The notes under the pieces are model-generated. The model did not search any database. It was given only the letters and a program-made list of their open reading frames with translations, and had not been told where the DNA came from. Source: Massilia aquatica (GTDB taxonomy: Bacteria; Pseudomonadota; Gammaproteobacteria; Burkholderiales; Burkholderiaceae_D). Taken from it: a stretch of DNA of 64,000 nt. The stretch lies in assembly GCF_011682045.1 (NCBI RefSeq), contig NZ_VVIW01000004.1, positions 310,001-374,000 of the forward strand, written 5' to 3'. Position numbers and translations under genes: made by a program. Shown one piece after another: positions 1 through 64,000 of the stretch (position 1 is its first letter; each line of letters starts with the position of its first letter).

Positions 1-1
1 G

Positions 2-2098
2 GAACTGGCGCGCCGCAACGCCGGCGACATGAGCGCCATCGCGCGCTACGAGCCGCTGGTCAGCGTACCGGCCGCCTTCAGCGGCAGCGGCAGCGTGTGG
101 GACGGCGCCGGCAACACCGGCTTTAATATCCGCGGGGTCGAAGGCAACCGCGTCAGCCTCGATATCGACGGCATCGCCCTGCCCGACGCCGCCCCCAAGC
201 CGGACGGCACCGCCATGAACACCTTCGGCATCGGGCGCGATTACTTTGACCCTGCCATGTTCCGCGAAGTGCGCATCGGCTCCGGCACCGGCCCGGCTGC
301 GGCGCGCTCGCCCGGCCTGGCCGGCAGCGTTGCCTTTGCCACCAAATCGCCTTCCGACTACCTGAGCGACGACAAGCGCAGCTACCTGGCCTATGCGCTC
401 GGCTACAGCGCCGCCAACAAGAGCCGCTCGCACAGCTTGACGGGCGCGGCGCGCATGGGCGCACTCGATGCGCTGGCCGTGGCCGTGCACCGCAGCGGCA
501 AGGAGCTTGAAAACAAGGGCAGCGTGGCGGAAAACCCGGACGACTGGGATTCGAACGCGCTGCTGGCCAAGTTCCAGTGGACCCCAGGCCAGGGCCAGCG
601 CATCGGCCTGACACTGGACGGCTATGAACGCGACAACGCGCGCAGCTACGTCAACAAGACCGGCGGCCTGTATCCGAACGGCGTGCTACAGGATTCGCAC
701 ACCAAGCGCACGCGCGTGAGCCTTGAACACCGCATCAGTGGCGCCACCAACGGCATCTTCGACACGTTAGAGAGCCGCCTGTACGTGCAGGACGCCAGCG
801 TGGAAGACCGCACCCGCGCGCGCTACATCACCGGCAACCAGCCCTACCTGCGCAATATCGACACCGGCTACTTCAACAAGAGCGCCGGCGCAGGGGCGGA
901 CGCCACCCTGAAGCTCAATGATTCGCTCAGCCTGGCCTATGGCGCCGCCTGGGAGCAAACCGAGACGCGCCGTCCGTGGCTGGAAGACCGTACCGTCATC
1001 GCCACCGGTGCGCACCAGTTCACCATGAAGAACCGCATGGCCGACATGGACAGCGACAAAGCCAGCGCCTACCTGCGCGGCGAATTCGGCTTTGCGCTGG
1101 GCGGTTACAAGGCCACGCTCACGCCCGGCCTGCGCTTTGAGCACCGCAAGCTCACGCCCAGGAACCTGGGCGGCTACGTGGTGGCCGTGCCATCGGCGGC
1201 CGGCGAAATCAAGACCGAGAGCGACGCCTACGCCACCCCGAGCCTGAATCTGTCGCTTGCGCTGTCGCAGGATCTGTCGGTCTATGCGCGCCTCAATCGC
1301 GGCGCGCGCCTGCCCACGGCGGCCGAGCGCACCGGCACCTACGACTCGTTCAGCTACACCGGATCGGGTGTCGGCTACGCGGTGCTGGGTAACCCGAACC
1401 TGAAAAAAGAAACCAGCCAGGCCTTTGAGGCGGGCATCAAAAGCAGCCCGGCCAAGGGCATGCAGCTCAGCGCATCGGTGTTTCGCACCGAGTACAAGAA
1501 CTTCATCGACTACGTGGCGCAGGCGCCGGACCCGGTGAACTACCCGACCGTCACGCGCGGCCTGTACCGGCCAGAGAACAACGGCAGCGCGCGCACCTGG
1601 GGCGGCGAAGCGTCGCTGCGCGCGGAGCTGGGTACGTGGGCGCCGGCGCTGGCCGGCTACAGCATTGCGGCCGCCGCCGGTGTCTCGCACAGCAAGGCGC
1701 GCGACAGCAGCACCGGCAGGGAAGGCGAACTGGCCTCCACCCTGCCGCGCAAGGCCAGCGCCACCCTCGCCTACGATGCGCCGGGCGAGGCCTGGGGCGT
1801 TTCGCTGAGCGCCGTGGCCACCGCCGGCAAGCAGCCGGCCTCGGACACCATCGGCGACACCAGCGTGCCGCGCTTCCGGATCGCCGGCGCCACCGTGGCC
1901 GACCTGGCGGCGTACTGGAACATCGGCAAGAACATCAAACTCAACGTCGGCATCTACAACCTGGGCGACAAGCGCTATTGGGACTACGCCACATCGCGCT
2001 CGCTGGCCGCAGGCCTTGACGCCGCCACCCTGGCCGACATCGAACGCCAGACACGCCCCGGCCGCAATGCCGCGGCCATGCTGTCGTTCCAATACTAA
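2..2098 (+). CDS. TonB-dependent heme/hemoglobin-type outer-membrane receptor, 5' end outside window
   Basis: The reading frame is open from base 2, and the residues before the first ATG (position 29) continue a typical plug domain, so the true start lies upstream of the window. The visible part holds the end of the plug (NIRGVEGNR, then DIDGIALPDA) followed by a 22-strand-type barrel. The C-terminus contains NLGDKRYWDY, then RQTRPGRN, and ends in an aromatic residue, as in the TonB hemoglobin/transferrin/lactoferrin receptor family. It should take heme or a heme protein across the outer membrane using TonB energy. A HemS-like gene follows 29 bp downstream on the same strand, which supports heme as substrate. 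The ligand itself cannot be read from the sequence. Confidence 0.85.
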   Translation, partial: ELARRNAGDMSAIARYEPLVSVPAAFSGSGSVWDGAGNTGFNIRGVEGNRVSLDIDGIALPDAAPKPDGTAMNTFGIGRDYFDPAMFREVRIGSGTGPAAARSPGLAGSVAFATKSPSDYLSDDKRSYLAYALGYSAANKSRSHSLTGAARMGALDALAVAVHRSGKELENKGSVAENPDDWDSNALLAKFQWTPGQGQRIGLTLDGYERDNARSYVNKTGGLYPNGVLQDSHTKRTRVSLEHRISGATNGIFDTLESRLYVQDASVEDRTRARYITGNQPYLRNIDTGYFNKSAGAGADATLKLNDSLSLAYGAAWEQTETRRPWLEDRTVIATGAHQFTMKNRMADMDSDKASAYLRGEFGFALGGYKATLTPGLRFEHRKLTPRNLGGYVVAVPSAAGEIKTESDAYATPSLNLSLALSQDLSVYARLNRGARLPTAAERTGTYDSFSYTGSGVGYAVLGNPNLKKETSQAFEAGIKSSPAKGMQLSASVFRTEYKNFIDYVAQAPDPVNYPTVTRGLYRPENNGSARTWGGEASLRAELGTWAPALAGYSIAAAAGVSHSKARDSSTGREGELASTLPRKASATLAYDAPGEAWGVSLSAVATAGKQPASDTIGDTSVPRFRIAGATVADLAAYWNIGKNIKLNVGIYNLGDKRYWDYATSRSLAAGLDAATLADIERQTRPGRNAAAMLSFQY

Positions 2099-2127
2099 CT
2101 ACTCTTTTTCACCATCTGGAGACTCCC

Positions 2128-3279
2128 ATGAAACGCTTACGCACCCTTCCGCTGGCCATTGCCGGCGCCCTGCTTGTGCTGGCCGGCCACGCCGGCGCCG
2201 CCACCCTGGCCGAGCGCTGGAGCCTGCTCCGCGCCGAACAGCCCAAGGTGATGATCCGTGACGCTGCGCGCACGCTCGGCGTGTCCGAAGCCGAACTGCT
2301 GGCGACGGGCATCGGCAGCACCGTCACGCGCCTGCGCAGCGACGGCAACGACCCGCGCGAGATCATGCGCCGCGCGCTCGACCTGGGCACCGTGCTGGCG
2401 CTGACGCGCAACGAGAACGGCGTGATCGAACGCACCGGCGTGGCGACCAAGGTCAAGCCGCAGCCGGAGGACGACAAGGAGGTTGTGAAAGATGAAGAGC
2501 GCGAAGCGCGCCAGCGCAACATCGCCGGCGGCTACCTCGGTGGCGAGATCGACCTGCGCTTCACCTTCTCGAAATGGAAGCACGCCTTTGCGGTGGTGCA
2601 GCCGGGGGCCGACGGCGTGATCAAACGCAGCCTGCAATTCTTCGACGAGAACGGCGCCGCGATCCACAAGATCTATCCGAAAGACGCCACCGGCGTGGCG
2701 GTGTTCGACAAGCTGGTGGCCGACTTCCGCCATCCAGAGCAAAGTGCGGCGCTCAAGGTGGCCGCGCGCGCGCCAAAAGCCCCCGAACTGGCCGACAGCA
2801 AAGTCGATGTCAAGGAATTCCAGCAAGCCTGGAACGAGATGAGCGACGTGCACCAGTTCAACCGCCTGCTGACCGAATTCAAGATCACGCGCGAACAGGC
2901 GATGCGTCTGGCGCCGGCCGGTATGGTGCAGCGCCTCAAGCCAGAAGCGGTACGTACCCTGCTCGACGAAGCGGCCAAACAGCAGCTGCCGATCATGTCC
3001 TTCCTGGGCAACGGCGCGCTGATCCAGATCTTCAGCGGCAAGATCACCAAGACAGCGCCGAGCGCGGGCTGGTACAACGTGCTCGACCCGGCCTTTAACC
3101 TGCACCTGCGCGACAGCGCCTTCAAGAGCGGCTGGGTAGTGCGGCGCGCGGGCGTGACCTCGGTCGAGTTCTACGACAACGAGGGCGAACAGGTGGTGAG
3201 CTTTTTCGGCGTGCGCGAACGCGGCCAACCGCAGCCGAAAAGCTGGGTTGACCTGACCGCCGCACTGCCGAAGGGTTGA
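2128..3279 (+). CDS. HemS/ChuS-family heme-handling protein with an apparent signal peptide
   Basis: 383 aa. It has the duplicated HemS/ChuS architecture: a first repeat (about residues 28-210, with FFDENGAAIHKIY) and a second repeat (about 220-380, with IMSFLGNGALIQIFSG and WVDLTAALP). The FRHPEQ motif at 200-205 probably carries the heme-ligand His. Family members bind heme in the cytoplasm and pass it on or degrade it. Oddly, this copy begins with a classical signal peptide (basic MKRLR, a hydrophobic core to about residue 20, then AGA-A), which would place it in the periplasm. The start at 2128 has a GGAG Shine-Dalgarno. The region linking the strands near residues 105-140 is charged and differs from usual members. 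It probably forms an operon with the receptor upstream. Confidence 0.8.
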   Translation: MKRLRTLPLAIAGALLVLAGHAGAATLAERWSLLRAEQPKVMIRDAARTLGVSEAELLATGIGSTVTRLRSDGNDPREIMRRALDLGTVLALTRNENGVIERTGVATKVKPQPEDDKEVVKDEEREARQRNIAGGYLGGEIDLRFTFSKWKHAFAVVQPGADGVIKRSLQFFDENGAAIHKIYPKDATGVAVFDKLVADFRHPEQSAALKVAARAPKAPELADSKVDVKEFQQAWNEMSDVHQFNRLLTEFKITREQAMRLAPAGMVQRLKPEAVRTLLDEAAKQQLPIMSFLGNGALIQIFSGKITKTAPSAGWYNVLDPAFNLHLRDSAFKSGWVVRRAGVTSVEFYDNEGEQVVSFFGVRERGQPQPKSWVDLTAALPKG

Positions 3280-3282
3280 TGG

Positions 3283-4929
3283 TTACTTCGCTTCCTTGAC
3301 TTCCTTCTTCTTCGCGGGCGTGAACAGCAGGTCCGCGAAGTCGTAGCTGAAATCGGTCTCGGACGACACCGGCGCCATCTTCATGCGTTCGATGCTGCCG
3401 TCCGGGTTCAGCGAAAACGTCACGTAAGCGTCGGCGTTGAAGTTGCGCTCCTTCCAGCGCACGATGAAGGTATCGTGCTGGAAGTGCTCCAGTTCCCCGG
3501 TCAGGTCGGGCGTGCGGGTAAAGCTCATCACCCGCTTGCCGCCGACCGGCTTGATGCTCACCGCGCCGTACCAGGCATCGTTATACTCGCCGTCGTAGGC
3601 TGCCAGCGGCAGCGAGGGGCGCGAGGCGGCGGCGCGGGTGGCGCTGGCCGTCTTCTGCCTGGCCAAATCCTTGTTGCGCATCTCGGCTTCCACATCGCTG
3701 ATCAACTTGATCCAGTCGCTTGGTTCCGCATCGAGGTAATGATCGAGCAGGCGATACTGCAGCGACGTCATGGCCCCGCCGCTTTCGGCATTGGTCAGGA
3801 TCGCAATGCCCAGCTTCGCTTCCGGCACCATCACCACGCGCGAATAAAATCCCTGCAGCGCGCCGCCGTGCATGGCCAGCTTGCGGCCCTTGTAGTCGCG
3901 CAGCTGGAAACCCAGGCCATAGGCGAAGAAATTCGGCCTGGTCGCCTCCAGCGTCGGTTTCGGCTCGCTGATTTTCATCGGCGTTTGCGCGGTCCACATT
4001 TCGCGGCCTTGCGCCTCGCTGAACAGGCGCGCCGGATTGCCCTGCGCATCCTTCGGCGCGGACGCGATGGCGCCGCCATCGAGCAGCACCGTCATCCAGC
4101 GCGCGATATCCTCGGCGCTGGTATTGATGCCGACCGCGCCGACCGCGTTCGGCACAGGCAGCGCGCGCACCGCGCTGATCTTGCCGTTGATTTTGCTGTG
4201 CGGAGAAGACACGTTGGGATTGCCCGCGTTGTCGGCCAGGCTGGTGGTGGTCGTGTTCATCCCAAGCGGCGTGAGGATGCGCTCGCGCACCGCATCGCCC
4301 CACGGCTTGCCGGCCTTTTGCGCGATGATCTTGCCGGCTACGATGTAGAGCAGGTTATCGTAGGCGTAGCTGTTGCGAAAACTCGTGGCCGGCTTCACGT
4401 AGCGCAGCTGCCCGATAATTTCGTCGGTCGTGAAACTGGTGGTCGGCCACCACAGCAAGTCGCCGGCGCCCAGTCCCAGGCCGCTGCGGTGCACCAGCAG
4501 GTCGCGCACCGTCATCTCGCGGGTAACGTAGGCATCGTACATCTGGAAGTCGGGCAGGTGCTTGATAACCTTGTCGTCCCATTCCAGCTTGCCTTCGTCG
4601 ACCAGCATGGCCAGCGCGGCGGCGGTGAAGCCCTTGGAATTGGACGCCACCTCGAAAATGGTCTTGCCGTCGACCGGCGCCGGCTCGCCCAGCTTGCGCA
4701 CGCCGAAGCCGCGCGCGGCCACCACCTTGCCATCCTTGACGATGGCGATCGCCATGCCGGGAACATCGAAGGTTTTCATCGCGCGCGCGACATCGGCCTC
4801 GAGGTCATAGGCGCGCGCCGGCGCGCTGGCCGCCAGCGGAGCGCCTGGCGCGGCCGGCGCCTGCGCGACGGCCGCAAAACTAGAGAACGCAAGCAGGGTC
4901 GCCGCCGCGATACGGTTCATATGGTGCAC
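3283..4929 (-). CDS. Serine hydrolase of the beta-lactamase / class C penicillin-binding protein fold, secreted
   Basis: 548 aa. The N-terminal signal peptide ends near AQA (residue 24). The Pfam beta-lactamase domain shows the catalytic tetrad SxxK (S96-N-S-K99), YxN (Y190-D-N192) and HGG (about residue 355). The C-terminal ~120 residues form a beta domain like DUF3471. Such proteins are D-aminopeptidases, esterases or D,D-peptidases rather than proven antibiotic lactamases; the substrate cannot be told. The GTG at 4929 is preferred over the ATG at 4920 because AAGGGGA sits 8 nt upstream of it. The gene begins 13 nt after the M1 peptidase stop, so the two are probably co-transcribed. Its 3' end meets the HemS-like gene convergently with a 3-bp gap. 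Confidence 0.85.
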   Translation of the reverse strand: MHHMNRIAAATLLAFSSFAAVAQAPAAPGAPLAASAPARAYDLEADVARAMKTFDVPGMAIAIVKDGKVVAARGFGVRKLGEPAPVDGKTIFEVASNSKGFTAAALAMLVDEGKLEWDDKVIKHLPDFQMYDAYVTREMTVRDLLVHRSGLGLGAGDLLWWPTTSFTTDEIIGQLRYVKPATSFRNSYAYDNLLYIVAGKIIAQKAGKPWGDAVRERILTPLGMNTTTTSLADNAGNPNVSSPHSKINGKISAVRALPVPNAVGAVGINTSAEDIARWMTVLLDGGAIASAPKDAQGNPARLFSEAQGREMWTAQTPMKISEPKPTLEATRPNFFAYGLGFQLRDYKGRKLAMHGGALQGFYSRVVMVPEAKLGIAILTNAESGGAMTSLQYRLLDHYLDAEPSDWIKLISDVEAEMRNKDLARQKTASATRAAASRPSLPLAAYDGEYNDAWYGAVSIKPVGGKRVMSFTRTPDLTGELEHFQHDTFIVRWKERNFNADAYVTFSLNPDGSIERMKMAPVSSETDFSYDFADLLFTPAKKKEVKEAK

Positions 4930-4942
4930 AGTTCCGGTCCCC

Positions 4943-6808
4943 TTAATTGGCTGCCATTTTCTTGTCGACGCTGGTCTGCGTGGCCGGATGGTAGCGCGGG
5001 CGCGCCTTTTTGTAGACCGACTCCGCGAACACCTTGTCGGCCGGTTTGGCGCGCAGTGCGGCGTACAGCGGCACCACGAACTTCTGGCGGCCCACGCTCA
5101 TGAGGAAGGCTTCGAGCGGGGTTCGCACATCGGCATACCCGGCGTTGATCGACGCGCGGAAGAAGCGGAAGGCCACTTCGTTATTGGTGCTCTTGGCGAG
5201 GTTGAAAGCCTGGTCGAGTTCCTTGAGCTGGGCGGCACTGGCCTTGTTATCGATATCGTTCAGGAACTTCATCCACTCGGTGGAACTCCATTTTTTGGTA
5301 TCGAGTTTAGCGGTCGGCGTGGCGCCGGAGAGCCAGCTGTTGCGCGCCTTGTCCAGTGCCGCCAGGCGGGTCGAGACCACGCGCCTGGCGCTGGCCGGGA
5401 TGCCGGGGCCGTGCAGCCACTCGGTCAGTTCTGCCTCTGTCAGGAGCTTGGGATTTTTTGCCAGCAGGTTCTTGCGCAGGTAGTCCACGAACTGCTCGGT
5501 GGTCACGCTCTGGAACGCGTGCTGGTCGAACCAGCCGCGCAGGAAGGGATCGAACAGCGCGCGGCCGGCGCGCTGCTCGAGCGTGCGCAGGAACCAGGCG
5601 CCTTTCGGGTAGGCCAGGCCTTCATCGGTGTAGTTGGCCGACGAAGTGTCCGGGTCCTTGGTCAGCAAGGCCTGCTTGGCGGCCGGGATGGTGGCCAGCG
5701 AGGCGATCGCTTCTTCCTGTTCGAGCTGCAGGTTCATGTCGGCCACTTCGGCACCGTACAAGGATTCCAGGATGCGGGTGGTGACGTAGGTGGTGAAGCC
5801 TTCGTTGAGCCACCAGTGCTTCCACGAGGCGTTGGTGACCAGGTTGCCCGACCAGCTGTGCGCCAGTTCGTGCGCGATCAGGTCGACCAGGCTGCGGTCG
5901 CCCGCGATCATGGTCGGCGTGAGGAAGGTCAGGCGCGGGTTTTCCATGCCGCCGATCGGGAACGACGGCGGCAGCACCAGCATGTCGTAGCGCCCCCAGC
6001 GATACGGGCCGTACAGCGATTCGGCGGCGGCGACCATCTTTTCGGTATCGATGAATTCATACGCGGCCGCGCCGATGCGTTTTGGTTCGGCGTAGACGCC
6101 GGTGCGCGAACCGAGGGCGCGCACGTCGATCTCGCCGATGCCGATGGCCAGCAGGTAGGATGGAATCGGCTGCGGCATCTTGAAATCCCAGCCGCCCTTG
6201 CCGGTGGCATTGAGATCGTTATCGGCGCTCATGACCACGCGCAGGTTCTTGGGCGCCTCGATGTGGGCGCTGTAGGTGAAGCGCACGGCCGGAGTATCCT
6301 GGAGCGGCACCCACGAACGCGCGTCGATGGTCTGCGACTGGCTGAACATGAACGGCTGCTTGCCCGACATGGTCTGCACCGGCGCGAGCCACTGCAGCGC
6401 GGTGGCGCTTGGCGAGGTGCGGTAATAGATGCGCACCTTTTCCGGCTGCGCGGGCAGCGCGGCCAGGTCGATGTGCATGGCCTGGCCTTTTTCGGCGTCG
6501 AGTTTATCGATCGTGTGACGCACGCCGACCCATTTGCCGCTGGCATCGAGCGCCTGTACCTTGGAGACGGTCAGCGCGCGCGTATCGAGATCGAGCATGC
6601 GCGCCGATTTATCGATCCAGTTCAAGGTCAGTTCGGCGTGGCCGGACAGCGTCTTTTTTGCGAAATCGGCCTTCAGGTCCATGTGCAGGGCGCTGGTTTT
6701 CACCTGGTCGTAGCGCGCGTAGCTCAGGGGATCGAGGGCGTACGCGTGGGCGCTCAATTGGCAGAATACGGCGCAGGCGGTGGCGCGCAGGAGGGTCGAT
6801 GTCTTCAT
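4943..6808 (-). CDS. M1-family metallo-aminopeptidase (aminopeptidase N / LTA4 hydrolase type), exported
   Basis: 621 aa from the ATG at 6808, chosen because a good signal peptide begins there (MKTSTLLRATACAVFC, ending near AYA); an in-frame start at 6883 would bury it. The substrate-binding GGMEN motif is followed by the zinc site HELAHSW (about residue 310) and the third ligand Glu in NEGFTTY. A C-terminal helical domain follows, as in leukotriene A4 hydrolase/aminopeptidase B relatives. It would remove N-terminal residues from peptides in the periplasm or outside the cell. A serine hydrolase gene follows 13 nt downstream, suggesting a peptide-degradation pair. The upstream region is shared with the divergent UPF0016 gene. 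Confidence 0.9.
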   Translation of the reverse strand: MKTSTLLRATACAVFCQLSAHAYALDPLSYARYDQVKTSALHMDLKADFAKKTLSGHAELTLNWIDKSARMLDLDTRALTVSKVQALDASGKWVGVRHTIDKLDAEKGQAMHIDLAALPAQPEKVRIYYRTSPSATALQWLAPVQTMSGKQPFMFSQSQTIDARSWVPLQDTPAVRFTYSAHIEAPKNLRVVMSADNDLNATGKGGWDFKMPQPIPSYLLAIGIGEIDVRALGSRTGVYAEPKRIGAAAYEFIDTEKMVAAAESLYGPYRWGRYDMLVLPPSFPIGGMENPRLTFLTPTMIAGDRSLVDLIAHELAHSWSGNLVTNASWKHWWLNEGFTTYVTTRILESLYGAEVADMNLQLEQEEAIASLATIPAAKQALLTKDPDTSSANYTDEGLAYPKGAWFLRTLEQRAGRALFDPFLRGWFDQHAFQSVTTEQFVDYLRKNLLAKNPKLLTEAELTEWLHGPGIPASARRVVSTRLAALDKARNSWLSGATPTAKLDTKKWSSTEWMKFLNDIDNKASAAQLKELDQAFNLAKSTNNEVAFRFFRASINAGYADVRTPLEAFLMSVGRQKFVVPLYAALRAKPADKVFAESVYKKARPRYHPATQTSVDKKMAAN

Positions 6809-6929
6809 GGTCTTTCCGGGTCGGTGGCATGTGGATTGGCGCAGGCAGAATATCACTTCCGCAGGCCGGACGAAAGCGCGCATGGGCGTATTGACGGCGC
6901 CTTGTGGCGCACAGCCACGCCGGAGGCTC

Positions 6930-6938
6930 TGTTATGAT
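6930..6938 (+). promoter_or_regulatory. Extended -10 promoter for the UPF0016 gene
   Basis: TGT followed by TATGAT forms an extended -10 element (TGnTATGAT) 29 nt before the ATG at 6967. No good -35 is present at the normal distance, which is tolerated at extended -10 promoters. The call rests on consensus match only. Confidence 0.45.
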
Positions 6939-6966
6939 CCGCGCTTGCCGCTTGGATCATATCTGT

Positions 6967-7545
6967 ATGGACGCCTTTCTTGTATCAACGGGCATCGTCG
7001 CCCTCGCCGAAATCGGCGACAAGACGCAGCTGCTGGCCTTTCTGCTGGCGGCCAAATTCCGGCGCCCGGTGCCGATCGTGCTGGGGATCCTGGTGGCGAC
7101 CCTGGCCAACCATGCGTTTGCGGCGGCGGTGGGGGCGTGGATCAGCACCCTGCTCGGACCGAACGTGATGCGCTGGGTGCTGGGCGTATCGTTCCTGGCG
7201 ATGGCCGCGTGGACCCTGGTGCCCGACAAACTCGATGACGACGAACAGCCGGGATTGGGGCGTTACGGCGTCTTCCTGACGACCCTGATCGCATTTTTCC
7301 TGGCTGAGATGGGCGACAAGACCCAGATCGCCACGGTGGCGCTGGCGGCGCGTTACGAATCGATGGTGGCGGTGGTGGCCGGCACCACATTCGGGATGAT
7401 GCTGGCGAACGTGCCGGCGGTGTATTTCGGCGAGCGGATTGCCAACAAAGTACCGTTAAAACTGGTGCACGGCATCGCCGCCGCCATTTTTGCCGTGCTC
7501 GGCATTCTCACCCTGCTCGGCGCCGGCGCCCGCTTCGGCTTCTGA
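6967..7545 (+). CDS. GDT1/UPF0016 (TMEM165/MneA-type) cation transporter
   Basis: 192 aa integral membrane protein with six predicted helices in two homologous halves. Each half carries the family signature ExGDKT (E15-T20, EIGDKT; E114-T119, EMGDKT), which forms the cation path. Family members export Mn2+ or exchange Ca2+/Mn2+ for protons. The start at 6967 is chosen because the first helix and signature follow immediately; the frame is open further upstream to 6904 but that extension is hydrophilic and unlike the family. It is a single gene, divergent from the M1 peptidase. I saw no yybP-ykoY riboswitch in the short leader. Confidence 0.9.
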   Translation: MDAFLVSTGIVALAEIGDKTQLLAFLLAAKFRRPVPIVLGILVATLANHAFAAAVGAWISTLLGPNVMRWVLGVSFLAMAAWTLVPDKLDDDEQPGLGRYGVFLTTLIAFFLAEMGDKTQIATVALAARYESMVAVVAGTTFGMMLANVPAVYFGERIANKVPLKLVHGIAAAIFAVLGILTLLGAGARFGF

Positions 7546-7576
7546 ATTCCTACCAATTTTGAACTCCGACTCCTAC

Positions 7577-7807
7577 AACCGGGGTCAGAGCTTTAATTCG
7601 AAAGACTGCAAACTCGCGGCCTGCCCCGATTTCACAAGTTGCCGGTTGCGCAGCACGTGGCAAATTGCTTCGATAACTGCGCAGTTGACAACGTTCTATC
7701 GTGATAATGCGACGCATCGTCGTTTCCAACAAAAAAGTTGCAAGTTAAAGCTCTGACCCCGGTGTGGCGGCAACAAAAAGTTTCGAGTCAGAGCTCTGAC
7801 CCCGGTT
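7577..7807. repeat. Small element bounded by inverted copies of a GGGGTCAGAGC motif
   Basis: An 18-bp sequence CCGGGGTCAGAGCTTTAA (7579-7596) recurs as a perfect inverse complement at 7745-7762. A third, 15-bp inverse copy (GCTCTGACCCCGGTT) lies at 7793-7807, preceded by a perfect 14-bp palindrome GTCAGAGCTCTGAC at 7787-7800. The ~150 bp between the outer copies has no credible ORF and is more AT-rich than its surroundings. This looks like a non-autonomous mobile or REP-type element between the UPF0016 and PHP genes. Related GGGGTCAGAGC repeats are, from memory, common in Oxalobacteraceae. Confidence 0.6.
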
Positions 7808-7816
7808 TGGTGTTGC

Positions 7817-10282
7817 TTATTGCGTCGTGAGGGTGACGTCGTCGATCAGGAAGGCGGTCGGGATGGTCGAGCCTTCCACGCCTTCGAAGTAGATCCGCAC
7901 CGTCTGCCCTTTGTAGGCCGTCAGGTCGAACGTCTTTTGCACGTAGCTGCTGCCTTTGTTGAGGTTGGAGTAGGTGGCCAACGTTGCGAGCACGGCGTTG
8001 CCACCGCTGCGCACCTGGACTTTCAGCTTGTCGTAGGAACTGGTGGTCGTGGTTTCGCTCGATACCACCTTCACCCAGAATCCCAAGGTGGCACTGGTCA
8101 CCGTCGATGGAATCGCCACCTGCTGGTACACAGTGTCGGTGTTGCTTGCACCCTCGCCGTTGAGCGCGGCCTTCCAGCTGCCGCCGCGCGCCGCCTGGCC
8201 GGTCGAGTTGATCACGCCGCCCGACGCCACCCATCCGCTCACGCCCGCTTCGAAGCCACTGTTGATCAGCAGTTGCTGCTGCACCGTACCGCCGTTGCTG
8301 ACGCTGAACCCGACCGGCGCCGAGACCGCGCTGTTGAGCGCCACGTCGTACGCCTTGGCGGTCAGCTGGTGACTGCCGTTGCTCAGGGTCGCGGAGTCCA
8401 GGCTAAACGCGTACGGGGCCGTGGTGTCGACCCCTTTGAGCACATTGTCGACATAAAACTCGACCCGGCTGATGCCGCCGGCATCGCTTGCCGTGGCCGC
8501 CAGCGTGATGTTGCCGGTGCTACCGCTCTGGCTCGCGCTGACCACCGGCGCCGTGGTGTCGCCTCCGCCGCCGCCCGCCGTCTGGGTCACCCAGATCGGG
8601 GCCGACCACAAAATCTTGCCGTCATCCTGGGTCAGTTTGGCATAGTAAAAGTGCTCGCCGACCGACGGGGTAATGGTGGTGTTGGCGCTGCTGGCGAGCT
8701 GGCTGACCGCGCCCTTGCGCCCAGGCACGCCTTCGACGATCGATACCGTCGACGCCAATCTGCCGCTGGTGCTGGCGAAGTTGGCGATCAGGTTGAGCGG
8801 GCCGCTGTTGCTGAAGCGCTCGCCCATGAGCTTGCCGTTGGCGGTGAGCACCAGTTGCGAGGTCTTGTCCATGGTGGCGAACACGCGCCGCGCCTTGAGG
8901 GCCTCGATGAAGCTCGCTTGCGTCAGCGGCGTGCCGTTGGGAATCAACACGCCGGTGCGGTTGGTGTAGGACGCGCCCCAGTTGGCGCAGTGATTATCTT
9001 GATTGGTGGCAAAGGCAACGTGAAAGCCGGACTCGAGCGCCTTGTTGCAGGCACTTTCAAAACTGCTGCGCCCGGTTTCGGTTTCGCTGGTATTGGTCGA
9101 GAACGCCGAGGTATTGAGCACTTCGCACAGCACCATGGCCTCGTCGCCGTCAGCCGTGTAGCCGAGCGGCACGCCGCCGACCAGAAATTGTCCGCTCGAC
9201 GAAGGATGGTTGAACTGCCCCACCCAGCCGCGCTGGCGCATCAGGGTGTACAGGCCGCTGTAGTCGCCCTTGGGCGTGAGCGTGTCGCCGATCAGCTGGC
9301 CGCTGCTATTGAGTTCCCACTGCAACAATTCCGGCGTGTTGAAGATGTTCAGGTGGCCGCCGTTGTTGATCACGCCCCACTCGATGCCGTACACGCCCAG
9401 GAAGTCGGGATTGGCGGCATTGAAATCGGCCGCGGCGCTCAGGCCGGATTTGAACAGGGCCTTGGCCGTGGCCGGGCTGGCGCCGCTGTTGGTGCCGTCG
9501 GAGCCGTCGTACATGTGGTTGTGCTCGGACGTGGCGAGAATATCGAGCCCCTTGTTGCGGGCGTAGGCGAACGCGTCGGCCGGACCGAAGGGGGCGCTTT
9601 GCGGCGCTTGCGAGCCGCTGCAACTGCCGATCGCGCCGCCGCCGTCGCTGTGATTGGTCTGGCTGTGCAGGTTGGCAAAATACACGGTGTACGGCAGCGA
9701 TCCCGGCGCGGGGCCGGCCGTTTGCACGGACGACAGCTCGCCCGCCTTGCCGCTGACCTTGTTGGTGGGTAAAGCGCGGAAGGCCGGCATGGCGACCTGG
9801 GCGGTCTTGCCGAGCGCCAGGTCCCAGCTTTGTTCCACCATCTCGTCGGCGCCGGCCGCCAGCAGGCGCTCGACCGACTCCGGCGACTGGTCCGGCGCGC
9901 GGCCGCGCTCGGCTGCGTCGTTGGAAACCGCCTGCATGCGCACTTTGTAGATGCCGTCGGCAAGGCCGCCCTTGCCCGCCCAGCGCACCTTGACGTCGAC
10001 CGGCTTCTGGAACATGCGCTGCACGCCCGTCCATTGCTGGACCACCTGGCCGCCCGGGCTGACCAGTTCCAGTTTCCAGCTCACTTCCTGCGCACGTTCG
10101 GCATGCGGATAGTCGAAGGCGAGCGTGAAGGTGCGCGCCGCGCTGGCGCCCGCGTACGGCACGTGCAGGGTGGCTTCGAATTCCTGGTGGTCGGCTTCGG
10201 AGGCCATGACGGCGTGGCTGGCGGACAGCGCCAGGGCGATTACGAGCGGGCGGAACAGCTTGAAGGTGGTGAGGTTGCGCAT
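7817..10282 (-). CDS. Secreted PHP/CehA-type metallohydrolase with Ig-like and jelly-roll domains
   Basis: 821 aa from the ATG at 10282, where a signal peptide starts (MRNLTTFKLFRPL, ending near VMA). Residues ~190-520 form a PHP-type metallohydrolase: NLHSQTNHSDG (about 202), SEHNHMYD (about 252), QFNHPSSSG (about 357) and NQDNH (about 427) supply the expected His/Asp metal ligands. A glycine-rich linker (GGGGG) is followed by an Ig-like domain (DTTAPVVSAS, FYVDN) and a C-terminal carbohydrate-binding-module-like beta sandwich. It is probably an extracellular phosphoesterase or hydrolase anchored to a polymer through the C-terminal domains. The substrate is unknown. No operon partner is evident. 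Confidence 0.7.
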   Translation of the reverse strand: MRNLTTFKLFRPLVIALALSASHAVMASEADHQEFEATLHVPYAGASAARTFTLAFDYPHAERAQEVSWKLELVSPGGQVVQQWTGVQRMFQKPVDVKVRWAGKGGLADGIYKVRMQAVSNDAAERGRAPDQSPESVERLLAAGADEMVEQSWDLALGKTAQVAMPAFRALPTNKVSGKAGELSSVQTAGPAPGSLPYTVYFANLHSQTNHSDGGGAIGSCSGSQAPQSAPFGPADAFAYARNKGLDILATSEHNHMYDGSDGTNSGASPATAKALFKSGLSAAADFNAANPDFLGVYGIEWGVINNGGHLNIFNTPELLQWELNSSGQLIGDTLTPKGDYSGLYTLMRQRGWVGQFNHPSSSGQFLVGGVPLGYTADGDEAMVLCEVLNTSAFSTNTSETETGRSSFESACNKALESGFHVAFATNQDNHCANWGASYTNRTGVLIPNGTPLTQASFIEALKARRVFATMDKTSQLVLTANGKLMGERFSNSGPLNLIANFASTSGRLASTVSIVEGVPGRKGAVSQLASSANTTITPSVGEHFYYAKLTQDDGKILWSAPIWVTQTAGGGGGDTTAPVVSASQSGSTGNITLAATASDAGGISRVEFYVDNVLKGVDTTAPYAFSLDSATLSNGSHQLTAKAYDVALNSAVSAPVGFSVSNGGTVQQQLLINSGFEAGVSGWVASGGVINSTGQAARGGSWKAALNGEGASNTDTVYQQVAIPSTVTSATLGFWVKVVSSETTTTSSYDKLKVQVRSGGNAVLATLATYSNLNKGSSYVQKTFDLTAYKGQTVRIYFEGVEGSTIPTAFLIDDVTLTTQ

Positions 10283-10623
10283 GGGAATCCCGTTAACATT
10301 GATAGGTACAGACAACTGAATTCTCGCAACTATGCATGACGTTTCCGTGACAAAGTATTTACATTTGGAAATGTGTTTCGGAGGAAGATGATATTTCGTT
10401 AGGTGAAGCAACACGGGCCTTGCCGAGAGTCAACTCAAGAATGGCGGGCTTAGCAGGGGGAGATGGATTTGTTGCCGAGGAGCAGCGCCGTGCGCCTGTG
10501 GAAAACTAAATAGTCGGTTTGTTGCGGGAAACATGAAAATGTCCAGATTGAGACATTTTGTTCCGGATCTTTCTCTCTACCGAGGACCAAAACCCGCAGA
10601 CAAACCCTGCGCAAAAATGAACA
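10283..10623. other. Intergenic region upstream of the PHP hydrolase gene
   Basis: About 340 bp with no convincing coding sequence. It should contain the promoter of the minus-strand PHP gene and is AT-richer near 10300-10420. I could not identify a specific operator. The right end merges into the terminator downstream of the glucan synthase gene. Confidence 0.5.
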
Positions 10624-10681
10624 CCGCCGCGATGTCCGAGGCCAGGAATTACTCCTGTCATCGAACATCGCGGCGGTTTTT
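10624..10681 (-). terminator. Bidirectional intrinsic terminator after the glucan synthase gene
   Basis: A perfect 12-bp stem CCGCCGCGATGT (10624-10635) / ACATCGCGGCGG (10665-10676) encloses a second small hairpin CAGGA/TCCTG. It is followed by TTTTT on the plus strand. On the minus strand the stem is followed within a few bases by TTCATTTTT. It sits 12 bp past the stop of the minus-strand ndvB-like gene, so its main role is likely to end that transcript. Confidence 0.8.
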
Positions 10682-10692
10682 CGACGCCCGGC

Positions 10693-13600
10693 TTAACCCT
10701 GGCGGCGCACCTGCAACAGCACCGTGTGCGGACGGCCGTCATCGACCATCTGGATCACGTTCGCCTCCTGCGCCACGCCGTCGACCGTCATCGCATCGAC
10801 CTCGCCGGCCTGCACCGAAATCGCATACACCGTCTCGCGATAGCGGTACTGCAGCTTGAAGCCCGGCCAGTCAGCCGGCAGATGCGGCGTCATGGTCAGC
10901 TTGTCGCCAGCCAGGCTCACGCCCAGCAGCGACTCGACGATCAGGCGATACATCCAGCCCGACGAACCGGTGTACCAGCTCCACCCGCCACGGCCGATGT
11001 GCGGCGACACCGCGTACACGTCGGCAGCGACCACATATGGCTCGACCTTGTACAGGGCCGCGCTCTCCGGCGTACTGCCATGCTGCACCGGATTGATCAT
11101 GCGCAGCAGCTCCCAGGCGCGCTCGGTGTCGCCCATCTTGGCGAACGCCATCGCGGTCCAGATCGCGGCGTGCGTGTACTGCCCGCCGTTTTCGCGCACA
11201 CCCGGCACGTAGCCGCGGATGTAGCCGGGATTGAGCACGCCGTCGTCGAACGGCGGATCGAGCAGCTGCACCAGGCCGTAGTCGCGCCGCACCAGGCGCT
11301 CGTCGACCGCCTTCATGGCCGACGCCGTACGCTCCGGATTGGCCGCGCCCGAAATCACGCCCCAGCTCTGCGAGATCGAATCGATCTGGCATTCGTCGTT
11401 GGTGTGCGATCCGAGCGGGGTGCCATCGTCGAAGTAGGCGCGGCGGTACCACTGGCCGTCCCACGCGTTCGCTTCCACATTGGCCGCCAGGGTGGCTGCT
11501 TCGGTCTTGCAGGTTTCGGCAAACGCGTGGTCGCCGTACACCACCGCCACTTCCGAGAAGCGTTGCAGTACTTCGTACAGGAAGAAGGCCAGCCACACGC
11601 TCTCGCCCTTGCCTTCGTTGCCGACCCGGTCCATGCCGTCGTTCCAGTCGCAGGTGCCGATCAGCGGCAAGCCATGTTCGCCGAAGCGCAGGCCGCGTTT
11701 AATGGCGCGCACGCAGTGCTCGTACAGGTCGCCGGTCTGGCTGGAACGGCCGGGCATGTCGTAATAGGACTCTTCTTCCTGCTTGAGCGGACGCCCTTCG
11801 AGGAACGGCGCCGGTTCGGTCAGCACGCTGCGGTCGCCCGTGCCGATGACGTAGCGGTGCGCCGCCAGCGGCAGCCACAGATAGTCATCCGAACAGTGCG
11901 TACGCACGCCGCGGTCCGATGGCGGATGCCACCAGTGCTGCACGTCGCCTTCCACGAACTGGTGGGCCGCGCACATGAGCAGGTGCTCGCGCAGCAGGTG
12001 CGGTTCGGTGTGGATCATCGACATCGCATCTTGCAGCTGGTCGCGGAAGCCGAAAGCGCCGCCCGACTGGTAGTAGCCGCTGCGCGCCCACAGGCGGCAG
12101 GCGATGGTCTGGTACATCAGCCAGCCGTTGGCAATCACGTCCATCGACGGATCCGGGGTTTGCACCTGGATCGCGCCGAGCGTGTGGTCCCAGTGCTTGC
12201 GCACCATCGCCAGCGAAGCGGCGGCGGCGGCGCTGCCGCTGTATTTCTGTACCAGGCCGCTGGCGTCCGCATTGCGGCGGCCGCCGACACCGAGCATGAA
12301 CACCAGTTCGCGCTCCTGGCCCGGTTGCAGTTCCACCATTACCTGCAGCGCGGCGCACGGATCGAGCGCGGCGCCGATTTTTCCGGACAGGCGCGCGCGG
12401 CCCATCGCAGCAGGACTGGCCAGGGTGCGGTTGCGGCCGATGAATTCGTTGCGGTCGGCGGTAAAGGTTTTTTGCTGCGCGTCGACGTGGAAGAATCCCA
12501 CGCGGCCGGTGAACTCGGTGTTGTAGGCGTTACGCGCAAAGATCGCGCCACTCATCGGATCCTGCTCGGTGGTGACGTGCATGGCCGACTTGGCGCGCAG
12601 GTCGCCCAGCACCCATTCCACGTAGCCGGTAGCCGACAGGCGGCGCGCCACCGTGCTGTCGTTGCGGATCTTGATGACCGAATACTTGATCGACGCATCG
12701 AGCGCCACAAACGTGGACAGTTCGGTGTGAATGCCCTCTTCGCTGTGCTCGAACACGCTGTAGCCGAAGCCGTGGCGCGTGATGTATTCGCCCGCCGCGC
12801 GTACCGGCAGCGCGGTCGGCGACCAGAAACGGCCGGTCTGCTCGTCGCGGATATAAAACGTCTCGCCGCTGCTGTCCGAGACCGGGTCGTTGGCCCATGG
12901 CGTAAGGCGGAACTCGTGCGCGTTTTCGCTCCAGGTGTAGGCCTGGCCGCTCTCCGACACAACACTGCCGAAGTTGGGGTTGGCCAGCACGTTGACCCAC
13001 GGCGCTGGCGTGCGGTTTTGCGCATCGGTGCGGATGACGTACTCGGTGCCGTCGGCGCTGAAGCCTCCCAGTCCATTGTGCAGGATCAGGTCGCGCTCCA
13101 AGACCGCGGCGCCGGCCGCCGGAATATCGGCGCGCAGCTCATACTCTTCGTTGCGCGATTCGACCACCAGCAATGGCAGTTTCGGCGCCACCGGCGTGGC
13201 GCGCTTGACCTGGTCGGCCAGCGTGCCGCTGCTGTCGGAAATGATGGCGCGCGCTACCGACTGCATCAGCACCCGGTCTTCCTGCGCGATCTGGTCGAGC
13301 AGGCGCACGAAGATGCCGCCCGGACGGTCGATCGCCTGGGCGTCGATGCCGGAGGCGATCAGGCCCATGATCTGGTCGTGCAGCAGCTGGCGGTAACCCG
13401 ACTGGTCTTCGTACCAGATGACCAGGTCGACCACCAGCCCCTTGAGGCGCCAGTAGGCGTGCGCCTGCACCATCTGGCGCGCCAGGTCGATATTGGCGGG
13501 GTCCTTGATCTGCATCAGCACGATCGGCAGGTCGCCCGAAATGGCGTACGCCCACAGGCCCGACTGGCCGCGCTGGTTGCGGATCAAAATGCTGGCGTCG

Positions 13601-16600
13601 GCGCGCAGCGAGGCGTTCGGGTAGATCACCGTGCTGGCCAGGCGGCTGTAGAGCTGCGCGTCCGATTCGGTGGCGTTCAATTGACGCAGCACGACCTGGC
13701 TGTGGGTCCATGCCAGTTCGAATACGCGGTCGGCCAGGTGGCGGTCCTGGTATTTGTCGATCAGGTGCACCGCTTGTTCGCGCGTGTCGGTCATGCCGGT
13801 CACGACGTCCAGCACCACCATCTGGTCGGGTTCGAGCGTGACCTTGTAGCGGATCGCGACCACCGGGTCGAGCACCGAGCCTTCGCCCCCGCCCAGTGGC
13901 TGCGGTTCGAGCATGGCGCGCGGAGCGACCGTGCTGTTGGCGCGGCCGAGGAATTCGCTGCGGCTGGTCTCGAACGAGACGTCCAGCAGCGCGCCGTCGT
14001 GCACCGTCATCAGGTTCAGCATCCATGGCATCTGCTCGTCCTTGGCGCGCGGACGGCGGGTACACAGGATCGCATTTTCGTTGCGCAGGATTTCGGTCTG
14101 CACAAACAGCTTGCTGAACGCCGGGTGGGCATTGTCGGCGGCGGCCGGCGCCATCACCACTTCGGCGTAGCTGGTGAACTCGATGGTGCGCTTGACGTTC
14201 GACTTGTTGGTGATGCGGGTACGCCGCATCTCGATGTCGTCTTCCGGCGAGACCACGATTTCGGTGTACAGGTCCAGGCCCCGGTCGTGGCGGCGGAACT
14301 CGGCGCGCCCTTCCGAGAAGATGACTTCATACGATTGCGGTTCGACCATGGTCGGCTGGTAGGCGGTCGACCAGAAATGGCCGCTGTCCACATCGCGCAC
14401 GTAGCAGAAGTTACCCCAGTTGTCGGAGGTGCCATCTTCGCGCCAGCGCGTCACGGCCAGGTCCTTCCAGCGGCTGTAGCTGCCGCCGGCGCTGGTGACC
14501 ATCACATGGTAGCGGCCATTCGAGAGCAGCTGCACTTCCGGCTGCACCGTGGTGGTCTGGCTGATGATGCGGGTGGCGGCGGTCGATACTTCCTGCGCCG
14601 GCGCGCGCATGGCGGCCAGTTCGGCGGTGTTGGAATAGAAAGCGCCGGCGCGCGGCACGCGCTCCTGCAGCACCAGCATGGTGGCCTGGAACAGCGGGTC
14701 GGACTCGAAACGGCGCTGCATCGGACGGTCGTGCAGCAGGTAGCTGAGCGCGAGGAAACCCATGCCCTGGTGGTGCGCCATGAAGGAGCGGATCACGGCA
14801 AAGGTCTGGCCGCGCGGCAGGCGCGCAGCCGTGTAGTCGATCGCTTCGTAGAAACCGTGCTTGCCCATGAAGCCCAGATCGGCCATGCGCTGCAAATTCT
14901 CCACCGCCGCATCCGGATGGACCATCAGGCTCATCATGGTTGCGTACGGCGCTATCACCAGATCGTCGCCCAGGCCGCGTTTCAGGCCCGTGCCCGGCAC
15001 GCCGAAAGCGCGGTACTGGTAATTGAGGCTGGCGTCGACGGTGTTGTAGCCGGATTCGGAAATCCCCCACGGCACGTCGCGCTGTTTGCCGTACTCGATC
15101 TGCGCGTTGACGACCGAGCGGTAGGTCTGGTCGAGCAAGGTGTTCTGGTAGGTCGGCATGACCAGCAGCGGCATCAGGTACTCGAACATCGAGCCGCTCC
15201 ACGACAGCAGCAGTTGCTCGTTGCCGATGATGCACAGCTGGCGGCCCAGCGCGAACCAGTGCTCTTGCGGGAACTGGCCCTGCGCGATGCCGACGAAACT
15301 GCACAGGCGTACTTCGGACGCCAGCAAATCGTAGCAGGCCGCGTCCAGGCGGCGGTCGGAGACGTTGTAGCCGATCGCCAGCAGATTGGTGGTGGTGTTG
15401 TACATGAAGCGGAAGTCCATGTTCGCGAACTCGCGCGCTTCAGCCGCCATGCGGTTGATGTCTTCGATGCGCTGGGCGGCGCGGGTGCTGCCCTGGGCGA
15501 CCAGGTCGGTCAGGGTTTGCTGGCGTTCGCGCTCGCTCGGGGCCAGGTCGGTGCTGGCACTGCCGGTAAGGGCAAAATTGGCCAGTTCGCGCAGGGTCGG
15601 AATGCGGGTCAGGCTGGTGTCGACCACATATTCCTGGGCCGAGCGCATCCACGGCGCGAACTGCAGCAGTTCGTCGCGCGCGCTGTGGCACTGGTCGGCG
15701 AGCTTGTCGGCCCAGCCTTGCAGGGTCGGTTCGCCCACCGGATGCATCGCGGCCAGAATGGCGTCGGCGCAGCCCGACAGGCGCGCCAGTTCGGCCACCA
15801 TGCCCGGCAGGCTCTCGGTTTCGCGCACGCGGTCGGCGGACAAGTGGCTGCGCATGGCGTCGATCGCCGCCTTGACGGCAGGCCCGGCTTCGCCGGCGTG
15901 TTCCTGCACCACGTTCAGGGTGATCGAAATGCCGTCGAGCGTCTGCTTGCCGACGATCGGCTGGTCGGCCAGGGCGGTCAACCCCGGCGCCAGCGTGAGC
16001 AGGTGGCCGGCCAGGTTGCCGCTGTCGACCGCCGACACATACATCGGATGCAGCGGATTTAAGGTCAGCGTGTCGTACCAGTTATAGAAGTGACCGTGGT
16101 AGCGCTCCATGCGCGCCATGGTGTTGAGCGTGTCGCGGGTGCGCTTGAGCAGGCGCCCGGTGGTAATGAAACCGAAGTCCCAGGCGGTCAGGTTGGCCAG
16201 CAGCGCCATGCCGATGTTGGTCGGCGAGGTGCGGTGCGCAACCACCTTGACCGGGTGCTCCTGCATGTTGTCTGGCGCGAGCCAGTTGTCCTCCTGCGTG
16301 ACATAGGTCTCGAAGAAGCTCCAGGTCTTGCGCGCCAGGGTTTCGAGGAACATGGTTTGCGGCGACGACAGGGCGGTGGCGGCGCGTTCCTGCGGAAGGC
16401 TGATCCACCAGGCCACGACCGGCGCGAAGAACCACAGCAGCAGCACGGGGGCGGCAACCGGCAGCGCGGCGCGGTGGAAGTACGCCAGCATGATTGCGGT
16501 GGCTGCGGCCAGCACCGGCGAAATCCACATGCTGCGCCAGTTGCTCTCCATGTCGGTGCTCGAGCGGTTCAGGCTCGATGGACGCCATTCGAGCAGGCGG

Positions 16601-19476
16601 CGGCGCGTGACCAGCATGCGCCAGGAGGCGCGCACGATGGCGTCGAGGCTGAAGTGCGCTTCGTACGGTAAAAAGGCCAGTTGCAGCGCCGAGTGTCCGA
16701 ACATCAGGCGCGCGCTCTTGAACGCGGTCGCCAGGTGCTGCTGCCACAGCACGTCGTGCGGTTTTTCGACAATGTCGAACAGGGTGCTGAAGAAGGTCGG
16801 CAGGAAGATCACCGACAATACGCCCAGGGTCCAGAACAGCGGGGTAGGCATCAGCGCCCAGCTGAAGATCAGCAAGGCGGTAAGCGTGGTGGCGATCAGG
16901 CTGCGGCGCAGGTTGTCGAACAGCTTCCAGCGCGACAGCGCGCTCAAAGGATTCGCCTCGCGCTTGCCGTTCGCGCCAGGCACGCGCGGCAGCAGCCAGC
17001 CGGCCAGCTGCCAGTCGCCGCGAATCCAGCGGTGGCGCCGGCTCACGTCGTCGCTGTAGCGCGCCGGGTATTCTTCGTAGAGCTGGGCGTCGCTCAGCAG
17101 GCCGGCGCGCACGTAGCAGCCTTCCAGCAGGTCGTGGCTGAGAATCTGGTTGTCGGGCAGGCGGTGGCCGAGCACCGTCTCAAAAGTATCGACATCGTAG
17201 ATGCCCTTGCCGACGAACGAACCTTCGTAGAACACGTCCTGGTACACGTCCGAGACGGTGCGGGTGTACGGGTCGATGCCCGGTTCGCCGCCGCACATGT
17301 GCTCATAGCGCGAGGCGTTGTCGCCCGGCAGGGCAGCGGCCACGCGCGGTTGCAGGATGCCGTAGCCTTCGATCACGCGTTTGCCGTCTTTATCGAGGGT
17401 CGGGCGGTTGAGCGGGTGCGCCATGGTGGAGATGAACTGGCGCGCGGCGTCGCGCGGCAGCTGGGTGTCGGTATCGAGTGTGATCACGTAGCGCACGTTG
17501 GCCAGGCCGTCGGTGGAACCGGCTACCATCGAGAACTGGTCGCGCGCGCCGCCGCGCAGGAAGGCGTTGAGCGCGGCGAGTTTACCGCGTTTGCGCTCGA
17601 AACCGATCCAGGCGTTTTCGCTTTCGCTCCACATGCGCGGGCGGTGCAGCAGCAGGAACGGCAGCAGGTGGCAGCGCGCCATGGCCGTCTCGCCGTCAGG
17701 GCCGAGGATTTCTTCGTCGACGTCGCAGCCGTATTTGGCATTGAGTTCGTCGATGGTGGCGCGGGCCTGTTCGACCAGTTCGTCGTCGCCAGGCATGTGC
17801 TGCTTGGGGGCGTCGACAAAATCGGTCAGCAGGCAAAAGCGCAGGTTCGGATCGCGGTTGGCCAGGTAGCGTACTTCCAGCGCTTCGCACAGCGAGGCGA
17901 CGTTGTCGCGGCTGTACAGCAAGGTCGGCACCACCACCATCGAACGCGCATCGGTCGGAATGCCATCTTTAAAGTCCATGCGCGGCAGCGGGTGCGGGCG
18001 CGTGAGCTGGGTCGCCATGAAGTTCACCAGCGCCAGCGCCAATTGGCTCGATCCGAGCAGGGCCAGCAGGCCCAGCACGATCAGCATCCAGTCGTCCACG
18101 CCATCGGCGCGGGCGTGGATGATGGCGGTGCCGGTAAACAGCAAGGTGAGCACCACGATGCCGCCCAAATAGGTCGACAGGGGCGAGGCGCGTCCGCTCT
18201 TGTTCAGCGCTTCGAGCGGCGGATTGCGTACCGCCAGGCGTTTTTCGAGTTGTTCCTGGCCGCTGCCGACCAGGTAGTAGCCGATGTGGCGCGTGCGTTC
18301 ATCGAGTCCGCCGGCGGCCGGCGAGCGCTTGGCCGTGGCCAGTTCGAGCGCGGTTTCGGCAACCTGCACTTCGGTGAAGTCGCTGCGCTTGGCCAGCTTT
18401 TCGATCACGTGGCGGTAGTTGTCGCGCGTGGCGAATTCCATCTTGCCGTAGGTGCCGGCGGGGTCCTGGCGCAAGGTCTGTTCGACCGCGCTCATGGTTT
18501 CGACGAATTCCTGCCAGTCCATGGTGCCGAGGAAGCGCAGGCTGCCGATGCTGTTGCTGATTGAGACCTGGTCGGCTGCCTGCTGGCCGATTTCGGCCTG
18601 GATCTGCTGTTCGATGGTCAGACCCGCATCGGCCAGGCGCGTGGTCACCCATTGCAGCGCCAGGGTCAGTGCGGGGCTCTGCCCTTGCAGGCGGCGCGCC
18701 AGTTCGGCCACGAAACCGCTATTCATCGGCTGGCCGGAACGGGCCATGTCGGCCACCAGCAAAATCAGGTCGCTCGGATTCTTTTCGGCCGTTTCGGCCA
18801 TCTGGTCGGCCCAGGTGTTGGCGCGGTCGCGCTGGACACGGTTGTCGTACACGCGCGCGGCCACGCGCCGCAGGTTCTCGATCAGCGCCAGGCGCAGCAT
18901 GATCGGAATGGCCCACAATTCGCCGAGCTTGAGGGTCGCTGCTTCCTGGTAGGCGTCCACGAACCGCGACAGGCTTTCGGGATCGACCCGGCCATCGCCG
19001 TGCGAGATGATCTCGAGCGCGATCTGGTACACGCGCGGATTGCCGTCGGCTTCGTCGTTGGCCAGGCGCGGCAGCTCCTTGGAGTAGTCTTTCGGCAGGT
19101 GGCGCCGGGCGATGCGGATCTGCTCTTCGACCAGGTAGAAGTTATCGAGCAGCCATTCGGAGGCGGGCGTAATCTGTCGCCCCGCCTTGATGGCGGCGGT
19201 CAGCTCCGAACAGGTGTCGGTGATGATGGCGGCATTTTCGGTCAGGCGCGGAAGCAGGCGATCCGGTCCGCTGCGCTCGCTGAGCTTGTGAGTCGAGGCC
19301 AGATGCTTGCCGTGCATCGCCATTTGAGCGGCACTGAACAGTTCCGAGCGCAGGGGGACGTCGTCGCCGCCATGGCGTTCGCCGTCGTGGACATTGCGCC
19401 AGGCATAGAGCGTGTCGGCTAATTTAGTATTTTCTTGATTCAACAGAGACCTCGCGTGGGCATAAGTAGCCAACAC
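10693..19476 (-). CDS. ndvB: Cyclic beta-1,2-glucan synthase (NdvB/Cgs type; GT84 + glycoamylase-like + GH94)
   Basis: About 2,927 aa, the expected size for the family. Order: cytoplasmic N-terminal region (1-430), membrane segments (about 430-480), GT84 glycosyltransferase (about 505-830) with VITLDTDTQLP as the DxD region and RHRWIRGDWQ near 815, more membrane helices (840-1000), a glycoamylase-like domain, then the GH94-type phosphorylase modules, with CDWNDGMDRVG near residue 2610 holding the catalytic Asp. These enzymes make, cyclise and trim periplasmic cyclic beta-1,2-glucan, used in osmoadaptation and host interaction. The start is uncertain: 19476 is a GTG without a clear ribosome site, and a TTG at 19440 preceded by GAGG is an alternative. 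It appears monocistronic, with a strong terminator downstream. Confidence 0.92.
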   Translation of the reverse strand: MLATYAHARSLLNQENTKLADTLYAWRNVHDGERHGGDDVPLRSELFSAAQMAMHGKHLASTHKLSERSGPDRLLPRLTENAAIITDTCSELTAAIKAGRQITPASEWLLDNFYLVEEQIRIARRHLPKDYSKELPRLANDEADGNPRVYQIALEIISHGDGRVDPESLSRFVDAYQEAATLKLGELWAIPIMLRLALIENLRRVAARVYDNRVQRDRANTWADQMAETAEKNPSDLILLVADMARSGQPMNSGFVAELARRLQGQSPALTLALQWVTTRLADAGLTIEQQIQAEIGQQAADQVSISNSIGSLRFLGTMDWQEFVETMSAVEQTLRQDPAGTYGKMEFATRDNYRHVIEKLAKRSDFTEVQVAETALELATAKRSPAAGGLDERTRHIGYYLVGSGQEQLEKRLAVRNPPLEALNKSGRASPLSTYLGGIVVLTLLFTGTAIIHARADGVDDWMLIVLGLLALLGSSQLALALVNFMATQLTRPHPLPRMDFKDGIPTDARSMVVVPTLLYSRDNVASLCEALEVRYLANRDPNLRFCLLTDFVDAPKQHMPGDDELVEQARATIDELNAKYGCDVDEEILGPDGETAMARCHLLPFLLLHRPRMWSESENAWIGFERKRGKLAALNAFLRGGARDQFSMVAGSTDGLANVRYVITLDTDTQLPRDAARQFISTMAHPLNRPTLDKDGKRVIEGYGILQPRVAAALPGDNASRYEHMCGGEPGIDPYTRTVSDVYQDVFYEGSFVGKGIYDVDTFETVLGHRLPDNQILSHDLLEGCYVRAGLLSDAQLYEEYPARYSDDVSRRHRWIRGDWQLAGWLLPRVPGANGKREANPLSALSRWKLFDNLRRSLIATTLTALLIFSWALMPTPLFWTLGVLSVIFLPTFFSTLFDIVEKPHDVLWQQHLATAFKSARLMFGHSALQLAFLPYEAHFSLDAIVRASWRMLVTRRRLLEWRPSSLNRSSTDMESNWRSMWISPVLAAATAIMLAYFHRAALPVAAPVLLLWFFAPVVAWWISLPQERAATALSSPQTMFLETLARKTWSFFETYVTQEDNWLAPDNMQEHPVKVVAHRTSPTNIGMALLANLTAWDFGFITTGRLLKRTRDTLNTMARMERYHGHFYNWYDTLTLNPLHPMYVSAVDSGNLAGHLLTLAPGLTALADQPIVGKQTLDGISITLNVVQEHAGEAGPAVKAAIDAMRSHLSADRVRETESLPGMVAELARLSGCADAILAAMHPVGEPTLQGWADKLADQCHSARDELLQFAPWMRSAQEYVVDTSLTRIPTLRELANFALTGSASTDLAPSERERQQTLTDLVAQGSTRAAQRIEDINRMAAEAREFANMDFRFMYNTTTNLLAIGYNVSDRRLDAACYDLLASEVRLCSFVGIAQGQFPQEHWFALGRQLCIIGNEQLLLSWSGSMFEYLMPLLVMPTYQNTLLDQTYRSVVNAQIEYGKQRDVPWGISESGYNTVDASLNYQYRAFGVPGTGLKRGLGDDLVIAPYATMMSLMVHPDAAVENLQRMADLGFMGKHGFYEAIDYTAARLPRGQTFAVIRSFMAHHQGMGFLALSYLLHDRPMQRRFESDPLFQATMLVLQERVPRAGAFYSNTAELAAMRAPAQEVSTAATRIISQTTTVQPEVQLLSNGRYHVMVTSAGGSYSRWKDLAVTRWREDGTSDNWGNFCYVRDVDSGHFWSTAYQPTMVEPQSYEVIFSEGRAEFRRHDRGLDLYTEIVVSPEDDIEMRRTRITNKSNVKRTIEFTSYAEVVMAPAAADNAHPAFSKLFVQTEILRNENAILCTRRPRAKDEQMPWMLNLMTVHDGALLDVSFETSRSEFLGRANSTVAPRAMLEPQPLGGGEGSVLDPVVAIRYKVTLEPDQMVVLDVVTGMTDTREQAVHLIDKYQDRHLADRVFELAWTHSQVVLRQLNATESDAQLYSRLASTVIYPNASLRADASILIRNQRGQSGLWAYAISGDLPIVLMQIKDPANIDLARQMVQAHAYWRLKGLVVDLVIWYEDQSGYRQLLHDQIMGLIASGIDAQAIDRPGGIFVRLLDQIAQEDRVLMQSVARAIISDSSGTLADQVKRATPVAPKLPLLVVESRNEEYELRADIPAAGAAVLERDLILHNGLGGFSADGTEYVIRTDAQNRTPAPWVNVLANPNFGSVVSESGQAYTWSENAHEFRLTPWANDPVSDSSGETFYIRDEQTGRFWSPTALPVRAAGEYITRHGFGYSVFEHSEEGIHTELSTFVALDASIKYSVIKIRNDSTVARRLSATGYVEWVLGDLRAKSAMHVTTEQDPMSGAIFARNAYNTEFTGRVGFFHVDAQQKTFTADRNEFIGRNRTLASPAAMGRARLSGKIGAALDPCAALQVMVELQPGQERELVFMLGVGGRRNADASGLVQKYSGSAAAAASLAMVRKHWDHTLGAIQVQTPDPSMDVIANGWLMYQTIACRLWARSGYYQSGGAFGFRDQLQDAMSMIHTEPHLLREHLLMCAAHQFVEGDVQHWWHPPSDRGVRTHCSDDYLWLPLAAHRYVIGTGDRSVLTEPAPFLEGRPLKQEEESYYDMPGRSSQTGDLYEHCVRAIKRGLRFGEHGLPLIGTCDWNDGMDRVGNEGKGESVWLAFFLYEVLQRFSEVAVVYGDHAFAETCKTEAATLAANVEANAWDGQWYRRAYFDDGTPLGSHTNDECQIDSISQSWGVISGAANPERTASAMKAVDERLVRRDYGLVQLLDPPFDDGVLNPGYIRGYVPGVRENGGQYTHAAIWTAMAFAKMGDTERAWELLRMINPVQHGSTPESAALYKVEPYVVAADVYAVSPHIGRGGWSWYTGSSGWMYRLIVESLLGVSLAGDKLTMTPHLPADWPGFKLQYRYRETVYAISVQAGEVDAMTVDGVAQEANVIQMVDDGRPHTVLLQVRRQG

Positions 19477-19755
19477 GCTGCGGGACAGCGAGTTGCGACC
19501 GGGTCGTACGGCTGTTGCAATCTTATAACGATGCTACTGTGGCGACTGTGCGCCAGCGAACACTACGGGCTTGTCCGCCGGAAGCAACTGGGGGCAGTTT
19601 GGATGCAATCCAACAAAAATATTGCGCCTTCCATCATCCCTGTAATCCGCGGGCATCAAACGATGACGACCGCCAAGAATGGAGATCCAGGACGCATCGC
19701 ATACACGGCGCACGCGCGCGACGGCATTGCACCGTGACGCAAGCAATGCGCCCTT

Positions 19756-21855
19756 TTACGCGGCAAGCGGCAGCCCGGCGCCCAATGCCACCCCGCCCGC
19801 CACGTGCCAGGCGTTGCGATAGCCCAGGCGGCGCAGGCACTGCGCGGCCTTGATGCTGCGCGCTCCGCTGCGGCAGAAGAACACCAGCGGACGCTCCTCG
19901 GCACGCAGCCACACCGAGAGGCGGTCGGCCAGGCGCGACAAGGGCACGCTGTCGACGGCATGGCCGTGCCACTGCCTGGTGTCGGCGGCCGCGTGTTCGT
20001 AGGCTTCGCGCACGTCGATCAGCAGCGCGTCCGGATGGTCGTTGAAGAAGCGCTCGAGGCCATGTGCCTCGAGCTGCATCGTCAAGGGGTTGGCGGGCGC
20101 AATGGGGCCGCCGCGTTCCGCCGTCAGGGTGGTGCAGGCCGGGCTTGACGCCTCGCTGGCCCGGCACACGATGGTCTTGCGCGACACCAGTTCCGCCAGT
20201 TGTTGAATGTCGGCGTCCGGACCGGTGAAGGCGAAGCGCACGTCGCCGGCTGCCAGGCCGGCGGCCGAACGCTCGCCGAACAGGTAGCTGGCGCCGCTGC
20301 CGTGCTGCACGCGCGCCAGCAGGCGGCTGCCGAACATCAGCGCGCTGGCGGCCTGGCCGTTATCGAGCGTGACCTGATCGTCCAGCGCGGGCCAGCCCAG
20401 CGCGTCGTGGCTGATGGCGCCGGCCAGCTGGCCGCCCAGCACCGCCACCAGGGCCGCGCGGCCGGCACCGTCGCCATGGGTGTCGATCACGGCGCGCACG
20501 CGGTAGCCCTGGCAGCGCACCACGTCGTTGATGCGCGATGCCAGCGCTACGAGCGGATTGACGATGGCGCAGGTGCGGCTGGCGGCGTCGAGCAGCAGCC
20601 AGGTGCAGGCGCCGTCGGCGCCGAGTTGAATCACGCCGTCGCCACCTGGCGCGGGAATAGCCGACGGCACCAGGCAGCTGGCGCGCAGGGCCGCGCCGCA
20701 GCGGGCGATGCGCTCGCAGGCGGCGTCGATAAAGGCGTCGTCGGCCATCGGCCCGAACGACATGCGCACCGCCGCCGCGCAGCGCCACGGCGCCAGGTCC
20801 ATCGCGGCCAGCACGTAGCTGGGCGCGGCCTTGGCCGCCGAACAGGCCGACCCCGCGCTGACGCGCACGCCGGCGGCGTCGAACAGGTCGAGCAGTTCCT
20901 TGCTGGCCAGGCCGGGTACGGAGAAATTGAGGGTGGTCGGCAGGCTGGTATCGAACGGCGCGTTGAACACGATGCCGGGCAGCGCTTCGCGCAGGGCGCA
21001 AGCCAGGCGATCGCGCATGTTCACCAGTTGCGCATGACTGCGAAAGCTCGCGCCATCATCCAGCGCCGCCAGTACCGCGCCCAGCGCGGCGATGCCGCTC
21101 ATGTTCTCGGTGCCGGAACGCTGGGCCGATTCCTGCCCGCCGCCCATCATCAGCGCGGTGTAGGGCGCGCCCTCGCGCACGTACAGCATGCCGATGCCCT
21201 TGGGCGCGTACAGCTTGTGGCCCGAGAACGGCGCGTAGTCGATGCGGGTGGCGGCCAGGTCGAGCGGCAGCTTGCCGAGCGCCTGCACGCTGTCGACCAT
21301 CCACAGCGCCTTCGGCGCGCATTCGTTCAAGACCGCTTCGATCGCGGCCAGATCGGAAACGGCCCCGCTTTCGTTGTTCGCAGCCATGGTGCACACGAAG
21401 GCGGCGCGCGGCGCCAGTTCGCGCAGCACGTCCAGGCGGTGGCGCCCCTCGCCGTCGACCGGCAGCGCGCGCAGCTCCAGATTGGTGCCGAGCAGCGTAT
21501 TCCAGTGCGCCAGGCTTTCGGGCACCGCCTTGTGTTCGGTGGCGCCGTACAGCAGCAGCCCGCCAGTCGCCTCGCCCCTGGCGCGGCGCGCGCGCACCTC
21601 GCACAGGGCGGACAGCACCGCCGTCTGGATGCCTTCGGTGGCGCCGCTGGTAAACGTCAGCCTGCCCTGCCCCGCGCCGACCACGCGCCGCGCCAGTGCG
21701 CGCACGCCGTCGAGCATGGCCTTCGCTTTCAGGCCGGTGGCGTGGCTGCTGCTGGGGTTCCCGTAGCAGTCGCGCATGGCCTGGGCGGCGGCGGCGAGAG
21801 CGGCAGGGTGGACGGCCGATGTGGCATTTGCGTCAAGGTAGATTTCGGTATGCAT
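19756..21855 (-). CDS. Cysteine desulfurase fused to a degenerate metallo-beta-lactamase-like domain and a rhodanese
   Basis: 699 aa with three modules. Residues 1-390 are a NifS/IscS-type class V aminotransferase: ATEHKAVPES, PLP-binding SGHK (K214) and the catalytic Cys loop SAGSACS (C338). Residues ~415-560 resemble the start of an MBL persulfide-dioxygenase-like fold (LLLDAASRTCAIVNPL), but the THxHxDH metal motif is replaced by THGDGAGR (459-466), so it should not bind the usual metals. Residues ~595-695 are a rhodanese with LLIDVREAYEHA and the active-site loop CRSGAR (C661). The protein probably extracts sulfur from cysteine as a persulfide and transfers it internally to the rhodanese. 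It is transcribed away from a DecR-like Lrp regulator, which suggests cysteine-responsive control. Confidence 0.82.
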   Translation of the reverse strand: MHTEIYLDANATSAVHPAALAAAAQAMRDCYGNPSSSHATGLKAKAMLDGVRALARRVVGAGQGRLTFTSGATEGIQTAVLSALCEVRARRARGEATGGLLLYGATEHKAVPESLAHWNTLLGTNLELRALPVDGEGRHRLDVLRELAPRAAFVCTMAANNESGAVSDLAAIEAVLNECAPKALWMVDSVQALGKLPLDLAATRIDYAPFSGHKLYAPKGIGMLYVREGAPYTALMMGGGQESAQRSGTENMSGIAALGAVLAALDDGASFRSHAQLVNMRDRLACALREALPGIVFNAPFDTSLPTTLNFSVPGLASKELLDLFDAAGVRVSAGSACSAAKAAPSYVLAAMDLAPWRCAAAVRMSFGPMADDAFIDAACERIARCGAALRASCLVPSAIPAPGGDGVIQLGADGACTWLLLDAASRTCAIVNPLVALASRINDVVRCQGYRVRAVIDTHGDGAGRAALVAVLGGQLAGAISHDALGWPALDDQVTLDNGQAASALMFGSRLLARVQHGSGASYLFGERSAAGLAAGDVRFAFTGPDADIQQLAELVSRKTIVCRASEASSPACTTLTAERGGPIAPANPLTMQLEAHGLERFFNDHPDALLIDVREAYEHAAADTRQWHGHAVDSVPLSRLADRLSVWLRAEERPLVFFCRSGARSIKAAQCLRRLGYRNAWHVAGGVALGAGLPLAA

Positions 21856-21916
21856 GGCTCTGAAATGGGTGTGTCATGGGTATGTCGTTCTTGCGTGATA
21901 TGTTATCGGCTAAAAC

Positions 21917-21974
21917 GTGAGAAAATATGCCAAAGTTTGCTCATATTCGTACTCGTTTAGCATATTCATCTCAC
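21917..21974. promoter_or_regulatory. Spaced inverted repeat in the desulfurase/Lrp intergenic region, candidate Lrp-type operator
   Basis: GTGAGAAAATATGC (21917-21930) and GCATATTCATCTCAC (21960-21974) are inverted copies differing by a one-base gap and one substitution. They lie in an AT-rich 137-bp divergent intergenic region, and a related TCATATTCG lies between them. The geometry fits binding by Lrp-family dimers, which often use several degenerate sites. That the neighbouring Lrp protein binds here is inference. Confidence 0.5.
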
Positions 21975-21992
21975 ATTTAAGCAGAAAGCAGA

Positions 21993-22478
21993 ATGAGTTC
22001 TCTCGATAAGTATGATTGCGCCATCCTCGCGGCCCTGCAGGCCGACGGCACCCTGTCAATCGCGGGCCTGAGCGAGAAGGTCGGTTTGACCAGCACCCCA
22101 TGCTGGAAGCGCGTCAAGCGGCTGGAGGAAGAAGGTTACATCCAGAGCCGCGTGAGCATCATCAACCGCGACAAGGTGGGCCTGCCGGTCACGGTTTTTG
22201 TAAGCGTGCGCACCACCGAACACGACGAAAAATGGCTGACCCGCTTCGCCGCCGCCGTCATCGCCCTGCCCGAAGTCATGGAGTTTCACCGCATGAGCGG
22301 CGACGTCGATTACCTGCTCAAGGTGGTCACCACCGACATCGGCGGCTACGACCGTTTTTACAAAAAGCTGATCAAGACGGCGCACATCACCGGCGTGTCG
22401 TCAGCATTTTCGATGGAGCAGATCAAGTACACCACGGCGCTGCCGCTCGACCTGATTTCGAAGCGCCTGCCGGCTTAA
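21993..22478 (+). CDS. Lrp/AsnC-family regulator, DecR-like (cysteine-responsive type)
   Basis: 161 aa. An N-terminal winged helix-turn-helix (about 5-60; SEKVGLTSTPCWKRVKRLEE) is followed by the RAM/AsnC ligand domain (about 70-150). The TPCWKR recognition helix and the C-terminal MEQIKYTTALPL closely match my memory of E. coli DecR (YbaO), which activates cysteine-detoxification genes in response to cysteine. It is divergent from a cysteine desulfurase fusion, a natural target. Downstream, on the same strand, is a periplasmic amino-acid-type binding protein. Autoregulation is likely for the family. The effector is inferred, not shown. Confidence 0.85.
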   Translation: MSSLDKYDCAILAALQADGTLSIAGLSEKVGLTSTPCWKRVKRLEEEGYIQSRVSIINRDKVGLPVTVFVSVRTTEHDEKWLTRFAAAVIALPEVMEFHRMSGDVDYLLKVVTTDIGGYDRFYKKLIKTAHITGVSSAFSMEQIKYTTALPLDLISKRLPA

Positions 22479-22546
22479 AACAGCATATAAAAATCAGTCG
22501 AATCGTGCGATGATGCCGCTGTCCAGACCAGAGGAGAGACAAACGC

Positions 22547-23680
22547 ATGGCACCGAACCGTAAACATATTCCCTTCGCCGCAGCGGCCCTGCTGCTGGTT
22601 TCCCAAGCCGCGCTGGCGCAGGAGCAGCTCGTCAAGATCGGCGTGACCGGCCCGCTCTCGGGCGCCAACGCCTTTGCCGGCAAGGATAACGAAAACGGCG
22701 TGCGCCTCGCGCTCGAGGAACTCAACGCCAAAAAAATCAGCATCGGCGGCAAGGCCATCAAGTTCGAACTCAAGTCCGAAGATGACCAGGGCGATCCGAA
22801 AGCCGGCGTGGTGGTGGCGCAAAAACTGGTCGACGCCGGCGTGCGCTTCGTGCTCGGCCCCTACAACTCGGGCGTGGCCATTCCCGCCTCGCGCGTGTAC
22901 GACGACGCCGGCGCGCTCATGTCCACCGTCGGCACCAATCCCAAGGTCACCCAGAGCGGCTACAAGGGCGTGTTCCGCATCGTCGCCAGCGACACCCAGC
23001 TCGGCGCCTCGATGGCCGGCTACGCGGCCAAGCAGTTGAAACTGAAAACCATCGGGGTGATCGACGACCGCACCGCCTTCGGCCAGGGCATCGCCATGGA
23101 GTTCGTCAAGCAGGCCAAGGCCTCCGGCATCGTGGTCGCGGGCCACGAGTTCACGACCGACAAGGCGACCGATTTCGCCGCCATCCTGACCAAGCTCAAA
23201 TCGAAGAACGTCGATGCGATCTTCTTCGGCGGCTACGCGCCCCAGGGCGCTCCGATGGCGCGCCAGATGCGCGCGCTCGGCCTGAAAGCGAAACTGCTCG
23301 GCGGCGACACCCTGTGCAGCCCCGAAATGGCCAAGCTCGGGGGCGACGCCGTCGGCGAGAACGTGCTGTGCGCGCAGGGTGGCGCGATCCTGGAAAAACA
23401 GGCCGACGGCCCGGCCTTCCAGGCCCGCTACAAGGCACGCTTCAAGCAGGCGCCCGATGTCTACGCGGCCTCGTTCTACGACCAGACCATGTTCATCGCG
23501 CAGGCCATGAAGTCGGCCAATTCGCTCGATCCGTCGGTGGTGGCCACGGCCATGCGCGCCAGCAGCTACAAGGGCGTGGTCGGTAATTACGCTTACGACG
23601 ACAAGGGGAACATGTTGAAGTCCGCCGTCACCGTTTACACCTTCAAGAACGGCGTGCCTTCCGCGCTGGCCACCTACTGA
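22547..23680 (+). CDS. Periplasmic branched-chain-amino-acid-type substrate-binding protein (LivJ/LivK family)
   Basis: 377 aa with a signal peptide (MAPNRKHIPFAAAALLLV, ending near ALA). The mature part begins VKIGVTGPLSGANAFAGKDN, the standard opening of type I periplasmic binding proteins, and keeps both lobes (EDDQGDPKAGVVVAQKL, IDDRTAFGQG, GGDTLCSP). It would bind an amino acid or related ligand for an ABC importer. No Liv permease or ATPase genes are adjacent, so it is an orphan binding protein here. Its TGA overlaps the ATG of the DUF885 gene by one base, implying translational coupling. Confidence 0.85.
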   Translation: MAPNRKHIPFAAAALLLVSQAALAQEQLVKIGVTGPLSGANAFAGKDNENGVRLALEELNAKKISIGGKAIKFELKSEDDQGDPKAGVVVAQKLVDAGVRFVLGPYNSGVAIPASRVYDDAGALMSTVGTNPKVTQSGYKGVFRIVASDTQLGASMAGYAAKQLKLKTIGVIDDRTAFGQGIAMEFVKQAKASGIVVAGHEFTTDKATDFAAILTKLKSKNVDAIFFGGYAPQGAPMARQMRALGLKAKLLGGDTLCSPEMAKLGGDAVGENVLCAQGGAILEKQADGPAFQARYKARFKQAPDVYAASFYDQTMFIAQAMKSANSLDPSVVATAMRASSYKGVVGNYAYDDKGNMLKSAVTVYTFKNGVPSALATY

Positions 23681-25452
23681 TGCGCGGCTCCCTGCTGCTG
23701 GCGGCGGCGCTGGGCGCGGCCGGCCTGGCCACGCACGCCGCCGCCGGTGGGCAAGAACAGGCGCCAGCGCCCTTGACGCCGCCGCTGTCGCATTTCGCCA
23801 TCGCGCAGCAGGCCATGCCGGCCTTTATCCAGCGCTACCAGCTCGATTACGCCAGTCTGGATAAGCTGTACACGGTGGCCAACGGTACGGCGCGTGCGCG
23901 CCAGATGCAGGATTTCTTCACCCAGTGGCGCGCCGCGCTCGACGCGCTGCCGTTCGACAGCTACGGCGTGGAAGACCGCATCGACGTGGTCATGATGCGC
24001 AACCAGATCGACTTCGAGCTGCGCGAACTGGCGGCCCAGCGCCAGCGATTCATCGAAGCCGAACCTTTGGCGCCGTTCGCGCGAGCGCTGATCGACATGG
24101 CCGAAGCGCGCCGCGTGATGCAGGCGCAGGACGGCGCGGCCAGCGCGGCGGTTCTCCAGCAAGCGCTGGTGGGCGTGCGCAAGGCGCACCAGGCCTTGCT
24201 GGCCGGGGCCGACATCAATGCGCGCAAGCCGATGGCGACCCGCAGCGTGGCCAACCGCGCCGCGCAGGTGCTGGCTACCACCGCGCGCGACCTGAAAGCC
24301 TGGTACGGCTATTACGAAGGGTACGACCCGCAGCTGACCTGGTGGGTCAAGCGTCCGTATGCGGACCTGGACAAGGCCATGAGCGAGTACGCGGCCGTTC
24401 TCAACGAACGGCTGGTCGGCAAGGCCTCGGCCAAGCTGCTCAATGTGACGGGCGACCCGATCGGGCGCGATGGCCTGGTCAGCGCCCTGCAGCGCGAGAT
24501 GATCCCGTACACGCCGGAAGAATTGATGGCGCTGGCCGAGAAGGAACTGGCCTGGGGCGAGGCCGAACTGCGCAAGGCTTCCGCCGAGATGGGGTTCGGG
24601 AGCGACTGGCACGCGGCCATGGAAAAGGTGAAAACCATGTACGTGGCGCCGGGCGAGCAGCCCGCCATGGTGCGGCGCCTGGCCAAGGAAGCGATCGACT
24701 ACATGGCGGCCAACAAGCTGGTAACGGTGCCCGAAGTGGCGCGCCGCAGCTGGCGCATGGACATGCTCTCGCCCGAGAGCCAGTTGATCAGCCCCTTCTT
24801 TTTGGGCGGCGACACGATCCTGGTGTCCTACCCCACGGCCGACATGACGCACGAGCAGAAGATGATGTCCATGCGCGGCAATAACCCGCATTTTTCGCGC
24901 GCGACCGTGCAGCACGAACTGATTCCCGGCCACCACCTGCAACTGTTCATGGCCGAGCGCTACCAGCCGCAGCGCCGCCTGTTCGACTCGCCCTTCTACG
25001 TCGAAGGCTGGGCCGTGTACTGGGAAATGCTGCTCTACGAGCGCAACTTCGCGGTCACGCCGGAAGACCGCATCGGCATGATGTTCTGGCGTAATCACCG
25101 CGCCGCGCGCATCCTGTTTTCGCTCGGCTTCCACATGGGGAAAGTCACGCCCGAGCAGGCGGTCGAGATGTTGATCGAGCGCGTCGGCCATGAGCCGGAC
25201 AATGCGCGCGCCGAGGTGCGGCGTTCGTTCAACGGCGACTATCCGCCGCTGTACCAGGCCGGCTACATGGTCGGCGCGCTGCAACTGCGCGAACTGAAAC
25301 GCGAGCTGGTCGACGGCGGCAAGATGACACTGCTGGAGTACCACGACCGCATTCTCGACGGCGGCATGCTGCCGGTCGAACTGGTACGCGCGCGCCTCAA
25401 GAACGAGAAGATCGCGCGCGACTTCAAGCCGCGCTGGCGCTTCTATAAATAA
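23680..25452 (+). CDS. Secreted DUF885-family putative metallopeptidase (first copy)
   Basis: 590 aa with a signal peptide (MRGSLLLAAALGAAGLATHAAA). The DUF885 domain fills the protein. A zincin-like site HELIPGHHLQ (about residue 411) is followed by VEGWAVYWEML, giving an HExxxHH plus downstream Glu pattern typical of the family. Members are predicted zinc peptidases of the cell envelope; few have been characterised. It starts one base inside the stop of the LivK-like gene, so binding protein and peptidase may act on related peptides or amino acids. It converges with the TPR gene, leaving a 4-bp gap. A second, clearly divergent copy lies at 28974. Confidence 0.8.
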   Translation: MRGSLLLAAALGAAGLATHAAAGGQEQAPAPLTPPLSHFAIAQQAMPAFIQRYQLDYASLDKLYTVANGTARARQMQDFFTQWRAALDALPFDSYGVEDRIDVVMMRNQIDFELRELAAQRQRFIEAEPLAPFARALIDMAEARRVMQAQDGAASAAVLQQALVGVRKAHQALLAGADINARKPMATRSVANRAAQVLATTARDLKAWYGYYEGYDPQLTWWVKRPYADLDKAMSEYAAVLNERLVGKASAKLLNVTGDPIGRDGLVSALQREMIPYTPEELMALAEKELAWGEAELRKASAEMGFGSDWHAAMEKVKTMYVAPGEQPAMVRRLAKEAIDYMAANKLVTVPEVARRSWRMDMLSPESQLISPFFLGGDTILVSYPTADMTHEQKMMSMRGNNPHFSRATVQHELIPGHHLQLFMAERYQPQRRLFDSPFYVEGWAVYWEMLLYERNFAVTPEDRIGMMFWRNHRAARILFSLGFHMGKVTPEQAVEMLIERVGHEPDNARAEVRRSFNGDYPPLYQAGYMVGALQLRELKRELVDGGKMTLLEYHDRILDGGMLPVELVRARLKNEKIARDFKPRWRFYK

Positions 25453-25456
25453 GCGC

Positions 25457-25762
25457 TTAGCGTCGCAAGCGCTTGAGGAACACCGTCATCTCGCGCGAGG
25501 CCTGGATGTCGCCCTGCTTCACGGCGACCTCCAGGCCTTTGTTCCATGCGGCGTCGGCGTCATCCATCCGGCCCAGCGCCAGCAGGGCTTTGCCGAGCAG
25601 CTTCCAGGCAGCCGAATGCAAGGGGTTCTGCTCGGTGGCGTGCTGCAAATGCAGGGCGGCGGCGGCGGCGTCGCCCTCTTTCAGACAAGCGTTCCCCAGG
25701 CCGAAGCGCAGCAGCGCGTTGTCGCGCCCCGCCGCCAGCAGTTGTTCGAGTTGTTCGCGCAT
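25457..25762 (-). CDS. Small TPR-repeat protein
   Basis: 101 aa, almost entirely helical, with about two tetratricopeptide repeats (ALLRFGLGNACLKEGDAAAA, then HSAAWKLLGKALLALGR with DADAAWNKGLE). No signal peptide or membrane segment. TPRs mediate protein contacts; no partner can be named. It lies 8 bp downstream of the DUF2165 gene on the same strand, so it is likely the last gene of the MFS-DUF2165-TPR transcript. Confidence 0.7.
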   Translation of the reverse strand: MREQLEQLLAAGRDNALLRFGLGNACLKEGDAAAAALHLQHATEQNPLHSAAWKLLGKALLALGRMDDADAAWNKGLEVAVKQGDIQASREMTVFLKRLRR

Positions 25763-25770
25763 CGCGCTCC

Positions 25771-26256
25771 TTATGCCAGCGGCAGGTTAAACAGCAAAAA
25801 GGCCGCCACGCTCCACACCAGCAAAGCGATATGCGTCAGTTGCAGGCCCTCCTGCCGGATCCAGTAGGCGAACCACATCCCGCCCAGATGCATCGCGAAC
25901 AGGAAGGCGGCAAAGCTGCTCAAGGCCAGGTTCAGTGCGGGACGGGCGAGCGCCAGGTCGCCTCCGACCGCCAGCGCATACGCGCCGGTCCAGCCGGCGC
26001 CGGCGGCGGCGATCTGCAGCGCCAGCACGATCAACATGGCAAAGCGCGCCGGCAAGGGCGAGGCGATGGCGCGCGCCAGCAAGGGCGTCGCGATTTCCGG
26101 CGCCTGCTTCAAGGGCGCCATCGACAGGGTGGCGCCGACCGCCCCGGCCGACCCGGCAAACGCTTGCAGGTTATTGATGACGGCAATCGACAGCCAGGCC
26201 GACAGCCCGAGCGCGTGCACCGACTGGAACAGCCAGATGGAGGTGGAAGCGCTCAT
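25771..26256 (-). CDS. DUF2165-like small integral membrane protein
   Basis: 161 aa from the ATG at 26256, which overlaps the stop of the MFS gene as ATGA. Four hydrophobic segments are visible (IWLFQSVHALGLSAWLSIAV near the start; FAMLIVLALQIAAAG; LALSSFAAFLFAMHLGGMWF; IALLVWSVAAFLLFNL), with a conserved WFAYWIRQEG loop. The family assignment is from memory and the function is unknown. Overlap with the transporter gene suggests the two products are made in linked amounts. Confidence 0.65.
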   Translation of the reverse strand: MSASTSIWLFQSVHALGLSAWLSIAVINNLQAFAGSAGAVGATLSMAPLKQAPEIATPLLARAIASPLPARFAMLIVLALQIAAAGAGWTGAYALAVGGDLALARPALNLALSSFAAFLFAMHLGGMWFAYWIRQEGLQLTHIALLVWSVAAFLLFNLPLA

Positions 26257-27683
26257 GCGCCTTCTCCTCGTTTGCGGGCAATGCGGCGCGCCAGCAGCGC
26301 CGCCAGTGCAGGCGCCAGCGCGAAGCTGGCGAACAGCCACAGGGCCGCCGATTGCGCACCGGCCTTGCCTCCCGGTTCGGTCAGGCCGGCGGCATTGGCC
26401 ACCAGCCCCGCCACCGCCGCGCCGATCGCCATGCCGTACAACTGCACGGTGGTGATCGCCGCCGAGGCCAGGCCGCCCTCGCCCGCCGGCGCCAGGGTGA
26501 GAACGCGCGTAAGCAGGTGCGGCCAGCCCAGGCCCACACCGGCGCCGGCAGCGGCCAGCGCCACGCCATACAACAGCATCAGCATGCCGGGTGATAGCGC
26601 GCCGGCGGTCGGCACCAGCAGCGCCAGCGCCACCAGGCTGACGGCGCCCAGCAGCGGGCCGGCGCGCAGCATCGCCACGGCAGCGTTACCCTGGCGCCCG
26701 GACGAGAGCATGGAACTGAAGCTCCAGCCAGCCGCCATGGCGGCTGTGAGGTAGCCGGCGGCCAGCGGCGTGTAGCCGTGCAGGGTCTGCAAAAAGTAAG
26801 GGACATAAATTTCGGTGGTGGTGCCGACCAGCAGCAGGGCCACGCTGGCGTACACCGCGCCCAGTGGCGACGCCAGTTCGCAGGTCCCGGACGGCAGCAG
26901 GCGCACCGTGGAGCGGCGTTCGACCAGCATCGCCGCCACGCCGAGCGCGATGCCGGCCGCCACGCCGGCGCCCTGCCACACCAGCGCGCGCGACAAGCCG
27001 CCCGCCGCCACCGCCAGCACGGAGGCGGCCAGCAAGGCGATCTGCGCCACCGGAATCACCGGCTTGACGGAGGCGCCGGCGGCAGGTCCCAGTCGCACGG
27101 CCACCAGCATGGCCTGCAACAGGGCCACCGGGAGCAGGGTCCAGAAGGCCCAGCGCCAGTGCCCGGACTGGGCGAACAGGCCGCCCACGGCCGGCCCGCA
27201 CAAGGTGGCCACGCCCCACATGCCCGACACCAGCGCCACCGCGCGCGGCCACAGGGGCGCGGGGAACACCACGCGAATGAGCGAGTAGCTCAGGGCGGCC
27301 AGGGCGCCGCCGCCCAGGCCCTGCACGCTGCGCCCGGCCAGCATCCACGGCATGGAATTCGCGCTCGCGCAGGCGGCCGAGCCGAGCGCGAAGATGCCCA
27401 GCGCCGCCAGGCATGCGCCGCGCGGGCCGGCGCCCGCCAGCAAGCGCACCGACAGCGCCGCGCCAATGATCGAGGCCACCACGAACAAGGTGGTGTTCCA
27501 CGCGTACCAGTCCAGGCCTCCGATATCCTGCACCACCGACGGCAGCACGGTGGTGACGATGTGGACATTGATTGCGTGCAGCGCCACGCCCCCGGTGAGG
27601 GCCAGGGCCAGCAGGCCGTTTTGGCCGGAAAACAGCGCGCCCCAGGAGGCGGTGGCAGGTGTGGTGGTAGCAGCAGTGGACAT
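26253..27683 (-). CDS. MFS transporter, multidrug-efflux type
   Basis: 476 aa from the ATG at 27683; the frame is open to 27767 but that extension is hydrophilic and overlaps the divergent regulator. About 12-14 membrane helices. Conserved MFS features include VVQDIGGLDWYAWNTTLFV in the first helices and GRSVQGLGGGALAALSYSL in helix 4-5, like EmrB/QacA-type drug exporters. It is the first gene of a coupled set with DUF2165 and diverges from a SufR-like regulator with a 71-bp gap, suggesting direct control by it. The substrate is unknown. Confidence 0.8.
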   Translation of the reverse strand: MSTAATTTPATASWGALFSGQNGLLALALTGGVALHAINVHIVTTVLPSVVQDIGGLDWYAWNTTLFVVASIIGAALSVRLLAGAGPRGACLAALGIFALGSAACASANSMPWMLAGRSVQGLGGGALAALSYSLIRVVFPAPLWPRAVALVSGMWGVATLCGPAVGGLFAQSGHWRWAFWTLLPVALLQAMLVAVRLGPAAGASVKPVIPVAQIALLAASVLAVAAGGLSRALVWQGAGVAAGIALGVAAMLVERRSTVRLLPSGTCELASPLGAVYASVALLLVGTTTEIYVPYFLQTLHGYTPLAAGYLTAAMAAGWSFSSMLSSGRQGNAAVAMLRAGPLLGAVSLVALALLVPTAGALSPGMLMLLYGVALAAAGAGVGLGWPHLLTRVLTLAPAGEGGLASAAITTVQLYGMAIGAAVAGLVANAAGLTEPGGKAGAQSAALWLFASFALAPALAALLARRIARKRGEGA

Positions 27684-27754
27684 GGTTCTTTGATCGACAG
27701 GACTTCGGGATTGGCTTAATATGCAAGGAAACGTTTGGATAATAAGGCTGAGCC

Positions 27755-28423
27755 GTGAATTACGCAAGCAAATCGTTGGATAACTCGGCCGAGGGCAAGC
27801 CCGCCGAACGCATCCTGTTCTTCATCAAGTCGAAGGGGCCGAGCCCCACCGCGCGCCTGGCGCAGATGCTGGAGATGACCCCGGAAGCGGCGCGCCAGCA
27901 GGTGCAGAAGCTGGTCGCGGCGGGCTTGATCGAGGGCCGCCAGCAGGATGCGGCCGGGGTCGGGCGGCCGCGCCAGGACTGGGTGCTGACCGAGGCCGGC
28001 AACCGGCGCTTTCCGGACACGCATGCGCAGATGACGGTGCAGCTGATCGGATCGATCCGCCAGCTGTTCGGCGAAGAGGGACTCGATAAACTGGTGGCCC
28101 AGCGCGAGAACGAAGCGCGCCTGCTGTACCGGCAAGCTTGCAACGGCGCCACTGTGCAGGAGCGCCTGGCGCAACTGGCGGCGGTACGCACCGACGAAGG
28201 CTATATGGCGCGCGTCGAGGCCGACGCGCAGGGCTGGCTGCTGATCGAAGACCACTGCCCGATCTGCGTGGCGGCGCGCACCTGCCAGGGCTTTTGCCGC
28301 TCCGAGCTCCAGCTGTTCGCCGAAGTCGCCGGGCTTGATGCGACCGTCACGCGCGAGCAGCATGTGCTGGCCGGCGCCGCGCGCTGTGTCTACCGGATCA
28401 CGCCCCTACAAAAACTTGCTTGA
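27755..28423 (+). CDS. SufR-like HTH regulator with a C-terminal cysteine cluster (probable Fe-S sensor)
   Basis: 222 aa. The N-terminal winged helix (about 17-85; TARLAQMLEMTPEAARQQVQ, then GRPRQDWVLTEAG) is of the ArsR/DeoR-like SufR kind. The C-terminus carries C168-P-I-C171, C177, C181 and C211, a cluster like that of SufR-type regulators that bind an iron-sulfur cluster. It begins with GTG preceded by AAGG at 7 nt. Divergent from an MFS/DUF2165 pair, it probably represses it and releases on oxidative or redox signals. That regulation is inference; the cysteine arrangement is seen directly. Confidence 0.75.
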   Translation: MNYASKSLDNSAEGKPAERILFFIKSKGPSPTARLAQMLEMTPEAARQQVQKLVAAGLIEGRQQDAAGVGRPRQDWVLTEAGNRRFPDTHAQMTVQLIGSIRQLFGEEGLDKLVAQRENEARLLYRQACNGATVQERLAQLAAVRTDEGYMARVEADAQGWLLIEDHCPICVAARTCQGFCRSELQLFAEVAGLDATVTREQHVLAGAARCVYRITPLQKLA

Positions 28424-28480
28424 TCGCATGGACCGGAGTGGTCTATGCTTCGCGCATCTTACAACCATCGCGGAGCTGGC

Positions 28481-28810
28481 ATGACCACAACCAAACCCAC
28501 CGGCATCGGCAAGCTGTTCGTCGCCGTCTGCCTGATCGAAGGCCTGACCTGGACCGGCCTGTTGATCGGCATGTTCCTCAAATATACGACCGAGACCACC
28601 GACCTGGGCGTGCGCTTCTTCGGCCCCGTACATGGCGGCGCGTTCATGGTGTATGTGGTGGTGACCGTGCTGGCCGCTTTGCGCCTGCGCTGGCCATGGT
28701 GGGCGACCCTGATCGCCCTGGTGGCCGCGGTGCCGCCGCTGGTGACGATTCCGCTCGAAATCTGGTTCAAGAAGCGCGGCATGCTGACCGAAGCGCCAGC
28801 GGTGCGCTGA
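28481..28810 (+). CDS. DUF3817 small membrane protein
   Basis: 109 aa from the ATG at 28481, which has a GGAG ribosome site. Three helices are predicted (KLFVAVCLIEGLTWTGLLIG; FMVYVVVTVLAALRL; WATLIALVAAVPPLVTIPLE). The helix 1 motif with Glu-Gly and the central GPVHGG match my recollection of DUF3817, often found near MFS transporters. Function unknown. It follows the regulator by 57 bp and may share its transcript. Confidence 0.7.
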   Translation: MTTTKPTGIGKLFVAVCLIEGLTWTGLLIGMFLKYTTETTDLGVRFFGPVHGGAFMVYVVVTVLAALRLRWPWWATLIALVAAVPPLVTIPLEIWFKKRGMLTEAPAVR

Positions 28811-28818
28811 AAAAACAA

Positions 28819-28848
28819 AGCCGCTCCCGCAACAAGCGGCGAGCGGCT
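28819..28848. terminator. GC-rich hairpin after the DUF3817 gene, possible terminator
   Basis: AGCCGCT (28819-28825) pairs with AGCGGCT (28842-28848), with an inner CCGC/GCGG stem around an AACAA loop. On the minus strand it is followed by TTTGTTTTTT; on the plus strand no T-run follows. It may slow plus-strand readthrough from the gene ending at 28810 or block opposing transcription. Confidence 0.4.
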
Positions 28849-28973
28849 CGCATCACATTCCCATTCGTGCGCGCGCTGCCGATCGGGCAAATCCATCGCC
28901 TCCGGCCAAGGGTACGCGAACAAAAAAATCGCGTATCCTGACTGCCGCGCTCATTTTTCTCCGGATAATTATT

Positions 28974-30794
28974 ATGCATAAAATCTTCGCCCAGACCGCG
29001 CTGTGGACCGCGCTCGCCCTCACCTTCGCACCCGCCGCCGCGCTGGCCGCGCCGCCGGCCGCGCCGCTGGCCGGTAAGGTATCGGGCGTGGTATCGGCCC
29101 AAGCCAAGAAGCAGCTCGACGCACTCGCCGCCGACTACTATGAAGCGGTGGCGCGCTTCGACCCGGTCGACGCCACCGAACGCGGCGACAACCGCTTCGA
29201 CGACCAGATCGGCATGAGCATCGGCCCCAAGGAGCGGGCACGCCAGAACGCGCGCTACAACGTGTTCCTGAACCGCCTGCACGCGCTGGACCGGCGCGCG
29301 CTCGACCTGCGCTCGCAGACCAACTACGACGTGCTCGAATTCGAGTTGAACAGCCTGCTGTCGTTCTCCAACCTGCCGGAACTGATGCTGCCGCTGAACC
29401 AGATGGATGGCATGCCGGTCACCATCGCCAACTACGCCGGCGGCGACGCCGCCCAGCCCCTGACAACGGTCAAGCAGTACAAGGCCTACCTGAACCGCCT
29501 GACGCAGCTGCCAGGATGGATCGACCAGGCCATCGCCAACATGCGCGAAGGGATGCGCGTGAACGTCACCTTGCCGCGCGCGGCGGTGGTGTCGATGCTG
29601 CCGCAGTACCAGAAGCTGGTCAGCGCCAAGGCTGAAGAGAGCATCTACTACACCCCGATCCGCAACATGCCGGCCAGTTTTTCGGCCGCCGACAAGGCGC
29701 AGCTGACCGCCGCCTACCGCAAGGCGATCGACGCAAAATTAGCGCCGGCGCTGGTGCGCCTGGCCACCTTCATCGAAAAAGACTACCTGCCGGCGGCGCG
29801 CCAGAGCACCGGCTGGAGCGCCCTGCCCGAAGGGAAGGAGTGGTACGAAAAGAGCGTGGCGGTGCGCACCACCACCAATCTCACGCCGGAGCAGATCCAT
29901 GCGATCGGCGTGGCCGAAGTGGCGCGCATCCAGGGCGAGTACGGCGTGGTGGGGCCGAAGATGGGCTACACCGGGCCGGCGGCGGGTTTGCCGGTGTGGG
30001 TGTCGCAGCAGGCCAAATACAAGCCGTTCAAGACCGACCAGGAAGTCATCGACGTGTACCGCAAGCTCGATGCGCTGCTGCGCACCAAGCTGCCGGCCTT
30101 GTTCACCCTGATGCCGAAGGCGCCGCTGGACCTGCGCCTGGAACCGGAACTGTCGCGTGCCACCGCGTCCGACCACTACAGCGCGCCGGCCATGGACGGC
30201 TCGCGCCCGGGCGTGTTCTGGTCGGTGGTGAACGATCCGACCCAGTACGGCAGCACCGGCATGGTGACCCTGTTCCTGCACGAAGGGCAGCCGGGCCACC
30301 ATTTCCACATCGCCCTGCTGCAGGAGCTGGACCTGCCGAAATTCCGCAAATTCAGCGGCAACACGGCCTATACCGAAGGCTGGGCGCTGTATGCCGAAAC
30401 CCTGGGCAAGGAGATGGGCCTGTTCGACAAGCCGGAGGATTACTTCGGCCACCTGAACGATGAAATGCTGCGCGCGGTGCGGCTGGTGGTCGATACCGGC
30501 ATGCACGCCAAGGGCTGGACGCGCGAGCAGTCGATCCAGTACATGCGCGACACGCTCGGTTATCCGGAGTCGATGGCCAGGAGCGAGACCGAGCGGTACA
30601 TGGTGTGGCCGGGGCAGGCGCTCGGCTACAAGATCGGCGCGCTCAAGATCACCGAACTGCGGCGCCGCGCGGAAGCGGCGCTGGGCGATAAATTCAGCCT
30701 GCCGAAATTCCACGAGATCGTGCTGGAAGACGGCACCTTGCCGCTGTCGCTGCTGGAAGTGAAGGTCAATCGCTGGATCGAGAAGAACCAGTAA
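28974..30794 (+). CDS. Secreted DUF885-family putative metallopeptidase (second copy)
   Basis: 606 aa with a signal peptide (MHKIFAQTALWTALALTFAP, ending ALA). The DUF885 zincin-like site here is HEGQPGHHFH (about residue 434), followed by YTEGWALYAETLG with the downstream Glu. It shares fold and motif order with the copy at 23680 but differs in the active-site residues between the first His-Glu and the HH pair (GQPGHH versus LIPGHH), so the two are old paralogues rather than a recent duplication. Likely a periplasmic or extracellular peptidase. It stands alone, with a strong terminator 7 bp after the stop. Confidence 0.8.
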   Translation: MHKIFAQTALWTALALTFAPAAALAAPPAAPLAGKVSGVVSAQAKKQLDALAADYYEAVARFDPVDATERGDNRFDDQIGMSIGPKERARQNARYNVFLNRLHALDRRALDLRSQTNYDVLEFELNSLLSFSNLPELMLPLNQMDGMPVTIANYAGGDAAQPLTTVKQYKAYLNRLTQLPGWIDQAIANMREGMRVNVTLPRAAVVSMLPQYQKLVSAKAEESIYYTPIRNMPASFSAADKAQLTAAYRKAIDAKLAPALVRLATFIEKDYLPAARQSTGWSALPEGKEWYEKSVAVRTTTNLTPEQIHAIGVAEVARIQGEYGVVGPKMGYTGPAAGLPVWVSQQAKYKPFKTDQEVIDVYRKLDALLRTKLPALFTLMPKAPLDLRLEPELSRATASDHYSAPAMDGSRPGVFWSVVNDPTQYGSTGMVTLFLHEGQPGHHFHIALLQELDLPKFRKFSGNTAYTEGWALYAETLGKEMGLFDKPEDYFGHLNDEMLRAVRLVVDTGMHAKGWTREQSIQYMRDTLGYPESMARSETERYMVWPGQALGYKIGALKITELRRRAEAALGDKFSLPKFHEIVLEDGTLPLSLLEVKVNRWIEKNQ

Positions 30795-30801
30795 ACGAAC
30801 A

Positions 30802-30827
30802 GGGGGAACGCAGGCGTTCCCCCTTTT
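30802..30827 (+). terminator. Intrinsic terminator after the second DUF885 gene
   Basis: Perfect 9-bp stem GGGGGAACG / CGTTCCCCC around a CAGG loop, followed by TTTTC. It lies between convergent genes (DUF885 and M14). Confidence 0.9.
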
Positions 30828-30852
30828 CAGGCTTTTCCTTTTTGGCGCCGGC

Positions 30853-32541
30853 TTACATCACCGACAGCACCGGATAACGGCGCCACTCCGGCTCCACGTA
30901 GCGCGCGCAGTTGGCGAAGATGAAGTCGAGCACCGCGCACTGGTCCGACAACAGCGCCGGATTGGCCGCCTTCCAGGCCTCGAACTTGGCCTTCAACGCC
31001 GGCTCGTCGCGCAGCAGTTCGGCCGCGTGGTCTTCGAACACGTAGTCCGAATACGCTTCCTTTTTCTCCAACACACTGTTAAAGAAACCCCAGCGGAAAA
31101 AGCTGTCGTGGCCCTGCGGTTCCAGGGTTTCGATGGCGTAGCGCGCCATGTCCTGGTCCAGCTCAATGATCCAGTCGCCGGCGCGCAGGGTCACGGCCTG
31201 GGTGAATGCTTCCAGCTGCACGTCGTCATGGAACATATGGCCTTCGTAGGCGTTCGCGCGCGAATCGACCGAGACGATGCGGTAGCAGCGCACCTCTTCG
31301 ACGCGATCGGCCTCGATGCGCGTCATCGCCACGCCGTTCCACTGCAAACGTTCGACGACTTCGCGCCAGGCTTGCGGCAGCACGTACGCGCGCGGCGTGG
31401 CCACCACGATATCGGCCGGGAAGCTGTTGAAGTAGGCAATGTCGCGCTCCCACGGCGCGCTGCGGTCGTACGACAGGCGCGTGTAGTTGCCGAGCGTGCT
31501 GGGCGTGTAGGTGGCCGCGTAGCCGCGAAATGGAAAGGTCGACGGCTTGGCGGCATCCATGGCCCAGTGCACCGGCCACTCGCGCCGGGTCTTGCCTTCG
31601 TCGCGCACGGCGCGGCGCAGCGCCTGGATCGTGGCCGCCTGCGCCACCGTGAAGTCGAGCGCCGTTTCGACCAGCGCGCGCATCGAGTCGTAGCGGTCGG
31701 CAAACGGCTTGAGCATGTGCGTCTCGGGCATGAAGCCGATGGTGTGGTGCAGCGCAGCGAAGCCGGTCGAAAAGCGCGGCGTCTCCAAAAATTCGGCGAT
31801 GCCGTGGTCCGGGCTGTCCTTGACCGGATTGACGTACGGGCAGGTCGGCCAGCCGCGCCGCGCCATCTCGGCGAACATATGCGGCAGCATGGTCGACTGC
31901 AAAAACCGGCCGAGCGCGCCGCCCAGTTTATCGGTCTGGGTGTGGATCAGGGTCATCGTGTACGGATAGTCGGCGCCGTTGGAGGTGTGGGTGTCGACCA
32001 TCACGTCCGGGTCCCAGGCCGTGAACAGCTTGTTGAAGACCTGCGCGGTGAGACTGTCGCACTTGACGAAGTCGCGGTTCAGGTCGAGGTGGCGGCTGTT
32101 GCCGCGAAAGCCGAACTGCTCGGGGCCGTCCTGGTTCACGCGCGAGGTGTCGGCACGGTTGATGCTGCCGTCGACGTTGTACAGCGGGACGAACAGGAAC
32201 ACCGTTTTACCCAGCGCGGCCAGGCGCACCGGGTCGGTGCAGAAGTCGCGCACCAGCGCCATGCAGGCGTCCACACCTTCCGGTTCGCCCGGGTGGATGC
32301 CGTTGTTGTTGAAGAAGACCGGACGCCCTTCGTCCTTGATGCGCTGGCGCTCGAACACGCCGTCGCCCGACACCACGCCGGCGTGGATCGGCAGGCCGGC
32401 GTCGGAGGTGCCGACGACGTCAAAATGGAGCACGCCGGGATAGCGGCGCGCCAGCGCTTCGTACCATGCGATGCACTCAGCCCAGGTCGTGGTCTGGTTT
32501 TTGTTGCCCTGTTCGTAGGGCGTTTTCAATTCGTTCGACAT
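30853..32541 (-). CDS. M14-family zinc carboxypeptidase-like protein, cytoplasmic
   Basis: 562 aa without a signal peptide. The M14 zinc site is present: H83-P-G-E86 in GIHPGEPEG and H185 in VDTHTSNG, with the substrate-binding Arg in DLNRDF (154-159). METHMLKPF-like residues near 290 (MPETHMLKPF) supply the region of the catalytic Glu. The C-terminal ~240 residues are an extra beta-rich domain. Related proteins hydrolyse C-terminal residues or act as amidases; the substrate is not known. No clear Shine-Dalgarno precedes the ATG. It is separated by 48 bp from the histidine-kinase gene and may be read with it. Confidence 0.8.
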   Translation of the reverse strand: MSNELKTPYEQGNKNQTTTWAECIAWYEALARRYPGVLHFDVVGTSDAGLPIHAGVVSGDGVFERQRIKDEGRPVFFNNNGIHPGEPEGVDACMALVRDFCTDPVRLAALGKTVFLFVPLYNVDGSINRADTSRVNQDGPEQFGFRGNSRHLDLNRDFVKCDSLTAQVFNKLFTAWDPDVMVDTHTSNGADYPYTMTLIHTQTDKLGGALGRFLQSTMLPHMFAEMARRGWPTCPYVNPVKDSPDHGIAEFLETPRFSTGFAALHHTIGFMPETHMLKPFADRYDSMRALVETALDFTVAQAATIQALRRAVRDEGKTRREWPVHWAMDAAKPSTFPFRGYAATYTPSTLGNYTRLSYDRSAPWERDIAYFNSFPADIVVATPRAYVLPQAWREVVERLQWNGVAMTRIEADRVEEVRCYRIVSVDSRANAYEGHMFHDDVQLEAFTQAVTLRAGDWIIELDQDMARYAIETLEPQGHDSFFRWGFFNSVLEKKEAYSDYVFEDHAAELLRDEPALKAKFEAWKAANPALLSDQCAVLDFIFANCARYVEPEWRRYPVLSVM

Positions 32542-32589
32542 TGTGTGTTTTGCGATGAAGGTTAAGGCGGTGGAAAGAAGATACTACCG

Positions 32590-34083
32590 TCAGACGGTTT
32601 GTGCGATCGGCAGGGCGATGCCGACCACGGTGCCTTTGTCGGGCTCGGAACTGAAGTCGATGGTGCCGCCCAGCGCGTACACCCTTTCGCGCATGCCGAT
32701 GATGCCGATGCCCGACGAGGCGCTGGCGGTGCTGAAGCCGGCGCCGTCGTCGGCGATTTCGATGTGCAGGGTGTCGTCCTGTTCGGACAGGGTCATGGCC
32801 ACCTGCGCGTGGGTGGCGCCGGCGTGCTTGAGCACATTCGACAGCGCTTCCTGCACGATGCGGTAGGCGGAGATGGCCAGTTCGCTCCCGAGGCCCGAAA
32901 AATCGCCGTCGGAGTGGAACTGGAAATGACATTCCGGATGGCTGGCGTCGTAGTGGCGGATCATTTCTTCCACCGCGCCGTGCAGGCCGAGCATGTCGAG
33001 CACCTCGGGCCGCAGGCGCCGCACCAGGCGCCGTCCGCTGGCGTACAGGTCGAGCGTGAGCTTGGTGATGGCTTGCGACTTCTGCTTGATCTCGTCGATC
33101 ATCGGCCCCTGCTCCACCTTGCCGGCCAGGTGCAAAATGCTTTGCGACTCCAGGCGCGCCGCGATCAGCGAGGCATTGAGTTCGTCGTGGATCTCGATGG
33201 CGATGCTCTTGCGCTCATCTTCCACGATCGAGTTCACCTTCTGAATCAGCTTGCGCTTGTCGGCGTCGGCCTTGAGCGCTTCGTTGCGCGACTCGACCAG
33301 GTCCTTGGTGCGTTCGGCCACCTTGTTTTCCAGGTCCTGGCGCGAGCGCCCCAGCGCCACCGACATTTCGGTAATCGATTCCTGCAACTCGCCCACCTCG
33401 CCGCCGGTGGTCACGGGCAGCTCGACCTGGTAGTTCCCGCCGCGGATTTCGCGCAGCGCGCCGATCGAGGACTTGAGCGGAATGGTCAGGCTGCGCGCCA
33501 GCACATAGGCCAGCGCCCCGCTGACCACCAGCGCCAGCGCGGCCATGGCCAGTTCGACCTGGAAGCGGCGCGCCTGCTTGTGCAGCATGTTGGTCGGCGA
33601 CATGGTCACCCGCACATAGCCCACCACCTCGGTCGGCACGGTGGTCGGCTTGGTGTCGCTCGAACCGGAGACGTGCGGCACGCCGTTGTCGGAGAACAGA
33701 TTAATCCAGATCATCTGCTTCTTGATCGGGGCTTCGTAGAAGCGGTCTTCGCCGATGGCCGAGTTCTGCGAGATGACGCTGATCGCCCCTTTCTGGTTGG
33801 CGTCGACCACGTCGATGCGGTGGATGCTCTTGTCCGACTGGACCAGGCCATTGATGGTCAGGCGCAGGTCGGACAGGTTGCCCGAGATGACGTTGTATTC
33901 GCTCGTTTCGGCCAGCGCCTTGGCCAGGATGCGGCCGCGCTCTTCGAGTTCGAGCGCCACCTGGGCGCGGTGCGAGTACCAGGAGTAGCCCACGAACGAC
34001 GAGAACAAGAACACCACCGGCAGCATGGTAATGAAGGCCATGCGGGTGCCGATGCTCCAGCTTTGCCAGAATCGCAGGTTCAT
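32590..34083 (-). CDS. Membrane histidine kinase, NarL/DesK (HisKA_3) type with HAMP
   Basis: 497 aa. TM1 at about 15-35, a periplasmic sensor (about 36-175), TM2 at about 178-198, HAMP (about 198-255), a coiled coil, then HisKA_3 with the phospho-acceptor H299 in EIHDELNASLIA and a HATPase domain (GIGIIGMRERVYALGG). It probably phosphorylates the LuxR-type response regulator encoded at the start of the same operon. Its ATG overlaps the stop of the substrate-binding protein gene as ATGA, so sensor and binding protein are made together, which suggests the binding protein delivers the signal. Confidence 0.88.
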   Translation of the reverse strand: MNLRFWQSWSIGTRMAFITMLPVVFLFSSFVGYSWYSHRAQVALELEERGRILAKALAETSEYNVISGNLSDLRLTINGLVQSDKSIHRIDVVDANQKGAISVISQNSAIGEDRFYEAPIKKQMIWINLFSDNGVPHVSGSSDTKPTTVPTEVVGYVRVTMSPTNMLHKQARRFQVELAMAALALVVSGALAYVLARSLTIPLKSSIGALREIRGGNYQVELPVTTGGEVGELQESITEMSVALGRSRQDLENKVAERTKDLVESRNEALKADADKRKLIQKVNSIVEDERKSIAIEIHDELNASLIAARLESQSILHLAGKVEQGPMIDEIKQKSQAITKLTLDLYASGRRLVRRLRPEVLDMLGLHGAVEEMIRHYDASHPECHFQFHSDGDFSGLGSELAISAYRIVQEALSNVLKHAGATHAQVAMTLSEQDDTLHIEIADDGAGFSTASASSGIGIIGMRERVYALGGTIDFSSEPDKGTVVGIALPIAQTV

Positions 34084-35036
34084 TGACGCCTCACCGGTGG
34101 ACGACGCGTGAAGTGACGGGCGGCGTCGTCGACCGCCACCTCGAGCGAGCGCGCCACGCCCTCGTTGATGACGGTGCTGAAGTAGCGCGGAAACTGCGGC
34201 GGCGCCAGTTCGCCGGTGGCGACGAATTCATTGGCCACGTCGGCCACCTGGGCGTTGATCTGCTCGATGGTGGAATAGGTGGTGGCCAGCGCGCCGGCCA
34301 TGACCATGTCGGCCGAAAAGCCGATCACCGCCTGGTTGTGGCGGTAGGTCGAGAGCAGGATGTTGCGCACGTTTTCGGTGTTGTAGACGCTGCGGTCGGG
34401 CATGGCCAGCAGGACCTCGGTTTTGCCGATGCGGTTCAGGACCACGTTGATATCCTCACTGGGATCGTAATGTTCGATTTCGGCGATGCCTTGCAAGGTC
34501 GGTTTCAGGAACCCCGTATTACTGCTGACGATGGCGGCCACCCGCACCGGGCGTTTGTAGAGCAGTTCGATCAGGCGCAGCTGGTCGACCGGGGCCGGCT
34601 CGGCGTAAATCGCCGTCATCGACAGCGCGCGCTCGGGTTGCAGGTTTTCCGTCACGGAGCGCCACACCTGGCTGGAGGTGAAGGCGGCAATGACCACGCA
34701 ATCGCACTTGCGCGCGGCCACATTGCGCAGCGCGACCGGACCGATGGCCACGTACACCATGCGCCGGTGCTGCGCCAGTTCGGTGCGAAAGCCCCCGAAA
34801 ATCGGCATCAGCTGCTTGTACAAATCGTCGGCGATGCGACGCGTGACGCCGGAGTCGTCGGCGGTGACGATCTGGAAGCGAAAACCCGTGGGGTCGGTGG
34901 AGAGGGTCGGGCTGATCACGCCGGCGGCGCTGGCGACGCTGGCCAGCGCCAGGCCGAGCGCCACGCAGGCGCGATTGAACGCGCGCCGCAGCGAACCGCC
35001 GCCATCGCCCACCGCGACCGTCACGCGAGCTCCCAC
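34080..35036 (-). CDS. Periplasmic ABC-substrate-binding-like protein of a sensory operon
   Basis: 318 aa. A signal-peptide-like hydrophobic stretch (ACVALGLALASVASA) follows a long, basic N-terminus (residues 1-22), so a start inside the frame is possible. The body looks like the uncharacterised ABC_sub_bind/TrpX-type fold, with two lobes (VAIGPVALRNVAARKCDCVV and FSADMVMAGALATTYSTIEQ). The first codon is a GTG that overlaps the response-regulator TAG (TAGTG); the 3' end overlaps the kinase ATG. No transporter genes are nearby, so it likely serves as a ligand-binding accessory of the kinase. The ligand is unknown. Confidence 0.65.
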   Translation of the reverse strand: MGARVTVAVGDGGGSLRRAFNRACVALGLALASVASAAGVISPTLSTDPTGFRFQIVTADDSGVTRRIADDLYKQLMPIFGGFRTELAQHRRMVYVAIGPVALRNVAARKCDCVVIAAFTSSQVWRSVTENLQPERALSMTAIYAEPAPVDQLRLIELLYKRPVRVAAIVSSNTGFLKPTLQGIAEIEHYDPSEDINVVLNRIGKTEVLLAMPDRSVYNTENVRNILLSTYRHNQAVIGFSADMVMAGALATTYSTIEQINAQVADVANEFVATGELAPPQFPRYFSTVINEGVARSLEVAVDDAARHFTRRPPVRRQ

Positions 35037-35686
35037 TACGGTTCGATCAAGCCGTACTTGACGGCCAGCTTGGTGATATACGCCTGCCGGTGCACGCCCA
35101 GCTTTTCCTTGACCGACTGGCTGATATTGCTGATGGTCTTGGTCGACAGGTTGAGCTTCTCGGCGATTTCAGCGTTGGTCAGGCCTTCGGCCATCAGCTT
35201 GAAGATCTCCAGCCCGCGCTGGTCGAGCTGCGACTGCGGCGAGGCGTCGCCGCGCACCGACAGGTTGGCCAGGCGTTCGGCGATCTGCGGCAGGAAATAC
35301 AGCTTGCCCTCGTGCGCATGGCTGACCGCCGTGGCCAGGTCGGCCGGGTCGCAGTCCTTGGTCACGAAGGCGCGCGCGCCGAGGCGGTAGGTTTCCTTGA
35401 TCAGGCTATCCTGGTCGAACTGGCTGAGGAACACGATGCGCGCTTGCGGGAACTTGGCCAGGATGCTCTTGGCCGCGTCCAGTCCCGTCAACTCGGTGCC
35501 GAAGCGGATATCGAGCACCAGCACGTCCGGATCGAGGGCGGCATACATCTCTTCGGCTTCATCGGGCGTCTTGGCCTGCCCCACCACATCCATTCCCACA
35601 CCGGCCAGCGACATGGCGAAACCGGTCATCACGATGGGATGGTCGTCCGCCAGCAAGACCCGAATCGATTTTTGCTCTGTCTGCAC
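35036..35686 (-). CDS. NarL/LuxR-family response regulator
   Basis: 216 aa. Receiver domain with the acidic pair D14-D15, phospho-acceptor D59 (LVLDIRFG) and conserved K110. A LuxR-type helix-turn-helix occupies about residues 145-205 (GLTNAEIAEKLNLSTKTISN). It is the first gene of a three-gene operon with a substrate-binding protein and a hybrid-free kinase. Its stop overlaps the next start by one base. Target genes cannot be told. Confidence 0.88.
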   Translation of the reverse strand: MQTEQKSIRVLLADDHPIVMTGFAMSLAGVGMDVVGQAKTPDEAEEMYAALDPDVLVLDIRFGTELTGLDAAKSILAKFPQARIVFLSQFDQDSLIKETYRLGARAFVTKDCDPADLATAVSHAHEGKLYFLPQIAERLANLSVRGDASPQSQLDQRGLEIFKLMAEGLTNAEIAEKLNLSTKTISNISQSVKEKLGVHRQAYITKLAVKYGLIEP

Positions 35687-36005
35687 TTGTACTCTCCAGG
35701 GGTAAAGGCTGCGTCCGCTTACTCCGCCTTGCCATTGAATCGCATCAATATGTGCGACCCGACGGCAGGCACGCCGCGCCTACCAGATTATTTCACACAT
35801 CGGCCCCCGACGCGAGCCATGGCCCGGCCAGCAAGATTTACCACCAGAATGACCTGCACACCTCCGACACAAGCAAAAAAATTACTACGAAAACCCTTTT
35901 CAATTGCTAGGACATAGCATATATTTAGTCCATGGACTGGAAGTAAAGCAGCGCGGCCTTCCACCATGCGACCCATTTCGTGAACACAACAATACGGAGC
36001 ACACC
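35687..36005. other. Intergenic region between the two-component operon and the TonB gene
   Basis: About 320 bp between divergent genes with no convincing coding sequence. It should hold the promoters of both. A 12-bp perfect palindrome AGTCCATGGACT lies at 35927-35938 inside the AT-rich part. No Fur-like box was recognised. The plus-strand gene has a GGAG ribosome site just before 36006. Confidence 0.5.
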
Positions 36006-36680
36006 ATGCATTTCTCTCAACAGCACATCGGCGCCAGCAACAAATTCACCAAAATGGCCATCGTCACCGCGCTGCACGTCCTCGTTGGCGGTGCGCTGAT
36101 CCACAATATGAACCGGGTACCGGGGCCGACCGACTCGCCGCCGCCAATCACGGTCACCACGGTGACGCCCGAAAAACCGGTCGAGCCGCCGCCGCAGCCA
36201 AAGCCGTTCGAGCCGGTTCCGGTGCAGCCGCCCCTTGTGATTCCCAAGCCGTTCGTCGTGGAACCCGAGCCGCGCGAGGACACCATGGTCGCCGAGGTCT
36301 TGAAGAAAGACGCACCGCTGCCGCCAGTGACCCCACCGGCCCGCGTGACCGACCCGGTGGCCCCGCCGGCGGTGCCGGCCGTGGCCCGCCCGGCCGCCGA
36401 GAAACGCACCGCCGTACTGGCCGACGCCTCGGCCTGCGTCAAGCCGGACTACCCGGCGCGCGCCGCCCGCGATGGCGCCACCGGCACGGTCAACCTGGCG
36501 CTGCTGGTTGGCGTCGATGGCAAGGTGACCGATGCCCGCGTCGACAAATCGAGCGGATCGCGTGAGCTCGACAAGGCGGCCGTCGCAGCCCTGAGCCTGT
36601 GCAAATTCAAGCCGGCCACGGTTGGCGGCGTGGCCGAACCGGCCTGGGCGCAGATCGCCTACGTCTGGACGCTGGACTAA
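36006..36680 (+). CDS. tonB: TonB-family energy transducer
   Basis: 224 aa from the ATG at 36006 (GGAG ribosome site); the frame extends upstream but without family features. An N-terminal membrane anchor (about 16-35; KMAIVTALHVLVGGALIH) precedes a Pro-rich periplasmic linker (about 38-140, many PP, PK and PV pairs). The TonB C-terminal domain (about 145-224; YPARAARDGATGTVNLALLV, then DKAAVAALSLCKFKPA) contacts receptor TonB boxes. It transfers proton-motive energy from ExbBD to outer-membrane receptors; no exbBD genes are in view. It could serve the two TonB receptors in this window. The stop is 3 bp before the M28 pseudogene start. Confidence 0.88.
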   Translation: MHFSQQHIGASNKFTKMAIVTALHVLVGGALIHNMNRVPGPTDSPPPITVTTVTPEKPVEPPPQPKPFEPVPVQPPLVIPKPFVVEPEPREDTMVAEVLKKDAPLPPVTPPARVTDPVAPPAVPAVARPAAEKRTAVLADASACVKPDYPARAARDGATGTVNLALLVGVDGKVTDARVDKSSGSRELDKAAVAALSLCKFKPATVGGVAEPAWAQIAYVWTLD

Positions 36681-36683
36681 GCG

Positions 36684-38584
36684 ATGTACATCGGCGCGAC
36701 CGCTACCCCGGCCGCGCCGATGCGGATCGATAGCTTCATTGGCGGCAAGGGCGGCGTGGCGGGACTGGCCGCCGCCCTGCTGCTGGCCGCATCCCTGGCC
36801 TGGCTCGCGCTGCACCCCGCCCCGCCGGCGGCGCCGCGCGATGCCGGGCCGGCCGGTTTTTCACTCACCCGCGCGCTGGCGCACCGGGACTTCCTGGCGC
36901 AGACGCCGCGCCCCATCGCCAGCGACGCCAACCTGCGCGCCCGCGAGTACCTGCTCGAAAAACTGCGCGCGCTCGGACTAGCAGCCTGTCGGACTTGGGG
37001 AGTCGAAGCGAAAAAATAGCTGGGCGAGGCCAGATTTTGACGATTTCGCAGTGCCAATCGCGAGCTATTGGCCGAGAAAGCGGCGAAATATGGACCGTCC
37101 CAGGTATTTTTGCAGCCGACGATTCCAAGTCCGACAGGCTGCTAGACTCGCAGGTGCAGACGGCCACCGTGACGGGCGGCGCCGACCGGCTCACCGTGGC
37201 GGTGGTGCACAACATCGTGCTGCGCGTGCGCGGCAGCGCACTGGTGCGCCGCACCCCGCTCATGCTGGCCACGCACTACGACAGCGTGGCCGATGCGCCC
37301 GACGCCGCCGGTGCCGTGGCCGCCCTGCTCGACACCTTGCGCGCCCTGCGCCACGGCCCGCCTTTGCGCGAGGACCTGATCGTGCTCATTGCCGATGGCG
37401 AGCACGCCGCCTCGCTCGGCGCGCGCGCCTTTGTGGATCAGCATCCGTGGGCGCGCCATGTCGGCCTGCTGCTGCGCTTCGACGGCGCAGCCGGCGAGGG
37501 TCCGCTCACGCTTCTGGGCACGCAGGGGGCCAATGGCAATACCGTGCAGGCGTGGGCCGGCCTGGATGCGCCAACGGCCGGCTCCTCGCGCGCGCCGGAA
37601 GCCGACACCTCGCCGCTACGCACCCTGGGCCTGGCCGGCATGCGTTTTTCCGCGACGCTTGCCGGCGGCGAAGCGATGCTGTCGCTGGTGCGCGCGTTCG
37701 GCGCGCGGCCGCTGGAAGCCATCGCCGCGCCGCAGCGGCTGTACTTCAGCGTACCGCTGGCCGGCGTGCTGCACTACCCGGAGCACATGGTGTGGCACAT
37801 CACTCACCTCGCCTGCGCGCTGCGCCTGGTGGTGTGCTGGGCGCTGCTGCGCCGTGGCTTGCGCATCGCCCCGTTGTCGCTGGCGGGCGCGCTTGCGCTG
37901 CTGATCGTCGTGAGCGCGGCCAGGCCCGGCGCAAGCTACCTGCTGGCGTGGCCGCTGATCGGCGTACTGCTGGGCGTTGGCGCGCTGTACCTGCCGCTGG
38001 CGGCCAGCCTGTCGCGCCATGCGCGCGGCGCGATCGCAACGGCCGGCCTGCTGCCGGCGGTCGTGCTGCTGCTACCGCTTGCGGCGGATCCACGCACGCC
38101 AGCAGCTGCACCGCCGGCGCCCGGCATCACCTACCTGGCCGACGCCACCACCTGGAAATCGTATTGGCTCGATGGCGCCGCAGCGCGCGCGGTCAGCGAA
38201 GCGCCGAGGAGCGGCATCGCCTTTCCGCAGGTGGAAATGCTCAAGGATGAAGACAGCCCGGTGCGGCGCAAGGTGGCTTTTGCGCTCACCTCCAACAACG
38301 CCGCGCCGACCATCGCACTGCGGGTCGAAGGCGCGCGCGTGCTGGCCGCGCGCCTGGACGGCCGCGCACTGGCCGCCCGGCGCTTCGGCGGCTGGACGCT
38401 GACCCTGCACGGCATGGGCGAGCGGCGCCTGCCCATCGAACTGGAACTCGAGGGCGGCCGCCCCGCGCGCATCCTGATCGAGGAATCAATCCCGGGCCTG
38501 CCGGCAGACACCGTGCCCACGCGCCGCATCGACGCCCCACGCAACGGCCGCATCCTGGCGACAGACACGCTGCTACTGCGTTAG
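36684..38584 (+). pseudogene. M28-type (FXNA-like) membrane peptidase gene interrupted by a MITE
   Basis: The 5' part (36684-36980, 99 codons) encodes a membrane segment and LLEKLRALGL; the 3' part (from 37145) resumes in the same protein with DSQVQTATV, then THYDSVADAPDAAGAV and DGEHAASLGARAF. Between them a 164-bp element-plus-duplication brings a TAG stop at 37017 and a frame change. Removing the element and one CTAG restores a continuous frame of about 578 codons. Even the restored protein lacks the usual second metal-binding segment of M28 peptidases and has EH where EE is expected, so it may already have been catalytically altered. The C-terminal half has several membrane helices. Translation of the 3' part alone from a TTG inside the element is possible but unlikely. 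Confidence 0.8.
36978..37145. mobile_element. IS5-type MITE, 160 bp with CTAG target duplication
   Basis: The terminal inverted repeat CAGCCTGTCGGACTTGG (36982-36998) is matched perfectly by its inverse complement (37125-37141). The element is flanked by CTAG on both sides (36978-36981 and 37142-37145), the YTAR-type 4-bp duplication seen with IS5-group transposases. The interior carries no transposase. Because the duplication and repeats are perfect and the host frame is restored by precise removal, insertion appears recent. The class is inferred from repeat structure, not from a database match. Confidence 0.8.
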
Positions 38585-38690
38585 CCAGGCGCGATTTCCT
38601 TTGCAAACGGCGCGGCGGAATGGCATACAATGTTTCGCTTCGTCCCCCGTGGACGCCGTATTTACCACCCTTTCACCGCACTAGGAACCC

Positions 38691-40319
38691 ATGCAAAAGA
38701 TGCTTTCCTCCTTCGTGGGCACGGCCATCGCTACCAGCCTGGCCGTCGCTTTCCCGGCCTACGCCGCCGGCGCCGCCGCTCCCACCGTTAAAGAAGCGCC
38801 GCTGCGCGCCCACCTGTCGTTCCTGTCGAACGACCTGCTCGAAGGGCGCGGCACCGGCCAGCGCGGCGGCGACCTGACCGTGGCCTACCTTGAAGCACAG
38901 GCGCTGGCCGCCGGTCTCAAGCCGGGCAATGGCGACAGCTTCCGCCAGTCGGTCAAGATCGCCGGCGTGAAGTCCACCCCGGAAGCGAGCAGCGTGGCGC
39001 TGGAAGCCGGCGGCAAGGCGCAGTCGCTCGCCTTCGGCAAGGACTGGGTGTGGGCGCCGGGCGACGCCAAAGACGTGCACGCGATGGATGCGGAGCTGGT
39101 CTTCGTCGGCTACGGCATCACCGCGCCGGAAGAGGGCTGGGACGACTACAAGGGCATGGACGTCAAGGGCAAAGTGGTGGTCATGATGGTCAACGACCCG
39201 GCGCCGACCGCCGCCGAACCGAATCGCTTCAACGGCAAGGGCCTGACCTACTACGGCCGCTGGACCTACAAATTCGAGGAAGCCGCGCGCCAGGGCGCCG
39301 CCGGCGTACTGCTGATTCACACCGACGCCTCGGCGTCGTACGGCTGGAGCGTGGTGCAGAACAGCTGGCTGGCCGAACGCTTTCAGCTGGCGCAAGGCAA
39401 GCGTGGCGCCAGCATGGAAGGCTGGATGACCGAAGCTGCCGCGCGTACCCTGTTCGCCGCCGCCGGCGAAGACCTGGACCTGCTGCGCACCGCCGCCGAG
39501 ACCAAGAACTTCAAGCCGGTGGCCTTGAGGGCGAAGGTCAAGGGCGAGATGAAGGCTGCCGTGCGCATGGTCGAACAGTTCAACGTGGCGGGCGTGGTGC
39601 CGGGCACCGATCCGAAGCTCAAGGACGAAGTGGTGATCTACAGCGCCCACTGGGACCACCTGGGCAAGCAAGGCGAAGGCGCGGACACCATCTACAACGG
39701 CGCGGTCGACAATGCCTCTGGCACGGCGGGCCTGTTGGCGATGGCGCAGGAAGCGGCGCGCGCGCCGGCCAGGCGCAGCCAGATGTTCCTGTGGGTCGCG
39801 GCCGAAGAGCAGGGTTTGCTGGGCAGCGCGGCGTACGCCAGCAGCCCGCTGTGGCCAGCGAAAAAAACCGCGGCCAACCTGAACCTGGACAGCCTCAATT
39901 TCGTCGGCGCGGCCAAGGATATCGGCACCAAGGGCAGTGAACGCACGGAGCTGGGCGCGCTGGCCGACGCCACCGCCAAGGCCATGGGCCTGACGGTGCG
40001 CACGCCCGAGCCGGACCTGGCCGGCGGCTACTTCCGCAGCGACCATTTCAGCTTTGCCAAGGCGGGCATTCCGGCCTTCTCGATCGAAGGCGGCAAGGAC
40101 TACGTGAAGGATATCGAAGGCGCGAAGGCCAAGCAGGCGTCGTACCGCGCGCGCTACCACCAGGTAGGCGACGAATATGATCCGACGTGGGATCTGGCAG
40201 GGATGGTGCAGCAGGCGCAGTTCACGCTGAACCTGGGCCTGCGCGTGGCGAACGCGCCGAAGATGCCAACCTGGAAAGCCGGCGACGCCTTCGGCAAGAT
40301 CCGCGCCTCAGCCAAGTAA
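38691..40319 (+). CDS. Secreted M28-family aminopeptidase with a PA-like insert
   Basis: 542 aa with a signal peptide (MQKMLSSFVGTAIATSLAVAF, ending AYA). The co-catalytic zinc site is complete: SAHWDHLG (first His and Asp), GAVDNASG (bridging Asp), AAEEQGLLGS (base and ligand Glu), LNLDSLN and RYHQVGDEYD (last His). A protease-associated-like domain is inserted around residues 130-290 (FVGYGITAPEEGWDDY). It should release N-terminal residues from peptides outside the cytoplasm. It is intact, unlike the M28-like gene just upstream. A strong terminator follows the stop. Confidence 0.9.
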   Translation: MQKMLSSFVGTAIATSLAVAFPAYAAGAAAPTVKEAPLRAHLSFLSNDLLEGRGTGQRGGDLTVAYLEAQALAAGLKPGNGDSFRQSVKIAGVKSTPEASSVALEAGGKAQSLAFGKDWVWAPGDAKDVHAMDAELVFVGYGITAPEEGWDDYKGMDVKGKVVVMMVNDPAPTAAEPNRFNGKGLTYYGRWTYKFEEAARQGAAGVLLIHTDASASYGWSVVQNSWLAERFQLAQGKRGASMEGWMTEAAARTLFAAAGEDLDLLRTAAETKNFKPVALRAKVKGEMKAAVRMVEQFNVAGVVPGTDPKLKDEVVIYSAHWDHLGKQGEGADTIYNGAVDNASGTAGLLAMAQEAARAPARRSQMFLWVAAEEQGLLGSAAYASSPLWPAKKTAANLNLDSLNFVGAAKDIGTKGSERTELGALADATAKAMGLTVRTPEPDLAGGYFRSDHFSFAKAGIPAFSIEGGKDYVKDIEGAKAKQASYRARYHQVGDEYDPTWDLAGMVQQAQFTLNLGLRVANAPKMPTWKAGDAFGKIRASAK

Positions 40320-40339
40320 CTGAGTCAAGCAAGAAGCAC

Positions 40340-40369
40340 GGGGTGGGCAGCGCGCCCACCCCATTTTTT
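40340..40369 (+). terminator. Intrinsic terminator after the M28 aminopeptidase gene
   Basis: Perfect 9-bp stem GGGGTGGGC (40340-40348) / GCCCACCCC (40354-40362) with loop AGCGC, followed by ATTTTTT. The T-run overlaps the stop codon of the convergent TerB-like gene. Confidence 0.9.
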
Positions 40370-40823
40370 ATGCCAGTTCGAATTCGGCCGGAGGGACGCC
40401 CAGTTCCTTGCAAATCTTGACCGCAACCGCTTTTTCGGTGGCGTCGAAATTGCCGTCGGCCGAGGCGATGGCGATCACCATGCGCACCAGCAGGCGCGCC
40501 GCTTCGGCGTTCGATTTCATCTTGCCCAGTGCCTGGTAAGCCTTCGATTCGCCGATATCCTTGTCGAATTCGAGCTGGCCCACGTGTTCCTGGAAAGCCT
40601 TGATCACATCGTTGGTCGTGAAGACCGACAGCGCGTCGTGGGTCTCGATGAACTTGACCATCTTTTGCTTCTCGTCCGACGTGATGCTACCGTCGGCCAT
40701 GGCGATCAACGCCGAACCGGCCATGGCCGCGTTCATGAAATCCTTGTTCTTGAATTTCAGTACTTCCGTTTTCATTTCACCGGCTTTGGTTTTCAGGCGA
40801 GTCAGAAAATTGTCGAAACTCAT
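40368..40823 (-). CDS. TerB-like (tellurite-resistance fold) cytoplasmic protein
   Basis: 151 aa from the ATG at 40823, which has a GGAG ribosome site. All-helical; two acidic motifs with Asp-Gly (MADGSITSDEKQKM at about 44-57 and ASADGNFDATEKAVAV near 125) match the TerB/TerB-like family, which binds divalent ions through such residues. Family members occur in stress and metal-response systems, but no other ter genes are nearby, so a tellurite function is not supported. It appears monocistronic. Confidence 0.8.
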   Translation of the reverse strand: MSFDNFLTRLKTKAGEMKTEVLKFKNKDFMNAAMAGSALIAMADGSITSDEKQKMVKFIETHDALSVFTTNDVIKAFQEHVGQLEFDKDIGESKAYQALGKMKSNAEAARLLVRMVIAIASADGNFDATEKAVAVKICKELGVPPAEFELA

Positions 40824-40928
40824 GGTGTACTCCGGTTTGCAAGTTGATAAGAACGGCAATCTTACCCTGATTTTCGCCTTCGCCACAGCAAACCGGTGCG
40901 CCTTTAAGCAGTACGTAACAAAACCCGC

Positions 40929-43121
40929 TTAAAACCGCGCGTGGTAGGTCAGGTCGGCGCTACGCGGCGCGCCCAGGATGACCTGGCTGTTCACGTTGGC
41001 GCCGCTCCAGCCGGCATACAGCTTGTCGCCCAGGTTACGCACGCGCAGGGTCATCTCGCCCGAGCCCAGGCGCCAGCTCGCGTACACGTCGGCCGTGGTA
41101 AAGGCGTTCATGCGGATCGTGTTGGCGTTGTTGGTGTAGCGCTCACCCGTGTAATTGAGCGCGGCGCCGACCTTGAGCGGCAGCTGGTCCATCTTGTAGT
41201 CGGCCCACAGGTTGCCGGTTTTTTTGGCCACGTTGGGCGGCAGCTTCCCTGCGTGCGACACGTTGCCCGCTTCGAGCAGCTGGTCGAAGCGGGCGTCCAG
41301 CACGGCCACGTTGCCGTTAATGCTGGCCTGGCGCATGGGCCGCCACGCCGCCGCCAGCTCCACGCCACGCGAGGATTGCTTGCCGCTGTTGACGGTCAGG
41401 GTGGGCACCGCCGCGTCGCGCGAGAGGATGTTATCGAGGCCGATCTTGTAGAACGCCAGCGTGTAGTCGACGCTGCCGCCGAACAGTGCCTGCTTGATGC
41501 CGATTTCGCTCTGCGTGCCTTTCGACAGTTCAAAGGCGGCATTCGCGGCGGACAGCAGCAGCAGGTTGCCCGAACCGACCGGCGCCGAGGCATTGGTGTT
41601 CTGCGCGTAGAGCGAGAGGTCCTTGTCGAGCGCATACACGGTGCCGATGCGCAGCGAGCGCGGATCGTAGGTTTGCGCATAGGCGGTGGCCACGCCGGTG
41701 TTCAGGTCCGCCGTGCGGCGCCCGAGCTTGACGCGGTCCTGGCGCAGGCCGGCGACGATGGTCCACTTGTCGGTCACCCAGAGCGCATCTTCAAGGTACA
41801 GCGAGGCGGTCGGAATGCTGGTCGAAAAATTGGAACGGTTGCCGGCGCCGGTGTACAGCGCGCTGTTGGCGCTGAGCGCGTCGAAGGTGCCGTAGGCGGG
41901 ATCGAACAGGTCGACCGTCAAGGCGGCATTGGTGGCGGCGCCTCCATTCGAAAAACTGCGCTGGGTGGCGAAGCGCGTCTTGCTGTATTGCGCGCCAGCG
42001 GCAAAGCGGTGCTTCATGCCGGCCAGCTTGCCGGTGTACGACAGGTCGAGCCGGTTGCCGAACACCTGGTGGTCGTGCGTGACGCCGACCAGGTCGCGCA
42101 CCACCTGGCGCGGCGCGCTCACGGTGTAGCTTTCGGCATTGCGCCAGCTGCGGTCGGCCGTGTAGTACGACAGTTCGTTGCGCAAGGTCCAGTCGGGGGC
42201 GAGCTTCCAGGTCAGCCTGGCGCGCGCCCAGGCGCTCTCGGACTCCATCACCGCGTCGTCGACGTTGTAGTTCTTGAAGGCGAGGCGGCGGTCGATCACG
42301 CGGCCGCCGGTGTCGCTGACCGCGCCAACCGGGTCCGTTGCCAGCGCACGCGGGACCAGGGGCGAACCCTGGTACGAGTTGACGTTATCGGACAACAGAT
42401 CGAGGCTCAGGTCGAGCGTGATGTCGCGCGTGAGCGCACTGGTGGTGGCCAGGGTCAGGTTGTCGTAGCGCTGCTTGTTGCGGTCGATGAAGCCGTCGCT
42501 CTGCTGGTGGCTGTAGTCGATGCGCAGCGCATGCGCGTCGCCGACAGGGCGGTTGATGCCCGCCCCGAAGCGCGCCGTATTGAAGCGCCCGTAGGAAAGC
42601 ATCGCTTCGCTGGACGCCTGCGCGCGGTCCGGCCGCTTGGTCACGAAATTGATCGCGCCGCCGATGGCGCCGTCGCCCGACATGAGCGAGGCCGGCCCCT
42701 TGAGGACTTCGATGCGCTCGAAGTTCCATGTGTCCTGGGTACGCGCGCTCATGGTCGGCACGGCGATGCGGCTGCCGTCGTACAGATAGCTGACAAAACC
42801 CGCACTGAAGCCGCGCGACGAGGTCTGCGACGGCGAAGTCGCATTGCCGCCCTGAGTGACGCCGACCGCGCCGCGCACCGCTTCATCGAGACTGCGCGCG
42901 CCGCGTACCTCGATCAGGGCGCGGTCGATCACCTCGACCGAGGCCGGCGTCTCGCGCAGGGTCAGGTCGAGGCGGCTGCCCAGGGCCGTGCTGTCGCTGC
43001 CGGCTTGCACACGGGCGCTGTCGATGACGACGACCTGCATCGGCGCCGGCGCATCGTCGGCATACGCGGCCAGGGGGCTGTACAGGCAAAGCAGTGCGCA
43101 AGGCAGCTTTCTGAGTTTCAC
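40929..43121 (-). CDS. TonB-dependent siderophore-type receptor
   Basis: 730 aa starting at a GTG with AGGAG 7 nt upstream. Signal peptide MKLRKLPCALLCLYSPLAAYA. Plug domain features include ETPASVEVIDRALI, SRGF (here SSRGFSAGFVSYLYDG), RIEVLKGPASLMSGDGAIGG and NFVTKRP, typical of the FhuA/FoxA-like siderophore group. The barrel ends in YHARF with a terminal aromatic. It would import a ferric or other metal chelate with TonB. A Fur-like box lies immediately upstream, overlapping the region where the promoter should be. It diverges from an ABC exporter operon, and a metallophore-like operon begins 4.2 kb away, so its ligand may be that product. Confidence 0.88.
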   Translation of the reverse strand: MKLRKLPCALLCLYSPLAAYADDAPAPMQVVVIDSARVQAGSDSTALGSRLDLTLRETPASVEVIDRALIEVRGARSLDEAVRGAVGVTQGGNATSPSQTSSRGFSAGFVSYLYDGSRIAVPTMSARTQDTWNFERIEVLKGPASLMSGDGAIGGAINFVTKRPDRAQASSEAMLSYGRFNTARFGAGINRPVGDAHALRIDYSHQQSDGFIDRNKQRYDNLTLATTSALTRDITLDLSLDLLSDNVNSYQGSPLVPRALATDPVGAVSDTGGRVIDRRLAFKNYNVDDAVMESESAWARARLTWKLAPDWTLRNELSYYTADRSWRNAESYTVSAPRQVVRDLVGVTHDHQVFGNRLDLSYTGKLAGMKHRFAAGAQYSKTRFATQRSFSNGGAATNAALTVDLFDPAYGTFDALSANSALYTGAGNRSNFSTSIPTASLYLEDALWVTDKWTIVAGLRQDRVKLGRRTADLNTGVATAYAQTYDPRSLRIGTVYALDKDLSLYAQNTNASAPVGSGNLLLLSAANAAFELSKGTQSEIGIKQALFGGSVDYTLAFYKIGLDNILSRDAAVPTLTVNSGKQSSRGVELAAAWRPMRQASINGNVAVLDARFDQLLEAGNVSHAGKLPPNVAKKTGNLWADYKMDQLPLKVGAALNYTGERYTNNANTIRMNAFTTADVYASWRLGSGEMTLRVRNLGDKLYAGWSGANVNSQVILGAPRSADLTYHARF

Positions 43122-43136
43122 GGCAAGACTCCTATT

Positions 43137-43156
43137 GATAATAAGTTCTCATTATC
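43137..43156. promoter_or_regulatory. Fur-like operator between the siderophore receptor and the ABC operon
   Basis: GATAATAAGTTCTCATTATC consists of perfect inverted hexamers GATAAT/ATTATC with 8 bp between, one more than the 19-bp Fur consensus. It lies 15 bp upstream of the receptor GTG and 44 bp upstream of the ATPase ATG, so one site could repress both directions when iron is sufficient. Confidence 0.65.
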
Positions 43157-43200
43157 GTATAGTCCCCGACACTTTCGCAATTCTTTTGTTAAGACATCCC

Positions 43201-43920
43201 ATGGACATGATGAAACCAGCCCTCCAGATGGACAAGGTCACGCGCCGTTTCGGCGAGCGCGTGGCCCTGAACGGCCTCTCGCTCACTTTGCAGGCGGGCG
43301 AGGTGTACGCGCTGCTCGCGCCCAATGGCGCCGGCAAGACCACCACCCTCAATCTGATCCTCGGCTTCCTGCAGCCGGACGGCGGCAGCATCCATGTGTG
43401 CGGCGAGCCGGTGGCCGGCGACGCGGCCCGCACGCGCAGCGCGATCGCCTATCTGCCCGAACAGGTGGCGATCTATCCGGAACTGAGCGGTCTGGAAAAC
43501 CTGCGCTACTTTTCGCTGCTGGCGTCAAAAGAGCTCGACGACGCCACCCTGCGCCGCCTGCTGCTGGAAGCCGGCCTGCGCGCCGACGCCCACGACCGCC
43601 ACGCGCGCAACTACTCGAAAGGCATGCGCCAGAAGGTCGGGATTGCGATCGCGATGGCGCGCGAGGCCAGGCTGTTGCTGCTCGACGAGCCGACTTCGGG
43701 GCTTGATCCGCTGGCCGCGTCCGAACTGTCGGGCCTGTTGCGCGCCGCCTCGCAGCGCGGCGTCGCCATCCTCATGGCCACGCATGACCTGTACCGCATC
43801 AAGGAAGTCGCTACCCGCGTCGGCGTGCTGCACGCGGGCCGCATCGAACGCGAAATCGATCCGCAGACGACCGAACACGCGACGCTCGAACAGGTCTACA
43901 TTGCGGAGCTGGCACGATGA
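43201..43920 (+). CDS. ABC transporter ATPase (DUF3526-type exporter)
   Basis: 239 aa. Walker A is APNGAGKTT (about 40-48, with Ala where Gly is common), the signature is NYSKGMRQKVGI and Walker B is RLLLLDEPTSGLDP. It should power export with two DUF3526 permeases encoded downstream. ATG at 43201; ATG 43207 is also possible. The 3' end overlaps the first permease start as ATGA. Divergent from a siderophore receptor across a Fur-like box, so expression is probably iron-linked. Confidence 0.9.
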   Translation: MDMMKPALQMDKVTRRFGERVALNGLSLTLQAGEVYALLAPNGAGKTTTLNLILGFLQPDGGSIHVCGEPVAGDAARTRSAIAYLPEQVAIYPELSGLENLRYFSLLASKELDDATLRRLLLEAGLRADAHDRHARNYSKGMRQKVGIAIAMAREARLLLLDEPTSGLDPLAASELSGLLRAASQRGVAILMATHDLYRIKEVATRVGVLHAGRIEREIDPQTTEHATLEQVYIAELAR

Positions 43921-45302
43921 GCACAACGCTGCATGCGGCGCTGCTGCGCGCCGAAGCGCAGCGCCTGTGGCGCGAACCGCGCCTGCGCTGGGTTGCCATG
44001 CTGGCGCCATTGCTGCTGCTGACCGTGTTTTTCGCGTCGATGAACAGCGCCGCACGCATGGCCGACGAACGCACGCGCTTTGCCGCATCCGAGCGCGCGC
44101 GCTGGGTCGCGCAGGGCCAGAAAGACCCGCACAGCGCCGCCCACTTCGGCGTGTGGGCGGTCAAGCCGTCCTCGCCATTGCAGGTGCTCGCGCCCGGGAT
44201 CGAGCCGTTTGTCGGCCTGTCGGTCTGGCTGGAAGCGCACAAGCGCAACGAAATGATTTTCCGTCCCAACCAGGATGCCGATCCGATCATGCGCAGCGCC
44301 GCCTCGGTGGCGCAGGTGCTCGAAATACTGGGGCCGATGTTCGCGATCCTGCTCGGTTTTGCCGGCTTTGCCCAGGACCGCCAGCGCGGCACCCTGCGCA
44401 TGGCCTTCGGTAACGGCGCCACGCCGGGGCGGCTGCTGCTGTCGCGCTTTGCGGTGATGGTGGGCCTGCTGGTGTGCATGGCGCTCGCGCCCGTGGTGGC
44501 GATGGGGTCGTACGCCCTGCAGGTCCTGCCCGACGCCGGCTGGGGCGGCGCCGGCCGGCTGGCCCTCTGGAGCCTGCTGAACTTCCTATACCTGCTGGTG
44601 TTTTTGCTGATCGCACTGGCCGTCTCGCTCAAGGCGCCCAGTGCGCGCGCGGCGCTGACCATCATGCTGGTGCTCTGGCTGGTGCTGTGCGTGGTGCTGC
44701 CGCGCGCCGCCGGCAACGCGGCGCAGGTGCTGGCACCAGTGCCCTCGTACCAGGAGCTGCGCAGCCACCTTGAAACCGAGTCGCCCGCGTACGAAGGGGC
44801 CGACAAATGGGAAGCGCGGCGCCAGGCCCTGATCAAGGCCGGCGCCACCAATGTGCGCGCCGCGCAGCTGGACCAGTCGGAGCGCGAATCGCACGCGGTG
44901 TTCGACCGCGTGCTGGGGCGCTTCTACGATTCGGTCGAACAGCAGGACCGTACCTTCGGCTGGCTGGGCGCGTTCACGCCGACCGTGGCGCTGCAAGCGT
45001 CCGGTGCGGCCGTCGCCGGCACCGACTTTTATCAGCACAGGCATTTTATCGAAGCGGCCGAATCCTACCGGCGCGCGATGGTCAACCGCCTCAATGGAGA
45101 TTTGATGGGACACACGGAACACGAAGACGCCAGCAAGTCGACCGGCAAGCAGTTCTGGGAATCGGTGCCGGCGTTTGCCTACCAGGCGCCACCGCTCGGC
45201 AGCGTACTGGCGAATGCGGCGGCGCCCCTGCTGCTGCTGTCCGGATGGTGCTTCGTCGCCGGCCTTGCCGCCTGGCGCGCAGCGAAAGGAGTGCAGCCAT
45301 GA
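43917..45302 (+). CDS. ABC-2-like permease, DUF3526 family (first)
   Basis: 461 aa. One N-terminal helix (about 24-40), a large extracytoplasmic domain, then several helices (about 140-265) and a C-terminal one (about 430-455). The architecture of a loop between TM1 and TM2 is that of DUF3526 permeases, which pair with ABC ATPases and are often found near TonB receptors. Overlaps the ATPase gene by 4 bp and the second permease gene by 4 bp. The exported or processed substrate is unknown. Confidence 0.8.
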   Translation: MSTTLHAALLRAEAQRLWREPRLRWVAMLAPLLLLTVFFASMNSAARMADERTRFAASERARWVAQGQKDPHSAAHFGVWAVKPSSPLQVLAPGIEPFVGLSVWLEAHKRNEMIFRPNQDADPIMRSAASVAQVLEILGPMFAILLGFAGFAQDRQRGTLRMAFGNGATPGRLLLSRFAVMVGLLVCMALAPVVAMGSYALQVLPDAGWGGAGRLALWSLLNFLYLLVFLLIALAVSLKAPSARAALTIMLVLWLVLCVVLPRAAGNAAQVLAPVPSYQELRSHLETESPAYEGADKWEARRQALIKAGATNVRAAQLDQSERESHAVFDRVLGRFYDSVEQQDRTFGWLGAFTPTVALQASGAAVAGTDFYQHRHFIEAAESYRRAMVNRLNGDLMGHTEHEDASKSTGKQFWESVPAFAYQAPPLGSVLANAAAPLLLLSGWCFVAGLAAWRAAKGVQP

Positions 45303-46762
45303 CGCGCGCACTGTTCGGTTTTGAGCTGGCGATGCTGCTCAAGGCACGCTTTACATGGATCATCGGTGCGCTGCTGTTCGCGGCACTTAGCTGGGGGGCG
45401 GTCAACGGCCAGGCCAACGCGGACGCGCAGCAGGCCACCATCGACCGGGTCAAGGTACACGCGGCGGCCAAGGTGGCGAAGCAGCAGGCCGACGTGGCGC
45501 GCTACAGCCGCCCGTTTGATGCGGTGCTGCCGTACTGGCAAGACCCGTCCGACGCCGCCGGCTACATGCGCTATGGGCTGGCCGCGTATGCGGTCAAGCC
45601 GCCGTCGCCGCTGGCGGGCATCGCCATCGGCCAGTCACGGCTGCTGCCGTTCTATATCAAGACCGATCTGGATTACGTGGCGCCGCCGGCGGCCGCGTTC
45701 GACTTCATCAACCCGCGCATCCTGAGCCTGGGCGACTTCGACCTGTCGTTCGTGCTGGTGTATGTGCTGCCGCTGGCCCTGATCGCCATTGGCGCTTCGC
45801 GCCTGGCGGCTGAACGCGACTCCGGCGCGCTGCGGCTGATGGCGGCGCAACTGCCATCGTTCCGCCAGCTGGTCATGCTCAAGTTCAGCGTGGCCGCCGT
45901 CGTGTGCGTGCCGTTCACGCTGGGGGCGACCGTGTTGGCCCTGCTGGTGGCGGGCACGCCCTGCTGGAGCATGCAGACCATGGACACCATGCTGTTGCTG
46001 GGCGCGGCGCTGGCCGGCTTCACCCTGTTCTGGGTGGCGCTGACCGCGCTGGTGGCCAACCGCATCGGGGTGGTGGGCAGTTACCTGCGGCTGGTGTCGG
46101 TGTGGATCGGATTCACGTTCTTCGTGCCGGCCGCCGGCGCGCTGCTGATCGACATGGCGTATCCGGCGCAGTCGCCGCTGCTGTATCTGGACGACCTGCG
46201 CCGCGCGAACGACTTCAAGCCGGGCGATCGCGATGCGCTGTTCGTTGCGCTGGCGCGCGCAGAACCGGCCTATGCGTCGGCGGCGGAGCGGGTTGGCAAG
46301 GTGTCGTATGCGACCAAGCAGATCGCGGTGCAGCAGGCGGTCGAGCGGCAGGTGGCCGAACGCGCCGCGGCCGCGGCGCGCCAGAACGAACTCGCTTCCG
46401 GCAAGGCGGCCACGCTGCGCTGGCTCTCGCCGGCGATGGTGTTCGACACCCTGCTGCAACAGGCGGCGGGAACCGGCGTGGAACGGCACAAGCGCTTCAT
46501 CAAGCGCACCGGCGCGTACACGGACGAACTGCGGGCGTTCTTCTGGCCGCGCGCGATGGCCGAAGCGGCCAATCCGGCCAATGCATGCCAGGGCTGTGCG
46601 GGACGAATGAACTTTACCGACCACGACAAAATTCCGCGCTTCGAGGCGGACCGGCCGCTGGATGGCGTAGCGGGCGGTATCGGCGGCGCGGTGGGGTATC
46701 TGTGGCTGCTGGCAGGGGCGGTTGTGCTGATGCTGTGGAGCGGGAGGACGTTCAGGGTGTAA
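45299..46762 (+). CDS. ABC-2-like permease, DUF3526 family (second)
   Basis: 487 aa from the ATG at 45299, which overlaps the previous stop. TM1 (about 14-32), a long periplasmic loop with conserved Pro-rich motifs (AVKPPSPLAGIAIGQS, matching the first permease's AVKPSSPLQVLAPGIE), then a helical bundle (about 160-300) and a last helix near 465. The shared loop motif shows that the two permeases are paralogues forming a heterodimer. A CQGC-like pair lies near residue 435. Its stop is 20 bp from the convergent regulator gene. Confidence 0.8.
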   Translation: MTRALFGFELAMLLKARFTWIIGALLFAALSWGAVNGQANADAQQATIDRVKVHAAAKVAKQQADVARYSRPFDAVLPYWQDPSDAAGYMRYGLAAYAVKPPSPLAGIAIGQSRLLPFYIKTDLDYVAPPAAAFDFINPRILSLGDFDLSFVLVYVLPLALIAIGASRLAAERDSGALRLMAAQLPSFRQLVMLKFSVAAVVCVPFTLGATVLALLVAGTPCWSMQTMDTMLLLGAALAGFTLFWVALTALVANRIGVVGSYLRLVSVWIGFTFFVPAAGALLIDMAYPAQSPLLYLDDLRRANDFKPGDRDALFVALARAEPAYASAAERVGKVSYATKQIAVQQAVERQVAERAAAAARQNELASGKAATLRWLSPAMVFDTLLQQAAGTGVERHKRFIKRTGAYTDELRAFFWPRAMAEAANPANACQGCAGRMNFTDHDKIPRFEADRPLDGVAGGIGGAVGYLWLLAGAVVLMLWSGRTFRV

Positions 46763-46782
46763 GCGCCCCCGCAAAAAACGGG

Positions 46783-47217
46783 CTAGTGCGTCTTCGGCGC
46801 ACGGGCCCGGCGCTTCGGCACGGGCGCAGCCTTGGCGCGCTCCGCCGAGCAATCGGCGCACACGCCGTACAGGGTCAGTTCGTGGCGGTCGATCACGAAA
46901 CCGGCCGGCGCCAGGCTGTCCATCGAACCAGGGCAGCCTTCCACATCGAACACGCGGTCGCACGGCACGCAATGAAAGTGGTGGTGATGGTGGTGCGCCG
47001 CGTGGCTCATTTCGTAGCGCGCGTTTTCGCCCGGCAGGCTCACCGTCTGGATGGTGCCGTCGTCGAGCAGCAGCTTGAGGTTGCGGTAAATGGTGGCGAT
47101 ACCGATTTCGGACACGGTCTCGCGTACCCCGGCCAGAATTTCCTGGGGCGTGAGCGGGCGGGCCGCCGCATCGATGACAGTACGAATCGCTGTCCGCTGG
47201 CGTGTAGAACGTTCCAT
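46783..47217 (-). CDS. Fur-family metalloregulator (Fur/Zur type)
   Basis: 144 aa from the ATG at 47217, which matches the usual family N-terminus; a start at 47244 would add 9 residues. Winged helix with SEIGIATIYRNLKLLLDDG. A run of six His (75-80) precedes C83-V-P-C86 and a second C120-A-D-C123, the structural zinc site. Family proteins repress transcription when loaded with Fe2+, Zn2+ or Mn2+; which metal this one senses cannot be decided. It is divergent from the kinase-first biosynthetic operon, with a palindrome midway, so it is the best candidate regulator of that operon and of itself. Confidence 0.88.
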   Translation of the reverse strand: MERSTRQRTAIRTVIDAAARPLTPQEILAGVRETVSEIGIATIYRNLKLLLDDGTIQTVSLPGENARYEMSHAAHHHHHHFHCVPCDRVFDVEGCPGSMDSLAPAGFVIDRHELTLYGVCADCSAERAKAAPVPKRRARAPKTH

Positions 47218-47277
47218 GGCGAGGCTATTGAAGCAAAAACCCATTATCCCATAAAGCCGAACAAATGCTTGCCTCGC

Positions 47278-47299
47278 TAATGATAATGCATTATCGTTA
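47278..47299. promoter_or_regulatory. Near-perfect 22-bp palindrome, probable operator of the Fur-family regulator
   Basis: The core is GATAATGCATTATC; the full 22 bp (TAATGATAATG then CATTATCGTTA) has one mismatched pair. It lies 60 bp from the regulator start and 58 bp from the kinase start, well placed to control both divergent promoters. The hexamers are the same as in the Fur-like box at 43137, but with 2 bp between them rather than 8. Confidence 0.7.
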
Positions 47300-47357
47300 A
47301 CGTCAAGCAGTCACCGCACTGTCTCCCGCTCTCTCTCGACATTCACTACGAAAGCTC

Positions 47358-48305
47358 TTGAATCCCGTGCCTTCCATCGACTTCGCAGACAGCAGATACA
47401 CACCGGCGGCATGCCCCAACTTCAGCTGGCATGCCGGCACGGAGGAGACGATCAGCAGCGGGATCTGCCACGGCACCCTGGGCGAGCTGATTCAAGGCCC
47501 ATACATCGAGAACGGCGCAGCGCAGATCAGCCTGATTTCGCTGCCGGTCAAGAAGTACAGCTGCATGCACTTCACCCATGGCGAGCGGGCCGATAACGAC
47601 AACGCACTGGCCACCAAGACCAAATGCCAGCAAGCCATCGCCCATTACCTGGCGCGGCACGGCAAAGAGCTGCCGCCCGGGACCTGGAGCCACGATTCGG
47701 AACTGCTGGAAGGGAAAGGCATGGCCAGTTCGACCGCCGACATCGTGGCCACCATCCGCTGCCTCGATGCGATTTTCGGCCTTGCGTCGTGCGGCGAGTC
47801 GATATCGGCCACCCTGCGCGCGATCGAGCGCTCCGACAGCGTGTTCCTGGAGACCTACGCGCTGTACCTGAGCGGGCGCCAGCAAGTAGTGCAGTGCTTC
47901 GGCAGCGCCCCGACTTTTCACGCCTGCTATATCGACGAAGGCAACCGCATCGATACCGAGAAGACGGGCACGCGCCTGCTCGCGCTGTACCAGGAACGGC
48001 TCACGCCCTACATGGCCAATCTCGATAACGCCGTCGACGCCTTTGTGCGCAACGACCTCGGTGCGATTGCCGCCTGCGCCACGGTCAGCGCAGTGCTCGG
48101 GCAGGACGCCATCCCCAAGCGTAACCTCGGCGTACTGCTCAAGAACCAGGCGCGCTACGGGGCCGACGGCATTTTTGTTGCGCACACGGGCAGCCTGGCG
48201 GGCTACCTGTTCATTCACAAACCGGGGCCCACGCAAATGGGCGCACTCTCGTCATTCTTTCGCGGCCTGGGATACCAAGGCCGCTTCGTCCAGACAGGAT
48301 TCTGA
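47358..48305 (+). CDS. GHMP-family kinase, PduX-like (L-threonine/L-serine kinase candidate)
   Basis: 315 aa. The GHMP ATP-binding motif EGKGMASSTAD (118-128) and the N-terminal GTLGELIQG (39-47) match PduX-type L-threonine kinases, which make O-phospho-L-threonine for cobalamin side-chain synthesis. No cobalamin genes are nearby. It is followed after 2 bp by an SbnA-like PLP enzyme, whose relatives use O-phospho-L-serine, so I infer it phosphorylates serine or threonine to feed that step. The start is a TTG (47358) with a weak GAAAG; a GTG at 47367 is an alternative. First gene of a six-gene operon. Confidence 0.78.
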   Translation: MNPVPSIDFADSRYTPAACPNFSWHAGTEETISSGICHGTLGELIQGPYIENGAAQISLISLPVKKYSCMHFTHGERADNDNALATKTKCQQAIAHYLARHGKELPPGTWSHDSELLEGKGMASSTADIVATIRCLDAIFGLASCGESISATLRAIERSDSVFLETYALYLSGRQQVVQCFGSAPTFHACYIDEGNRIDTEKTGTRLLALYQERLTPYMANLDNAVDAFVRNDLGAIAACATVSAVLGQDAIPKRNLGVLLKNQARYGADGIFVAHTGSLAGYLFIHKPGPTQMGALSSFFRGLGYQGRFVQTGF

Positions 48306-48307
48306 CC

Positions 48308-49315
48308 ATGTTCGATCACATTGCGGACGCCATCAAGGCGCCGGACTTCGTACGCCTCGGCCCCAACCTGTACGTCGCCCGCTTCGAGACGATGAAGGTG
48401 TATTCGACCCTGGTGGCGGTGGAGCGCCTGCTGGCGGCGGGCGTGGTCAGGCGCGGCGACACGCTGCTCGACAGCTCGAGCGGCATCTATGCCTATGCCC
48501 TTGCGCTGGCGTGCCACAAGTTCGACATGCAGTGCCACATCATCGCCTCCAAAACGGTGGACAAGACGCTGATGGTGCAGCTCCAGCTGCTCGGCGCGAT
48601 CGTGGAGCAGGTGCCGCCGTCGGCCACCCTGAAAATGGACCAGAGCCTGCGCGTGGCGCGCATCGGCGAGATCCGCGCGGCCAATCCGCACGTGCACTGG
48701 ATGCAGCAGTACCACGACGACATTCACTACGCCGGCTACGAGCCGATCGCCAGCGAGATCGAACGCCTGCTCGGCACCGACGGCCTGACCATTGTCGGCG
48801 GCGTGGGCTCGGGCTGCTCCACCGGCGGCCTGGCGCGCGCCCTGCGCTGCAGCGACGACGCGGTGGAGCTGGTCGGCGTGCAGCCCTTCGGCAGCGTCAC
48901 CTTCGGCTGCGCGCACATCGAAGACCCGGGCATCATCATCGCCGGCATCGGCACCGGCATCCCGTTTCGCAACGTGCAGCACGCGCTGTACGACCAGATT
49001 CACTGGATCGGCTTCGACTACGGCCTGGCGGGCGCGGTCGCCCTGCTGCGCCGGCACGCCATTTTTGCCGGCCTGTCGAGCGGCTGCTGCTACCTGGCGG
49101 CCGCGCGCGAAGCGCAGCGGCGGCCGGAGCGCAACGTGCTGTTCATCGCGCCCGATACCGGCCACCGCTATGTGGACGCGGTCTTCGCGCAGCACGAGAG
49201 CGCGCTGGAACTGCATGACCTGGCGCCCACCCATGTCGACGCGCACGCAGACCTTGTGCTGCCCTGGTCGGTCATGGCCTGGAACCGCCGCGTAGCCACC
49301 GAATCAATCAACTGA
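48308..49315 (+). CDS. PLP-dependent beta-substitution enzyme, SbnA/cysteine-synthase-like
   Basis: 335 aa of the fold-type II PLP family. K30 in FETMKVYS is the likely Schiff-base lysine; SSSGIY (56-61) matches the substrate loop; the glycine-rich phosphate site is GVGSGCSTGG (165-174). SbnA condenses O-phospho-L-serine with glutamate to N-(2-amino-2-carboxyethyl)-glutamate, a 2,3-diaminopropionate precursor. Plain cysteine synthase is less likely because the gene is locked between a kinase (2 bp upstream) and a ligase gene. Nucleophile and exact product are inference. Confidence 0.75.
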   Translation: MFDHIADAIKAPDFVRLGPNLYVARFETMKVYSTLVAVERLLAAGVVRRGDTLLDSSSGIYAYALALACHKFDMQCHIIASKTVDKTLMVQLQLLGAIVEQVPPSATLKMDQSLRVARIGEIRAANPHVHWMQQYHDDIHYAGYEPIASEIERLLGTDGLTIVGGVGSGCSTGGLARALRCSDDAVELVGVQPFGSVTFGCAHIEDPGIIIAGIGTGIPFRNVQHALYDQIHWIGFDYGLAGAVALLRRHAIFAGLSSGCCYLAAAREAQRRPERNVLFIAPDTGHRYVDAVFAQHESALELHDLAPTHVDAHADLVLPWSVMAWNRRVATESIN

Positions 49316-49332
49316 AAAAGGAGTCTTCAACC

Positions 49333-51408
49333 ATGGCACACCTGTTAATGATCGAAAGCTGGGTCGGCGGCACCGGCCGCATTTTCCCCGCCACCATCAC
49401 CGGCGCGGGACACACCTACACGTTCGTCACGCGCAACCGGGGCCACTACCTGGATGGCGCCGATGCGCCGATTCATCCGCTGCTGGCGCACGCCGCCAAT
49501 GTGCTCACCACCGAAACGAACGACATGCCGGCGCTGATCGCCTTTTTGCGCGCCCAGCACCGCGTGCTCAGGTTCGATGGCGTGGTGACCATCTGCGACT
49601 ACTACATCGACACCGTGGCGCAGGTGGCGCAGGCGCTGGAGCTGCCGCAGGCCTTCTGCAGCAACGTGGCGATGGTGCGCCGCAAGCACCTGGTGCGCGA
49701 GGCTTTGGCAAAAGCCGGCCTGCCCAATCCGGCGTTTGCCGCGGTGACGTCGTGGGACGCGGCGCGCGCGGCGGCCTGCAAGATCGGCTACCCGCTGATC
49801 CTCAAGCCGTCCGACCTGGCGTCGAGCGCTTTTGTGAAGCTGGTCAAGGATGAAGACGAACTGCATGCGGCTTTCAGCGCGCTGGAAGCATTCCCGGTCA
49901 ACTTCCGCGAGCAGGCGCGCGAGCCGCTCTGGCTGCTGGAAGAGTACATGAAAGGCGAAGAAGTCAGCGTGGAGGCGTGCACCTTCAGCGGAAAAACGAC
50001 CATCATCGGCGTCACTGACAAGAGCCTGACCGGCTTCCCCTACTTTATCGAGGATGGCCACATGTTCCCGGCGCGGCTGGACGGCGACGTCACCGACGCC
50101 GTGTGCGAACTGGTGACGGCGGCGCTTGCGGCGGTCGGCTTCGACCATGGCATCAGCCACACCGAAGTGAAGATCACGCGCAAGGGGCCGCGCATCGTCG
50201 AAATCAATCCGCGCCCGGGCGGCAATTACATTGCGGAGCTGATCGAGCGGGTCACCGGCATTGAATTCCTGTCGGCCCAGATCGACCTGGCGCTCGGGCT
50301 CCAGCCCGACCTGACGCGCAAGGACACCGGCGTGCAGAGCGCCGCCATCAGGTTCCTGGTGCCGCAGGGCGCGGGACGGGTCAAGGCCATGACCGGCATC
50401 GACAGCGTGGCCGGCGCGCCGCACGTGGCGCGTGCGCTCATCACGAATGCGGCCGGCAAGGAGCTGGCAGCGCCGATCGACAACGCCTGCTACCTCGGCC
50501 ACGTGGTCGCGGTCGATCCGGATGGCCTGGAGGCGCGCAAATATGCCGACAAGGCCCTCGCGCGCATCGAGATCAGCTTCGCCGGCGAAGGCAAGGAGCC
50601 GGCCGCACCATGGAACGTGGCGGGCCTGATCGAAGACGTGCAGGCCGGCCTGTATGGACCGGCGCCGGCATCGATGCACGTGGTGGGCGCGTCGTGGATT
50701 TCGCAGAGCACGCGCTTTCCGGGTACCCAGCAAACCTACCGCAACTACTATCTGGTGCTGCGCGTGGGCGCGGCGTTCGGCGCCTGCTGCATCGAACGCG
50801 ATGCGCTCGACCCGACCATTGCGCCGGCGCTGGCCGGGTCGAGCGTGGCCGACCTGCTGGTCGACCCGCGCCTGCCGGTGCGCATCGCCGCGCTGGACGC
50901 GTACCTGAACGCGGTGCGTCCGGCGCGCGAATCGGCGCTGGCGCAAGCCATGCCGCTACCCGCCGGCGCGCCGCCGGTGCGGGCGGTAGCGCGCGACAAT
51001 GCGATTGCCGCGCTGGTGTCGATCAAGCCGGGCCAGCGCGTGGGCCTGATCGGCGTGGTCAATCCGCTGGTGGACGCCATTACGCGCAGCGGCGGCATCT
51101 GCCTGCCGTGCGACTTCAACATGGAGCGCACCCAGAGCGGGCTGGAAGTGGCGCGCGACATGCTGCCGATCCTGGAAACGGCCGACATGATCATCGCCAC
51201 CGGCATGACCCTGTCCAACGGCTCGTTCGACCAGATCCTGATGGCGGCGCGCCGGCGCGGCATTGCGCTGATCGTGTACGCGCAGACCGGCAGCGGCATC
51301 ATTCCGCGCTTCCTTGGCGACGGCGTGGCCGCGGTCTGCGCCGAACCGTTCCCGTTCTCGCAGTTCAGCGCCGATCCGACGTCCGTCTACCTGTACCGCG
51401 CATCATGA
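49333..51408 (+). CDS. ATP-grasp ligase fused to a DUF4213/DUF364 heavy-metal-chelation-like module
   Basis: 691 aa. Residues ~1-420 are a carboxylate-amine ATP-grasp ligase: YPLILKPSDLASS (153-165), LLEEYMKGEEVSVEA (201-215) and the metal/ATP motif EINPRPGGNY (290-299). Residues ~430-530 resemble DUF4213 (enolase-N-like, ending RIAALDAYLNAV) and ~555-690 DUF364 (GLIGVVNPLV, ADMIIATGMTLSNGSFDQIL), a Rossmann-like module annotated as putative heavy-metal chelation. It likely joins the product of the PLP enzyme to another amino or carboxylic acid, and the second half may bind metal or act later in the pathway. GGAG-type site before 49333; overlaps the MFS start by 4 bp. Confidence 0.75.
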   Translation: MAHLLMIESWVGGTGRIFPATITGAGHTYTFVTRNRGHYLDGADAPIHPLLAHAANVLTTETNDMPALIAFLRAQHRVLRFDGVVTICDYYIDTVAQVAQALELPQAFCSNVAMVRRKHLVREALAKAGLPNPAFAAVTSWDAARAAACKIGYPLILKPSDLASSAFVKLVKDEDELHAAFSALEAFPVNFREQAREPLWLLEEYMKGEEVSVEACTFSGKTTIIGVTDKSLTGFPYFIEDGHMFPARLDGDVTDAVCELVTAALAAVGFDHGISHTEVKITRKGPRIVEINPRPGGNYIAELIERVTGIEFLSAQIDLALGLQPDLTRKDTGVQSAAIRFLVPQGAGRVKAMTGIDSVAGAPHVARALITNAAGKELAAPIDNACYLGHVVAVDPDGLEARKYADKALARIEISFAGEGKEPAAPWNVAGLIEDVQAGLYGPAPASMHVVGASWISQSTRFPGTQQTYRNYYLVLRVGAAFGACCIERDALDPTIAPALAGSSVADLLVDPRLPVRIAALDAYLNAVRPARESALAQAMPLPAGAPPVRAVARDNAIAALVSIKPGQRVGLIGVVNPLVDAITRSGGICLPCDFNMERTQSGLEVARDMLPILETADMIIATGMTLSNGSFDQILMAARRRGIALIVYAQTGSGIIPRFLGDGVAAVCAEPFPFSQFSADPTSVYLYRAS

Positions 51409-52595
51409 CCGTTCTGTCCGACCAGGTCCGCAAGCGCGGGCTCAATGCGCTGCTGGTGTACACCTTCCTGATGGTGGTCGGCTTTGCCATGCTGATGCCG
51501 CTGGTGAGCGTGCACTTCGTGAGCAATGCCGGGATGGCGGCGGCCGTGGTCGGCGGCGCGCTGGCGCTGCGCCAGATAACGCAGCAGGGCCTCGCGCTGG
51601 TGGGCGGCATGCTGGCCGACCGCTTCGGCGTACGGCCCATGATCTGCCTCGGCGTGCTGCTGCGCGCCGCCGGCTTTGCCAGCCTGGCCTTCGCCGACGA
51701 CGCCGCGACGCTGTGCGTGGCGATGGTGGTATCGGCGCTGGGCGGCGCGCTGTTCGAAGCGCCCTACCAGGCGGCGATTGCGGCCCTGACGACGGAACAA
51801 ACGCGGCCGCGCTACTACGCGCTCAGTAACTGGGTCAGCGGCATTGCCAGCACCGTCGGCCCGCTGGTCGGCGTAGCGCTGCTGCATGTGGACTTCCAGA
51901 TGGTGTGCCTGGCCGCAGCGGCGTGCTTTGTGCTCAACTGCGGGATCGCCCTGTGGATGCTGCCGCCGCTGGCACGCCCGGAGGCGCCGCGCTTGACGAC
52001 GCACCGGCTCGGTCTTGTCACGCGCGACCGTCCCTTTTTGCTGTTCACCGGCCTGATGATGGGCTACTGGTTCGTGGCGGTGCAGATCAATATCAGCTTC
52101 CCGCTGCTGGCCGAACGCCTGAGCGGGAACCAGGAGAGCGTGGGCATCATGTTCGCGCTCAGCGCCGCGCTGACGGTGCTGCTGCAATACCACCTGCTGC
52201 GGGTGGCGGAGAAATGGCTCTCGACCCAGCAGATCCTGGTGCTGGGCGTGACCATCATCGCGCTCGGCGCCGGCGCCATCGCCCTGGCGCATACCTTTGC
52301 GGCCTTCCTGGTGTGCGTGGCGGCGTTTTCGATCGGCGCGATCCTGGTGCGGCCGACGATGCAGAACCTGATCGCCAGCATGGCCAATCCGCAGGCCCTG
52401 GGGACTTTTCTCGGTTTCAGCTCGCTCAGCCTGGCCCTGGGCGGCGCGATCGGCAACGTGACCGGCGGCTGGCTGGTCGAATTCTCCGGTGCGCAGCAAT
52501 GGCCGCAACTGCCGTGGATGATCTTTTGCGCGGTCGGCCTCCTCTCCGCATTCGGCCTGTTTCGCCTGGCGCCGCGCGCAAGGGAGGCCGCATGA
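51405..52595 (+). CDS. MFS exporter of the metallophore-like operon
   Basis: 396 aa, about 12 helices. The helix 2-3 loop has GGMLADRFGVRPMIC, the MFS signature, and overall it is MdtH-like. Start and stop overlap neighbours by 4 bp (ATGA) on both sides, so it is translationally coupled between the ligase and the RND adaptor. Probable role: moving the operon's small-molecule product across the inner membrane. Substrate specificity is inferred from context only. Confidence 0.82.
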   Translation: MTVLSDQVRKRGLNALLVYTFLMVVGFAMLMPLVSVHFVSNAGMAAAVVGGALALRQITQQGLALVGGMLADRFGVRPMICLGVLLRAAGFASLAFADDAATLCVAMVVSALGGALFEAPYQAAIAALTTEQTRPRYYALSNWVSGIASTVGPLVGVALLHVDFQMVCLAAAACFVLNCGIALWMLPPLARPEAPRLTTHRLGLVTRDRPFLLFTGLMMGYWFVAVQINISFPLLAERLSGNQESVGIMFALSAALTVLLQYHLLRVAEKWLSTQQILVLGVTIIALGAGAIALAHTFAAFLVCVAAFSIGAILVRPTMQNLIASMANPQALGTFLGFSSLSLALGGAIGNVTGGWLVEFSGAQQWPQLPWMIFCAVGLLSAFGLFRLAPRAREAA

Positions 52596-53677
52596 AAAAG
52601 GAATACGCGATTGCGATGCTGTGCGGCGCGGTGACGGTGGCCTGTGCGGCGCGCTTCTGGAGCACGCCCGCGCGCGCCCAGGCGACGCCGCCCTCCCCGC
52701 CCGACATCGTTGTCAACACTGTCACGCCGGTGGTGCGCGACGTGCCGGTGGTGCTGCGCGCAACCGGCACCGTGACGCCAACGAGCGTGGTGGACCTGCA
52801 TGTGCAGACCACCAGCACGGTCAGGCAAGTGCATATCCGCGAGGGCCAGTTCGTCAAGGAAGGCCAGTTGCTGTTTTCACTGGACGACCGCGCCGGACGC
52901 GCCAACGTGGAACGCGCGCAGGCGCAGGTGATGCGCGACGAGGCGGCGCTGGCCGGCCTTGAGCAGCGCTACCGGCGCAGCGTGGAACTGCTGGACAAGC
53001 AGTTCATCGCCGTGACCGCCGTGGACACGCTGCGCAGCGAGGTCGATGCGGCGCGCGCCCTGCTGCGGGCGGACCAGGCGGCGCTGCGCGCCGTGCAGGT
53101 GGACGCGGGTTTTAACGCGATCCGCGCGCCAATGGCGGGCCGGGTCGGGGCGGTGAACGTGTATCCGGGCAGCCTGGTGCAGGTCAGCACCCTGCTGGTC
53201 ACGGTGACGCGGCTCGATCCGATTGCGGTGGCGTTCACCCTGCCCGAATCGAACGTGGGCGAGCTGCTGGCGGCGCACCAGAAGGGCGCGGTGGCGGTCG
53301 AGGCCAACCAGCGCAGCGGAACGCTCAGCTTCATCGACAACAGCGTCGACCCGGTGGCCGGCGCGATCCGGGTCAAGGCGAGTTTCGAGAACGGCGACGC
53401 CGCCATGTGGCCGGGCCAGTACGTGGACGCGCGCGTCACCGTGCGCACCCTGCGCGGCGCGGTCGTGATTCCCCAGGCGGCGATCATCGCCAGCCCGGCC
53501 GGCGCCTTTGTGTACGTGGTGGCGGCCGACCGCACGGTGAAACAGGTGCCGGTCAAGCGCCTGCATGCGTTCGGAGCGAGTGCGGCGGTGAGCGGCCTGG
53601 CGGGTAATGAGGCCATCGTCACCGAGGGCAAGCAGAATCTCAAACCCGGCGCGCGCATCAAGGCGGGCCAGGGATGA
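52592..53677 (+). CDS. RND efflux adaptor (membrane fusion protein)
   Basis: 361 aa. N-terminal signal/anchor (MKKEYAIAMLCGAVTVAC, ending near ARA), then barrel-sandwich halves (VDLHVQTTSTVRQVHIREGQ and NAIRAPMAGRVGAVNVYPG) flanking a coiled-coil hairpin (about 105-160), then beta-barrel and membrane-proximal domains. It links the RND pump to an outer-membrane channel. ATGA overlaps with the genes on both sides. No lipobox is obvious. No outer-membrane factor gene follows. Confidence 0.88.
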   Translation: MKKEYAIAMLCGAVTVACAARFWSTPARAQATPPSPPDIVVNTVTPVVRDVPVVLRATGTVTPTSVVDLHVQTTSTVRQVHIREGQFVKEGQLLFSLDDRAGRANVERAQAQVMRDEAALAGLEQRYRRSVELLDKQFIAVTAVDTLRSEVDAARALLRADQAALRAVQVDAGFNAIRAPMAGRVGAVNVYPGSLVQVSTLLVTVTRLDPIAVAFTLPESNVGELLAAHQKGAVAVEANQRSGTLSFIDNSVDPVAGAIRVKASFENGDAAMWPGQYVDARVTVRTLRGAVVIPQAAIIASPAGAFVYVVAADRTVKQVPVKRLHAFGASAAVSGLAGNEAIVTEGKQNLKPGARIKAGQG

Positions 53678-56600
53678 ACCTCTCCGCATTGTGCATCGAG
53701 CGCCCGGTGATGGTGGTGCTGCTGTCGGCCAGCCTGGTGATCGCCGGGCTACTGGCGTACCGCTTCATTCCCGTGTCCGCGCTCCCGAGCTACAACACGC
53801 CGGTGATCAACGTGCAGGCCAACCTGCCTGGGGCCAGCCCCGAAACGATGGCGTCGTCGGTGGCGCTGCCGCTGGAGAAGGAGTTCTCGGCGGTGGCCGG
53901 CGTGAGCCTGATGACCTCCACCAGCACCCTGGGCGCCACCTCGCTGACCCTGGAATTCGGGCCGGCCATCGACATCAACGCCGCGGCGGTCGACGTGCAG
54001 GCGGCGCTGCTGCGGGCGCAGCGCGCACTGCCGCGCGAGATGACCGAGCTGCCGTCCTACCGCAAGGTCAATCCGGCCGAGGCGGCGGTGCTGTCGATGG
54101 AGATGACGTCGCCGTCGATGGACCTGTCGGAGCTGAACGACTACGCCGAAAACCTGATCGCGCCAGCCTTGTCCGGCCTGCCGGGCGTGGCGCAGATGAC
54201 GGTGCTGGGCCAGAAGCGTTTTGCCGTGCGCGTGCGCGCCGATCCGGGCCGCATGAAGGCGCGCGACTTGTCGATGGACGAACTGTCGGCCGCGCTACAG
54301 GCGGCCAACGCCAATTCGCCGCTCGGTGTGCTGGACGGACCGGCGCAGACCATGGTCATCCAGGGTAACGCGCAACTGCTCAAGGCCGCCGATTACGCAG
54401 GCCTGATCGTGGCCATGCGCGACGGCCAGCCGGTGCGACTGGAAGACGTGGCCACGGTGGAAGACAGCTACCAGTCGGTGCGCTCGGCCACCAGCTTCAA
54501 CGGCGAGCGCTCGATCGTGCTGCTGCTGTTCCGCCAGAGCGATGCGAATACCCTGGCGGTAGTGGACGCGGCCAGGCAGACGCTCGAGCGCATGCGCAGG
54601 CAGTTGCCGCAGTCGGTCGCGGTCAACATCATCAACGACCGTTCGGTATCGGTGCGCGAAGCCATGATTGACGTGAACATCACGCTCGGGCTGACCATCG
54701 CGCTGGTGATCCTGGTGATCTTTTTGTTCCTGCGGCGCGCCGCCGCGACCATGATTCCGGCACTGACGATTCCCGTCTCCCTGCTGGGGACACTGCTGTT
54801 GATGCACTGGCTCGGCTACAGCCTGAATAACTTTTCGCTGCTGGGGATCACGCTGGCGGTGGGGCTGGTGGTGGACGATGCGATCGTGGTGCTTGAAAAT
54901 ATCGTGCGCCATATCGAGGCCGGCAAAAGCCCGCTTGATGCTGCCATGACCGGCTCGCGCGAGGTGAGCCTGACCATCGTGTCGATTTCGATCTCCCTGG
55001 CGGCGGTGTTCATGCCGATTTTCTTCATGCCGGGCGTGATGGGATTGCTGTTCCACGAATTCGCGGTGGTGGTGTCGCTGGCGGTGCTGGTGTCGGCGCT
55101 GGTGTCGCTCACCCTGGTGCCGATGCTCGCGAGCCGCCTGCTGCACGACGATGAACAGCACGTGGCCGGCAAGGCCAGCCTGTTCGGGCGCCTGGAGCGC
55201 GCCTATGCGGGCTCGCTCGAGCGGGCGCTCGCGCGGCGCGGCGCGATGCTGCTGGCGGCGCTGGCCATCCTGGCGCTGACGGTGGGGCTGTACGTCGCCA
55301 TTCCCAAGGGCCTGCTGCCGGAGGAAGACCTGGGCCAGATCCGCGTCTCGACCGAGGCCTCGGAGGAGACTTCGTCGTCCGCCATGCTGGCACTGCACAT
55401 GAAGGTGGCGGCGGCGGTCAAGGCTGATCCGAATGTGCGCGATGTGTCGTCGTCGGTCAGCGGCGACAACAACGGCAGCTTGTTCCTGCTGCTCAAACCA
55501 CGCGCGGAGCGCGCGCCGATGGCGGAGGTGGTCAAGGGCCTGAAACGGGCCACCAGCGGGATCGCCGGCGTGGGCGTGTATTTCAAGCCGGTGCAGAATT
55601 TCCAGGTCGGTGGACGGCCCAGCAAGAGCCGCTATCAGTACACCTTGCAAAGCGTGGGGGCCGGCGGCCCGGATGAATGGGCCACCGGTTTGCTGGAGCG
55701 GATGCGGGACGATGCGCGCTTTGCCGACGTGACCAGCGATGCGCGCAACCGCGGCTTGCAGGCGCGCTTGAAAATAGACCGCGACAAGGCGGCGGTGCTC
55801 GGCGTGCGCATGCTCGATGTGCGCAGCGCGCTGTACTCGGCGTTTGGCGAACGCCAGGTGGCGACCATTTACGGCACGGCCGCCACCTATCCGGTGATCC
55901 TGGAATCGGCGCAGGACGAGCGCCAGTTCGAGGATGCGCTGGGCCGTGTGTCGGTGCGCAGCAAGGCCGGTGAGCTGGTGAACGTGTCGAGTTTTGCGAC
56001 GGTGGAGCGCGCGCTCGGGCCCTTGTCTGTCAACCACCAGGGGCAACTGCAGGCGATCACGCTGTCGTTCAACCTGAGGCCGGGCGTGGCCCTGGGCGAG
56101 GCGACCGGCGCTATCGACGCGATGGCGCGCGAGATGAAGCTGCCGGCGTCGATCGTGGCGCGCTATGGCGGCGACGCGGCCGTGTTCCAGGAGGCGCAAT
56201 CGAGCCAGGTGTGGCTGATCGTGGCCGCGCTGGGGGTCATCTACATCCTGCTCGGGGTGCTGTACGAAAGCTATATTCATCCACTGACTATCCTGGCGGG
56301 GCTGCCGTCGGCGGCGGTGGGTGCGCTGCTGACCTTATGGCTGTTCGGGATGGAGCTGACCATGATCGCGGTGGTCGGGATTTTGCTGCTGATCGGGATC
56401 GTGAAGAAGAACGCGATCATGATCATCGACTTCGCCCTGCATTTGCAGCGCGAGGAAGGCATGGCGCCGGAGCTGGCGGTGCGCCAGGCCTGCCTGCTGC
56501 GCTTTCGGCCGATCATGATGACGACCATCGCCGCGCTGATGGGCGCCCTGCCGATTGCGCTGGGCTGGGGCGCGGGCGCCGAACTGCGCCAGCCGCTGGG

Positions 56601-56766
56601 GCTTGCGGTCGTTGGAGGACTGGTGTTTTCGCAGCTGATTACGCTGTACATGACGCCGGCGATGTATCTGGCGCTGGACAGGTATGCGCGCAAGAACAAG
56701 CCTGCGCGGGGTGGGACGGTGAGGGCCGGGCGGCGGCAATCAGCCGTCGGCGAGGCGCTTCTTTAG
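53674..56766 (+). CDS. RND multidrug-type (HAE1) efflux pump
   Basis: 1,030 aa, the normal length, with two repeats of six helices and large periplasmic loops. TM4 contains GLVVDDAIVV, the Asp-Asp proton-relay pair of the hydrophobe/amphiphile (HAE1) group rather than the heavy-metal HME group, so an organic molecule is the likelier cargo than a bare ion. Last gene of the kinase-first operon, coupled to its adaptor by ATGA. It would send the product to the outside with an outer-membrane channel encoded elsewhere. Its last 27 bp overlap the convergent zinc-ribbon gene. Confidence 0.9.
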   Translation: MNLSALCIERPVMVVLLSASLVIAGLLAYRFIPVSALPSYNTPVINVQANLPGASPETMASSVALPLEKEFSAVAGVSLMTSTSTLGATSLTLEFGPAIDINAAAVDVQAALLRAQRALPREMTELPSYRKVNPAEAAVLSMEMTSPSMDLSELNDYAENLIAPALSGLPGVAQMTVLGQKRFAVRVRADPGRMKARDLSMDELSAALQAANANSPLGVLDGPAQTMVIQGNAQLLKAADYAGLIVAMRDGQPVRLEDVATVEDSYQSVRSATSFNGERSIVLLLFRQSDANTLAVVDAARQTLERMRRQLPQSVAVNIINDRSVSVREAMIDVNITLGLTIALVILVIFLFLRRAAATMIPALTIPVSLLGTLLLMHWLGYSLNNFSLLGITLAVGLVVDDAIVVLENIVRHIEAGKSPLDAAMTGSREVSLTIVSISISLAAVFMPIFFMPGVMGLLFHEFAVVVSLAVLVSALVSLTLVPMLASRLLHDDEQHVAGKASLFGRLERAYAGSLERALARRGAMLLAALAILALTVGLYVAIPKGLLPEEDLGQIRVSTEASEETSSSAMLALHMKVAAAVKADPNVRDVSSSVSGDNNGSLFLLLKPRAERAPMAEVVKGLKRATSGIAGVGVYFKPVQNFQVGGRPSKSRYQYTLQSVGAGGPDEWATGLLERMRDDARFADVTSDARNRGLQARLKIDRDKAAVLGVRMLDVRSALYSAFGERQVATIYGTAATYPVILESAQDERQFEDALGRVSVRSKAGELVNVSSFATVERALGPLSVNHQGQLQAITLSFNLRPGVALGEATGAIDAMAREMKLPASIVARYGGDAAVFQEAQSSQVWLIVAALGVIYILLGVLYESYIHPLTILAGLPSAAVGALLTLWLFGMELTMIAVVGILLLIGIVKKNAIMIIDFALHLQREEGMAPELAVRQACLLRFRPIMMTTIAALMGALPIALGWGAGAELRQPLGLAVVGGLVFSQLITLYMTPAMYLALDRYARKNKPARGGTVRAGRRQSAVGEALL

Positions 56767-57003
56767 TTCGTCCTTGCCGCTCCGTTCGATCAGGGCCGCC
56801 AGCTCGGCGGGCCGGATGCGGCCCCACAGATGGCCGCATGCCGTGCATACGGACAGCGTCTCGTGCACCAGCGGGACCGATTTTTTCAAGGTCAGGAGCT
56901 TCAAGCCGTCCGGGTAAAAGGCATTCGCCGCACCGCCTTCACCCAGCTTGACCTTGACTTGGCCGGTGAGCACTTTTTTGGATTTGCAGCTTGGACAAGT
57001 CAT
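56740..57003 (-). CDS. Small zinc-ribbon protein
   Basis: 87 aa from the ATG at 57003. CPSC near the N-terminus (residues 3-6) and CTAC around residue 54 give a two-CxxC zinc ribbon; the rest is short beta strands and a basic helix at the end. No function is recognised. It follows the unknown gene at 57008 by 4 bp in an apparent operon. Its 3' end overlaps the RND pump gene by 27 bp on the opposite strand. Confidence 0.6.
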   Translation of the reverse strand: MTCPSCKSKKVLTGQVKVKLGEGGAANAFYPDGLKLLTLKKSVPLVHETLSVCTACGHLWGRIRPAELAALIERSGKDELKKRLADG

Positions 57004-57007
57004 GTGG

Positions 57008-57541
57008 TCATCTTTCGTCGGCGTAGGCGAGGTGCGGGCCACTCGTACGAATCGCCTGTAGCGCTTGCTCAAGTTCCGCGCTGTAACCCAGGTAGCGCAG
57101 GTGCGAGCGCAGTCTGGGGATTTCCACACCGGGGTTTGCCTGCTGTAGCAGCTTCACGGCCGCCAATAACTTATTTGCGCGGAGCAGATCGTGGATTTCT
57201 GCCGGTACGCTGTGTACCGAACGTTCGATGCCAAAATGATCGTGAATCGTGCGTTCGGCATCCTCTAGCGTTGGCGGCAACCACGTTACCGATGAGTTTT
57301 CCTTCTCCCACAACAGTTGAGCCCGGCGGCATGCGCTGCAGTACTGTACGGGGCAGACAATTTTGTTCTCTGCTTGCATCGCATAGCTCTGCCAGGCGAA
57401 GAATCCGGCCTTGGGAAAAAAGTGACGCTGGGCCTGGATGAATGCGTCGCCAAAGCTATACGTGCCAAAAGAAATGATCACGCATCCTTCACGAAGTGGG
57501 ACGGCGTGGAGCGGGCAACAGGCGTTGGGGTCTTGTCGCAT
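57008..57541 (-). CDS. Unknown cytoplasmic protein with a ribosomal L7/L12-like C-terminal stretch
   Basis: 177 aa from the ATG at 57541, which has GGAG 6 nt upstream (the ATG at 57553 lacks one). The N-terminal half contains Cys pairs (CC near residue 8 and CSAC near 70) and many aromatics. The C-terminal ~50 residues (RANKLLAAVKLLQQANPG, then a second helix) resemble the helix-helix fold of L7/L12 C-terminal-like domains. No family was recognised with certainty. Two bits of context: it precedes the zinc-ribbon gene, and no promoter was seen. Confidence 0.55.
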   Translation of the reverse strand: MRQDPNACCPLHAVPLREGCVIISFGTYSFGDAFIQAQRHFFPKAGFFAWQSYAMQAENKIVCPVQYCSACRRAQLLWEKENSSVTWLPPTLEDAERTIHDHFGIERSVHSVPAEIHDLLRANKLLAAVKLLQQANPGVEIPRLRSHLRYLGYSAELEQALQAIRTSGPHLAYADER

Positions 57542-57725
57542 GTACCACTCCATTCATGTCAATGCCAGCTGCAAGGCTTGCGGGCCGGCGGCAAGGATTG
57601 TAGCGGAAAACAATCTTCACGATGCAGGACATCACCCAGCGGCGGCGCCCGATGCATTGAGCGCGCCTGAGCAACCGGCGTGAGCCGCCAGGACTGTGGT
57701 CCCCACCCGGTGTCAGGTCTCTGCC

Positions 57726-58145
57726 TCAGGCAAGCTGTCCTGCCGGGCGAACCGCTTTGTTATCCAGGCTGTACGCGCCGGCGCCGAAGGCGACCACTTG
57801 CAGCAAGCCACCGGCAATGGACAGGTTTTTGAGCAGGTGAATCAACTGGTTCTGGTCGCCGATCGCGTGGTGGAAGACCAGCCCGGTCACGATCGAGAAC
57901 AGCGCCAGGCCCAGGGCTACTGCGCGGGTGTTGATGCCGACAGCGAGCATCAGGCCGCCCACCAGTTCGACCGCAATCGCCACCACCAGGCCGACCGAGG
58001 CCAGCGGCAGGCCCATGGCCTCGATATAGCCGATGGTGGCCGCCGGCGCCATGATTTTACCGATCGCGCTGAAGATGAAGATCGCTGCCAGCAGCACGCG
58101 GCCGATGACGGGAATGACGGAGGTATTGTTGTTGGTGGTGTTCAT
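57726..58145 (-). CDS. DoxX-family membrane protein
   Basis: 139 aa from the ATG at 58145, with AAAGGAC as ribosome site. Four helices (VIPVIGRVLLAAIFIFSAIG; LASVGLVVAIAVELVGGLML; VALGLALFSIVTGLVFH; LSIAGGLLQVVAFGAGA) and the GKIMAP-type motif of DoxX proteins. Family roles include redox or thiol-stress complexes and quinone reduction, but none is shown here. It lies 44 bp after the pirin gene and is likely co-transcribed with it under the divergent LysR regulator. Confidence 0.85.
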   Translation of the reverse strand: MNTTNNNTSVIPVIGRVLLAAIFIFSAIGKIMAPAATIGYIEAMGLPLASVGLVVAIAVELVGGLMLAVGINTRAVALGLALFSIVTGLVFHHAIGDQNQLIHLLKNLSIAGGLLQVVAFGAGAYSLDNKAVRPAGQLA

Positions 58146-58189
58146 GGTAAGTCCTTTCGATTGCATGGTCAGATTGTTGGATACAGCGC

Positions 58190-59038
58190 TTACATCAGTT
58201 TTGCCGCGCGCAGCTGGGCGCCGATACGGTCGATTTCTTTCTCTCCCCTGGCGAGCGCTTCTGCGCTGGTGTGCACCGAGTAGTTACCCATTACCAGCTC
58301 ATACGGGTGCCTGGGAGCGGAACCGAGCACGAATTCGGTGCGGCCCTGGGCCACGAAGTCGATTGCGCCCTCGCCTTCCTCGAACACCGCTACTTCCCGC
58401 CTGAGCACAGTGCCCGCCGTCTGCAGCGCGCCGCTGGCGACCGCTACCCAGGCTACGTCGTGGCCGGCGGGCGGCGTGTAGGTCCAGTGCTCGCCGTCGG
58501 CCAGGGTCACGTGCAGATAATTGATCGGAGCGCGTGGTCGGATCAGGCTGCTGGCGCCGCCATGCTTGCCGATGATGACGCGGGCCGGCCCGTGGCTCTG
58601 CACTTGCTGCGGCGCCAGGTACTGGCTTTGCGCGGGCCCGTTTTCATCTTCTTCCGGCAGCGCCAGCCAGAGCTGGAAGCCGGTGACCGGCTGGCCGGGA
58701 ACCGCGCCGCCGTCGTGCCAGACGCCGCCGCCGGCGCTCATCCACTCCACCCCGCCGGTGGGCAGCACGCCTTCGCTGCCGGTGGTTTCGGTGTAGGCGA
58801 TGGCGCCGTCGAGCACCACGGTGACGGTGGCGATGCCCGAGTGCGGGTGCATGCCCATGCTGCTGCCGTTGGCGCCCAGCTGGAACAGGTCGAGGAAGAC
58901 GAACGGCTTGATCAGCTGGCCAATATCGCCAGGGCTCACGAGCCGGTTGATGCCGCCGCGGCTGTGGCCCGCAGAGCGCGCCGCCAGTTGACGCTGGGCC
59001 GTTGTGGTTTGCTTGAGTTGCGATTGATTCATGTTCAT
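58190..59038 (-). CDS. Pirin-family cupin protein
   Basis: 282 aa from the ATG at 59038 (GGAG ribosome site). Two cupin domains; the first contains MGMHPHSGIATVT with H64 and H66, and GGGVWHDGG with H108, three of the four pirin metal ligands. The fourth, a Glu two residues after the last His in pirin and YhhW, is Gly here, which should change the metal site. Related proteins are quercetin 2,3-dioxygenase-like or redox sensors. It is first in a pirin-DoxX pair divergent from a LysR gene. Confidence 0.87.
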   Translation of the reverse strand: MNMNQSQLKQTTTAQRQLAARSAGHSRGGINRLVSPGDIGQLIKPFVFLDLFQLGANGSSMGMHPHSGIATVTVVLDGAIAYTETTGSEGVLPTGGVEWMSAGGGVWHDGGAVPGQPVTGFQLWLALPEEDENGPAQSQYLAPQQVQSHGPARVIIGKHGGASSLIRPRAPINYLHVTLADGEHWTYTPPAGHDVAWVAVASGALQTAGTVLRREVAVFEEGEGAIDFVAQGRTEFVLGSAPRHPYELVMGNYSVHTSAEALARGEKEIDRIGAQLRAAKLM

Positions 59039-59086
59039 GGCGTTCTCCGTGTTGGTTCGTAGTGCATGAGTGAATCTTATGCCGCA

Positions 59087-59113
59087 TTGAAGCATCCAAG
59101 AAGCCTATATAAT
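59087..59113 (+). promoter_or_regulatory. Putative promoter of the LysR gene
   Basis: TTGAAG (59087-59092) and TATAAT (59108-59113) with 15 bp between, 29 bp before the ATG. The spacing is shorter than the ideal 17 bp. ATCCAAG occurs at 59094 and again at 59126. Confidence 0.4.
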
Positions 59114-59142
59114 TAGATTGATAGTATCCAAGGAGTAGATAT

Positions 59143-60033
59143 ATGCTGGACGGGATGTCGATGGACCAGTTGCGCACCTTCATTGCGGCAGTCGAGGAAG
59201 GGAGCTTTTCGGCGGCCGGGCGCAAGCTGCGGCGCGCGCAGTCGGTGGTGAGCACGACCCTGGCCAATCTGGAGGCGCAGGTGGGGTTTGCGCTGTTCGA
59301 GCGGACCGGGCGCTATCCGCAGTTGACCGAGGCCGGCCGCGCCATGCTGGAGCTGGCGCGCGCGGCGGCGCACAGCATGGATGAGTTCAAGGCCAAGGCG
59401 CGCAGCTTGGCGGAGGGACTGGAACCCGAGCTGGCCGTGGCGGTCGATGTGATGTATCCGATCGCGCACCTGACGCGCGCGGTGCAGGCTTTTCACCAGG
59501 CATTTCCGTCGACGCCATTGCGGCTGTACGTGGAGGCGCTGGGGGCGGTGCTGCAACCTTTGCTCGATGGCCATTGCCGGGTCGCGGTGATCGGCTCGCT
59601 GCCCGAGATTCCGGCCGGCTGCGCGTCCGAATTTTTGCTGAGCGTATCGGCGGTGACAGTAGTGGCGCCCACGCATCCGCTGGCGGCACTGAAAGGCATG
59701 GTGCCGCGCGCCGCCGCAGCCGAGCAGATCCAGCTGGTGCTGACCGACCGTTCGGCGCTGACGGCGGGGCGCAATTTTGGCGTGGCGTCAACCCGGGTCT
59801 GGCGCCTGGCCGACCTGGGCGCCAAGCATGCGTTCCTGCGCGCCGGGCTGGGCTGGGGGCATATGCCGCTGCACATGGTCGAGGCCGATATTGCCAGCGG
59901 CGCGCTGGTGACGATCCAGCTGGACATGTTCGCGACGGCCGGACCGGGGTTTTCGATGCATGCGATCCACCTGGCCGACAATCCGCCGGGCCGCGCCGGG
60001 CGCTGGTTCATCGACCAGCTGAAACAGGGCTAA
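59143..60033 (+). CDS. LysR-family transcriptional regulator
   Basis: 296 aa. N-terminal helix-turn-helix (about 8-66; SFSAAGRKLRRAQSVVSTTL, then FERTGRYPQLTEAGR) and a C-terminal periplasmic-binding-like effector domain. ATG at 59143 with AAGGAG upstream. By position it probably controls the divergent pirin-DoxX pair, and itself. Inducer unknown. Its 3' end overlaps the convergent L,D-transpeptidase gene by 4 bp. Confidence 0.9.
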   Translation: MLDGMSMDQLRTFIAAVEEGSFSAAGRKLRRAQSVVSTTLANLEAQVGFALFERTGRYPQLTEAGRAMLELARAAAHSMDEFKAKARSLAEGLEPELAVAVDVMYPIAHLTRAVQAFHQAFPSTPLRLYVEALGAVLQPLLDGHCRVAVIGSLPEIPAGCASEFLLSVSAVTVVAPTHPLAALKGMVPRAAAAEQIQLVLTDRSALTAGRNFGVASTRVWRLADLGAKHAFLRAGLGWGHMPLHMVEADIASGALVTIQLDMFATAGPGFSMHAIHLADNPPGRAGRWFIDQLKQG

Positions 60034-60524
60034 GGAAGAATGCTGACCTTGTCGCCAGGGCGCACCAGGTCGTACAGCTCGCGCATCTGCTTGTCGTCGA
60101 GGGCCACACAGCCCAGGGTCCAGTCGCTGCCGGCGCCTTTGCCGTGAATGAAAACATCGCCCCCCATCGGGGTGTGCTGGGAGGGCGCGCGGCCTTGCCG
60201 AATGGCTGTTTCGATGGCCGCCTGCTGCGCACCGGAAATCACGCCAGCTTTGCGCGCACGTGCGGTATCGTCCAGGTTGGGGTAGCTGATGCCGAGCGAG
60301 AGGTAGTACTGGCTCTGCGGATTTTTATGCGTGATGACGTAGCTCCCTTCGGGCGTCTTGCGGTCGCCCTGGCGCAGCTTGTGGCCGACCGGGGAGCCGC
60401 CCAGGCCGATCCTGTAGGTGCGCGTCACGCCGTCTCCTTTGTATTCCAGCACGCGCTTGGATTTGAAGACGGTGATCTGCGCGCCCCAGGCGGGGACGGT
60501 CAGCGCGCATAACAGCAGGGCCAC
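60030..60524 (-). CDS. L,D-transpeptidase (YkuD family), exported
   Basis: 164 aa from the GTG at 60524. The catalytic HxxG...G-C motif is seen as H127-G-K-G and TLGCV (C139), within the YkuD fold (YRIGLGGSPVGH, KTPEGSYVIT). It would cross-link or attach peptides at meso-DAP in the cell wall. The start is unclear: the GTG gives a signal peptide lacking the usual basic N-region. An ATG at 60574 encodes MNKRDNHV and then stops, while basic residues suitable for a signal peptide occur in the frame of the enzyme just upstream of the GTG, so a one-base frameshift near 60550 is possible. Confidence 0.8.
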   Translation of the reverse strand: MALLLCALTVPAWGAQITVFKSKRVLEYKGDGVTRTYRIGLGGSPVGHKLRQGDRKTPEGSYVITHKNPQSQYYLSLGISYPNLDDTARARKAGVISGAQQAAIETAIRQGRAPSQHTPMGGDVFIHGKGAGSDWTLGCVALDDKQMRELYDLVRPGDKVSILP

Positions 60525-60599
60525 CGATACGGCCCGTCCAGTTCGATTAAACGTGGTTGTCTCGTTTATTCATTGTAGGGAATTGCCGCACCGGGTGCA

Positions 60600-61004
60600 T
60601 TACCACCACGCGCTGCGGAACCAGTCTTTGCGTATGCCGATCAGGAATGCGGGCGTCAGAATCAGTATCGCCAGGGTCACAATGCACAGCCACGCTCCCC
60701 ACAACGGCAACATAAGCATCTGGTGAAGAAGGGTATCGCGCACCGTCGGTTGGTAAAGCGGAATGGTCGACAGTGCTAATAGCAGTGCCGCCATCACGCT
60801 CAGGCACGAGACGTAGAAACGGCCCCATGCCACGCGCCGGTACAGGCCGACGATGGTGGCGCACAGCCAGAAAAAGAAAACCAGCATGAGCACATTGTGT
60901 GTATCGGCGACAAAAGTCCATCCCGACCAAGCGGCCAGATACGCCAGGACGGCGAACAGAACGTATTGGGCAAGGCGGGCGGACAGCGGCATGGGAAGTG
61001 GCAT
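60600..61004 (-). CDS. Small four-helix membrane protein, unknown
   Basis: 134 aa from the ATG at 61004 (or 122 aa from 60992). Four hydrophobic segments (YVLFAVLAYLAAWSGWTFV; VLMLVFFFWLCATIVGLY; VSCLSVMAALLLALSTIP; LWGAWLCIVTLAILILTP). No ribosome site is evident, so expression may rely on coupling to the upstream genes. No family recognised. It is third in a minus-strand run starting at 62007. Confidence 0.6.
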   Translation of the reverse strand: MPLPMPLSARLAQYVLFAVLAYLAAWSGWTFVADTHNVLMLVFFFWLCATIVGLYRRVAWGRFYVSCLSVMAALLLALSTIPLYQPTVRDTLLHQMLMLPLWGAWLCIVTLAILILTPAFLIGIRKDWFRSAWW

Positions 61005-61036
61005 GGAGGGTTGCAGAAAACGGATGGACGCCCGGC

Positions 61037-61465
61037 TCAGGCCGATGGACGCGTGGAGGAAAACAGGCGGCTGACGGGCGAAAAGTAAGCCAGTGCCAAA
61101 ATCGCGCCCCAGAGCATTGAAAACAGATCCATGAGCACGTAATCGAGCCACGACATGACTGCGGTTCCGGGAACAAACAGCACGGTCATGAAAGCCACAG
61201 TGGTCACGAGCGACAATGTCCGGCCCCACGATTTGAACATGAACATGCCGATCAGTCCTGCCATGGAACAGATGGCTAAAGAACCGTATATCCACACTGA
61301 CAGCGCCAGATTACCTGCGCTCCAATGTACTGGCTCGGCATCCAATGCCGCCTGCAGTTGAGGCGAGATGAGGTTGGAGGAATACCTTGCGGCCACGGCC
61401 AGGGCGATCTCAAGGATAAAGTGCAGGCACAGAAGCAGGCGAAAGCGGTACGCGGTCATGGTCAT
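61037..61465 (-). CDS. Small membrane protein, unknown
   Basis: 142 aa from the ATG at 61465 (or 140 aa from 61459). Helices at about 5-25 (FRLLLCLHFILEIALAV), 55-75, 80-100 (LVTTVAFMTVLFVPGTAV) and 110-128. It shares its four-segment plan with the neighbour at 60600, so the two may be distant paralogues. It begins 2 bp after the stop of the gene at 61468, so they are coupled. Function unknown. Confidence 0.6.
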   Translation of the reverse strand: MTMTAYRFRLLLCLHFILEIALAVAARYSSNLISPQLQAALDAEPVHWSAGNLALSVWIYGSLAICSMAGLIGMFMFKSWGRTLSLVTTVAFMTVLFVPGTAVMSWLDYVLMDLFSMLWGAILALAYFSPVSRLFSSTRPSA

Positions 61466-61467
61466 GG

Positions 61468-62007
61468 TCAGTGCGCAGTGCGCTCGAAATAGCGTTGATA
61501 GAATGCGATGTAATTTGTCCCGGCCTGGCAACAGGTGATGTCGTCGAACGCCAGGATGGCCAATTCGTCGTCCCAGCGGGCGGTGCCGGAAAACCACTGC
61601 ATCGCCACAGCCATGGGCGTGAACTCGTCAATCCGGCCGATCAGGAAGTCCGGATCGTCCAGGTTTTCGCATTCGAGGATCATCAGCGGATACATGGTGG
61701 ACAACTGCGCGAGCACGGTGTTCCAGTTGCGCAGATCGAGGCCAATATCGAACGGCACTTGCTGAAGCAATCCTTCGTGTTCAAGCAACTCGCGCTGGAA
61801 CGTGCAGGTGGCTGAGCACCTGACGTCGGTAATGTCGGCGATTCTGAGGACCATCAAGCCATCCAGATGGAAATCCGAAACATATTGAAGCAACAGCAAT
61901 TCATCGGACAAGCCGAGCACAAAGCCCTCGATGGAGTGATGATCGATGCCGCTGCGAGATAAGGCGATAAGACGACATTCTTGCTGATGCTGAGCAAGTT
62001 GATACAT
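61468..62007 (-). CDS. Unknown cytoplasmic protein with two Sm/SH3-like beta-barrel repeats
   Basis: 179 aa, ATG at 62007 with AGGG 8 nt upstream. It has two similar halves of curved strands: IEGFVLGLSDELLLLQYV with LRIADITDVR, and DFLIGRIDEFTPMAVAM with LAFDDITCCQ. Each half ends in an acidic-Ile-Thr motif (ITDV and ITCC), like Sm/SH3-type barrels. I do not recognise a named family. It is the first gene of a minus-strand run with two small membrane proteins, and it faces a promoter region shared with the gene at 62423. Confidence 0.6.
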   Translation of the reverse strand: MYQLAQHQQECRLIALSRSGIDHHSIEGFVLGLSDELLLLQYVSDFHLDGLMVLRIADITDVRCSATCTFQRELLEHEGLLQQVPFDIGLDLRNWNTVLAQLSTMYPLMILECENLDDPDFLIGRIDEFTPMAVAMQWFSGTARWDDELAILAFDDITCCQAGTNYIAFYQRYFERTAH

Positions 62008-62422
62008 GAAGTGAGCCCTTGCATAAACACGTGACAGCAGACTGCCGGTTTTCCAATGTTATTGGAACGATAATGCACACCTTACCATTCGGCGCATACG
62101 GAACGCAACTGAGATTGCTCGGCGAGCAGGGCTTAGCTTGTGACCGGCGACGATCACCGATCCCGGCGCCAGGAAGCCGGTCCAGTTTGCACCCATGCTG
62201 GCCGCTTCCTGCGCGTTGCGGCCGCAATCGCGCCGCCATCGGGCCAGATCCGATGTAAGGATCATTGATAGCCAGACCGCGTTTGCTGTACACGAGCTTG
62301 ACAGCCCCACTGAATGCGCAGTCAACAATCCTATAAAAATCAATCACTTAAAAAATACGAAGTCATGGCACGGCGCTTGCAAACAGGTAAGTAACGAAAA
62401 CTTATCGGCAGGCGGGGACAGC
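62008..62422. other. Divergent intergenic region with a short perfect inverted repeat
   Basis: About 415 bp with no credible gene. TTCCAAT (62051-62057) and ATTGGAA (62061-62067) form a 7-3-7 inverted repeat close to the start of the minus-strand gene at 62007, a possible operator or hairpin. The stretch around 62320-62400 is AT-rich and should hold the promoter of the plus-strand gene. Confidence 0.5.
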
Positions 62423-63226
62423 ATGACAGCAGCGGCATACGAAATATTGAGAAACGAAGGCTATGCGCTGGCCGGCGAGGTGCGCGAGTTGCAGCAGCGG
62501 ATCAGGCTGTATCACCGCATTTACCTCGAATCCGGCAAACGCCATGCCTTCGCCCTGATCGCGGCGCACGGGTCCTTGTGGGCAACCGGCTATTTTAAAC
62601 TGGGAGATCTCGGTGCGCGCATCGCTTCCTTGCCGTCCCTGTGCATCTGCGGCAGGCGCCAGCAAAAGCTCGATGCCGTTGCCGTGTTCGCGGACCGTTT
62701 CCGCAGCATTAACCGCCAGGTCTGCGCCGAATCGTACGCCATCTTCCACTACACGCGGCAATATGGCGCCAACGATGTCATCCGCCCGCTGATCGGTACG
62801 CGTTTCGCGGAATTACTGGCCGACTGCCATGCGTCCTGCGCGGCCGATACCGCGTATCCACGCGACAAGCGCGAACAATTGTTCGACGCTTTTCTGGCTT
62901 GGGAGCAGGACCATATCGTGGCGCCCAACGTGGCCGAAGCGTTTGCTGATTTCGACTGGCCCCTGATTGCCTGGCTGGCCAGGCGGCCGGTGATCCAGTT
63001 TGCGTATTTCGGGAAACACACGCGCCTGCGCTTCCGCGATTTTTCGTGCCAGGATGAGCGCATGTCCGCAGGCATGCGGGCCTGCCGCATCGCGGAAGAC
63101 GTGGGGCTCGACCTTGTGGAAGCGGCGCTGGGCGCTCGCTGCCGCGCTGTCGAAGGCCGCCACGCGCAGCCCGATACAATGGACGGCAAGCAGCCGGGAG
63201 CCGGCGCACTGGAAGGAGTGAGATGA
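62423..63226 (+). CDS. Unknown protein, accessory region
   Basis: 267 aa from the ATG at 62423 (GGGGA just upstream); the frame is open much further but that part is not protein-like. Helical, with a central FALIAAHGSLWATGYFKLG and later DAFLAWEQDHIVAPNVAEAF. I see only a distant resemblance to DUF2515-type proteins. No signal peptide. Its stop overlaps the start of the next gene (ATGA-type), so the two are expressed together, as is common for toxin-related or conflict gene pairs; this is inference. Confidence 0.55.
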   Translation: MTAAAYEILRNEGYALAGEVRELQQRIRLYHRIYLESGKRHAFALIAAHGSLWATGYFKLGDLGARIASLPSLCICGRRQQKLDAVAVFADRFRSINRQVCAESYAIFHYTRQYGANDVIRPLIGTRFAELLADCHASCAADTAYPRDKREQLFDAFLAWEQDHIVAPNVAEAFADFDWPLIAWLARRPVIQFAYFGKHTRLRFRDFSCQDERMSAGMRACRIAEDVGLDLVEAALGARCRAVEGRHAQPDTMDGKQPGAGALEGVR

Positions 63227-63522
63227 TGAATGTAAAACTGTCGACAATGGCCGATGAAGTCCATGACGAGCCATCCTTTCTGGCGTTTTTGGAAGCGCTT
63301 GCCGCGGACTGGGAGGATGAACGGCGTAAAGAAAAAGAACATCCAAGTTCCCCTTACGGCCCGGGCGCCAATGGCTGGGAGAACCCGGCTCTTGGCGACT
63401 TCCTTGACGCTGCCCATAGCTGGGCGGATGCGTCAGCCGATGGCTTGAAATACTATGCAGTCCCGGAAAATCCATGGTGCCGCATGGCGCAGATTTTGTG
63501 GATGGGCAAAATCTATGAGTGA
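63223..63522 (+). CDS. Small DUF7660-like protein, possible immunity-type protein
   Basis: 99 aa, acidic N-terminal half. The C-terminal GWENPALGDFLDAAHSW and a later WCRMAQILWMGKIYE match the general pattern of DUF7660-type small proteins (a Trp-Glu-Asn turn, a helix, then Trp...Ile-Leu). Such genes are often near polymorphic toxin or immunity loci. ATG at 63223 or 63226. Overlaps the previous gene. Confidence 0.6.
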   Translation: MMNVKLSTMADEVHDEPSFLAFLEALAADWEDERRKEKEHPSSPYGPGANGWENPALGDFLDAAHSWADASADGLKYYAVPENPWCRMAQILWMGKIYE

Positions 63523-63669
63523 CTGTTTCGCTTGGACTCGTACATGATCCGACGGGTTCCGACACATATTCTCCAGCGATGAATTCTCTGCGCTCTTACA
63601 GCAGGGAAAAGTGCAAGGAAAACCAGCTCCGACAAGTGGATGCGAGGAAACTCATACAGCAGGGGTGAA

Positions 63670-64000
63670 ATGCAGCAATTCGAAATTAACGTCGACTTCA
63701 ATGGAATCATTATCTTTGATCCAGAGCGCCTCCAACATTACTATTCCGGCATTGAGGCAGGTACGAATCTTTATCGAAAATTCACGACGACGGAGGATGG
63801 CGATGAGGTTGTCAAACAAGGGATTCTGGTGCCCATCATGGGCATTAACGACAGTACTTACCCCGTTATCGTCAGAATGGCTGATGAAGAATCGCTCATA
63901 CCCGAGGATTTGATTGTGCTAAGCAACTCCGCCTTCCCCCTTCACGTGAAAGGCAGAGCAGTTATTGCTGACATGGAGGTACTAATGGATTGGGATGTGG
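63670..64000 (+). CDS. Unknown protein, 3' end outside window
   Basis: At least 110 aa, open to the window end. The ATG at 63670 follows AGGGGTGA. Begins MQQFEINVDFNGIIIFDPER and contains VPIMGINDSTYPVIVRMA. Beta-rich and acidic, without a signal peptide. Base composition is more AT-rich than the bulk of the window. It may be another small immunity-like protein of an accessory cluster. No family recognised. Confidence 0.6.
   Translation, partial: MQQFEINVDFNGIIIFDPERLQHYYSGIEAGTNLYRKFTTTEDGDEVVKQGILVPIMGINDSTYPVIVRMADEESLIPEDLIVLSNSAFPLHVKGRAVIADMEVLMDWDV

Follow-up and report, generated by a model that had tools for sequence, protein, structure and literature searches.

Six open reading frames on the plus strand of the 64,000-nucleotide window (the whole stretch of DNA that was analysed) form a close-set run at 47358–48305, 48308–49315, 49333–51408, 51405–52595, 52592–53677 and 53674–56766. 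As the preliminary description had reported, they are separated by 2 bp and 17 bp and then overlap by 4 bp three times. That description had placed the unit at 47278–56766; the six genes do lie there, but a TonB-dependent receptor, an ABC transporter and a second inverted repeat (43137–43156) had been missed. The true unit is larger and takes in 40929–46762, across a divergent Fur-family gene.

Transporters and enzymes encoded at the locus

The outermost gene on the minus strand (40929–43121) encodes a TonB-dependent receptor with plug and barrel (Pfam Plug and TonB_dep_Rec), proposed to take up a metal chelate. It has 54% identity to the operon-heading TonB gene of G077, and related TonB genes adjoin zur and ZIP homologues at L150 (64% over 115 aa) and L147 (58% over 109 aa). 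Divergent from it lie three plus-strand genes, for an ABC transporter ATPase (43201–43917; Pfam ABC_tran) and two ABC-2/DUF3526 permeases (43917–45302 and 45299–46762; Pfam ABC2_membrane_2 and DUF3526 for each), the second permease gene overlapping the first by 4 bp. The ATPase shows 47–49% identity over 181–192 aa to ABC ATPases near zur homologues (L141–L144). No match to the ZnuA family was found in the whole genome.

The six-gene run opens with a putative GHMP-family small-molecule kinase, for which serine or threonine, phosphorylated on the hydroxyl, is the proposed substrate. Its first start codon is a TTG at 47358, with an alternative GTG at 47367; the GTG looks the likelier start, giving 47367–48305 (plus strand), because Massilia L021 lacks an in-frame start upstream of the GTG in the stretch examined. 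GHMP_kinases_N is matched at 25.8 bits against a cut-off of 22.3 (Pfam), and the AlphaFold model (pLDDT 86) matches mevalonate kinase (Z 22.9) and homoserine kinase (Z 21.0) over its whole length. The protein had been called PduX-like; the GHMP fold stands, but a more specific likeness to PduX is not supported. No PduX model is among its NCBIfam matches, and the structure matches are to GHMP kinases in general.

The next product (48308–49315, plus strand; PALP, 104 bits, Pfam) had been described as an SbnA-like PLP enzyme, and a C–N bond-forming beta-replacement is proposed for it. SbnA (TIGR03945) is its top NCBIfam match, but the score of 120.1 bits is far below the cut-off of 349.95. A five-sequence profile of the SbnA-like enzyme aligns with SbnA crystal structures over positions 28–295; K30 is invariant and is aligned opposite the lysine of the SMKDR motif in those structures, which we take to be the PLP lysine. 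Of the genes in 40929–56766 that were scanned with Pfam, none encodes a dehydrogenase partner of the SbnB type.

The third gene (49333–51408, plus strand) encodes an ATP-grasp amino-acid ligase (aa 1 to approximately 420) fused to a DUF364 domain (aa approximately 425–691). In the ligase half, Pfam matches ATP-grasp_4 at 80.6 bits (cut-off 27) and LAL_C2 at 65.8 bits (cut-off 29.4); its sequence resembles the L-amino acid ligase BL00235, with NCBIfam matches below cut-off to BacD and dapdiamide synthase. The other half matches DUF364 (PF04016) at 34.0 bits against a curated cut-off of 23. Its model fits solved DUF364 structures end to end (3l5o, Z 18.8, 219 of 267 residues aligned) and also matches 3npg across the domain, which combines an enolase-N and a Rossmann fold. 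A DUF4213-like part had been proposed as well; the fusion of ATP-grasp and DUF364 in one protein is confirmed, but DUF4213 has no Pfam match in it.

The remaining plus-strand genes encode an MFS transporter (51405–52595; MFS_1 in Pfam, MdtH-like below cut-off in NCBIfam), which may export the product, an RND periplasmic adaptor (52592–53677; TIGR01730, above cut-off) and an RND inner-membrane pump of the MdtB/MdtC type (53674–56766; ACR_tran, 944 bits).

Conservation in other genomes

Relatives of the SbnA-like enzyme numbered 456, which suggests that the class may occur more widely than in the 80 that were examined. Among the loci examined the gene set occurs in Massilia, in Lysobacter-type bacteria, in one Acidobacteria-labelled genome and in dozens of actinobacteria (Streptomyces-type); loci within each group are related by descent, and the counts below are not independent. 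Of the 21 Gram-negative loci, 20 have the full combination of kinase, SbnA-like, ATP-grasp, DUF364, MFS and TonB genes; taken singly, the kinase is present in all 21, the MFS gene in 20 and a TonB receptor with the operon in 20. In G077, ATP-grasp and DUF364 are encoded by separate genes. The RND adaptor and pump were found in 5/21 Gram-negative loci, all of them Massilia, and also in L171. The RND genes are present as described, but the pump lies outside the conserved core because it was seen only in Massilia.

The 46 actinobacterial loci of the DUF364 type carry FecCD-type uptake genes in 37 cases and lack them in nine; the kinase is missing in eight. A separate actinobacterial group of 23 loci has the kinase and the SbnA-like enzyme without DUF364. 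TonB and FecBCD uptake genes suit iron siderophores equally.

The regulator and operator-like sequences

The preliminary description's divergent Fur-family regulator, with a palindrome between it and the kinase gene, was borne out. The regulator gene (annotated as 46783–47244, minus strand; Pfam FUR) probably starts at 47217 (MERSTRQR). Its product aligns equally well with Fur and Zur structures and has 27% identity to the genome's own Fur. Homologues occur in other Burkholderiales (46–67% identity). Of 23 loci with a homologue, seven place it next to an ABC-3 (znuB-like), ZIP or CobW gene and two more next to MerC, the other 14 having other or unidentified neighbours; zinc specificity in the ABC-3, CobW and MerC families is not strict. 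Judged from these sequences, a Zur-type repressor responding to zinc is most likely.

The palindrome, TAATGATAATGCATTATCGTTA (47278–47299, Zur/kinase intergenic region), has the core GATAAT-N2-ATTATC and is symmetric at 20 of 22 positions. A second operator-like repeat, GATAAT-N8-ATTATC (43137–43156), lies in the TonB/ABC divergent promoter. Neither repeat would be decisive alone: shuffled versions of the intergenic region reached the 7-bp perfect arm of the first 34 times in 1000, and for the 6-bp arm of the second the figure was 106 in 1000. The pattern GATAATN{0,9}ATTATC has three sites in the 7.47 Mb genome, two of which are in this system, and it recurs at the same positions in other genomes. 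The 8-base spacer of the TonB/ABC box is kept in four other Massilia genomes, in L170 (another genus) and in L171, and the 2-base-spacer core of the Zur/kinase box in L137, L170, L171 and Massilia G261–G263; the latter box is degenerate in Massilia L021. The stretch fetched for L170 has the same gene order and exactly two boxes, with spacers of 8 and 2 as in Massilia.

The Massilia boxes look nearer to GATAAT-type Fur half-sites than to the Zur motif of E. coli or Streptomyces. The E. coli motif, as quoted in the available text of PMC6103462, was matched in 0/6 beta-proteobacterial loci at three or fewer mismatches and in 1/6 at four. The assignment of zinc in Massilia therefore rests on the relatives of the regulator. 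Among the 15 Lysobacter-type loci, the 450 bp preceding the TonB-headed block contain the same motif exactly in seven, with up to two mismatches in 11 and with up to three in 13; elsewhere there were 0, 0 and 1 sites, respectively. In the actinobacterial DUF364-type loci, the Zur-like box TGAAAATGATTTTCA (three or fewer mismatches) occurs within 900 bp upstream in 33/46, with 35 sites upstream and 6 elsewhere (0.32 expected). The znuA motif core TGANAANNNTTNTCA (PMC5472717; two or fewer mismatches) occurs in 43/46, with 51 sites there and 45 elsewhere (2.4 expected), and the experimental S. coelicolor Zur motif lies upstream in 10/46 at one mismatch or fewer and in 1/46 exactly. Zur-type operators are thus predicted in two unrelated lineages.

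An iron siderophore system under a Fur paralogue, its signals misread as zinc, would account for the TonB receptor, for the annotation of the actinobacterial neighbour transporters as iron ABC permeases, for the GATAAT/ATTATC arms of the Massilia boxes, which resemble those of Fur boxes, and for a regulator that fits Fur structures as well as Zur; SbnA itself belongs to the siderophore staphyloferrin B, according to the available text of PMC3179956. This explanation is nevertheless unlikely. IdeR-type boxes (four or fewer mismatches) were found upstream in none of the 69 actinobacterial loci (0/46 with and 0/23 without DUF364), and a Fur box (five or fewer mismatches) in none of the 15 Lysobacter-type loci; the beta-proteobacterial loci gave 1/6 at five mismatches and 0/6 at four. 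Canonical Fur-box matches in the genome (three or fewer mismatches) fall at four places, one beside a heme-uptake locus and all outside this system. The low identity of the regulator to the genome's Fur and the neighbours of its homologues also argue against iron.

A proposed zincophore pathway and its relatives

The locus at 40929–56766 probably encodes a Zur-controlled, NRPS-independent zinc metallophore (zincophore) system. A small NRPS-independent chelator, made, exported and metal-regulated here, had already been suggested; the co-travel of TonB or FecCD genes and the predicted Zur-type operators in two unrelated lineages support it, with zinc as the most likely metal. The gene set, its conservation, its association with metal-chelate uptake genes and the Zur-type operators or regulator are read from the sequence; the chemical steps, the direction in which each transporter works and the binding of zinc are inferred, as follows. 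When zinc is scarce, the repressor would free the two operators and the divergent promoters. The kinase would yield a phosphorylated hydroxyl on serine or threonine, and the SbnA-like enzyme could then exchange this phosphate for another amino acid, attached through its amino group, to form a backbone of the aminopolycarboxylate kind. The ligand would be completed by the two halves of the fused protein, ATP-grasp and DUF364, one joining an amino acid by an amide bond and the other performing a condensation or tailoring step. The ligand may leave through the MFS transporter, assisted in Massilia by the RND pump, capture zinc outside the cell and re-enter through the TonB receptor, while the ABC-2/DUF3526 transporter would work at the inner membrane as an importer or an exporter.

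The SbnA step to 2,3-diaminopropionate in staphyloferrin B (sbn) is alike in its cysteine-synthase-type PLP enzyme, in its metallophore operon and in the retained SMKDR-type lysine. The Massilia operon differs in having an amino-acid-type kinase and DUF364, in lacking an SbnB-type partner among its annotated genes, and in control that appears Zur-type rather than iron-type. The genes for [S,S]-EDDS in Amycolatopsis japonicum make use of an SbnA-like enzyme and are not known to include an NRPS, a kinase or DUF364. EDDS, compared by description only, is a zinc-repressed aminopolycarboxylate chelator likewise under Zur control (available text of PMC6103462 and PMC9252823). Pfam detected no nicotianamine-synthase-like or opine-dehydrogenase genes among the operon genes scanned, and the annotated genes differ in this from those of the opine zincophores staphylopine and pseudopaline (cntKLM/cntL–cntM). 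A small-molecule exporter adjoins the opine zincophore loci. These systems are Zur-regulated, with uptake by a TonB receptor in Pseudomonas aeruginosa, as far as PMC6103462 describes them in its available text. The L-amino acid ligases BL00235 and BacD share the ATP-grasp and LAL_C2 architecture and sequence likeness, but the Massilia ligase is fused to DUF364 and lies in a putative metal-uptake operon. Dhaf4260 (PDB 3l5o) shares the two-domain fold (Z 18.8) and has a metal-transport gene context (available text of PMC2954201); identity is 14%, however, and the Massilia DUF364 is fused to an ATP-grasp ligase within a three- to four-enzyme set.

A broader metallophore under Zur control, one that binds zinc along with other metals such as nickel, cobalt or copper, is also unlikely. 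Staphylopine offers a parallel, being broad-spectrum in vitro (available text of PMC8000910), and their context connects DUF364 proteins with tungstate, molybdate, vanadium and iron (available text of PMC2954201); nothing in the sequence counts against it, as regulation reflects need and not ligand selectivity. That the locus makes a small antibiotic, or an amino-acid derivative used in signalling, with self-export by MFS/RND pumps and an incidental metal link, a reading to which the multidrug-type MFS and RND genes, the weak BacD and dapdiamide synthase matches and the actinobacterial group without DUF364 (Zur boxes in 1/23) might point, is very improbable, since Zur-type operators, and uptake genes of the TonB or FecBCD kind, go with the DUF364-type operons.

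The number of known bacterial zincophores is small, according to the available text of PMC10563805; staphylopine, pseudopaline, coelibactin, EDDS and yersiniabactin are named in the portions of the literature at hand. No description of the present enzyme set was found. There is perhaps an even chance that the zincophore system at this locus represents a phylum-crossing class not recognised before, in which the backbone is built by the kinase, the SbnA-like PLP enzyme and DUF364 without NRPS, NIS synthetase or opine dehydrogenase, and in which DUF364, fused to the ligase in Massilia, is a dedicated metallophore-forming enzyme. If so, a testable substrate and pathway would become available for DUF364, a family with a structure in print since 2010 but no demonstrated reaction, and Massilia and Lysobacter hosts would allow direct testing. 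The zincophores would also gain a class whose compact route of three to four enzymes carries Zur operators of its own and spans several phyla, and which genome mining based on NRPS or opine genes would probably overlook.

Organization and extent of the locus

The six plus-strand genes of the operon, with the spacing given in the preliminary description, were borne out. They encode a GHMP kinase (47358–48305, probable GTG start at 47367), an SbnA-like PLP enzyme (48308–49315), an ATP-grasp–DUF364 fusion (49333–51408), an MFS protein (51405–52595), an RND adaptor (52592–53677) and an RND pump (53674–56766), the first two spacers measuring 2 and 17 bp and the remaining three junctions being 4 bp overlaps. 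The divergent Fur-family gene (46783–47244) and the palindrome (47278–47299) of that description are also present. The unit exceeds these six genes. Beyond the regulator, on the far side from the kinase, lie plus-strand genes for an ABC ATPase and two ABC-2/DUF3526 permeases (43201–46762), and divergent from these is a minus-strand TonB receptor gene (40929–43121), near which there is a second inverted repeat (43137–43156); all of these also belong to the unit.

Elsewhere in the window are a heme-uptake locus (29–3279; a TonB receptor, then a HemS/ChuX gene) and a gene on the minus strand (10693–19476) for a 2927 aa protein with GH94 and glucoamylase-like domains, presumably a protein of the cyclic beta-1,2-glucan synthase type.

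Distribution and gene content in other genomes

An alignment of the SbnA-like protein was compared with 84,980 species genomes (tblastn, E ≤1e-3). The best 80 of 456 relatives comprised four Massilia, 61 actinobacteria and 15 other Gram-negative-type loci (Lysobacter, Tahibacter, Rhodanobacteraceae, Sphingomonas, an Acidobacteria-labelled bin and a record labelled Bacillus sp. 2B10). The last of these, which has a locus layout nearly identical to that of the Sphingomonas bin (L037, L031), is probably a mislabelled or contaminated assembly.

Gene presence within 12 kb was scored at 90 loci: these 80, the window, a Burkholderiales genome (G077, locus L017) and eight plasmid loci. Amongst the Gram-negative loci (n=21) the kinase was present in 21, and DUF364, ATP-grasp, MFS and TonB receptor in 20 each. 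The missing genes all belong to L041, in which the contig stops 0.5 kb past the SbnA-like gene and the 10 kb preceding that gene contain no TonB match. RND genes were found in 5/21, every one Massilia. Of the six genes, whose conserved order the preliminary description had put forward as a check, those from kinase to MFS occurred together in 20/21 Gram-negative loci. Actinobacterial loci with DUF364 (n=46) contain the kinase in 38, FecCD in 37, FecE in 42 and an ATP-grasp of the system type in five. Those without DUF364 (n=23) contain the kinase in 23, a divergent ATP-grasp in 22 and FecCD in 16; this sister group, which includes L035, L038, L043, L048 and 19 other actinobacterial loci, possibly has a different product and different control. 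The synthesis genes mostly occur with outer-membrane receptors in Gram-negatives and, in actinobacteria, with ABC importers of the siderophore type, a pattern that would be expected if the chelate is re-imported.

Occurrence in the family is patchy, with matches in 7/195 genomes (E ≤1e-60); within the genus of the window, 6 of the 13 genomes listed carry one, its own included. The fused ATP-grasp–DUF364 protein had a match at 1e-40 in 4 of 250 sampled Burkholderiales, and both halves were covered only in the genome of the window and in G077.

Several loci have further genes. Lysobacter antibioticus HS124 (L036, about 7070–9009) has an extra receptor-like gene, TonB-like by eye, between the ABC-2 permeases and the kinase, and no gene matching it occupies that position in the window. 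Five plasmid loci of Streptomyces, Embleya and Rhodococcus (L009, L010, L013–L015) encode ATP-grasp, DUF364, SbnA/cysteine-synthase-like and MFS proteins, with no kinase match; the annotation of L009 and L010 further includes a dipeptide epimerase, a methyltransferase and an ABC transporter. L009, L013 and L014 have Zur-like boxes, and next to L015 there is a CobW homologue. The actinobacterial loci L084 and L085 contain ZnuB-like (ABC-3) permease homologues.

Operators and metal specificity

Iron control, as the leading idea, was rejected, as canonical Fur-box and IdeR-box scans were empty upstream of the operons; at ≤4 mismatches, IdeR boxes were found upstream of 0/69 actinobacterial loci, and of none of the 23 sister clusters lacking DUF364. 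A good IdeR match at one locus (L080) lies about 9 kb from the system genes. By the heme-uptake locus there is a canonical Fur-box match with three mismatches (G000:C44:309651, about 350 bp outside the left end of the window); no such match was found in the system, and the heme-locus box can serve as a comparison within the genome for the Zur-type boxes. The preliminary description had allowed regulation by iron or zinc: Zur motifs and the relatives of the regulator favour zinc, and the Fur and IdeR scans speak against iron.

The available text of PMC6103462 gives the E. coli Zur motif as TRWNAYRWTATAWYRTNWCA. In Lysobacter-type loci (n=15), the 450 bp preceding the TonB-headed block contain it exactly in 7, and at ≤1, ≤2 and ≤3 mismatches in 10, 11 and 13; elsewhere in these 15 loci it had 0, 0, 0 and 1 sites at 0, ≤1, ≤2 and ≤3 mismatches. 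Used as an exact 12-mer to trace other zinc genes, the Lysobacter box has 11 sites in 10 genomes, one of which has none. Nine of the 11 are at the system operon by coordinates, and the other two are both in Lysobacter sp. ISL-50, the only genome with extras. There (L133, L119), one Zur-type box is flanked by a TonB gene and a FecBCD-like set, and another stands by a MerC-family gene; these boxes outline putative further members of the Lysobacter Zur-type regulon.

At ≤3 mismatches, TGAAAATGATTTTCA occurs ≤900 bp upstream of a system block in 33/46 actinobacterial DUF364-type loci (35 sites upstream versus 6 elsewhere; 0.32 expected); none of three control words (one reversed, two scrambled) had an upstream site in Actinobacteria. 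TGANAANNNTTNTCA, the core of a znuA-derived motif in the available text of PMC5472717, occurs at ≤2 mismatches in 43/46 (51 sites upstream, 45 elsewhere, 2.4 expected). The first formal actinobacterial test, with the stricter S. coelicolor ChIP motif, was weak (10/46 at ≤1 mismatch, 1/46 exact). Amongst the 23 loci without DUF364, TGAAAATGATTTTCA was found in one and TGANAANNNTTNTCA in two (0.07 and 1.0 sites expected). The TGAAAATGATTTTCA consensus was picked after the actinobacterial sites had been seen, and the E. coli motif was consulted after the Lysobacter boxes; the strength of both tests lies in how the upstream regions compare with the remainder of each locus, and for Actinobacteria also in the controls.

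In Massilia the perfect arm of the palindrome at 47278–47299 was equalled in 34/1000 shuffles of its intergenic region, so that by itself it is only mildly unusual; for the second repeat (43137–43156) the figure was 106/1000. The 7.47 Mb genome has three matches to the pattern GATAATN{0,9}ATTATC. Two of them are the boxes of the system, and the third (C33:110921) adjoins a gene without an obvious zinc link. In four other Massilia genomes, 7/16 sites fall at the system locus. Two further genomes lie outside the set that defined the pattern. The first (L170), from another genus of the same family by the tool's grouping, has the same genes in the same order as the window, with an IS3-type transposase, as read by eye, between the ABC genes and the regulator, and no RND match downstream within the stretch fetched; that stretch has exactly two boxes, at the same two promoters, with spacers of 8 and 2 and differing spacer letters. 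The second (L171), from the genus of the window, agrees and also carries the RND genes. The strict pattern was found at 0/3 CobW genes inspected in the genome of the window; ahead of one of them (L105), a few tens of bases from the start, lies the looser palindrome ATAATCGCTCGATTAT, beyond the reach of the strict pattern, and the other two have no palindrome, strict or looser.

The Massilia boxes depart from the E. coli Zur motif, which is matched in 0/6 loci at ≤3 mismatches and in 1/6 at 4, and the zinc assignment in Massilia therefore draws on the relatives of the regulator. Homologues occur in 22/300 Burkholderiales genomes, its own included (E ≤1e-22). Neighbours at 23 other regulator loci, identified by eye and confirmed with Pfam, include ABC-3 (znuB-like) genes at three and ZIP, CobW and MerC genes at two each; at the remaining 14 they are of other kinds or without assignment. 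MerC has a putative zinc link; the ABC-3 and CobW families are not restricted to zinc. TonB genes at the ZIP-bearing loci (L147, L150) are 58–64% identical to that of the window over about 110 aa, and four regulator loci (L141–L144) have an ABC ATPase 47–49% identical to the window's. Identity between the regulator and the genome's own Fur is 27%. Amongst PDB structures, those of Zur and of Fur align with the regulator about equally well, which counts against zinc. A search limited to the ZnuA family found no member in the genome, which would fit reliance on another zinc route.

Predicted biosynthesis and relation to known metallophores

The kinase model is a complete GHMP kinase (pLDDT 86), matched over its full length by mevalonate kinase (Z 22.9) and homoserine kinase (Z 21.0); since both match throughout, the fold does not reveal the substrate. 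PduX identity, as in the earlier label 'PduX-like', found no support in NCBIfam. In the SbnA-like enzyme, K30 lies opposite the SMKDR lysine of SbnA and is invariant in five sequences. The loop reads SSSGIYAY, as against STSGN in SbnA, so the donor may differ from that of SbnA, which uses O-phosphoserine. On the economical reading, the kinase would supply a phospho-amino acid to the adjoining SbnA-like enzyme. The ATP-grasp half of the fusion groups with L-amino acid ligases, and the DUF364 half has the fold of 3l5o (Z 18.8) and 3npg (Z 18.6), the next match being at Z 10.1; amongst the seven papers in which DUF364 appears, the available text of PMC2954201 and PMC4046660 demonstrates no reaction for it. 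An ATP-grasp of the system type had no match in 41/46 actinobacterial DUF364 loci, which suggests that kinase, SbnA-like enzyme and DUF364 may constitute the minimal pathway, unless an unrelated ligase takes the place of the ATP-grasp. We infer all of the reactions proposed for the kinase, SbnA-like, ATP-grasp and DUF364 proteins; this specific chemistry is less certain than the overall reading of the locus.

No NRPS-type domain was matched in the system genes scanned, in keeping with the NRPS-independence proposed at the outset. By the tests made, the system is neither an opine nor an SbnA/SbnB pathway. The gene set may be undescribed: no paper on it stood amongst the titles and abstract openings listed, in a coverage outside which most subscription journals fall. 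Coelibactin, EDDS and pseudopaline are given as Zur-controlled in the available text of PMC6103462. The system appears to work like a zincophore system, and it is probably a Zur-controlled zinc-chelator locus of a new biosynthetic variant.
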